From: a virus
DNA: 28,945 nucleotides
Virus record (IMG/VR): IMGVR_UViG_3300021197_001586
Location: 1 to 28,945 of that record
Strand: one strand, 5' to 3'
The notes beneath the pieces are model-generated. The model ran no database searches, was not told the DNA's origin, and worked only from the letters and a program-made list of their open reading frames with translations. Shown piece after piece: positions 1 through 28,945 of this stretch. Within the stretch, counting starts at the first letter, position 1. Every line of letters begins with the position of its first letter. The position numbers were made by a program, and so were the translations under genes.

Positions 1-104
1 TGGGTATGGAAGTTATGCATGAGCGTAACGCACACAACTTCCCACTTGACCTTGCTGCTGCTGAGTCTACACCTGTAGCACTCACCGCACCTACTGTCGG
101 TTGA
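1..104 (+). CDS. psbA: Photosystem II D1 protein, C-terminal end (partial)
   Basis: Only the last 33 codons lie in the window; the 5' part is cut off at base 1. The frame starting at base 3 reads [20 protein letters not shown] and continues to a VALTAPTVG end and TGA. This is the hallmark tail of cyanobacterial and cyanophage D1. The family contributes His and Glu ligands near HERNAH to the Mn cluster, and the precursor is cut after the Ala of NFPLDLA by the CtpA protease, freeing the carboxylate that also ligates Mn. The extension is therefore still of the processed type. D1 turns over fast in light, and cyanophages carry psbA to replace it after host shut-off. Identification is secure despite the truncation. 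Confidence 0.97.
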
Positions 105-130
105 TAAAAAAACGAATATAGTTTATAATA

Positions 131-157
131 AGAGGGTCTAATGACCCTCTTTTTTTT
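131..157 (+). terminator. Rho-independent terminator after psbA, abutting purC
   Basis: A perfect 8-bp stem, AGAGGGTC (131-138) with GACCCTCT (143-150), encloses a TAAT loop. A run of seven T (151-157) follows. The ATG of purC starts at the very next base, so the U-tract of the terminator is also the leader of purC. Confidence 0.85.
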
Positions 158-856
158 ATGGAAATAATTGTGGAAGGCAAGGTCAAAACTGTATACGCTG
201 GTGACGATGCTGATCGTGTTATCATTGAGTATCATGATAAGGTGACTGCTGGTAATGGTGAGATGGTTGATCATCCTTTAGGCAAAGGATCCCTCTGCTG
301 TAGTATCTCATCTATTATCTTTGAGAAACTTGCTAAAGAAAATATCCCAACCCATTATATTAATATGGTTGGTGCGAATAAGATGATCTGTAGAAAGGTG
401 GAGATTATCCCACTAGAAGTTATCTGTCGCAATCGTGCTGCTGGTTCTATTGTCCGTGAGACAACGCTACAAGAAGGTTACTCACTACCGCATCCTATTG
501 TTGAGTTCTTTCTGAAGGATGATAGTAAGCATGACCCTCTCCTCACAAAGGATCGTGTAAAACTGATGGGATATAATCCAGAACCTCTCATTGAGATGAC
601 ATTGCGTATCAATGATTACCTTCGTCAGATGTTCTACATCATGGGTATTGATCTGGTTGACTTTAAGATTGAGTATGGATACACTGCTCATGGAGAACTG
701 ATGTTGGCTGATGAAATCAGTCCTGATAGTATGAGACTGTGGAAGATTGGTAGTGATGAACGATTCGATAAGGATCTATTCAGGAAGGATGAAGGTGATA
801 TTGTACCTGCCTATCGTGAGATCCTTGACCGACTGCAACCCCTTGCAGTTCAATGA
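158..856 (+). CDS. purC: SAICAR synthetase PurC
   Basis: Phosphoribosylaminoimidazole-succinocarboxamide synthetase joins CAIR and aspartate using ATP in de novo purine synthesis; it is cytosolic. At 232 aa it has the length of the bacterial family. The N-terminal ATP-binding signature EGKVKTVY (residues 6-13), the LEVICRNRAAGSIVR block (86-100), DFKIEYG (167-173) and LADEISPDSMRLW (182-194) are all present, so the enzyme looks intact. The ATG lies directly after the terminator T-run with no Shine-Dalgarno sequence. The purC stop overlaps the next gene by 4 nt (ATGA), placing it first in a purine operon with purM and purS. Known cyanophage purine genes include purC and purM, which supports an auxiliary role in supplying nucleotides for phage DNA. 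Confidence 0.96.
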   Translation: MEIIVEGKVKTVYAGDDADRVIIEYHDKVTAGNGEMVDHPLGKGSLCCSISSIIFEKLAKENIPTHYINMVGANKMICRKVEIIPLEVICRNRAAGSIVRETTLQEGYSLPHPIVEFFLKDDSKHDPLLTKDRVKLMGYNPEPLIEMTLRINDYLRQMFYIMGIDLVDFKIEYGYTAHGELMLADEISPDSMRLWKIGSDERFDKDLFRKDEGDIVPAYREILDRLQPLAVQ

Positions 857-1122
857 AGCACGAAATCCCTGACATTATTAAAGAGAATTGTTTTGCTTGC
901 TTCACTAGTTTGAACCAGGCAGAGCGAGCAGTTGTTGTGATGGGTGATGAAGCATATCGTGAGTCACTAGATCTTGACAACGATGAGTCTCCCTGTTGGC
1001 AGATTCCAAGTGGAGAACACACCAGTTTTGCTGGATGGAATCCCCAGTGTGTCCCTACCATGGACTACATCGTATGGAAATTAAAAAACCGTGAAGGTAT
1101 TATCAAAGGAGAAATTTATTAA
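853..1122 (+). CDS. Conserved-type hypothetical protein between purC and purM
   Basis: An 89-aa soluble protein that I do not recognise. It starts on the ATGA overlap with purC and ends on a TAATG overlap with purM, so it is translationally coupled on both sides and clearly a real gene. It has four cysteines (CFAC near residues 13-16, then SPCWQIP and PQCVPTMDY) and no membrane segment. The paired Cys and aromatic motifs could indicate a small metal-binding or structural fold, but this is a guess. Its position inside the purine operon suggests, without proving, a link to nucleotide metabolism. Confidence 0.8.
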   Translation: MKHEIPDIIKENCFACFTSLNQAERAVVVMGDEAYRESLDLDNDESPCWQIPSGEHTSFAGWNPQCVPTMDYIVWKLKNREGIIKGEIY

Positions 1123-2051
1123 TGGATTATAAAACTTCTGGTGTTGATATTATCAAGGGTAGATCCTTTGTAGAGTATCTAAAGGTATTGGCACCTAACA
1201 TTGGTGGGTTTAGTGGAATGATGGAGATCTCACCAGGATATGAGAGACCTGTTCTAGTATCTGGTGCTGATGGTGTCGGAACTAAGATTAATATTTGTAG
1301 GATTGCTGATGATTACACCACTATTGGTCAGGATCTCGTTGCTATGTGCGTCAATGACGTTATATGTTCTGGCGCTAAACCATTATATTTTTTAGACTAT
1401 GTTTCTACAAAATCACTTGATGCTAACGTCAGTGATATTGTGTATGGAATTAATGTTGGTTGTGCTATGGCTGGAATGGAACTCATAGGTGGAGAAACTG
1501 CAGAACATTACAGACAAAATGATTATGACCTTGCTGGTTTCTGTACTGGTATTGTAGAGAAGAATCAGATTGTTGATGGTAGTAACATCCGAGCAGGTGA
1601 TGTAGTCATTGGTATTGAGAGTAGTGGACTTCATAGTAATGGATATACTCTTATTAATGATATGTTATGGAGACATAAGATTTTCTACAAGGATATGCCT
1701 GAGTTGCTGAGACCTACCACAATCTATGCTCGTCTTATTCAATACCTATTGGATGAGGTTCCTATCCTAGGCATGGCACACATTACTGGTGGAGGACTGC
1801 CTGAGAATCTCCCTAGATGTATTCCTAAGGGTTTGGGTGTGGACTTTGACTATGATGCTTGGGAGAGACCAGAACTCTTTAACAAGATCCAGGAGGCAGG
1901 AGACATTGCTGAAGATGAGATGCGTAATGTATTCAATCTTGGCATTGGATTCTGTTTAGTTGTGCCACGAGAGGTATCAGAACGTACTCGAACTTTGATT
2001 AGTGATACTCCATTTGGTATGCGATCATGGATTATTGGAGAAGTTAAATGA
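1122..2051 (+). CDS. purM: AIR synthetase PurM
   Basis: Phosphoribosylformylglycinamidine cyclo-ligase closes the imidazole ring (FGAM to AIR, ATP-dependent). The 309 aa are shorter than the roughly 345 aa usual for bacterial PurM, but the core motifs are in order: DGVGTK (50-55), GQDLVAMCVND (69-79), GGETAE (123-128), SSGLHSNGYTL (167-177) and ITGGGLPENLPR. A good ribosome site, AAAGGAG, lies at about 1105-1111. The start overlaps the previous stop (TAATG) and the end overlaps purS (ATGA). The reduction appears to come from shorter terminal regions rather than loss of catalytic blocks. Its product feeds the pathway towards CAIR, the PurC substrate, so both phage enzymes act in one route. Confidence 0.96.
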   Translation: MDYKTSGVDIIKGRSFVEYLKVLAPNIGGFSGMMEISPGYERPVLVSGADGVGTKINICRIADDYTTIGQDLVAMCVNDVICSGAKPLYFLDYVSTKSLDANVSDIVYGINVGCAMAGMELIGGETAEHYRQNDYDLAGFCTGIVEKNQIVDGSNIRAGDVVIGIESSGLHSNGYTLINDMLWRHKIFYKDMPELLRPTTIYARLIQYLLDEVPILGMAHITGGGLPENLPRCIPKGLGVDFDYDAWERPELFNKIQEAGDIAEDEMRNVFNLGIGFCLVVPREVSERTRTLISDTPFGMRSWIIGEVK

Positions 2052-2308
2052 AATTTAAAGCAAAGGTTTATGTGAGATTGAGGGCAGCAGTTGATGATTC
2101 TGCTGGTAATGCTGTGCGTCAAGCATGTGGTAGACTGTCCGATCTTGATATAAAAAAACTGCGATTGGGTAAATTGATTGAGATTGATTTTGATGCAGAA
2201 GATCAGAAGTATGCTGAGTTGGAAATTGATAGATTAAGCGATCGATTGTTTGCTAACGGAGTTATTGAAGACTATGAATATGTTGTGTGGGAAGTAAGCG
2301 ATAAGTAG
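2048..2308 (+). CDS. purS: FGAM synthetase small subunit PurS
   Basis: PurS is the dimeric small subunit that bridges PurL (synthetase) and PurQ (glutaminase) in the three-part FGAM synthetase of Gram-positive bacteria and cyanobacteria. The 86-aa length fits the family (about 80-85 aa). The N-terminal KAKVYVRLRAAVDD, the GNAVRQA segment, the RLGKLIEID strand and the closing NGVIEDYEYVVWE follow the PurS pattern of KVYV, G-AV, VRIGK and NTVIEDY. It starts on an ATGA overlap with purM. No purL or purQ lies in this window, so the partner subunits would come from elsewhere in the phage genome or from the host. It is last in the purine operon; the next gene has its own short leader. Confidence 0.88.
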   Translation: MKFKAKVYVRLRAAVDDSAGNAVRQACGRLSDLDIKKLRLGKLIEIDFDAEDQKYAELEIDRLSDRLFANGVIEDYEYVVWEVSDK

Positions 2309-2318
2309 TACTTTGTGC

Positions 2319-2324
2319 TATAAT
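2319..2324 (+). promoter_or_regulatory. Possible -10 element upstream of the metallopeptidase-like gene
   Basis: A perfect TATAAT lies in the 39-bp gap between purS and the next gene. No convincing -35 box is present at 16-18 bp upstream, so if real it would depend on a phage-modified or activated polymerase. AT-rich DNA makes chance matches common. Confidence 0.3.
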
Positions 2325-2347
2325 CAAACTATAATTCAACTTTAAAT

Positions 2348-3031
2348 ATGAAACTACGTAATGCTATCATTTCTGGATTGTTGCTAGGTATGGCGCACGG
2401 TATGTCTGTCAGTGCAGCAGAAGATAAGATCACTAAAGGATATAAAACCATGGATAGCATGGGTTGTATGCTTCTTCGAGAGTGTACCGATGATGTTGTA
2501 GAAGTATTTTCTTTACTGGACATCTCATCAAAGTATTCTAATACTGAAGAATTTACTCCAGTTGCAAATGAGTTTAATAATATGCTTGTGTCACTGAACC
2601 AAGTAGGTGTTAAAGTATTCCTTGCCGACGAGAAGTATTTCCCTGATGGTCATCGTGGTGTCTATCATACAGTATCCAATAACTTCTTTTTAAATAAGAA
2701 CTTCATGGATAAACCTGGCACACTCATGATGGTAATGCGTCATGAAGGATGGCATGCAGCACAAGATTGTATGGCAGGAACGATTGACAATAGTCTGATT
2801 GCTATCATCAAACCAGAGGATGAAGTTCCTATGATTTGGCGTGTGTTAGCAGAACGTACATACCCAGAAAATGCTGTGCCATGGGAAGCAGAAGCAGGTT
2901 GGGCTGGTCGCACTGAAGGTATGACAGCAGCAGCACTAGATGCCTGTGCTACTGGCGTTATGTGGGAGGTCTATCCACCAACACCACTGACCCGTAAGTA
3001 TCTGGTAGACTTCGGATATATTAAAGAGTAA
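2348..3031 (+). CDS. Putative exported HExxH zinc metallopeptidase-like protein
   Basis: A 227-aa protein. The first ~23 residues (Lys and Arg near the start, a Leu/Gly/Met-rich core, then VSAA) look like a cleavable signal peptide. The mature part contains HEGWHAAQDC at residues 132-141, an HExxH zinc-binding and catalytic signature. WEAEAGW (179-185) supplies candidate third-ligand glutamates (E180 or E182). Six cysteines, mostly paired in sequence, fit a periplasmic fold with disulfides. It sits between purS and the petE/petF/psbD cluster and overlaps the next start by 1 nt. Family assignment rests only on the motif, so substrate is unknown; a target in host periplasm, lumen or cell wall is possible. 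No strong ribosome site precedes the ATG. Confidence 0.6.
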   Translation: MKLRNAIISGLLLGMAHGMSVSAAEDKITKGYKTMDSMGCMLLRECTDDVVEVFSLLDISSKYSNTEEFTPVANEFNNMLVSLNQVGVKVFLADEKYFPDGHRGVYHTVSNNFFLNKNFMDKPGTLMMVMRHEGWHAAQDCMAGTIDNSLIAIIKPEDEVPMIWRVLAERTYPENAVPWEAEAGWAGRTEGMTAAALDACATGVMWEVYPPTPLTRKYLVDFGYIKE

Positions 3032-3240
3032 TGCTAACAGTTTGGATCCATACGGTAGCATTCTTTCAAGTGGTTGTGATGAATTGTATCCAACCAGTTA
3101 ACTGGCAATACTGCTACCGTGTTGACCAGTGGTTGATTCCTGATTTAGTACATGCTTGGCAGATTAAAAGTGGTGAGTATGTACCTTATCAGGATGAGAA
3201 GAACTATTTAAATGGGTTAGGAAGTCCTAACAAACTCTAA
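3031..3240 (+). CDS. Small hypothetical protein, 69 aa
   Basis: The ATG overlaps the last base of the preceding stop (TAATG), so the two genes are coupled. The N-terminal ~18 residues (VWIHTVAFFQVVVM) are hydrophobic and may form a short membrane or signal segment. The rest is polar and rich in Trp and Tyr (NWQYCYRVDQWLIP) and ends in YLNGLGSPNKL. I do not recognise the family. Coupling to an exported metallopeptidase-like protein hints that both act at the envelope, but this is inference. Confidence 0.65.
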   Translation: MLTVWIHTVAFFQVVVMNCIQPVNWQYCYRVDQWLIPDLVHAWQIKSGEYVPYQDEKNYLNGLGSPNKL

Positions 3241-3257
3241 GTATATTGATTTAGTAG

Positions 3258-3263
3258 TATAAT
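3258..3263 (+). promoter_or_regulatory. Possible -10 element upstream of petE
   Basis: A perfect TATAAT lies 25 bp before the plastocyanin ATG in a 48-bp gap. A TTGATT at 3246-3251 is only 6 bp away, too close to act as its -35 box. The site is suggestive only. Confidence 0.35.
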
Positions 3264-3288
3264 AGATAGTGTAGTCTAGTAAACTAAT

Positions 3289-3612
3289 ATGAAGTTTATT
3301 TTTGCATTAATTGCCACATTATTTCTTGCTGCTCCTGTGTGGGCAGTTGATGTATCAATGGGCGCTGGGGGAAACCTAGTATTTGAGCCTAATGATATTA
3401 CAATCTCTGCAGGTGACACGGTTCACTTCATCAATGAAGCATTACCTCCTCATAATATTATTGTAGAAGCACGTCCTGATCTCTCTAGAGAAGCACTACT
3501 GTTTGCTCCTGGAGAATCACAAGATGTTTTATTTGCTGACGCAGGAGACTATAACTTCTTCTGTGGTCCTCACCAGGGCGCAGGTATGACTGGCGTTGTA
3601 CATGTAAATTAG
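3289..3612 (+). CDS. petE: Plastocyanin
   Basis: Blue copper protein that carries electrons from cytochrome f to photosystem I in the thylakoid lumen. Of 107 aa, residues 1-19 form an apparently complete signal peptide (MKFIFALIATLFLAAPVWA). All four type-1 copper ligands are present: H55 (PPHN), C92, H95 and M100 in the CGPHQGAGM loop, which has the C-x2-H-x4-M spacing of plastocyanins. The mature domain of about 88 aa is slightly short for the family (about 97-99). It is followed 24 nt later by petF, so donor and acceptor carriers around photosystem I may be co-transcribed. petE is known from several cyanomyoviruses. There is no clear Shine-Dalgarno sequence before the ATG. Confidence 0.96.
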   Translation: MKFIFALIATLFLAAPVWAVDVSMGAGGNLVFEPNDITISAGDTVHFINEALPPHNIIVEARPDLSREALLFAPGESQDVLFADAGDYNFFCGPHQGAGMTGVVHVN

Positions 3613-3636
3613 AAAAAATTATTAACTATTAAAATC

Positions 3637-3930
3637 ATGTCATATAGCATCACAGTCCAATTGTCTGATGGCACAGAATCTACATTTTCTTGTGCTTCCG
3701 ATCAGTACATTCTCGAAGCAGCAGAGGATGCTGGGATTGATCTTCCCTCATCATGTAAAGCTGGTGCTTGCTCATCTTGTGCAGGTAAAGTTTTGAGTGG
3801 AGATCTTGATCAGGAGGAACAGTCATTTTTAGATGATGATCAACTGGAAGAGGGTTTTGCTTTACTATGCGTATCTTATCCAACATCTGATTGTGTTATT
3901 AGGACAGAGGTTGAAGAAGAACTTTATTGA
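3637..3930 (+). CDS. petF: [2Fe-2S] plant-type ferredoxin
   Basis: Soluble one-electron carrier accepting electrons from photosystem I. It can donate to FNR, nitrogen assimilation, bilin reductases or ribonucleotide reductase via thioredoxin. The 97 aa match the family. The cluster ligands are all there: C40, C45 and C48 in [14 protein letters not shown], and C78 in LLCVSYP. Acidic surface stretches ([18 protein letters not shown]) are typical for docking. It lies just after petE with 24 nt between. The sequence gives no sign of which partner is used; phage bilin reductases elsewhere in such genomes and host reductases are the likely acceptors. Confidence 0.96.
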
Positions 3931-3953
3931 TATCTTTTAGGTATTATAACTCA

Positions 3954-3982
3954 TTGATTATTATTGTAACGTTGTGTAAACT
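3954..3982 (+). promoter_or_regulatory. psbD: Putative sigma70-type promoter for psbD
   Basis: TTGATT (3954-3959) and TAAACT (3977-3982) are separated by exactly 17 bp, each matching 4 of 6 consensus bases. The predicted start would be about 20 nt before the psbD ATG. A short GGAG lies at 4003-4006, only 2 nt from the ATG, which is close for an efficient ribosome site. Confidence 0.4.
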
Positions 3983-4008
3983 AAATACCATAAGTTTACT
4001 ACGGAGTT

Positions 4009-5064
4009 ATGAGTACTTCAACACTTTCACCCCCGCAGAGAGGATGGTTCGATGTCCTGGATGATTGGCTTAAGAGAGACCGTTTCGTTTTTGTTGGCTG
4101 GTCTGGACTTCTTCTTCTTCCCACTGCTTACCTTGCTATTGGCGGTTGGCTTACTGGCACGACTTTCGCTACGAGCTGGTATACCCACGGACTCGCTACT
4201 TCCTATCTTGAGGGTGCAAACTTTCTTACAGCGGCAGTTAGCACTCCAGCTGACGCTATGGGTCATTCTCTTCTTCTTCTCTGGGGTCCTGAGGCTCAGG
4301 GAGATTTCGTCCGCTGGGTCCAACTTGGGGGACTCTGGAATTTCGTGGCTCTCCACGGTGCCTTCGCTCTCATTGGTTTCATGCTTAGGCAATTTGAACT
4401 TGCTCGCCTGATTGGTATCAGACCTTACAATGCGATTGCTTTTTCTGGTCCTATTGCTGTATTCGTGTCTGTATTCCTCATCTATCCTTTGGGACAGTCA
4501 TCTTGGTTCTTTGCGCCGAGTTTCGGTGTCGCGGCGATATTCAGGTTCCTTCTCTTCCTCCAGGGCTTTCATAATTGGACGCTCAATCCCTTCCATATGA
4601 TGGGAGTTGCTGGTATACTTGGAGGAGCACTACTCAGTGCTATCCATGGCGTTACAGTAGAAAATACATTGTATGAAGATGGTGAGCAGGCAAATACTTT
4701 TAAGGCATTCGATTCTACTCAGGAAGAAGAGACTTATTCAATGGTTACGGCTAACAGATTCTGGTCACAGATCTTTGGTATTGCTTTCAGCAACAAACGC
4801 TGGCTTCATTTCTTTATGCTATTCGTTCCAGTTATGGGACTTTGGACATCATCGATTGGCATCATTGGTCTGGCTCTTAATCTTCGTGCTTACGACTTTG
4901 TTTCTCAGGAGATCAGAGCGGCAGAGGATCCAGAGTTTGAAACTTTCTATACTAAAAACATCCTTCTCAACGAAGGACTGAGAGCATGGTTGGCACCTGC
5001 TGATCAACCACATGAGAACTTCATCTTCCCTGAAGAAGTTCTACCAAGAGGTAACGCACTGTGA
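4009..5064 (+). CDS. psbD: Photosystem II D2 protein
   Basis: The partner of D1 in the PSII reaction centre core, a five-helix thylakoid membrane protein. At 351 aa it is full length (cyanobacterial D2 is 352). Conserved stretches include [21 protein letters not shown] near the start, the tyrosine-D region FLIYPLGQ, the P680 and iron ligand histidines in [15 protein letters not shown], the second iron histidine in NKRWLHFFM, and the C-terminal [11 protein letters not shown]. The first ten residues ([10 protein letters not shown]) differ from the usual MTIAVGRAP type. Much of its third-position codon use looks more GC-rich than that of its neighbours, fitting descent from a host gene. Its stop overlaps the GTG of the DoxX gene. 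No intron interrupts it. Confidence 0.98.
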
Positions 5065-5471
5065 TTCAATCTCTAGGATTCTTACTACTTCGTATAGCGT
5101 TAGGCACCATGCTTATCCATCATGGGTATGAAAAACTAGAGAACATTGAAAACTTTGCGGATGCATTTGTACGACCATTGCATCTTCCATTCCCAATCTT
5201 CTCCTCATACTTCGCAGCATTTGCTGAGATTGTGGGGAGTTGGATGGTTATCTGTGGACTCGGCACTCGTCTGGGTGCCTTAGCAATCTTAGGTACAATA
5301 TCATTCGCAATTTATCATGCCCTAGTTACATCTGGATTTAACATTTACTTGTTAGAACTCTTAGTTCTTTACTGGGGAGGTGCATCATGTATCGTTCTCA
5401 GTGGTCCTGGTAACTTCTCAATAGACCATCTCATAAAACTGAGACTCTTTAATAACGATTCTTCTAATTAA
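5061..5471 (+). CDS. DoxX-family membrane protein
   Basis: A 136-aa protein with four hydrophobic segments. The first carries the DoxX signature [19 protein letters not shown], followed by [32 protein letters not shown] (in two helices) and a last helix around [21 protein letters not shown]. DoxX/DoxD relatives form the membrane part of thiosulfate:quinone oxidoreductases, and others act in redox stress complexes. GTG is chosen as the start because it lies within a GTGA overlap with the psbD stop, giving direct translational coupling to D2, and because the N-terminal helix begins at once. A role near the quinone pool of PSII is a reasonable inference but is not shown. It could instead serve oxidative-stress tolerance. 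Confidence 0.8.
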
Positions 5472-5499
5472 AACTTAGACCTATAACCTTTAATAAGAC

Positions 5500-5745
5500 A
5501 TGATCAAATCACTATTCAGTATTATATTTGCTGCTCTAATGTGGGTTCAAGTCCCACAGTGGAGTGATGATTGGTCTAAGTGTGCAGTAGATGTACCAGA
5601 CACAGCATGTCATTGGTACATCGTTGCACCCGATAGCACTATGGGTGTTGGATTTAGTTGGGAGAATGCTCCCTGGTTTAGTGCTGAAGGTCTCCTAGAC
5701 ATTGGAGAACTTCACAACACAGTTCAATCTCTACAGGAAGCATGA
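5500..5745 (+). CDS. Small exported or membrane-anchored hypothetical protein, 81 aa
   Basis: The first ~18 residues (MIKSLFSIIFAALMWVQV) form a signal peptide or membrane anchor. The remainder is rich in Trp (WSDDW, CHWYIV, FSWENAPWF) with two cysteines (C28 and C37) able to form a disulfide outside the cytoplasm. It follows the DoxX gene by 28 nt and overlaps the next gene by 4 nt (ATGA). I do not recognise the family. The neighbourhood suggests a gene set acting at or across the host inner or thylakoid membrane. Confidence 0.7.
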   Translation: MIKSLFSIIFAALMWVQVPQWSDDWSKCAVDVPDTACHWYIVAPDSTMGVGFSWENAPWFSAEGLLDIGELHNTVQSLQEA

Positions 5746-5960
5746 ATAACTTTGAAGTCTTCCTTTATTTTGTATGCTTCTCTGCCATTGGTGGTGCTGC
5801 GTTTGCAATGATGTGGAGCAACATTCAATCTATTAACATAGAGATGAGTAAACCTCCTAAACCAAAGCATCCAGAAGCACCTGAACCAGGTGAAGAACTG
5901 ATGTATGTGGATCTCTCTAGAGAAAAACTAGAAGACCTTTACAAACAAACTGAAGAATGA
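5742..5960 (+). CDS. Single-pass membrane protein with Pro-rich tail, 72 aa
   Basis: Starts on an ATGA overlap with the previous gene. Residues ~5-27 (VFLYFVCFSAIGGAAFAMMW) form one membrane helix. A Pro/Lys-rich linker follows (SKPPKPKHPEAPEPGEE), ending in a polar, probably helical tail (LSREKLEDLYKQTEE). The layout of anchor, stiff linker and charged domain resembles small adaptor or spanin-like proteins, but no lipobox or known family is visible, so function is unknown. The gene is the last before a terminator. Confidence 0.7.
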   Translation: MNNFEVFLYFVCFSAIGGAAFAMMWSNIQSINIEMSKPPKPKHPEAPEPGEELMYVDLSREKLEDLYKQTEE

Positions 5961-5966
5961 TATACT

Positions 5967-5990
5967 AGGGGTCTACGGACCTCTTTTTTT
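5967..5990 (+). terminator. Rho-independent terminator with UACG tetraloop, abutting next ATG
   Basis: A seven-pair stem AGGGGTC/GACCTCT (one G-U pair) is capped by TACG, giving the very stable C(UACG)G tetraloop. The T-run spans 5984-5990. The next gene's ATG is at 5991 with no spacer, the same arrangement as at psbA/purC. Confidence 0.8.
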
Positions 5991-6389
5991 ATGAACGGAT
6001 CACTAGAACCTGAAGATCGTATCCTTGAAGAACCAACCATTACAGAACAACTATCAAAGTTGATCGATACACTTGGTTGGGAAGTGGAAGATGATATTGT
6101 AGTTGAGATTGGAGGCACTGTTGTCTCTGGTATTCATCAGGGTGAGAACTACAACAAGAAGTGGGCAACACCTTTTGGTGTTCGTAAGTATAACAAAGAT
6201 GCATTTATCATCATCAGTAATCAATCACGCAGAGATTTGACTGGATCTAAACCTATGGACAGAGAGCACAAACCTCACCACCCATATACTCCTGCAGGAG
6301 AGCAAGACATTGTTGTCAACATGGACGGTGGTGTTGGTGGGTCTTGGGAAGTTAAAGATGGTGTACCTTCTGATTTGAAAGATGAGTGA
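5991..6389 (+). CDS. Hypothetical soluble protein, 132 aa
   Basis: No family recognised. The N-terminal third is acidic and probably helical (EPEDRILEEPTITEQLSKLID). The middle has short strand-like segments (DDIVVEIGGTVVSGIH, DAFIIISNQS). The C-terminal part holds EHKPHHPYTPAGEQDIVVNMDGGVGGSW, rich in His, Pro and Gly. No signal peptide, membrane segment or cysteine is present. The ATG is the first base after a terminator U-tract and no ribosome-binding sequence precedes it apart from the hairpin itself. It overlaps the following oxygenase-like gene by 8 nt. Confidence 0.7.
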   Translation: MNGSLEPEDRILEEPTITEQLSKLIDTLGWEVEDDIVVEIGGTVVSGIHQGENYNKKWATPFGVRKYNKDAFIIISNQSRRDLTGSKPMDREHKPHHPYTPAGEQDIVVNMDGGVGGSWEVKDGVPSDLKDE

Positions 6390-6966
6390 TAATGTAGTAC
6401 CTTTGTTTCCAACTCCTGTTGGTGCATACGAAATTGACATTGACGTAGAATTTATATACCAAAAACTTGTGGAGTATAAAACTGCTCCACATTTTTTACT
6501 TGAAGATTCTCATAGTAGTTTTGGGCAAGATAGTAATATTTTGCATGATCCAGATCTTGCTTCTCTCAGACTTAAACTTTTAGAATGTATAAAGGATTAT
6601 ACTGATACAACTTGTCTCCAAGAACTTGAGATTACTGGTTCTTGGTATAATGAAATGAAAATAGGTGATAAGGTAACACTCCATAGGCATGAGGGTAGTG
6701 TTTTAAGTGGTGCTTTTTATGTGAAGGTTGATGAGAATACCGTTCCCATTAGATTCCATAATCCCCTAAAACCATATAAGATGAATGACTTATATGAGAA
6801 CTTTAATTCGCAGTATGCGAGTACGGCGGTTCAAATTGCTCCTCAATCTGGTAGTTTGTTACTCTTTCCTAGTTGGTTAGAACATCAAACCGATTCTGAA
6901 ATGGGCGAGAGGTGTGTTATTAGTTTTAATACCCTGTATAAAACAATGTTTTTTAGTGAATCCTGA
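6382..6966 (+). CDS. Putative 2-oxoglutarate/Fe(II)-dependent oxygenase
   Basis: A 194-aa protein with the features of the phage and marine-bacterial 2OG-Fe(II) oxygenase family recognised by TIGR02466. GSWYNEMKIGDKVTLHRHEGSVLSGAFYV (residues 86-114, written here in overview) carries H101, H103 and E104, and SLLLFPSWLEHQTD carries H168. R177 (GERCVISFN) is a plausible 2OG-binding arginine. PLFPTPVG near the N-terminus is the usual opening of this family. These fit a double-stranded beta-helix with a 2-His-1-carboxylate iron site. The substrate is unknown; in cyanophages such enzymes are suggested to hydroxylate proteins or modify nucleotides. It overlaps the preceding gene by 8 nt. Confidence 0.8.
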   Translation: MSDNVVPLFPTPVGAYEIDIDVEFIYQKLVEYKTAPHFLLEDSHSSFGQDSNILHDPDLASLRLKLLECIKDYTDTTCLQELEITGSWYNEMKIGDKVTLHRHEGSVLSGAFYVKVDENTVPIRFHNPLKPYKMNDLYENFNSQYASTAVQIAPQSGSLLLFPSWLEHQTDSEMGERCVISFNTLYKTMFFSES

Positions 6967-6969
6967 CGA

Positions 6970-7001
6970 TTGAAGACAGGACATCATTTAAAATGTATAA
7001 T
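6970..7001 (+). promoter_or_regulatory. Possible promoter upstream of the small-gene cluster
   Basis: TTGAAG (6970-6975) and a perfect TATAAT (6996-7001) preceded by TG lie in the 60-bp gap before the 55-aa gene. The spacer is 20 bp, longer than ideal, so the site would lean on its strong -10. Confidence 0.4.
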
Positions 7002-7026
7002 ATAGTAGTGACTCCGCAATTGACTA

Positions 7027-7194
7027 ATGCCTAGAGGAATGTTGAGTAAAGTTGATATGCTATCTAAAGTGTATAAACTAAAGGATAATATTTACCATAA
7101 GGATTGGTATCCTAATTGGAGTGTTGAAGAACGTAAAGCTGCAGATGATGCGATTAATAATGTACTAGAAATATTGAGTGAGTACAGAATATGA
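7027..7194 (+). CDS. Small basic protein, 55 aa
   Basis: Frame MPRGMLSKVDMLSKVYKLKD through to LEILSEYRI then TGA. It is basic at the N-terminus with a predicted helix-rich body and WYPNWSVEERKAADDAINNVLE near the C-terminus (residues ~27-48). The compact charged make-up could suit a nucleic-acid or protein-binding role, but nothing specific is visible. It is the first gene after a possible promoter and is coupled to the next by an ATGA overlap. It is supported by coding-type composition and by the unbroken chain of overlapping starts that follows. Confidence 0.65.
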   Translation: MPRGMLSKVDMLSKVYKLKDNIYHKDWYPNWSVEERKAADDAINNVLEILSEYRI

Positions 7195-7322
7195 CCCTAG
7201 CACATGTCCTACTTTTCGGATCACTACCATTTATATGTGCCACCGCATATTTCGGGCACAGAAAAGGTGAGAATAACTATTATGAAACCGACGCCTACAC
7301 AGGAAATGGAACAGCGCATTAG
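7191..7322 (+). CDS. Small single-helix membrane protein, 43 aa
   Basis: Starts on ATGA with the preceding stop. Residues 2-21 (TLAHVLLFGSLPFICATAYF) form one membrane helix, followed by GHRKGENNYYETDAYTGNGT and the final AH. The polar tail is rich in Tyr, Asn and Gly. Its 3' end overlaps the next gene by 41 nt in another frame. It is too short for usual gene callers. Confidence comes from the stop/start coupling and the clear membrane-protein composition. Confidence 0.6.
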   Translation: MTLAHVLLFGSLPFICATAYFGHRKGENNYYETDAYTGNGTAH

Positions 7323-7506
7323 AATGCGATTTGCATTTGCTATGTCTTCCTTTGGTAGAATGTTTAAACCATCTGGCATCACTCTAGAAATGAGAGCACT
7401 CTGTAATGAATGGTCTATGATTGAAGATCAACCACCTCAAGGTGATTTGTATAATGTTGATAGATATTTTTTGGAGTTGTGGAAAGACAAACGAGATATC
7501 AAATGA
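7282..7506 (+). CDS. Small hypothetical soluble protein, 74 aa
   Basis: The open frame extends upstream to an ATG at 7204, but ATG 7282 is preferred. It has an AAGGTGAG ribosome site at 7264-7271 with 10 nt spacing, and the longer form would lie almost wholly inside the 43-aa gene. The protein begins MKPTPTQEMEQRIRMRFAFA, is basic then mixed, and contains EMRALCNEWSMIEDQPPQGD and YFLELWKDKRDIK. It looks like a small helical protein without membrane segments. Family not recognised. The stop overlaps the next ATG (ATGA). Confidence 0.65.
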   Translation: MKPTPTQEMEQRIRMRFAFAMSSFGRMFKPSGITLEMRALCNEWSMIEDQPPQGDLYNVDRYFLELWKDKRDIK

Positions 7507-7592
7507 ATAAAATAATTCTTTCTGCATCACTTATAATTTCTTCAATTGTATGTTTAGTTTCTTGGAGTTTGAATAATGCATACCCTAGTTGA
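7503..7592 (+). CDS. Tiny membrane peptide, 29 aa
   Basis: Frame MNKIILSASLIISSIVCLVS then WSLNNAYPS and TGA. It consists almost wholly of one membrane helix with a Lys on the N-terminal side. It starts in an ATGA overlap with the previous gene. It could be a very short signal-anchor peptide or a regulatory transmembrane peptide. Calling it a gene rests on coupling and hydrophobic pattern. Confidence 0.5.
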   Translation: MNKIILSASLIISSIVCLVSWSLNNAYPS

Positions 7593-7671
7593 CTACTCTC
7601 CATTTATTATTTTGGGTGTATTTTGTTCCTTTGGATTAATTCTTTTTATTCTATCAATTATAGAACTATGA
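7576..7671 (+). CDS. Tiny membrane peptide, 31 aa
   Basis: Frame MHTLVDYSPFIILGVFCSFG then LILFILSIIEL and TGA. One long hydrophobic helix from about residue 9 to the end. A GGAG ribosome site at 7564-7567 stands 8 nt before the ATG, which is good spacing and strengthens the call. It overlaps the preceding gene by 17 nt and the next by ATGA. Confidence 0.55.
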   Translation: MHTLVDYSPFIILGVFCSFGLILFILSIIEL

Positions 7672-7754
7672 GTGCTTTGTTTGTATTTTCCTTTATAATA
7701 CTTCTTGTTATTGGAATGGAATTGACTTGGCCAATCAAGCATAGGAAAAAATAA
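7668..7754 (+). CDS. Tiny membrane peptide, 28 aa
   Basis: Frame MSALFVFSFIILLVIGMELT then WPIKHRKK and TAA. A single membrane helix ends in a Trp-Pro junction and a basic tail (KHRKK), as expected for an N-out/C-in topology. It starts in an ATGA overlap and is the last member of the small-gene run before the late promoter at 7787. Confidence 0.5.
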   Translation: MSALFVFSFIILLVIGMELTWPIKHRKK

Positions 7755-7786
7755 TCTACATTTAATTGTTGGATGTGGTTGATATG

Positions 7787-7794
7787 TATAAATA
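7787..7794 (+). promoter_or_regulatory. T4-type late promoter
   Basis: A perfect TATAAATA box, the consensus recognised by the T4-like sigma factor gp55, lies 24 bp before the first structural gene of the right part. It marks the border between the metabolic or small-gene region and the late virion genes. Confidence 0.8.
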
Positions 7795-7817
7795 TATGAA
7801 ACCCAGTGTAGATTATA

Positions 7818-8153
7818 ATGGCAGCAGTACCATTGAATCTGACCCTAGAACAGGGAACAGACTTCCAAGTAAACTTTACTGTAAGGAATAAAGATCAATC
7901 TCCTCTTAACTTGTTAGGTTATACTGCCTCAAGCAAGATGAGAAAGCATTATACTGCTACAAAAAAATATGATTTTGAGGTAACCTTTGTTGACAGGGCA
8001 ACGGGTAAATTAAGATTGGCGATGTCTGATGCTGTGACTGGAACTATAGGAGAGGGTAGATATGTCTATGATGTATTCATCACTTCTGCTAATGGGACGA
8101 AGACAAAGGTCGTTGCTGGTATGGTATTAGTACAACCAGGAGTTAGTTTCTAA
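7818..8153 (+). CDS. Small virion structural protein, BppU/Ig-like
   Basis: A 111-aa beta-rich protein. The pattern LNLTLEQGTDFQVNFTVRN, then SPLNLLGYTASSKMRKHY, then TGKLRLAMSD and EGRYVYDVFIT near the end follows the N-terminal domain of phage baseplate upper proteins (BppU-type Ig fold), which often occurs as a small separate protein in cyanomyoviruses. It is driven by the late promoter 24 bp upstream. Its stop overlaps the next start (TAATG), so it is co-translated with the following fibre-type protein. A baseplate or fibre-connector role is likely but the precise position is unknown. Confidence 0.6.
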   Translation: MAAVPLNLTLEQGTDFQVNFTVRNKDQSPLNLLGYTASSKMRKHYTATKKYDFEVTFVDRATGKLRLAMSDAVTGTIGEGRYVYDVFITSANGTKTKVVAGMVLVQPGVSF

Positions 8154-8854
8154 TGGCAGACTATATAATCACGCTAGACGATGATCAAGATGTAAGTATT
8201 GGTTCTCCTGATTATAACATTGGTGTTAATTATGAGATACCTTCCAAAAGTATACAGTATCAGAATTTAATTCTCGATAGTATTGCATCACAGTTTGATG
8301 GAGTTAAGACTACTTTTGATTTGTATGTTGATGGTAAACCTTATACTCCAGTAAATGCTCAAGGTTTGATCATATCTATTAATGATGTGGTTCAAAGTCC
8401 TGGTGTTGATTATAATGTAAGTGGTAGTCAAATTATATTTACTACTCCACCTGCTACATCTAGTGACTTCTTTGGTGTTGCACTAAGGACGGTTGCAGAT
8501 CTGACAAGAACAATTAATTTTGTTCTTGATAATGGTTCTAATGATATTACTGCTGGTGTGAAAGGATCTTTGGGACTAGATGTCTCTGGAAGAATTGAGT
8601 CATGGACTTTAGTATCAGAGAATGAAGGTTCAATTATTATAGATATAAAGAAGGATAAGTATGATACTTACCCAGATAATTTGACTTCTATTGTTGGAAC
8701 TGAATATCCACGGTTATCCAGTCAAAAGAAAAACAGAGACGAGTCATTATCCACTTGGACTACAGATATTGTTGCTGGTGATATTTTAGATTTTAGCGTA
8801 ATCTCTTGTACGGGCATTGAAAAATGCTCATTGTTCCTTAGACTAATCCTATAA
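8153..8854 (+). CDS. Fibre-type virion structural protein, 233 aa
   Basis: The N-terminal ~45 residues (MADYIITLDDDQDVSIGSPD and onward) resemble attachment regions of cyanophage fibres. The middle, residues ~47-115, has the recurring phage-fibre pattern of FDGVKTTFDLYVDG, GLIISINDVVQSPGVDYNVSG and IIFTTPPATSSDFFGV. This small beta-domain is found in many tail fibre and tailspike proteins. The C-terminal half is strand-rich and ends in CTGIEKCSLFLRLIL, the usual closing type for cyanophage fibre domains. It is coupled to the preceding gene by TAATG. A tail fibre or baseplate-associated role is inferred from motif and neighbours. Confidence 0.6.
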   Translation: MADYIITLDDDQDVSIGSPDYNIGVNYEIPSKSIQYQNLILDSIASQFDGVKTTFDLYVDGKPYTPVNAQGLIISINDVVQSPGVDYNVSGSQIIFTTPPATSSDFFGVALRTVADLTRTINFVLDNGSNDITAGVKGSLGLDVSGRIESWTLVSENEGSIIIDIKKDKYDTYPDNLTSIVGTEYPRLSSQKKNRDESLSTWTTDIVAGDILDFSVISCTGIEKCSLFLRLIL

Positions 8855-8864
8855 TTAAGGAACA
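8832..8864 (+). repeat. Inverted repeat at the end of the 233-aa fibre gene
   Basis: TGTTCCTTA (8832-8840) and TAAGGAACA (8856-8864) are perfect 9-bp arms with a 15-nt loop that contains the stop codon. No T-run follows; a late promoter begins 2 bp downstream. It may act as a weak terminator, an mRNA-stabilising hairpin or a processing site. Confidence 0.6.
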
Positions 8865-8865
8865 T

Positions 8866-8873
8866 TATAAATA
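8866..8873 (+). promoter_or_regulatory. T4-type late promoter
   Basis: A perfect TATAAATA box lies 44 bp before the 461-aa structural gene and directly after an inverted repeat. The gene also has a strong AGAGGAG ribosome site at about 8901-8907. Confidence 0.8.
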
Positions 8874-8917
8874 AATCATAGGAAACCCGTGTTCATTTTT
8901 AAGAGGAGTCCACACAG

Positions 8918-10303
8918 ATGGCTTTATTAGTATCCGATAATGGTGAACTTCAGTCGCTTAGATATTTGGTTAATTCCGATAGAAATATCCCTAGAAACCT
9001 TATCTTGAAACTGTATACTTCAAATACAGTTCCAACTGAGACTGATGTTCCCTCTCAGACAGCATATTACGAACCATATGACGCTACAGGTCTGGTTGGT
9101 TATGGAACAGAACCCTCTACGGGTTATCCACCAATCGTTAATGCACGTCATGACGAGGATTATAGCAGGCAGTATGGAATCTTCCTGAATGGTAGTGAGT
9201 GGTCCGTGAGAACCATTCTTAATCCAATTGCTACAACCACTGGTAGTGGTAACATTAATGAGTATACGATCACGGTATCTTCTGTTTCCAATATCGCGGT
9301 TGGACATTATGTAAGTGGTGGTAATGTTGGTAGTAACGCTGTTGTTGCAGCGATTGATGGTAATACCATTGTTCTTACCGTAAAGAATGCTGCTACCTTC
9401 TCTAGTCAGGCACTTGAGTTTGGTGTTGGTACAACAACTGCATCTTATCCTGAGCAGACTTTCACATTCACTTCTGCTGCTAATAACATCTATGGTTATT
9501 ATCTGATCAGAGCAAACAATCTGCCTGTCTCCCTGAACGGTGTTGAGCACGCAGTTAATGTTGGAACTGGATTGACTATTTCCAAGGCACAAACAAGTGG
9601 AACGATTGGTAATACTTTCGTTACTTTGAATCCCTTCCAGTGGTCTCCTGCAGTATCTGGTATTGGATCTGAGTTTACTCTGACTGTTGGATCTAACGTA
9701 GGTATCAATACAAGACAGAGAGTTATTGGTACTGGAATTGCCGAAGGAGCAAGAGTTGTTGGTATCATGAATACCACTACCATCGTTCTTGATAAAAAGA
9801 ATAGTGGAACAGTTTCTGGCGTTGCTACATTCTTCCAGGAAATTACCGAAGATCTTTGCGTAGGTATGGGTGTTACTCATGGTAACATCGGTGGTGAAGT
9901 TGCTGGTATTCTTGACGGAACTACCATTACTGGTATTGATGAAAAGACTGGTAAAGTATATCTGAGTAGCGAACTTCAGAATAACATTCAGAACGCTACT
10001 GGTAATATTGTTTACTTCAATTATGCTGAAGTAAGTGTTGGTGCGACTGAGCACGGACTGGTTGCTGGTGATATTCTTTATGTTGCTGCTGGTGCTGCTA
10101 ACACCACCACAACTTCTGGAACTTATACCATTCACACAACTGAAGATGTAAGTACCTTTACAACTACTCCTGCAATGACAGGTATTGGAAGTGCAACTCT
10201 TTATAGTAGCATCTTCTTCTCTGAGAGATTTACAAATGGTCCTTACAACATTCAGAACAACGGTGACCAAATCAAGGTTACTCTGAATGTCAGCCTCGAC
10301 TGA
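8918..10303 (+). CDS. Virion structural protein with three beta-repeats, 461 aa
   Basis: An abundant-virion-protein type gene: own late promoter, strong ribosome site, downstream terminator. Residues 1-110 form a distinct N-terminal domain (MALLVSDNGELQSLRYLVNS, LILKLYTSNTVP, YGIFLNGSEW). Three related beta-domains follow at about residues 110-165, 251-306 and 312-370, each with the pattern VG-x-V-G-x-I-x-G-x-V-x-I-x-G-TTIVL found in phage fibre and baseplate proteins. The C-terminal region has a further strand set (VSVGATEHGLVAGDILYVAA) and ends in GDQIKVTLNVSLD. It resembles structural proteins of cyanomyoviruses of unknown position. Codon choice is strong, fitting high expression. Confidence 0.7.
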   Translation: MALLVSDNGELQSLRYLVNSDRNIPRNLILKLYTSNTVPTETDVPSQTAYYEPYDATGLVGYGTEPSTGYPPIVNARHDEDYSRQYGIFLNGSEWSVRTILNPIATTTGSGNINEYTITVSSVSNIAVGHYVSGGNVGSNAVVAAIDGNTIVLTVKNAATFSSQALEFGVGTTTASYPEQTFTFTSAANNIYGYYLIRANNLPVSLNGVEHAVNVGTGLTISKAQTSGTIGNTFVTLNPFQWSPAVSGIGSEFTLTVGSNVGINTRQRVIGTGIAEGARVVGIMNTTTIVLDKKNSGTVSGVATFFQEITEDLCVGMGVTHGNIGGEVAGILDGTTITGIDEKTGKVYLSSELQNNIQNATGNIVYFNYAEVSVGATEHGLVAGDILYVAAGAANTTTTSGTYTIHTTEDVSTFTTTPAMTGIGSATLYSSIFFSERFTNGPYNIQNNGDQIKVTLNVSLD

Positions 10304-10329
10304 TTGTTTACTATTATATATTTCGTTAT

Positions 10330-10365
10330 GGAGGGATTGCCTATGGCGATTCCTCCTATTTTTTT
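10330..10365 (+). terminator. Rho-independent terminator after the 461-aa gene
   Basis: A 12-pair stem, 10330-10341 with 10345-10356 (two G-U pairs), encloses a TAT loop. A T-rich tail (10357-10365) follows. An AGGAG ribosome site for the next gene begins at 10366, immediately after the tail. Confidence 0.85.
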
Positions 10366-10382
10366 AGGAGATACTAATTGCT

Positions 10383-13319
10383 ATGCCCGCTTTTAATGTA
10401 GGTGTAAATTCAACTTTTGAACAGCAACGGCAGATAATAAATTCGATTGCTGTTGATACCTTTGCATTATCAACAACTTTATCTGGTATAACCTCTTCTG
10501 GACTTGTTGTAACTTACAGTGAGTCTGCTGGAATTGCTTCATATGCACCAGTATCTGGAGTTGCAACTGTTGCAAACTATGCAATTAGTTCTGGTATTGC
10601 TTCGTATGCACCAATCGCTGGTGTATCAACCTATGCAACTGTTGCTGGTATATCAACTTACTCACCAATTGCGGGTGTAGCAACATATGCTTTAGTTGCT
10701 GGAGTATCAACGTATGCTTCTGTAGCAGGACTTGCAACTAACGCTACATATGCCACACAATCTGGAGAGACTGCGTTTGCTCCTTATGCGGGGATCTCCA
10801 CGTATGCTGATACAGCAGGGATTGCTACAAACGCACAGGGACTTGCTGGATCACCTAACGTTATTGTTGGTGTAATTACTGGTGGATTGTTTGTTGGTAA
10901 TGGATCAGAACTTACTGGAATCAATGTAGGAGTCTCTACATATGCTGACGTTGCTGGAGTTGCAACTGCTGCTGGCAATGCTTCTACCGCTGACTATGCT
11001 TCCATCGCTGGACTGGCAACTGCTGCAGCAGGACTTACTGGAACACCAAACCTGAGTGTTGGCATTCTTACGGCAACAAAGTTTGCTGCAACTGATGCGG
11101 AGTTCACTGGAATACTGACAGCACAGAGTCTTAAAGCAATCTCTGGATATGTATTATCACCTGATAGTCAGCAGTCTATTCAAATTCTGAGTGGCAGTGG
11201 GTCTGTAAACTTACCTCTGGGTATTGGAACTGATGTTAATATTGCTGGTATTGTAAGTGCTCTGAATTTTGTTGGTGATGGTTCTCAACTGACAGGTATT
11301 AATACTGTAGGTGTCACCACAATTACCGCTGGTGATAATATTCTTGTTACTCAGACTGGACAAGTTGCAATTATAACTGCAACATTCAGTGGTGGTGCAA
11401 CAGGATTCTTTGAGGGAACAAATGGAGTTGGTATTGGTACAACTTCTAAGGTTGGTATTGGTACAACTATACCAACACAGATGCTTACCGTTAAGGGTAA
11501 TATTGATCTTGATGGTAATATTGTATTAAATGGAGAGATAAGCGCACCAACTAGAATTAAGTTTGGTACAGGTGGAGAGAATATAAAAATTGGTGACATA
11601 ACTGGTGGTAGTGGTGCTGCTAATGTCGCTATTGGTGATCAAGCGTTATCTTTGAACAACAGTGGTGCAGGACATAACATTGCTATTGGTCAACTTGCAC
11701 AATACGGTGTAAATTCTGGTCAGTATAATCTAACTATTGGTGACCGAGCAGGACAGAATCTTACATCGGGATCTTATAATGTTCTACTTGGTGCATACAG
11801 TGGCAATCAAAATGGATTAGATCTCAGAACATCATCTAACAATGTTGTTCTGTCTGATGGTGAAGGTAATGTTAGGCAGTTTATTAACTCTAGTGGTGAT
11901 GTAGGAATTAAAACTACTATTATTACTGAGGCACTGACTGTTGCTGGTATTGTATCTGCAACATCATTCTACGGGACACTTCCTTCAAGTCAGTTGACTG
12001 GTGCTCTTCCATCTCTGGATGGTTCTGCATTGACTGGTGTTACTGCTATTGGATCTGGTGTTGAGATTAGAGATAGTGATTCCCCTGTTGGTGCTGCCGC
12101 GACAATCAACTTTGGTAATAACCTTAGTGTAGTGTTGAGTGCAGGTATTGCCACAATCACTGGATCAAATACTGCATCCTTTGCGACTGAAGCTGGTGGT
12201 CTTACTGGTTCTCCAAGTATTATTGTTGATGGTATTGATGCTGGACCAATTCGTGGTGGTAGTGCCAACTTTACGGGCATTCTTACTGCATCTCAAATTA
12301 GATTTGGATCAACTGGAGTAATAAGTAATCTAAATTCTGATATGCGTCAAGCAAATACCTTGACATTTGGTGATGGGGAATTTGCAATGTTCCACAAAGG
12401 TGGCGGTGGTGATGACTATAGTTATATACTTGTAGATAATTATCCACTTTACATTGGAACGCAGGGTGATCAGGGTGGTTCACACTATTATACTAGTCTA
12501 CTAACTATTAATCCTGGTAACGATTCTGGTACTTTTGGAACTAATGATGCTTATGCTACTTTAGGTCATGCACAAAATGTAAGTAATGGCGAAGGTGGTA
12601 CTACATTAGCTAGATTAAGAACTACTGGAACAGGCACTACGGCATTTGGTAGTTTTGATGTAGTTTCTGGTGACATCACGGCAAATAATAACATTATTGC
12701 TAATGGTAATATTACAGGAGACACTGCAACAAATGTCGCTGGAATAAATTCCGTCACTGCTTCTGGATTTTATGGTGATGGATCGGGACTTACTGGAATC
12801 ATTGCTTCTGGTACTGGTATTGATATTAAAGATGATGGATCCAATGTTGGAACTGCCTCAACTATTAATTTTGGGGCAGGTTTGAATGTAGAACTTGCTT
12901 CTGGTATTGCAACAGTCACTGGATCTGGTGGTGGTGCTCAGTCAAGAAACATTGTCAGTGGAGTGACAACATCAATTCCTAATCTTGGAATTGGTAACAC
13001 TGATATTATTGGTCAGAAGTCTTATGCTCTGATGAAGGTTGGTCTATCTACAACAGGTTGGATACGACTATATACTGATAGTACATCTAGATCAAATGAT
13101 GTGAGTAGAAGTGTTGGAGAAGATCCAGCACCTGGTAGTGGTGTGATTGCAGAGGTTGTTACCACTGGAATCTCCACACAGCAAATGATTACTCCTTTTG
13201 CTATGGGTGGAAACATGGATGAACCTGTTACAAATAAAATCTACGTCGCTATACAAAACCTATCTGGTTCGACGCAAACAATCACTGCAAACCTTACCAT
13301 TCTACAATTAGAGGCATAA
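10383..13319 (+). CDS. Long tail-fibre-like protein with short repeats, 978 aa
   Basis: Residues ~48-152 are a tandem 9-residue repeat of the type AGVSTYAxV, suggesting a thin, probably trimeric shaft. Later come GDGSxLTG fibre motifs: NGSELTGI, FVGDGSQLTGIN, DGSALTGV and FYGDGSGLTGI. Residues ~409-476 contain head-type repeats (NVAIGDQAL, NIAIGQLA, NLTIGDRAG, NVLLGAYSG) that resemble trimeric autotransporter heads. The last ~125 residues, from SYALMKVGLSTTGWIRLYTD onward to LTILQLEA, are a globular cap common in cyanophage fibres. AGGAG lies 12 nt before the ATG. A host-receptor fibre or whisker role is likely; the exact T4 counterpart cannot be assigned. Confidence 0.75.
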   Translation: MPAFNVGVNSTFEQQRQIINSIAVDTFALSTTLSGITSSGLVVTYSESAGIASYAPVSGVATVANYAISSGIASYAPIAGVSTYATVAGISTYSPIAGVATYALVAGVSTYASVAGLATNATYATQSGETAFAPYAGISTYADTAGIATNAQGLAGSPNVIVGVITGGLFVGNGSELTGINVGVSTYADVAGVATAAGNASTADYASIAGLATAAAGLTGTPNLSVGILTATKFAATDAEFTGILTAQSLKAISGYVLSPDSQQSIQILSGSGSVNLPLGIGTDVNIAGIVSALNFVGDGSQLTGINTVGVTTITAGDNILVTQTGQVAIITATFSGGATGFFEGTNGVGIGTTSKVGIGTTIPTQMLTVKGNIDLDGNIVLNGEISAPTRIKFGTGGENIKIGDITGGSGAANVAIGDQALSLNNSGAGHNIAIGQLAQYGVNSGQYNLTIGDRAGQNLTSGSYNVLLGAYSGNQNGLDLRTSSNNVVLSDGEGNVRQFINSSGDVGIKTTIITEALTVAGIVSATSFYGTLPSSQLTGALPSLDGSALTGVTAIGSGVEIRDSDSPVGAAATINFGNNLSVVLSAGIATITGSNTASFATEAGGLTGSPSIIVDGIDAGPIRGGSANFTGILTASQIRFGSTGVISNLNSDMRQANTLTFGDGEFAMFHKGGGGDDYSYILVDNYPLYIGTQGDQGGSHYYTSLLTINPGNDSGTFGTNDAYATLGHAQNVSNGEGGTTLARLRTTGTGTTAFGSFDVVSGDITANNNIIANGNITGDTATNVAGINSVTASGFYGDGSGLTGIIASGTGIDIKDDGSNVGTASTINFGAGLNVELASGIATVTGSGGGAQSRNIVSGVTTSIPNLGIGNTDIIGQKSYALMKVGLSTTGWIRLYTDSTSRSNDVSRSVGEDPAPGSGVIAEVVTTGISTQQMITPFAMGGNMDEPVTNKIYVAIQNLSGSTQTITANLTILQLEA
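10524..10840 (+). repeat. Tandem 27-bp coding repeat in the fibre shaft
   Basis: About eleven degenerate copies of a 9-codon unit with consensus (A/S)G(V/I)(A/S)(T/S)YAxV, two of them with short insertions (VANYAI, ATYATQ). A weaker continuation appears near 10940-11030. Confidence 0.8.
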
Positions 13320-13324
13320 CGATA

Positions 13325-15265
13325 ATGGCAATTACTACAGAAACTTTTAAGGTAAATGCTGGGTGGGCGCATACGGATATTATCACCCAGATGGAACAGG
13401 CAATGACCTATCTTGATTGGCAGGGTAGTGAAATTACTGGATATATTGTTGGTCTTGGGACAATGATTGGTGGCGGTGACACCAATGCATCCGATTACTA
13501 TGAGGATGTGAGTCCAAAATCAACGAGTGGTGTTGGTACTCAAGCTACGTTCACTGTTTACAGAGATACTGAAGCTGTCAGGAGGGTTTGGGTTACTCGT
13601 CCTGGGGTTGGATATACCTCAGGAGAGGTAGTAACCTTATCTGCTGATGATATTGGGGGATTCTCAAATGGAGCTACCGACTTATCATTTAAGGTATGTG
13701 TTGATGAGATAGTTGGCAATGGAACAACGGTTGCTATTGCTTTTACTTCTATACAAAGTCAGCCCGCTGGAGACTATGGCACTACATATGCTTTTAAATT
13801 TGATGTACTTAATGCGGACAGGGCAGGAGTAGTTGGATCAGGAGTCAGCATAATCACTGTTAGAGAAGGTGATACAATTAGTATTGCTAACAGTTACAGT
13901 ACTAGTTATGATCCAGTTTTAGAATCTTCTCATACGTATATAAGTGAAACCTCAACTTACTCTCTCGCAGGATTTGATGTTGATATAAACCCTAGTGATG
14001 GATATTCGCAATACACATTTAAGATTGGGCAGGCAGGAACATATTATTGGAAGACAAATCAAAATAATCTTGGACCTGAGTGTGGGAGATTAATTGTTCA
14101 ACCTTGGAGTGGTGATCCTGCAGATAGAACTGTTGTTGGGTATGGAACAAATACTGTATTCTGGGATAAAGATCTTGCTAATAGTAGACCATGGGGAGTT
14201 CAAAAACATCAGATAGCAGCGAATAAATTATATGGACATACTTATAGAATATTCAGAAAAGATTCTAGTGACGGTGAACTAGATATTTCTGCTCATAGTG
14301 GATATAGTCATTATCCTGGAAATGAATATCATTCAAACGATAATAATGGGCAAACTAATACTCAGCATTATCATGGTGGAACTGGATATAAGTCAAGAAT
14401 TGCTGGTGCGGCAAACTTAGATTATGTTAGTGAAGCGATAGGAAATAATGATAACTCTAACCTCTCTCTTGAGCAGAGCACGGATGTTCTTACTTATAAT
14501 AGATTAACAACTATAACTCATGGCACTAATTATGGATTTGATTTAGATCTTAACGTGTTTAGATCTGCTATAGATCCAAGATTTGCTGTATTGTCTTATA
14601 GATATCCTACATTATCTTCAACACACCTCACTAGTAATACATTTGGTACATTCTTCTTCCATAATTTTGATTGTAGTTTCTGGGATTATGACCACGTATG
14701 GCTTTCTGGAATGACAGAGATAATTCCTACTACGGGTAATACAACATCACCAGATCTAACGTTTAGAACGCACTTATCCCCCAACTATCAGGAAACTTAT
14801 GCTAGTGGATGTAAACGAGCTGCTGAACACCCGTGGATGAGTTATAGGAGTTATAGTGCTGACGAGCAAAATTACGTTGACACTGTTTACGATAGTAGAT
14901 CTTATCCTCAGGATCTGAGCACTACTGCTGCTAGAATTTATTATAGATCTGAAGACCAACCAGCAACTTTTAGAGGTGGATATCCCCATAGTTCCGCTGA
15001 AAATGGTAGTAGTAGAGTATCTCCAGAAGCAAACTTTAATGCAGTAATTAAGGGACTACCTTTAAATGTAAACTTAATACCATGTCCATATTATCTTCCT
15101 GATGATTTTGGATTAATTGAGTTCTACTATAATGCTGCAAATGCAAACATTCAACAGGGAGATACATTTACAATCAGTCCAAGTGAAGTTTGGACAGTAA
15201 TCACTGCATCATATCATCAAACTACAGTTACTCGTGGAATTGCATTCTGTGCGAGGACTGTTTGA
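13325..15265 (+). CDS. Virion structural protein, 646 aa
   Basis: Starts 5 nt after the fibre gene with GAGG at 13311-13314. The N-terminal segment (FKVNAGWAHTDIITQMEQAM, YLDWQG) is helical and may attach to the baseplate or another fibre. The body is beta-rich; a section near residues 85-110 (VWVTRPGVGYTSGEVVTLSA) matches the short phage domain with GxGYTSGxxVT pattern. A His/Tyr/Ser-rich central region (HSGYSHYPGNEYHSNDNN, then QHYHGGTGYKS, around residues 327-358) could bind metal or sugar. It ends TRGIAFCARTV. The family is unnamed but the context and composition indicate a tail or baseplate part. Confidence 0.65.
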   Translation: MAITTETFKVNAGWAHTDIITQMEQAMTYLDWQGSEITGYIVGLGTMIGGGDTNASDYYEDVSPKSTSGVGTQATFTVYRDTEAVRRVWVTRPGVGYTSGEVVTLSADDIGGFSNGATDLSFKVCVDEIVGNGTTVAIAFTSIQSQPAGDYGTTYAFKFDVLNADRAGVVGSGVSIITVREGDTISIANSYSTSYDPVLESSHTYISETSTYSLAGFDVDINPSDGYSQYTFKIGQAGTYYWKTNQNNLGPECGRLIVQPWSGDPADRTVVGYGTNTVFWDKDLANSRPWGVQKHQIAANKLYGHTYRIFRKDSSDGELDISAHSGYSHYPGNEYHSNDNNGQTNTQHYHGGTGYKSRIAGAANLDYVSEAIGNNDNSNLSLEQSTDVLTYNRLTTITHGTNYGFDLDLNVFRSAIDPRFAVLSYRYPTLSSTHLTSNTFGTFFFHNFDCSFWDYDHVWLSGMTEIIPTTGNTTSPDLTFRTHLSPNYQETYASGCKRAAEHPWMSYRSYSADEQNYVDTVYDSRSYPQDLSTTAARIYYRSEDQPATFRGGYPHSSAENGSSRVSPEANFNAVIKGLPLNVNLIPCPYYLPDDFGLIEFYYNAANANIQQGDTFTISPSEVWTVITASYHQTTVTRGIAFCARTV

Positions 15266-16185
15266 TGGCAAATTATTCTCTTCCTAATTTAACGTCTGCC
15301 ATTGCTGGTGTTGTTACAACTTCATACTCAACAAAACAATTAAGATTTTCAAGGATAGGATTAGATTTGCCTGATGGTGTTGGTGTTGGTAGTGAGAAGA
15401 TCTTAGAATTGGATTCCATGGATCCTCTCTCTTATAATGGTGTGCCTAGTAATAGATATACTGGCATTGGAACTATTACAAAATGGTTTGATACTGGATT
15501 CCCTCAGAACAATGCTACATTTTTTGGTGCTTATTCTTTTGATGGTAAAAGTATTGTCTTTGCAGACGGCGGATATGCGGCATTAGATGATGGTCCAGAC
15601 TTCGATTTTGCAGGTGATTTTGCAATAGAGATCTCTTTCAATATGACTGGAACTCCAAATGCAACATATCCATCAGCATTAATTGCAAGTTGGAATACGT
15701 TTGGTAGTAGTGATAATAAGTTTATTATATTCATTGGTTCTACAGGTGGTATTGCCATGCAAATAAATGGTGAAGGGAATACTTATAGTCCTTCATCTAC
15801 AATATCTCTTAATACCGATTATCATATGGTCGTTAGTAGAAGAGATGGTGTGATTAAGTGGTGGTTGAATGGAGAAATTGTTTCTGAGATTAATAATTCT
15901 TCTGCAATAGAACCAGTTCTAGGGTATAAAATTGGAACTTATGATGGTAGTAGTGGTCAATCTTTTGAAGGTGCAATTAATCTTGTAAGAATGTATCGTG
16001 ATAGATCTTTAAGTGATATGGAAGTGCTAAGTTTGTATGATCAACAGATTAATAGAACTTTAATATCTGAGACTAACGGTACTAAAGGGATTAATAATTA
16101 TAGTTTAAGTAATACCTCTGGTTTTCCTGCTGCTGAATCAGGTAGACCAGTCACAGGACAGTTATATCCTAGGTTTACTAAATAA
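15265..16185 (+). CDS. LamG/concanavalin-like virion protein, 306 aa
   Basis: The ATG at 15265 overlaps the previous stop (TGATG) and is preferred over an in-frame ATG at 15190 lying inside the upstream gene. Residues ~90-260 show the LamG jelly-roll pattern: FDGKSIVFADGGYAALDDGP, FDFAGDFAIEISFNM, then LNTDYHMVVSRRDGVIKWWL, NGEIV and FEGAINLVRMYRDRSLSDME, with the typical closing motif of signal-recognition LamG domains (LYNRALS-type). Such domains bind carbohydrate. It ends YPRFTK. A role in binding host surface glycans, or in decorating the virion, is a fair inference from domain and neighbours. Confidence 0.7.
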   Translation: MANYSLPNLTSAIAGVVTTSYSTKQLRFSRIGLDLPDGVGVGSEKILELDSMDPLSYNGVPSNRYTGIGTITKWFDTGFPQNNATFFGAYSFDGKSIVFADGGYAALDDGPDFDFAGDFAIEISFNMTGTPNATYPSALIASWNTFGSSDNKFIIFIGSTGGIAMQINGEGNTYSPSSTISLNTDYHMVVSRRDGVIKWWLNGEIVSEINNSSAIEPVLGYKIGTYDGSSGQSFEGAINLVRMYRDRSLSDMEVLSLYDQQINRTLISETNGTKGINNYSLSNTSGFPAAESGRPVTGQLYPRFTK

Positions 16186-16201
16186 AAGAAAGCGCGAGTA
16201 G

Positions 16202-19200
16202 ATGGCGTTATTCCAATATGAAGGAATAGGTAGCCTCCGTTCTCTAGGTAATCGTTTTACCGTACAGAGAGCGGTATATTCGTATAATCAATTTTCTATC
16301 CTCAATTATGAGGAACTTAGTTATGGTAGTATTACCGATGCGGTAGTAGAAGCAGAAGACTACGGTGAGATCACTGCTTCCATCGAACAATACTATCAGA
16401 TCCAAGACTTTGGAACTATCACGCTGGATACAGCTAGCGTGCCGATGGGTAAGATCGGTATCCACTTGTCAGCAGACGACAATACCACAAGAGTAAGTGT
16501 TGGTGGTGTCGAGTTTGCACTGTTCGGACGAGCAATAACAGAGGTATTCTTCAACCCAGTCAATAGGGTCTTTGACTTCCAAGGTGTTGCCGAAGATAAG
16601 ATTACCTCTTCCTGGTTGGGAAGAGGCGTCTTACCTCCAGTCGGGGCGGAAGCTCTGGATGCGGTTGTTTCTATTCCACCTACATCCATCTTCCACCTTT
16701 CTACAAAAGGTTCAGCGAAGACAGAAGTAATATTTAATCAGCAAGATAGAATCTTTGACTTCATTGGTGAAGCACAAGAGAGTAGATCTTATCTGTTTGA
16801 TGAACAAGATGCAATAGACTTTAGATCCGATGACTTCGGATTCCTCAATGAGACTGTATTGAGGAGCGAAGACTACGGAGATGTTAATTATATTCAAACT
16901 CTTACAGGTCATCCGTTCACTATTGAACCGAATGATCTTACAGATCCTTCATACCAGTCTGTATTCTTCTCTACTTCTATTGAGCAGGGTGGAACTGGTA
17001 TAGGATTTAGTGGTGGATTTAATATTGGTCCTCATATAGCATTTAGAGGATATCCACCAAGATATACAAATCCTAGTGGATATAATTATCAGAGATATTT
17101 TGAGTTTGAATCTGATACTAGACATCTGGATAGTATTATTACCCAGGTTATTAAGGGTAGTGGAAGTAATGGTGGTGAAGAACCAGATCTTGGTGAGGAG
17201 TTAAGACTTCAGTATCAAAAAGAAGATGGTACTTGGATTACATTCCGAATCTACAACTGGTTATCCAGCATCTATAATGAATTAAGAAGTTATAATGTCA
17301 CTCTTCCCGAGGCAGCAAAAAATTACGGGCAGAGATTTAGATTTATTCAGTTCACTAATAGTAGTCTTGACAATATTAGCTTTGACCATTGGGCAGTCAA
17401 AGATATACAATTTGTTGAGACTGCAGTTGGCACTGGACTCAGTGAAGATGACTTTGGTCTTATCAGTGTTGATGTTACTACCAAGGCAGCAACTGGCAGA
17501 ATGCCATTCAGTGGTGGTGCAGCAGAGAGCTTCATCAAGGGCAACTACACAGGTTCTGTTGGTAACAAGCAACCAAGACTTGTTGGTACTGCAATTGACT
17601 ACACCATTCCTAAGCACCAAGGATTTGGGTGGATTAATATTGATGGTACGCCTCGCGTCCAGATTAGGATTCACTACAAGGCAGATGGTGGATATGACTT
17701 CTATCCACAGAGATTCCGTGGTGGTTCTCTCTTCGGATTTGCTTCTGGTGCAGAATCTGCTGCTGTTCTTAATGAAGGTGGAGGAATCTTCGGTCTTAAG
17801 AGTACTACTACCTTTAAGGCAGTACGAAGTGAAGTAGGTGTTAGTGAAGAAGACATTCTTGTACAGGGTGGAGCATTCTATCAGGTTATCTTCAACCAAG
17901 TTGATAGAGTCTTCTCCTTCAACAATGAAGAGATTAATAGAAGAGCATTTGCATACAACCTATCTTCTGTTGTTAATATTGAGTCCATTGATTATGGATA
18001 CATCACAGATACGGTCACAATCTCTGAAGATTATGGTGATGTAACTTACGATGAGATCTACTATCCTTGGCAGAAGGAAGACTTTGGTACTCTTGCACCT
18101 ACAACAACAAGACTTCCCTTCGGACTTGGTAGACTTAATAGTTCTACGGAAACACCAAGAGTTAGAAGATTTATTGGTAACATTGAAGAGACTAATCTTA
18201 GAGTTCTTGGTACTGGTAAGGTGTATGTCTTACCCAAGTTCACATCTAAAGGTGACCTTGTTAAGATTAGAGGTAATACCGACTTCACTAGAGCAAGAGA
18301 TTGGGTTGGTACTGGTAATCTACCCACTCTATCTGGAGGAGCGGAAGCCGTTGCATTCGTACCTGCCAAGGATGATAGAGCACTCTTCACCTTTGAAGGT
18401 GAACTGGTTGAGAAGTTTGGTAAGGGTAATTACGACGGAGTTGGATCACTCTTCGGATTTGATTCTAGTACAATATCGATTAGAATCACTACTATTAATG
18501 ATGGACTCTTCTCCGTTCATGGTGAAGTCGTTGAAAAATCAATCTTCTCCGAAATTGGATCTGGATCTCTTGGAACTGTTGTTGGTGCAGCAGAGAGAGT
18601 TACCTTCCACTATAACCAAGAGTCTTCCTTCGGTGCATGTGAGGGTGATGATTATGGATTCGTTAGTGAATCTGTATTCAATGTCGAAGAATCTCCAGCA
18701 TTGCTTGGATATCTCAACGATTCTGTCAATTCTCTTGCTAATGAAGTGGTCTCTGAGTTTGGAAGAGTACCAAACGCGATTGATTATGGTTATATAAATC
18801 AGTATTATCAATATAATCACGAAGACTACGGCAATCTCTTCCCAGATGATTGTCTGGAACCACAAGGTCTTCAACTTGACTTTGTTGGCACTGCGCCAGA
18901 AGCATTCAGTAAAGGTAACTACACTGCATCTGGTTCTATTGGAGCATTCGTTGGTTTTGCTGAAGCAGTTGCCTTCATACCTGCTAAGAAGAAGGCACTG
19001 TTTGGATTTGAAGGTAACGCTGCTGAATCTACAACTCCTGCAACTGAGATTGGATCTGGTTCACTCTTCAGTTATGTTACCTTCAGTGAGAGAGTTGCCT
19101 TTGAACCTGCTAAGGCAGATCCTCTGTTTGCAATTGATGGTGGTCTTCGCATCAGTGCAGTTACTGAGCAAGAATCTGAACTCAAGTTTACTGCTGCTTG

Positions 19201-20809
19201 GGAAGCAAGTGGATCCCTCTTTGGAATTGAAGGATCTGGAGAAGCAATTGGAAGTGAGCACACTGGTGCTGGTACTATCTTCATCCGTGATTCTGGTGTC
19301 AGAATTGAACCAGAATCCTTCACTCCTTGGATTCCTGCTGGTCGCGGATCTATATTCTCGTTTGTCTCCTTCACTGAATCGGCAACATTTGTACCTGCGA
19401 AGAAGAAGGCACTCTTTGGATTCTCTGGTGCTGCTACTGATATACAATTCTCCTTCGCTTGGGAGACTGTTGAGACTAAGCATCTTCTTCTTAGAGGTTC
19501 GCCTAAGGTCTTCGTTCTGCCTAAGCACACTGGTGCTGGTGCTATCTTTGTTCGTGATTCTGGTGTCAGAATCGAACCAGAATCCTTCACTCCATTCATT
19601 CCAGAAGGATTTGGAAAACTATTCGGTGGAATTGGTGGTGCTGCAGAAGCAGTTGGATCTAATCCACCAGATGACTTCACTCTGTTTACCTTTACTGGTG
19701 AAATCGAGACTCCTCTACGCACCTTCTCTGAACGGAAGTTTGTCCAGGCAAGGTTCCTGCCAGACGAGGCATTCACCACCTTCCAAATCCGAGTTACTGA
19801 GACTGGTTTACAACCTGTCGAAGTTCATGGTGAACTTGATGAGTCCTTTACTCCTGCTCCAGAAATTGGACTTGGAAGACTTTATGGATTCTCTGGTGCT
19901 GCAGAAGCATCAGTCTTCAATCCAATCGACAAGACTACGCTATTCACCTTCGAGGGGAATTCTGCAGAGAGCGAGACCAATTCCATGGTCGCGTTTGGAT
20001 CGCTCTTTGGATTTGCTTCTGCCGTCGAAGTTACTGCAGTTGCAGAAGAGAAGCAAGCACTATTCTCCTTCGCTGGCAATCTTCAAGAGCGTACTACTCC
20101 TGCCCCACACATTACAACTGGTGGACTCTTCGGATTCTCTAGTACAACCGAAGCAAAAGTCTTCGACTATCCAGAGCGCACTACTCTTTACAGTATCTCT
20201 GGCACTGCAGAAGAAAAATTCTCTTCCGCGTTACAAGGAACTCCCGTTCCTGGTCTGGATGTCAATGGAGATCTGGTCGAGAGAACTGCATTCGATCATG
20301 TTGGTTCTGGTTCTATCTTTGGATTCTCCAGTACAACCGAAGCGAGAGTCATTGTTCCACGCGGACTCAGAACTCTATTCTCATTCGCGGGTGATGTTGC
20401 AGACAGCGAGACCAATGTTGAGATTGGATCTGGTACACTCACTGGATTTGTTGGTGGAGCAGAGAGCACATCTAATGTTGAAGTCACGTTTACTCTCTTT
20501 ACTATTGGTGGAGATACTGTTGGTGGAGAAGTTAAGTTCACTGCTGCTAATCTCGCGGTTGGTCAGATCAGAGTTGGACTCAGTGATCCAGGTCTTCCAG
20601 GTAATATCTCTAGAGGTATTACTGTATTCAGACTTAGAACCTTCCCAGAAGGTGCAAAAGTCAAGTTCTCTGGAACAAAAGCAGAGTCCTTCACTCCAGC
20701 ACCTCATATTGTTGAGGGTCTTATCAATGTTAACAGAGGAAATGAGGTTACCGAAGATCGCTACATTGAATTCCGTGAACCTCAACCAACGAGAATTGTA
20801 GTTATTTAA
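16202..20809 (+). CDS. Giant repeat-rich virion protein, 1535 aa
   Basis: The largest gene in the window, 16 nt after the LamG gene. Two repeat classes are visible. The first has short acidic (D/E)DYGxI or (D/E)DFGxI units, often paired (SIDYGYIT, SEDYGDVTY, KEDFGTLAP, GDDYGFVSE), at least 14 times through residue ~880. The second, dominating from residue ~720, is a ~35-45-aa unit GSGSLFGFxSTTEAxVxxP then RTLFSFxGxxxE. Residues ~1020-1130 hold a near-duplicate 89-residue segment. The N-terminus (MALFQYEGIGSLRSLGNRFT) is of the same repeat kind. It ends EPQPTRIVVI. No enzyme motif is visible. An extended tail, fibre or baseplate scaffold is likely. Confidence 0.65.
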   Translation: MALFQYEGIGSLRSLGNRFTVQRAVYSYNQFSILNYEELSYGSITDAVVEAEDYGEITASIEQYYQIQDFGTITLDTASVPMGKIGIHLSADDNTTRVSVGGVEFALFGRAITEVFFNPVNRVFDFQGVAEDKITSSWLGRGVLPPVGAEALDAVVSIPPTSIFHLSTKGSAKTEVIFNQQDRIFDFIGEAQESRSYLFDEQDAIDFRSDDFGFLNETVLRSEDYGDVNYIQTLTGHPFTIEPNDLTDPSYQSVFFSTSIEQGGTGIGFSGGFNIGPHIAFRGYPPRYTNPSGYNYQRYFEFESDTRHLDSIITQVIKGSGSNGGEEPDLGEELRLQYQKEDGTWITFRIYNWLSSIYNELRSYNVTLPEAAKNYGQRFRFIQFTNSSLDNISFDHWAVKDIQFVETAVGTGLSEDDFGLISVDVTTKAATGRMPFSGGAAESFIKGNYTGSVGNKQPRLVGTAIDYTIPKHQGFGWINIDGTPRVQIRIHYKADGGYDFYPQRFRGGSLFGFASGAESAAVLNEGGGIFGLKSTTTFKAVRSEVGVSEEDILVQGGAFYQVIFNQVDRVFSFNNEEINRRAFAYNLSSVVNIESIDYGYITDTVTISEDYGDVTYDEIYYPWQKEDFGTLAPTTTRLPFGLGRLNSSTETPRVRRFIGNIEETNLRVLGTGKVYVLPKFTSKGDLVKIRGNTDFTRARDWVGTGNLPTLSGGAEAVAFVPAKDDRALFTFEGELVEKFGKGNYDGVGSLFGFDSSTISIRITTINDGLFSVHGEVVEKSIFSEIGSGSLGTVVGAAERVTFHYNQESSFGACEGDDYGFVSESVFNVEESPALLGYLNDSVNSLANEVVSEFGRVPNAIDYGYINQYYQYNHEDYGNLFPDDCLEPQGLQLDFVGTAPEAFSKGNYTASGSIGAFVGFAEAVAFIPAKKKALFGFEGNAAESTTPATEIGSGSLFSYVTFSERVAFEPAKADPLFAIDGGLRISAVTEQESELKFTAAWEASGSLFGIEGSGEAIGSEHTGAGTIFIRDSGVRIEPESFTPWIPAGRGSIFSFVSFTESATFVPAKKKALFGFSGAATDIQFSFAWETVETKHLLLRGSPKVFVLPKHTGAGAIFVRDSGVRIEPESFTPFIPEGFGKLFGGIGGAAEAVGSNPPDDFTLFTFTGEIETPLRTFSERKFVQARFLPDEAFTTFQIRVTETGLQPVEVHGELDESFTPAPEIGLGRLYGFSGAAEASVFNPIDKTTLFTFEGNSAESETNSMVAFGSLFGFASAVEVTAVAEEKQALFSFAGNLQERTTPAPHITTGGLFGFSSTTEAKVFDYPERTTLYSISGTAEEKFSSALQGTPVPGLDVNGDLVERTAFDHVGSGSIFGFSSTTEARVIVPRGLRTLFSFAGDVADSETNVEIGSGTLTGFVGGAESTSNVEVTFTLFTIGGDTVGGEVKFTAANLAVGQIRVGLSDPGLPGNISRGITVFRLRTFPEGAKVKFSGTKAESFTPAPHIVEGLINVNRGNEVTEDRYIEFREPQPTRIVVI
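19261..19593 (+). repeat. Direct repeat within the giant gene
   Basis: A 66-bp block at 19261-19326 recurs at 19528-19593, 267 bp (89 codons) later, with few differences. Both encode HTGAG(T/A)IF(I/V)RDSGVRIE then PESFTP. This indicates a duplication of an 89-residue module. Confidence 0.8.
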
Positions 20810-20812
20810 ACT

Positions 20813-20820
20813 GATAAATA
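20813..20820 (+). promoter_or_regulatory. Likely T4-type late promoter variant
   Basis: GATAAATA matches 7 of 8 bases of the late box and lies 27 bp before the Mtd-N-like gene, right after the giant gene's stop. Confidence 0.55.
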
Positions 20821-20847
20821 AATATAACGCATATTAGTGGACCTTTA

Positions 20848-21306
20848 ATGGCTAACACCAAACGGGTACAACTGCGTAAGGGAACGGAAATAGAGCACTC
20901 TACATTTACGGGTGCCCTTGCTGAAGTAACTTTTGATACTGATAAAGGGACAATAAGAGTTCATGACGGACTCACGTTGTCTGGGGTAGAGATACAAAAA
21001 TCTCGATTGACTGATCTAGATGGTTCTAATAATAATGAAACATTGAGAACCAATATGAAATACTTTAGTGACACCTCAGCGGGTCCTTTTGCAGTTAATC
21101 TACCGACACTTCGATTTGTGGGTGATACAATTCACCTTGCAGATTCCAAATACCAATGGAATATAAATAATCTTACAGTATATGCTCAAGGTGGAGACCA
21201 AATAAAAGACAGCACTGGGTTCATCGATACATTTTTAAATTGTGACGTTGCTGGTGGATATGTCGAACTTATTTGGGAAGGAACTTTCTGGAGGATGTTC
21301 TCATGA
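20848..21306 (+). CDS. Tail-fibre protein with Mtd-type N-terminal domain, 152 aa
   Basis: Residues 4-50 (RVQLRKGTEIEHSTFTGALA, EVTFDTDKGTIRVHDGLTLS) match the short beta-domain at the N-terminus of the Bordetella phage major tropism determinant and of many tail fibres: R-x-G-T, E-x-T-x-D-T-D, R-V-H-D-G. The remainder contains FAVNLPTLRFVGDTIHLADS and a closing VELIWEGTFWRMFS, a type of terminal strand set often seen in phage fibre tips where NLP marks a beta domain after a water or noise-like region. No C-type lectin variable region, template repeat or reverse transcriptase is visible. The stop overlaps the next ATG. Confidence 0.75.
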   Translation: MANTKRVQLRKGTEIEHSTFTGALAEVTFDTDKGTIRVHDGLTLSGVEIQKSRLTDLDGSNNNETLRTNMKYFSDTSAGPFAVNLPTLRFVGDTIHLADSKYQWNINNLTVYAQGGDQIKDSTGFIDTFLNCDVAGGYVELIWEGTFWRMFS

Positions 21307-21659
21307 ATCTAAGTAGAATGGATGGATCGATGAAGCATGTCGTTCAATCGAACGATTTCATCGTACATGCTTTGCGTAGAGATGCCGATGGTATGCTACG
21401 CTATACGAAAGTAGGTTCTGGGAGCTCCGACGTAGGAGACTTCCATAGAACTGATGGAACCCAATATCCAGGGTTCCTTGATGGTGAAGATTATGTAGAA
21501 GAAACAACTGAGGATAAATCTTATAAGAATAATCTACATGATAAATATCAACAGTATAGATTTGATTTTAGAAATCTACACTATTTTATAGACAGTGATG
21601 GATACCTTGTCGCCCGTATTAACGGCACATATGATTACACAACCGAAGGACCTAAGTAA
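21303..21659 (+). CDS. Small virion-associated protein, 118 aa
   Basis: The frame opens earlier, but ATG 21303 is chosen for its ATGA overlap with the preceding stop. The protein starts MNLSRMDGSMKHVVQSNDFI and contains RDADGMLRYTKVGS, a Tyr/Asp-rich middle (DGEDYVEETTEDKSYKNNLH) and DFRNLHYFIDSDGYLVARIN near the end. No membrane segment or cysteine. It lies between an Mtd-N fibre and the 1271-aa fibre, so a connector or chaperone role is plausible. Family not recognised. Confidence 0.65.
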   Translation: MNLSRMDGSMKHVVQSNDFIVHALRRDADGMLRYTKVGSGSSDVGDFHRTDGTQYPGFLDGEDYVEETTEDKSYKNNLHDKYQQYRFDFRNLHYFIDSDGYLVARINGTYDYTTEGPK

Positions 21660-21676
21660 GAAAGGATTAACTAACG

Positions 21677-24600
21677 ATGGCTGATTTTAGATTAGGAAGA
21701 CTAAAATTTAATTGGAGAGGCGACTGGACTCCTAGCACCGAATATGTCATTGATGATATCGTCAAGTTCGGTGCTAATACTTATGTCGTCACTACCAATC
21801 ACACTTCTACTGCGAACGAAAGAGATTGGTATGACAATGATTTGTCGTACTGGAGTCTCCATGTTGAGGGTATTCGTAACGTAGGATCGTACTCTGCTGG
21901 TACGTTCTATAAAGTTAACGATATCCTTAAGTATGGTAACACTCAATATCGTGTTACTGCTGGTATTGGAACTACTGCTGGATTAGCATTTTCTGGAGAC
22001 GCCAATCCAAACGTTACGGCATACGTAGCTGGATTTAATGGCGAAGGACCATGGGATGCAGGAACGGTATATGAGACTGGAGACGTTGTTCTCTATTCTG
22101 GTAACTCTTATGTTGCAATTCAAACATCAGTACAGGGTGCAATTCCACCTACAGAATTAAATAGACAGTGGGAATTCCTTGCACAAGGTCATAATGCCGT
22201 AGGTTTGACCACTTATGAATCTGGTGTTACCTATTATAGAGGTGATCTGGTAACAGTTGGTGGTGATACTTATCAGGTAGATGCAACTTCTACTCAGGAT
22301 GTACACCCAACTAAGGGTCTTAGTGTTGGCATTGGGTCAACAGTGGTTGGTGTTGCTATAACCGCATGGACCCTTTACAATAGAGGTCTAAGATACGCTG
22401 GTTCTTACTCTACAACAACTGAGTATTACAGAAACGATGTTGTTGAGTATGCATCATCTTCCTATGTTGGTATTGGATCTACTTCTTTCCTTTACATTAC
22501 TCCTGGTTCTGACCCAAGCAAGTGGGCGGCACTCTCGGTTGGAGACTCTAATGCACTCCTGACTCAGCCTGGAGATCTTTTGGTTCGAGATACTACTTCT
22601 CCCACTAGATTGGCTATCGGTCAGACTTATCAGTCTCTCGGTGTAGGAACAGATTTGACTCCCCAATGGATGACCATTGGTGATTCCACTAGAATTTATC
22701 ATGTTGACCCCGAACTGGGTAAAGATACCTTCAATGGTATTACTCCAGATATGGCGTTTAGAACGCTTAAGGTTGCATGTGATAATGCAAGCGCGATTAC
22801 AGATATTACTGGATTCATTTATGATGAAACATCTGGTCTGTCCACAGTTACAGCACCAAACCACGGTATTCTTTATCCAAATATTACCGTTAGACTGAGA
22901 GATATTGAGTTCTCTTGCCTCTCTGGTGCAAATTCATATACAGTTAATGCATTCCAGTACGATAATGTTGCTGGTGTTGCTACCTGTACTGTTGGTGCAG
23001 CAATGACGGGTCTCCAAATTGGAGATACAATTAGACTTGATAACCTTGAATTCACCTGCCCAGGTGGTTCTGGCATTACGACGACTATATTCCCTGATGG
23101 AACAAGAGACGCTGGTTTTAACTTCACTGTAAGTGCAATCAACGGTCCTCAACAAGTTGAGATGGCAGTTGGTGTATCAACAATTCAGCACATCTATGTA
23201 TCTGGTGGTACATTGTTTGTTGGTGTTGATACTTCCTTCTTCCCAAGAAACGTTCTGACTTCATACTTTAATGTTATTGATGTTGTTGATAACAACACAT
23301 TTACATGTAACGTTGGTGTATCGACAATTAACCATGCTTATGTACAGGGTGGACAAGTTCTGAACCTGTCTCCTGCTGTTGTTAAACTGTCCTCTTCCGA
23401 ATTTGTTGAGCAACTTCCAATTGTTGTTCCTCCATTCACCTCTGTTGTTGGTTCTACGCTTAGATCTTCTAAGATTAGACCTGCTTCTGGTATATCTGCT
23501 GATGGTCTTACTCCTAACAACCGTCAGACCATGTTCCAACTGTCTGACGCAACAACGATTCAGGGTCTGAACGTTGATGGTATGGTTGGATTTGACTATG
23601 ATCCCGCTAAACCATTTGAACTTGAGTACTCTACAGTTAGAACTGGTGTTGGTACAACTGCTTGCGGTGTTTACTTCGCATTCAACCCCAACTCCCCAAT
23701 TCTGAACAAGTCACCTTACGTTAAGGACTGTACTGCATTCGGTAATCCTCCAACTGATGGTGGAAGTGGCGGTGCTGGTGTTGGTGTTCTTTGTGATGGT
23801 GGTGTCCATGATTCTGGATTCCGCACGATGGTCTTTGACGCCTTCACGAACGTTCTGAGTGATGGTGCTGGATTTATTCTTGATGCTGACGCTGGTTCTG
23901 AGATCGTCTCCTCCTTCACGTACTACTGTAAGTGGGGTTATTACGCAGGTGGTGGTTCTAGAATTCGTGGTGTTGGTGGTAATAATTCTTATGGTGACTA
24001 TGGTGTCATCGCATCTGGATTCTCTACTGCTGAGACTCCAAGATCCCTGAGACTCTTCGGTGATAAGGCAGAGACGCAAGTTGGTACTTTGAGTGGTACT
24101 GTTGCAATCGGTAACACCATGGTTGGTGGAACCTCTGGTGCAAGAGCAACCTTCATCAACGATCAAATCTCCGCTGATGCGATCTACTTCAAGTACTATC
24201 CTGGTTACGGTGATCCTAGCATCGGTGCTGGTCAAACCGTTGGTATTGGTACTACATCCTTCGTTCCTGGTGAGTATGTAAACTTCATCGGTGCTGGTAC
24301 AACTGGTGCTATTCTACTCTCTGCTGTTAGTGGAACTGTTGGTGGTCAGAAAGGCGTTCTCTTTGAACTTGACCTTGCTGATGGTGATAACTTACCACTT
24401 GTGGGTGATGCTATTGGTATTACTACTGTTGGTGTTGGTAGTGATCTGGTCAATGGTCAACCAAGATTCTACATTGTTAACAATGTAACTGGATTCACCA
24501 CAACTTATACTCAGTATAGAGGTGACGTTGGAGACTCTCCTGTTAACTATCCTGGTCGCGTAACTGTTACTGTATCACCTGAGAAGGGAATCAGAACACC

Positions 24601-25492
24601 TGATACTCGTACAGGAATTGGTAACACTATCACTGATGGTGGTTCCTTGGTTGAAATTAGAACTAGATTCTCTAACGCACGTCTGACTGGTCACGACTTC
24701 CTCTCGATTGGTGTTGGTAACAAGACTGAAACCAACTATCCAAATGTTAACGAGGCAAACGTACAGCAGGGCAATGAGACTAGCAACTTTGGTCCTGGTA
24801 GAGTCTTCTTCGTCTCTACTGACCAAGGCGGTAACTTCAGAGTTGGTGACTTCTTCTCCGTTAACCAGTTAACTGGTGCTGCTACCCTGGACGCTTCTGC
24901 GTTCAACCTGTCTGGTTTGACTGAACTGAGACTGGGTTCACTGGGTGGTCAGATTGGTGAGGCGATCAACGAATTCTCCTCTGACGAGACCATGAGTGGT
25001 AACTCCAATACTGCAACCCCAACTGAATTCGCGGTTCGCGGATTCGTTACTAGAGGTAACATGGGTGTTGAGCAGATGGTTCCACCTAAGGGAACAACTG
25101 CCCAGAGACCTGCAGGACCACTTCAAGGTGGATTTAGATTCAACACAGATCTGGGATCCTTTGAAGGATACAGTGGAACTGCTTGGGTGCCCATCGGTGG
25201 TCTGCAAAACGTAGATGTAAACACTACGTATACTGCTAGTGTCTTCCAGACTCTCTGGTGTGATACTCAGTCTGGTGGATTTACAGTTACTCTACCTCCA
25301 ACACCTAACAAAGGTGATGTTGTTAGAATCCTTGACGTTGCCAAGACATTTGATAGTAATACACTTACTGTTGGTAGAAATGGCAAACCTATCATGGGAG
25401 ATGCTGCGGATCTTACGGTTACTACTGAAGGTGCTGCATTTGATCTAATCTTCTACAATGATACGTATGGATGGAGAATATTCAGCGTATAA
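21677..25492 (+). CDS. Large fibre or spike with CBM5/12-like modules, 1271 aa
   Basis: AAAGGA lies before the ATG. Residues ~3-290 contain five modules of the pattern W/Y-x-Y-x(3)D-x-V-x-Y-x-G-x-x-Y (VIDDIVKFGANTYVV; VNDILKYGNTQYRV; TGDVVLYSGNSYVA; RGDLVTVGGDTYQV; RNDVVEYASSSYVG), as in chitin-type carbohydrate-binding modules CBM5/12. From about residue 574 to 800 a pectate-lyase-like beta-helix pattern is visible (FVEQLPIVVPPFTSVVG, TIQGLNVDGMVG). The C-terminus has VPPKGTTAQRPAGPLQGGFR and FNTDLGSFEGYSGTAWVPIG (1133-1174), a closing signature of cyanophage fibre proteins. A host-glycan-binding spike or long fibre is the likely role. Confidence 0.75.
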   Translation: MADFRLGRLKFNWRGDWTPSTEYVIDDIVKFGANTYVVTTNHTSTANERDWYDNDLSYWSLHVEGIRNVGSYSAGTFYKVNDILKYGNTQYRVTAGIGTTAGLAFSGDANPNVTAYVAGFNGEGPWDAGTVYETGDVVLYSGNSYVAIQTSVQGAIPPTELNRQWEFLAQGHNAVGLTTYESGVTYYRGDLVTVGGDTYQVDATSTQDVHPTKGLSVGIGSTVVGVAITAWTLYNRGLRYAGSYSTTTEYYRNDVVEYASSSYVGIGSTSFLYITPGSDPSKWAALSVGDSNALLTQPGDLLVRDTTSPTRLAIGQTYQSLGVGTDLTPQWMTIGDSTRIYHVDPELGKDTFNGITPDMAFRTLKVACDNASAITDITGFIYDETSGLSTVTAPNHGILYPNITVRLRDIEFSCLSGANSYTVNAFQYDNVAGVATCTVGAAMTGLQIGDTIRLDNLEFTCPGGSGITTTIFPDGTRDAGFNFTVSAINGPQQVEMAVGVSTIQHIYVSGGTLFVGVDTSFFPRNVLTSYFNVIDVVDNNTFTCNVGVSTINHAYVQGGQVLNLSPAVVKLSSSEFVEQLPIVVPPFTSVVGSTLRSSKIRPASGISADGLTPNNRQTMFQLSDATTIQGLNVDGMVGFDYDPAKPFELEYSTVRTGVGTTACGVYFAFNPNSPILNKSPYVKDCTAFGNPPTDGGSGGAGVGVLCDGGVHDSGFRTMVFDAFTNVLSDGAGFILDADAGSEIVSSFTYYCKWGYYAGGGSRIRGVGGNNSYGDYGVIASGFSTAETPRSLRLFGDKAETQVGTLSGTVAIGNTMVGGTSGARATFINDQISADAIYFKYYPGYGDPSIGAGQTVGIGTTSFVPGEYVNFIGAGTTGAILLSAVSGTVGGQKGVLFELDLADGDNLPLVGDAIGITTVGVGSDLVNGQPRFYIVNNVTGFTTTYTQYRGDVGDSPVNYPGRVTVTVSPEKGIRTPDTRTGIGNTITDGGSLVEIRTRFSNARLTGHDFLSIGVGNKTETNYPNVNEANVQQGNETSNFGPGRVFFVSTDQGGNFRVGDFFSVNQLTGAATLDASAFNLSGLTELRLGSLGGQIGEAINEFSSDETMSGNSNTATPTEFAVRGFVTRGNMGVEQMVPPKGTTAQRPAGPLQGGFRFNTDLGSFEGYSGTAWVPIGGLQNVDVNTTYTASVFQTLWCDTQSGGFTVTLPPTPNKGDVVRILDVAKTFDSNTLTVGRNGKPIMGDAADLTVTTEGAAFDLIFYNDTYGWRIFSV

Positions 25493-25501
25493 TTATTGAT
25501 T

Positions 25502-25532
25502 AATGGGGGGAACTTAATGTTCTCCTCATTTT
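25502..25532 (+). terminator. Rho-independent terminator after the 1271-aa gene
   Basis: A 12-pair stem (25502-25513 with 25519-25530, two G-U pairs) has a G-rich 5' arm and a TTAAT loop. It ends in a short T-run (25529-25532), so efficiency may be moderate. Confidence 0.7.
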
Positions 25533-25547
25533 GTATTATGGTCATTT

Positions 25548-25555
25548 AATAAATA
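25548..25555 (+). promoter_or_regulatory. Likely T4-type late promoter variant
   Basis: AATAAATA matches 7 of 8 late-box bases and lies 26 bp before the first cysteine-rich gene, just after a terminator. The position is right for starting the three-paralogue unit. Confidence 0.5.
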
Positions 25556-25581
25556 ATAAAACGAGGGATTAGTTAAAACAA

Positions 25582-26367
25582 ATGGCATCCTACGGAAGTT
25601 ACAAAAAAATTATACAAGGACAGATTCAGGATGGATCTGTTCCTAATAGTGCATTAGCAGCTGGTGCTGGATTAGCATACAATGTGCAGCATGTTTATGG
25701 AGCACCTACTGTCTGTACTACTGGTTGTTGCTGTCTTTGGACAGTTCCAACTGGTGTAAAGAGAGTCACATTTGAAATGTGGGGATCTGGTGGTAATGGG
25801 CATGGATTCTGCAGTTGTAGTCGCTGCCATCACTATGCAGGCGCTAGTGGTGGATATTATAATTCTAAGACTATTTCTGTTCAAGGAGGTTGGACTTATA
25901 CCATTTGTGCTGGTGGTGTTTATGGATGCTGCTCTAGAGAATGCTTGGGATGTCGAGGTTGCTCTTCATATGTAAATGGATGCAACTTAACCAACTTCTG
26001 TGCCCTTGGTGGTAAAGAGGGTTGTTCAAATACAAATTATGATACTGCATGTAATTCTAGCTTCTCATGCTGCCTTGCTCCCGTCTCTAATGGCGGTGAT
26101 TTCGGAATGGGAAATCATGCTGGTACATTTGGCGGTTCAATATTCTGTCATTGCAATTACGTATTCTCTTGTACGACTGGTGCTCCATTCCTCGCTTCTG
26201 GTGGTACTGGAGTAAATGCTTCAGTAAATTGTTGGGTTCGTTGTGGTTGCTGGACTGTACCTTATGCTACAGGTGGCCAGGGAGGTCAAACTACCTATTG
26301 TGGATCTAGTTGCTGCGGACAAGGTGGTACTGGTGGCAGTGGACTTGTTAAAATTACATATCTCTGA
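25582..26367 (+). CDS. Cysteine-rich, glycine-rich putative adhesin A, 261 aa
   Basis: First of three tandem paralogues. It has 28 cysteines in 261 residues. The N-terminal ~40 residues (MASYGSYKKIIQGQIQDGSV) form a shared attachment segment. The core has GCCCLWTVPTGVK (49-61), FEMWGSGGNG, CSCSRCHH (77-84), NGCNLTNFCALGG, FCHC, CWVRCGCW and CGSSCCGQGG, ending GSGLVKITYL. WTVPTGV and the closing GGxGGSGLVKI are signatures of glycine-rich phage adhesin domains, placed at distal fibre tips in other phages. The Cys/His clusters could form many disulfides or bind Zn, Fe or Fe-S. GAGGG ribosome site and a late-promoter-like box lie upstream. Confidence 0.75.
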   Translation: MASYGSYKKIIQGQIQDGSVPNSALAAGAGLAYNVQHVYGAPTVCTTGCCCLWTVPTGVKRVTFEMWGSGGNGHGFCSCSRCHHYAGASGGYYNSKTISVQGGWTYTICAGGVYGCCSRECLGCRGCSSYVNGCNLTNFCALGGKEGCSNTNYDTACNSSFSCCLAPVSNGGDFGMGNHAGTFGGSIFCHCNYVFSCTTGAPFLASGGTGVNASVNCWVRCGCWTVPYATGGQGGQTTYCGSSCCGQGGTGGSGLVKITYL

Positions 26368-27964
26368 TAGGAGTATACAACTAAAATGGCATCTTATAAC
26401 AGTTACAAAAAGATATCTGCAGAAGGTATTGCCGATGGTGCAGTTGACGCTGTAGACTTTTCAACATCATTGAATGGGACATTTGGCGTAAAATGGGTTT
26501 ATGCAAGCCCTAATGCATGTAGTACTGGTTGTTGCTGTCTTTGGACAGTTCCAACTGGTGTAAAAAAACTACAGATTCAAATGTGGGGATCTGGGGGTAA
26601 TGGTTCAGGTGCATGTTCCTGTAGTCGTTGTCACCATAATCTTGGTAGTCAAGGCGGATATTACAGTGTCAAGACTATTGATGTCACTGAAGGTTGGCAA
26701 TATACCGTTTGTGCTTCTGGTGTTTATGGATGCTGCTCTAGAGAATGTACTGCATGTTATGGATGTAGCTCCTATGTAAACGGATGCAACTTAAGTAACT
26801 TCTGTGCTCGTGGTGGACGAGGTGGATTTGCAAATACCTCTTGGAATACTCTTTGTACTGGAGTTAATGATTGTTGTATTGGTCCTACTACTAATGGCAC
26901 CGATTTTGCAATAATGTCTATGCATCCACATTGGGATGGCGCTGAGTTTGTTTATGATAGAGGATTTTGTCACTGTTATAATAGATCTACCTTCAGTAGT
27001 GGTGCTCCACTAATTGGAGCAACTACCCAAGAATCAATTAGAGCATGTTGGATTCGCTGCGGTTGTTACCAAGCTCCATATGGTGCTGGTGCTCAAAACG
27101 CTAAGACTACCTATTGTGGATCTAGTTGCTGCGGACAAGGTGGTACAGGTGGACCTGGACTTGTTAAAATAACTTACTTTTGATACTAAATACAATCATA
27201 GAGAGATCCTAAAAAATGGCACAGTATTCCAATTACAAAAAAGTTAGCGGGGGAAATTTACCTCCTGGATCAATTCCAGCGACTGCTTTAAATACCACTG
27301 GATTGGACACTTGGAATGTCAAGTGGTTTTGGGGATCTCCTGAAGAATGCACTCCTGGTTGTTGCTGTCTTTGGACAGTTCCAACTGGAGTAAAAAGAGC
27401 TCATATTGAGATGTGGGGTGCTGGAGGAAGTGGAACTGGTGCTTGCTCTTGTAGCCGCTGCCACGTATATCGTGGAGCTCAAGGTGGGTATTATAATTCC
27501 AAGATGATTGATGTTGACGAAGGTTGGACTTATACTGTTTGTGCTGGTGGTGTTTATACTTGTCGTAATAGAGAGTGTTGTGGTTGTCAGGGATGTACCT
27601 CCTTTGTAAACGGATGCAACTTAAGTAACTTCTGTGCTATTGGTGGTCATGGGGGAATTGCTTGCAACAGTTGGTCCCTAGGTTGCAATTCTTACATGCC
27701 ATGTTGCCTTGCACCTGCTTCTAATGGTGGTGATTTTGGAATGGGTAATCACCTTGGCGCAATGTGGAATCCTAAAGGATTTTTCTGTCATTGCCACGGT
27801 AGATATTCTATGCCAACTTCTGCACCATTTATTGGAACCCAAGTGCAGGTACAACAAAATTTCTGCTGGGTTCGTTGTGGTTGCTGGACTGTACCTTATG
27901 GTCATGGTGGGCAGAATGCTCAGACTAATTATTGTGGATCTAGTTGCTGCGGACAAGGTGGTAT
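25721..27964 (+). repeat. DNA-level conserved blocks shared by the three Cys-rich genes
   Basis: A 40-bp block encoding TGCCCLWTVPTGVK-type sequence is identical at 25721-25760 and 26525-26564 and differs by one base at 27355-27394. A second 40-bp block encoding TYCGSSCCGQGG is identical at 26291-26330 and 27107-27146 and nearly so at 27925-27964. Synonymous positions are also kept there, while flanking regions diverge. Confidence 0.8.
26386..27183 (+). CDS. Cysteine-rich, glycine-rich putative adhesin B, 265 aa
   Basis: Second paralogue, 18 nt after the first and with TAGGAG ahead of its ATG. It holds 26 cysteines. The blocks GCCCLWTVPTGVK, CSCSRCHH, CCSREC, NGCNLSNFCARGG, FCHC, CWIRCGC and CGSSCCGQGG are kept at the same spacing as in copy A. 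The middle region differs most: MSMHPHWDGAEFVYDRG replaces the GMGNHAGTFGG stretch, adding two more histidines. It ends GPGLVKITYF. Diversified loops on a conserved Cys framework are expected for receptor-binding tips. Whether all three proteins sit in one particle or are alternatives cannot be seen. Confidence 0.75.
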   Translation: MASYNSYKKISAEGIADGAVDAVDFSTSLNGTFGVKWVYASPNACSTGCCCLWTVPTGVKKLQIQMWGSGGNGSGACSCSRCHHNLGSQGGYYSVKTIDVTEGWQYTVCASGVYGCCSRECTACYGCSSYVNGCNLSNFCARGGRGGFANTSWNTLCTGVNDCCIGPTTNGTDFAIMSMHPHWDGAEFVYDRGFCHCYNRSTFSSGAPLIGATTQESIRACWIRCGCYQAPYGAGAQNAKTTYCGSSCCGQGGTGGPGLVKITYF

Positions 27965-28001
27965 GGGCGGTAGCGGACTTGTAAAAATTACTTACGTCTG
28001 A
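27216..28001 (+). CDS. Cysteine-rich, glycine-rich putative adhesin C, 261 aa
   Basis: Third paralogue, 32 nt after copy B, with 27 cysteines. It shares GCCCLWTVPTGVK, CSCSRCH, NGCNLSNFCAIGG, FCHCHG, CWVRCGCWTVPYG and CGSSCCGQGG. It differs in the N-terminal segment (MAQYSNYKKVSGGNLPPGSI), in the TCRNRECCGCQGC cluster that replaces the CCSREC type, and in IACNSWSLGCN. It ends GSGLVKITYV and is followed by a strong terminator. A weak ACTAAATA box at 27185-27192 is only a 6/8 match to the late promoter. Close relatedness of the three genes suggests tandem duplication. Confidence 0.75.
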   Translation: MAQYSNYKKVSGGNLPPGSIPATALNTTGLDTWNVKWFWGSPEECTPGCCCLWTVPTGVKRAHIEMWGAGGSGTGACSCSRCHVYRGAQGGYYNSKMIDVDEGWTYTVCAGGVYTCRNRECCGCQGCTSFVNGCNLSNFCAIGGHGGIACNSWSLGCNSYMPCCLAPASNGGDFGMGNHLGAMWNPKGFFCHCHGRYSMPTSAPFIGTQVQVQQNFCWVRCGCWTVPYGHGGQNAQTNYCGSSCCGQGGMGGSGLVKITYV

Positions 28002-28031
28002 TATAATTTAAATCCGTGTGAAGGAAGTGAT

Positions 28032-28068
28032 CGAGGGGGATGTTAACCACACCCCCTCGTTTTATTTT
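28032..28068 (+). terminator. Rho-independent terminator after the Cys-rich gene cluster
   Basis: A perfect 8-bp stem CGAGGGGG (28032-28039) with CCCCCTCG (28052-28059), a 12-nt loop and a TTTTATTTT tail (28060-28068). Confidence 0.9.
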
Positions 28069-28071
28069 CCA

Positions 28072-28079
28072 TATAAATA
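28072..28079 (+). promoter_or_regulatory. T4-type late promoter
   Basis: A perfect TATAAATA box directly after the terminator, 37 bp before the chaperone-like gene. An AAGGAG lies at about 28085-28090, further than usual (over 25 nt) from the ATG at 28117. Confidence 0.8.
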
Positions 28080-28116
28080 CTAATGAAGGAGTAAACCCGA
28101 ACAAATCCTAACTATT

Positions 28117-28803
28117 ATGGCAACACAACAAATCAAAGTCGAGTTTGATCTCGCTCTTCCTAACAACTTTCTGGTAGATCATAGCACTAGTGCTAATAAA
28201 ACTCGTAAATCAGAATATAATGGACCAGATAAAATATATCTACAAATCGGTGCAGATGGCCAAGAAGTTGCTGGTCCACTGACTGAGGATGATATTATTG
28301 ATGGTCGTCCAATGCCAGCAGATTGCGTTGATTGGATGGAAATTGACTGTGCAACTGATCCTCTTGTTTGTCAACTCAGAGGACCTGTCTCTAATGAAAT
28401 TGAGGAAGAATATACTGGAGAACTTGCACATCCTGGATCACCAGTTGTAGCAGGATATCCTCAGTTCTCTTATTCAACTCCAATTATGCCTGGAGATATC
28501 TATGACAAAAATACTATGGTAATTGTTGATGGATCTCCTACCTTCAATAGATATACTGTACCCCAAAAACTTCATGATAAGGATGCCGATTTAACTTGGG
28601 AAGATATTAGAAAGCATAGAAATCAGATGCTTGAGCAAACTGATGCTAGAACTGGTACTGATATGCCAGATTCAATTCTCAATGAGTGGAAAGCATATCG
28701 AGTTCTTTTGAGAGATCTTCCTGCAACTCTCGAAGCAGCTGGTGTAGAACCAAATATTGCATACTATATGTTCCCTGAAGCACCTGGAGTTGCTCCTGAG
28801 TGA
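28117..28803 (+). CDS. Putative tail or fibre assembly chaperone, 228 aa
   Basis: The C-terminal third (residues ~155-205) has the pattern LTWEDIRKHRNQMLEQTDAR, DMPDSILNEWKAYRVLLRDL then PATLEAAG: W-x-x-I-R-x-x-R-N-x-x-L, T/D, W-x-x-Y-R-x-x-L-R-D-L-P. This is the signature of phage tail assembly chaperone-like proteins (Phage_tail_APC type). The N-terminal part starts MATQQIKVEFDLALPNNFLV and holds IYLQIGADGQEVAGPLTEDD and a WMEIDC segment. It follows the adhesin-like genes, the usual place for a fibre chaperone, and has its own late promoter. It may be a virion part rather than a chaperone; the APC-type domain occurs in both contexts. Confidence 0.65.
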   Translation: MATQQIKVEFDLALPNNFLVDHSTSANKTRKSEYNGPDKIYLQIGADGQEVAGPLTEDDIIDGRPMPADCVDWMEIDCATDPLVCQLRGPVSNEIEEEYTGELAHPGSPVVAGYPQFSYSTPIMPGDIYDKNTMVIVDGSPTFNRYTVPQKLHDKDADLTWEDIRKHRNQMLEQTDARTGTDMPDSILNEWKAYRVLLRDLPATLEAAGVEPNIAYYMFPEAPGVAPE

Positions 28804-28808
28804 TTGAC

Positions 28809-28945
28809 ATGATTGATAATTTTAAAATTTACAAATTTGACTATATTATAGAAAACCAAGCAGAGATCATCGAGACAGCACTTCTCTGTCACGATGCTCT
28901 CATCTCCGATGGATTTGGAGACACTACATGGAGTTATTATTTGTA
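28809..28945 (+). CDS. Start of an unrecognised gene (partial, cut by window end)
   Basis: The ATG at 28809 lies 5 nt after the preceding stop. The 45 visible codons read MIDNFKIYKFDYIIENQAEI, then IETALLCHDALISDGFGDTT and WSYYL, with no stop before the window ends. No family can be assigned from this much. The short spacing suggests it is in the same transcript as the chaperone-like gene. Confidence 0.6.
   Translation, partial: MIDNFKIYKFDYIIENQAEIIETALLCHDALISDGFGDTTWSYYL

Follow-up and report, generated by a model that had tools for sequence, protein, structure and literature searches.

A conserved triplet of cysteine-rich, glycine-rich putative adhesin-tip proteins in cyanomyoviruses

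Introduction

By the usual description, a phage fiber tip is a homotrimer, or a single adhesin mounted on one, with few cysteines. The tip of the T-even phages and S16 is gp38, a glycine-rich receptor-binding protein encoded by one gene just 3' of the long fiber gene and carrying a beta-helix middle domain. In the cyanophage Pam3, gp24 is a trimer that was detected in virions by mass spectrometry and is proposed to serve in host recognition, and its head combines a TNF-like fold with a glycine-rich receptor-binding region (PDB 7YPX; PMC9608196). The Pam3 tip is folded by the chaperone gp25, encoded in the adjacent gene, and gp24 has been compared with gp38 of T-even phages and S16 in the same work, in which the text searched makes no mention of cysteine or disulfide (PMC9608196). 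Fiber tips have also been proposed to carry metal, in what is called the 'Ferrojan horse' idea, with repeated HxH as the iron motif of T4 gp37 (PMC11705849).

Here, we analyze a virus record of 28,945 bases, referred to throughout as the window, in which three consecutive cysteine-rich genes had initially been annotated as putative phage adhesins. The window contains psbA, genes for purine synthesis and a 2Fe-2S ferredoxin gene, a combination familiar from T4-like cyanophages, and the relatives of the triplet lie in Kyanoviridae; the window is thus, on its sequence, a cyanomyovirus fragment. Its auxiliary metabolic genes occupy positions 158-5064 (SAICAR synthetase, AIR synthase, the ferredoxin at 3637-3930 and photosystem II D1 at 4009-5064). 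A megablast search of the right part of the window against phages gave no match.

Results

Three tandem genes with about 10% cysteine

The triplet lies between a long tail fiber gene and a candidate fiber-assembly gene, with the features listed here.

21677..25492, + strand: long tail fiber protein, 1271 aa, with CBM_5_12 modules and a conserved C-terminal domain
25549..25555, + strand: T4-type late-promoter core ATAAATA, 27 bp upstream of copy 1
25582..26367, + strand: copy 1, putative glycine-rich adhesin-tip protein, 261 aa, 28 Cys; phrog_4205 at E 1.3e-46, Gly_rich_2 at 26.0 bits against a cut-off of 24.3
26386..27183, + strand: copy 2, 265 aa, 26 Cys; forms a position-specific clade across all loci, support 97/90
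27216..28001, + strand: copy 3, 261 aa, 27 Cys; modeled with AlphaFold2
28073..28079, + strand: late-promoter core ATAAATA, 38 bp upstream of the chaperone gene
28117..28803, + strand: candidate tail-fiber-assembly chaperone, 228 aa; Phage_tail_APC, phrog_9740

The coordinates, lengths and cysteine counts given for the three genes in the initial annotation proved exact. Cysteine makes up about 10% of each copy and 0.73% (60/8180 residues) of the 24 other open reading frames checked in the window, which excludes chance as the source of these counts (binomial probability 1e-23 to 4e-21 for each count). The clusters that had been called invariant (GCCCLW, CSCSRCH, NGCNLxNFC, FCHC, CWxRCGC and CGSSCCGQGG) occur in each of the copies; among relatives most of the cysteines are indeed invariant, but the end motif often reads CG-RCCGQGG and NGYNL is commoner than NGCNL.

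All three copies fall in phrog_4205, a PHROG family of unknown function, share 50-65% identity within a locus and begin with a nearly identical N-terminus, MAxYxSYKK. The Gly_rich_2 domain (PF21722) is detected above its gathering cut-off in copies 1 and 3 (26.0 and 30.1) and below it in copy 2 (18.9), and it matches 52 of 97 family members at E 0.01 or better. NCBIfam holds no meaningful match for the cysteine-rich proteins, a profile search of all PDB sequences gave none at E 1, and phmmer with the S-CAM1 relative gave none at E 5; gp38 of T-even phages and S16 gave no PDB sequence match and is absent among the fold matches listed. In a separate sequence search, the S-CAM1 relative does match a tail fiber family.

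Three further open frames were noted elsewhere in the window. Just 5' of the fiber gene, a 152-aa gene (20848-21306) carries the N-terminal domain of the Major tropism determinant (PF18454) and matches a tail-protein PHROG, and a 306-aa protein of the fiber region (15265-16185) has a concanavalin A-like lectin domain (Laminin_G_3). A 416-aa open frame on the minus strand (9020-10270), antisense to the gene at 8918-10303 and devoid of a PHROG match, is probably a coding-bias shadow.

A predicted fold shared with phage fiber tips

The AlphaFold2 monomer model of copy 3, built from a 97-row alignment, reached a pLDDT of 79.8 and a pTM of 0.77. Its predicted TNF-like base spans approximately residues 31-67, 93-110, 129-133 and 255-261, with glycine/cysteine loops between these segments, a division that we read from the DSSP string. 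The best PDB match found by Foldseek is the Pam3 fiber (7ypx_A, E 1.9e-6), and VIA-align superimposes residues 31-261 on Pam3 gp24 with a Z of 16.5 over 194 residues at 3.2 A. The next matches are the Bxb1 tail tip (Z 11.6) and the TNF-like and glycine-rich domains of ALK/LTK (Z 8-10), all remaining matches scoring at most 4.1. Since the ALK match is to a non-fiber protein, the TNF-like/glycine-rich fold alone is no proof of trimerization. Relatives in a viral fold library are glycine-rich domain and tail fiber proteins, Syn9 gp38 among them. The most variable columns of the family fall within residues 145-215, and the base is conserved. The N-terminus of copy 3 comprises about 30 residues with one short helix (12-14) at a pLDDT of 46-65, and the long helical docking domain of the Pam3 type is absent.

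The triplet is kept in number and order

A tblastn search of phage genomes recovered S-SSM7, S-SSM6a and Sf-FS3 at 55-57% identity, as well as more remote matches in S-CAM1, P-SSM2/P-SSM5 and single-cell virus records; S-CAM3 was added by further searches. IMG/VR was scanned twice, yielding 42 loci and then the best 80 of 173 confirmed places. In total, more than 200 distinct relatives were obtained from cyanomyovirus contigs, 218 of which entered the analysis of cysteine columns. Three matches in metagenome-assembled bacterial genomes lie on contigs with the phage locus and were taken as binned phage DNA.

Exactly three tandem copies occur in 112 of the 127 locus records, that is, in all suitably complete ones of this family; the other 15 are either cut (L043 and L122) or of the S-CAM and P-SSM2 types, which the profile detects in part. 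Some of the 112 records share a contig and overlap, and 76 are distinct as judged by their upstream contexts. The presence of the same triple locus in other cyanomyoviruses, proposed initially as a check, was thus observed in every suitably complete related locus retrieved, which makes the triplet a conserved system and not a local oddity. S-CAM1 and S-CAM3 also carry three cysteine-rich copies, and P-SSM2 and its relatives carry two, with a gene of 225 aa in between. In P-SSM2 this gene (305; L048:15837-16511) has no PHROG match, and its N-terminus is weakly like that of the window's chaperone candidate (hhalign E 9e-5, probability 59). Five loci, those of isolates read with cysteine-rich tips (L046, L047, L048, L049 and L050), have a carbamoyltransferase and nucleotide-sugar cluster a few kb downstream; the window stops short of this region.

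In a tree of 78 proteins, copy 2 forms one clade (97/90), and copies 1 and 3 form position-specific clades within three lineages, a single clade for either being marginally rejected (p-AU 0.045 and 0.032). Together with the identity within loci, this pattern indicates that the set is old and its order fixed, with a possible early exchange of sequence between copies 1 and 3. Given how marginal the rejection is, the tree does not distinguish conversion between these two copies from an early history that was merely short.

A neighboring candidate chaperone gene and late-promoter cores

The window's candidate chaperone scores 33.5 bits against Phage_tail_APC (PF16778; cut-off 26.6), and a gene of this family follows the triplet within 300 bp in 110 of 111 loci. 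The model of the window's protein, at a pLDDT of 92.4, is rich in beta structure in its N-terminal part and helical toward the C-terminus, and it matches Pam3 gp25 (7ypx_a) weakly, with a VIA Z of 3.2 over 70 residues; the link to gp25 is therefore drawn from sequence and position. Of 76 loci, 74 have a late-promoter core no more than 90 bp ahead of the chaperone gene; a core precedes copy 1 in 32, copy 3 in 19 and copy 2 in none (coding control 1.1%). Across the whole window the core occurs 8 times against 7.6 expected by chance, so it is the placement of the cores that carries the evidence for promoters.

Cysteine relocation favors bonded thiols

Seventeen cysteine columns are occupied in 99.5% or more of the 218 sequences, and fewer sites are also conserved in the S-CAM1 and P-SSM2 relatives. 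In copy 3, our reading of the DSSP string assigns 22 of the 27 cysteines to the glycine-rich loops and the other 5 to the beta base. Cysteine is found at either 104 or 134 in 200 of the 218 sequences (140 and 60, respectively), at neither in 18 and never at both, an exclusivity with a median p of 0.001 in a sign test on independent pairs; the vacant site holds an aromatic residue in most sequences. As these residues flank model strands 105-110 and 129-133, they could be neighbors. Residues 142 and 163 likewise carry cysteine in 16 and 194 sequences, never at both, and in locus L041 copies 1 and 3 have extra cysteines at 132 and 137 that are present only jointly. The retention of one thiol while its site moves is suggestive of a bonded thiol. 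Cysteine relocation at constant number and paired gain, as seen in the alignment, thus favor bonded thiols, most simply disulfides reinforcing the glycine-rich loops. The initial annotation's disulfide-locked adhesin is to this extent favored, though not as an established bond.

Not every cysteine fits this scheme. The totals are odd in 123 of the 218 sequences, so some thiols must stay free, link to another chain or bind a different partner. Cysteines 45, 163, 223 and 244, moreover, are lost without an obvious partner, which again means that not all are paired within a chain; the model in which all cysteines pair simply within the chain was dropped given the odd totals. Two other patterns were set aside. 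Columns 243 and 244 seem mutually exclusive, but they are adjacent and gapped, and the pattern is produced by the alignment. In one lineage (L062, L086, L087, L089, L090, L096 and L106), C79 is gone from all three copies and copy 3 gains C195, and the joint loss, considered as contact evolution between copies, is explained equally well by local gene conversion.

Discussion

On balance, our findings are best explained if the three gene products are subunits of the receptor-binding tip on a cyanomyovirus tail fiber, stiffened by cysteine and acting together. That the genes encode proteins with the fold and role of an adhesin tip is very probable from model and sequence, and the initial designation as phage adhesins is borne out by the match to the Pam3 fiber tip (PMC9608196) and by the position of the genes between the long fiber gene and the fiber-assembly gene. 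Each subunit would dock through a short N-terminal segment and have a TNF-like beta sandwich as its base, with glycine-rich loops bundled at the distal end, as in the tip of Pam3 gp24. The subunits would be produced late in infection and folded with the aid of the adjacent tail-fiber-assembly protein, a route that we regard as likely, and mounted on a tail fiber, the likely docking partner being the 1271-aa fiber encoded just upstream. The cysteines, mostly in the glycine-rich loops, would then form bonds, in the simplest case disulfides that arise when the phage is released into oxygenated seawater, and would stiffen loops otherwise held by glycine packing alone; disulfides have somewhat better than even standing in our assessment.

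The retention of exactly three diverged copies in fixed order suggests joint action, most likely with each copy supplying one chain of a single tip. The strict three-ness, the fixed order, the common N-terminus and the trimeric relative together point to a heterotrimer, a tentative proposal to which the P-SSM2-type phages, with two copies instead of three, run counter. Only slightly less plausible is that each copy forms a homotrimeric tip of its own, the virion carrying a mixture for several receptors or hosts. Pam3 gp24 is itself a homotrimer (PMC9608196), Syn9 has several low-cysteine glycine-rich proteins at a like position, and the copy-specific columns cluster in the variable residues 183-215, as expected of different receptor sites. 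A free repertoire, however, should vary in number, and exactly three copies in one order are found in all suitably complete loci; the near-identical N-terminus, moreover, suggests one docking site. The most elaborate form of the heterotrimer, an obligate, asymmetric and covalently locked tip in which diverged cysteine-rich glycine-lattice subunits would be linked within and between chains by disulfides, or by a shared metal centre, is in our view rather doubtful.

Iron or Fe-S loading of the tip is possible, and the clustered cysteines, with His192 of the CHC motif, might bind Zn, Fe or Cu or hold an Fe-S cluster, either to stabilize the tip or to exploit host metal uptake, though we consider a metal-loaded tip unlikely. 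The CxxC and CxxCxxC spacings, the presence of C-H-C with H192 among the invariant residues, the frequent odd cysteine totals, and the replacement of cysteine by Asp/Asn at 223 and by His at 244 in 39 rows would all suit such a site. Against it, the P-SSM2 relatives lack the CHC motif (the alignment being less sure late in the protein) as well as C121 and C124 of the CxxCxxC run, and an Fe-S centre there was dropped for this reason; the two extra cysteines found only together in L041 suit a disulfide better. HxH is not conserved, His at 194 occurring in 43% of copy 3 only and, in the window, just as H192-C193-H194 of copy 3. The initial suggestion of metal or Fe-S loading, with its link to host iron uptake, thus found no specific support.

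That the proteins are instead made late as soluble or secreted cysteine-rich proteins, for instance metal or redox buffers, sharing only the fold is very improbable: we found no report of virion mass spectrometry for any family member in the literature searched (Sullivan 2010 itself analyzed only S-SM1 virions) and the S-SSM7 copies are annotated hypothetical, but the best fold matches are tail tips, the locus sits between a fiber gene and a fiber-assembly gene with late-promoter cores, and variable distal loops are carried on a conserved base.

If our preferred reading of cysteine-stiffened tip subunits acting together is true, a widespread marine cyanophage family with three diverged tip proteins of 10% cysteine in strict order would show how an adhesin may be hardened by cross-linking and made asymmetric, and it would offer a concrete test of metal carriage by the tips of marine phages. 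The initial annotation had ranked the locus as a candidate undescribed system. The fold and the locus layout are in fact already known; the cysteine-rich, obligately triple version did not turn up in the papers searched, none of which combined the terms cysteine-rich, glycine-rich, tail fiber and phage.

Comparison with known systems

The best solved-structure match, Pam3 gp24/gp25, shares with the window the TNF-like base, glycine-rich and variable distal loops and an adjoining fiber-assembly gene, but gp24 is the product of a single gene and has a long helical stalk at its N-terminus, whereas the window encodes three diverged proteins, short at the N-terminus and with about 10% cysteine, beside a separate long fiber. 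The gp38 of T-even phages and S16 likewise forms a glycine-rich tip that binds the receptor, and its gene directly follows that of a long fiber, but it is encoded by one gene, against three here, and has a beta-helix middle domain. T4 gp37 differs in that its iron is held by the repeated HxH that the window family does not conserve. In the related cyanomyovirus Syn9, gp38 and gp39 (phrog_863, tail fiber assembly) are glycine-rich fiber proteins encoded 3' of fiber genes, and gp38 is a fold match, but they have only 2 and 7 cysteines in 266 and 392 aa and belong to a different PHROG family. The true relatives, cysteine-rich and at the same place in the genome, are S-SSM7 114-116, Sf-FS3 97-99, S-CAM1 105-107, S-CAM3 100-102 and P-SSM2 304/306. 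The S-CAM copies are longer (299-329 aa) than those of the window, and the two P-SSM2 copies, separated by a gene where the others have three in tandem, reach 355-356 aa with a heptad-like N-terminus. All of these proteins are annotated hypothetical, and our analysis now names them as the likely receptor-binding proteins of S-SSM7, Sf-FS3, S-CAM1, S-CAM3 and P-SSM2.
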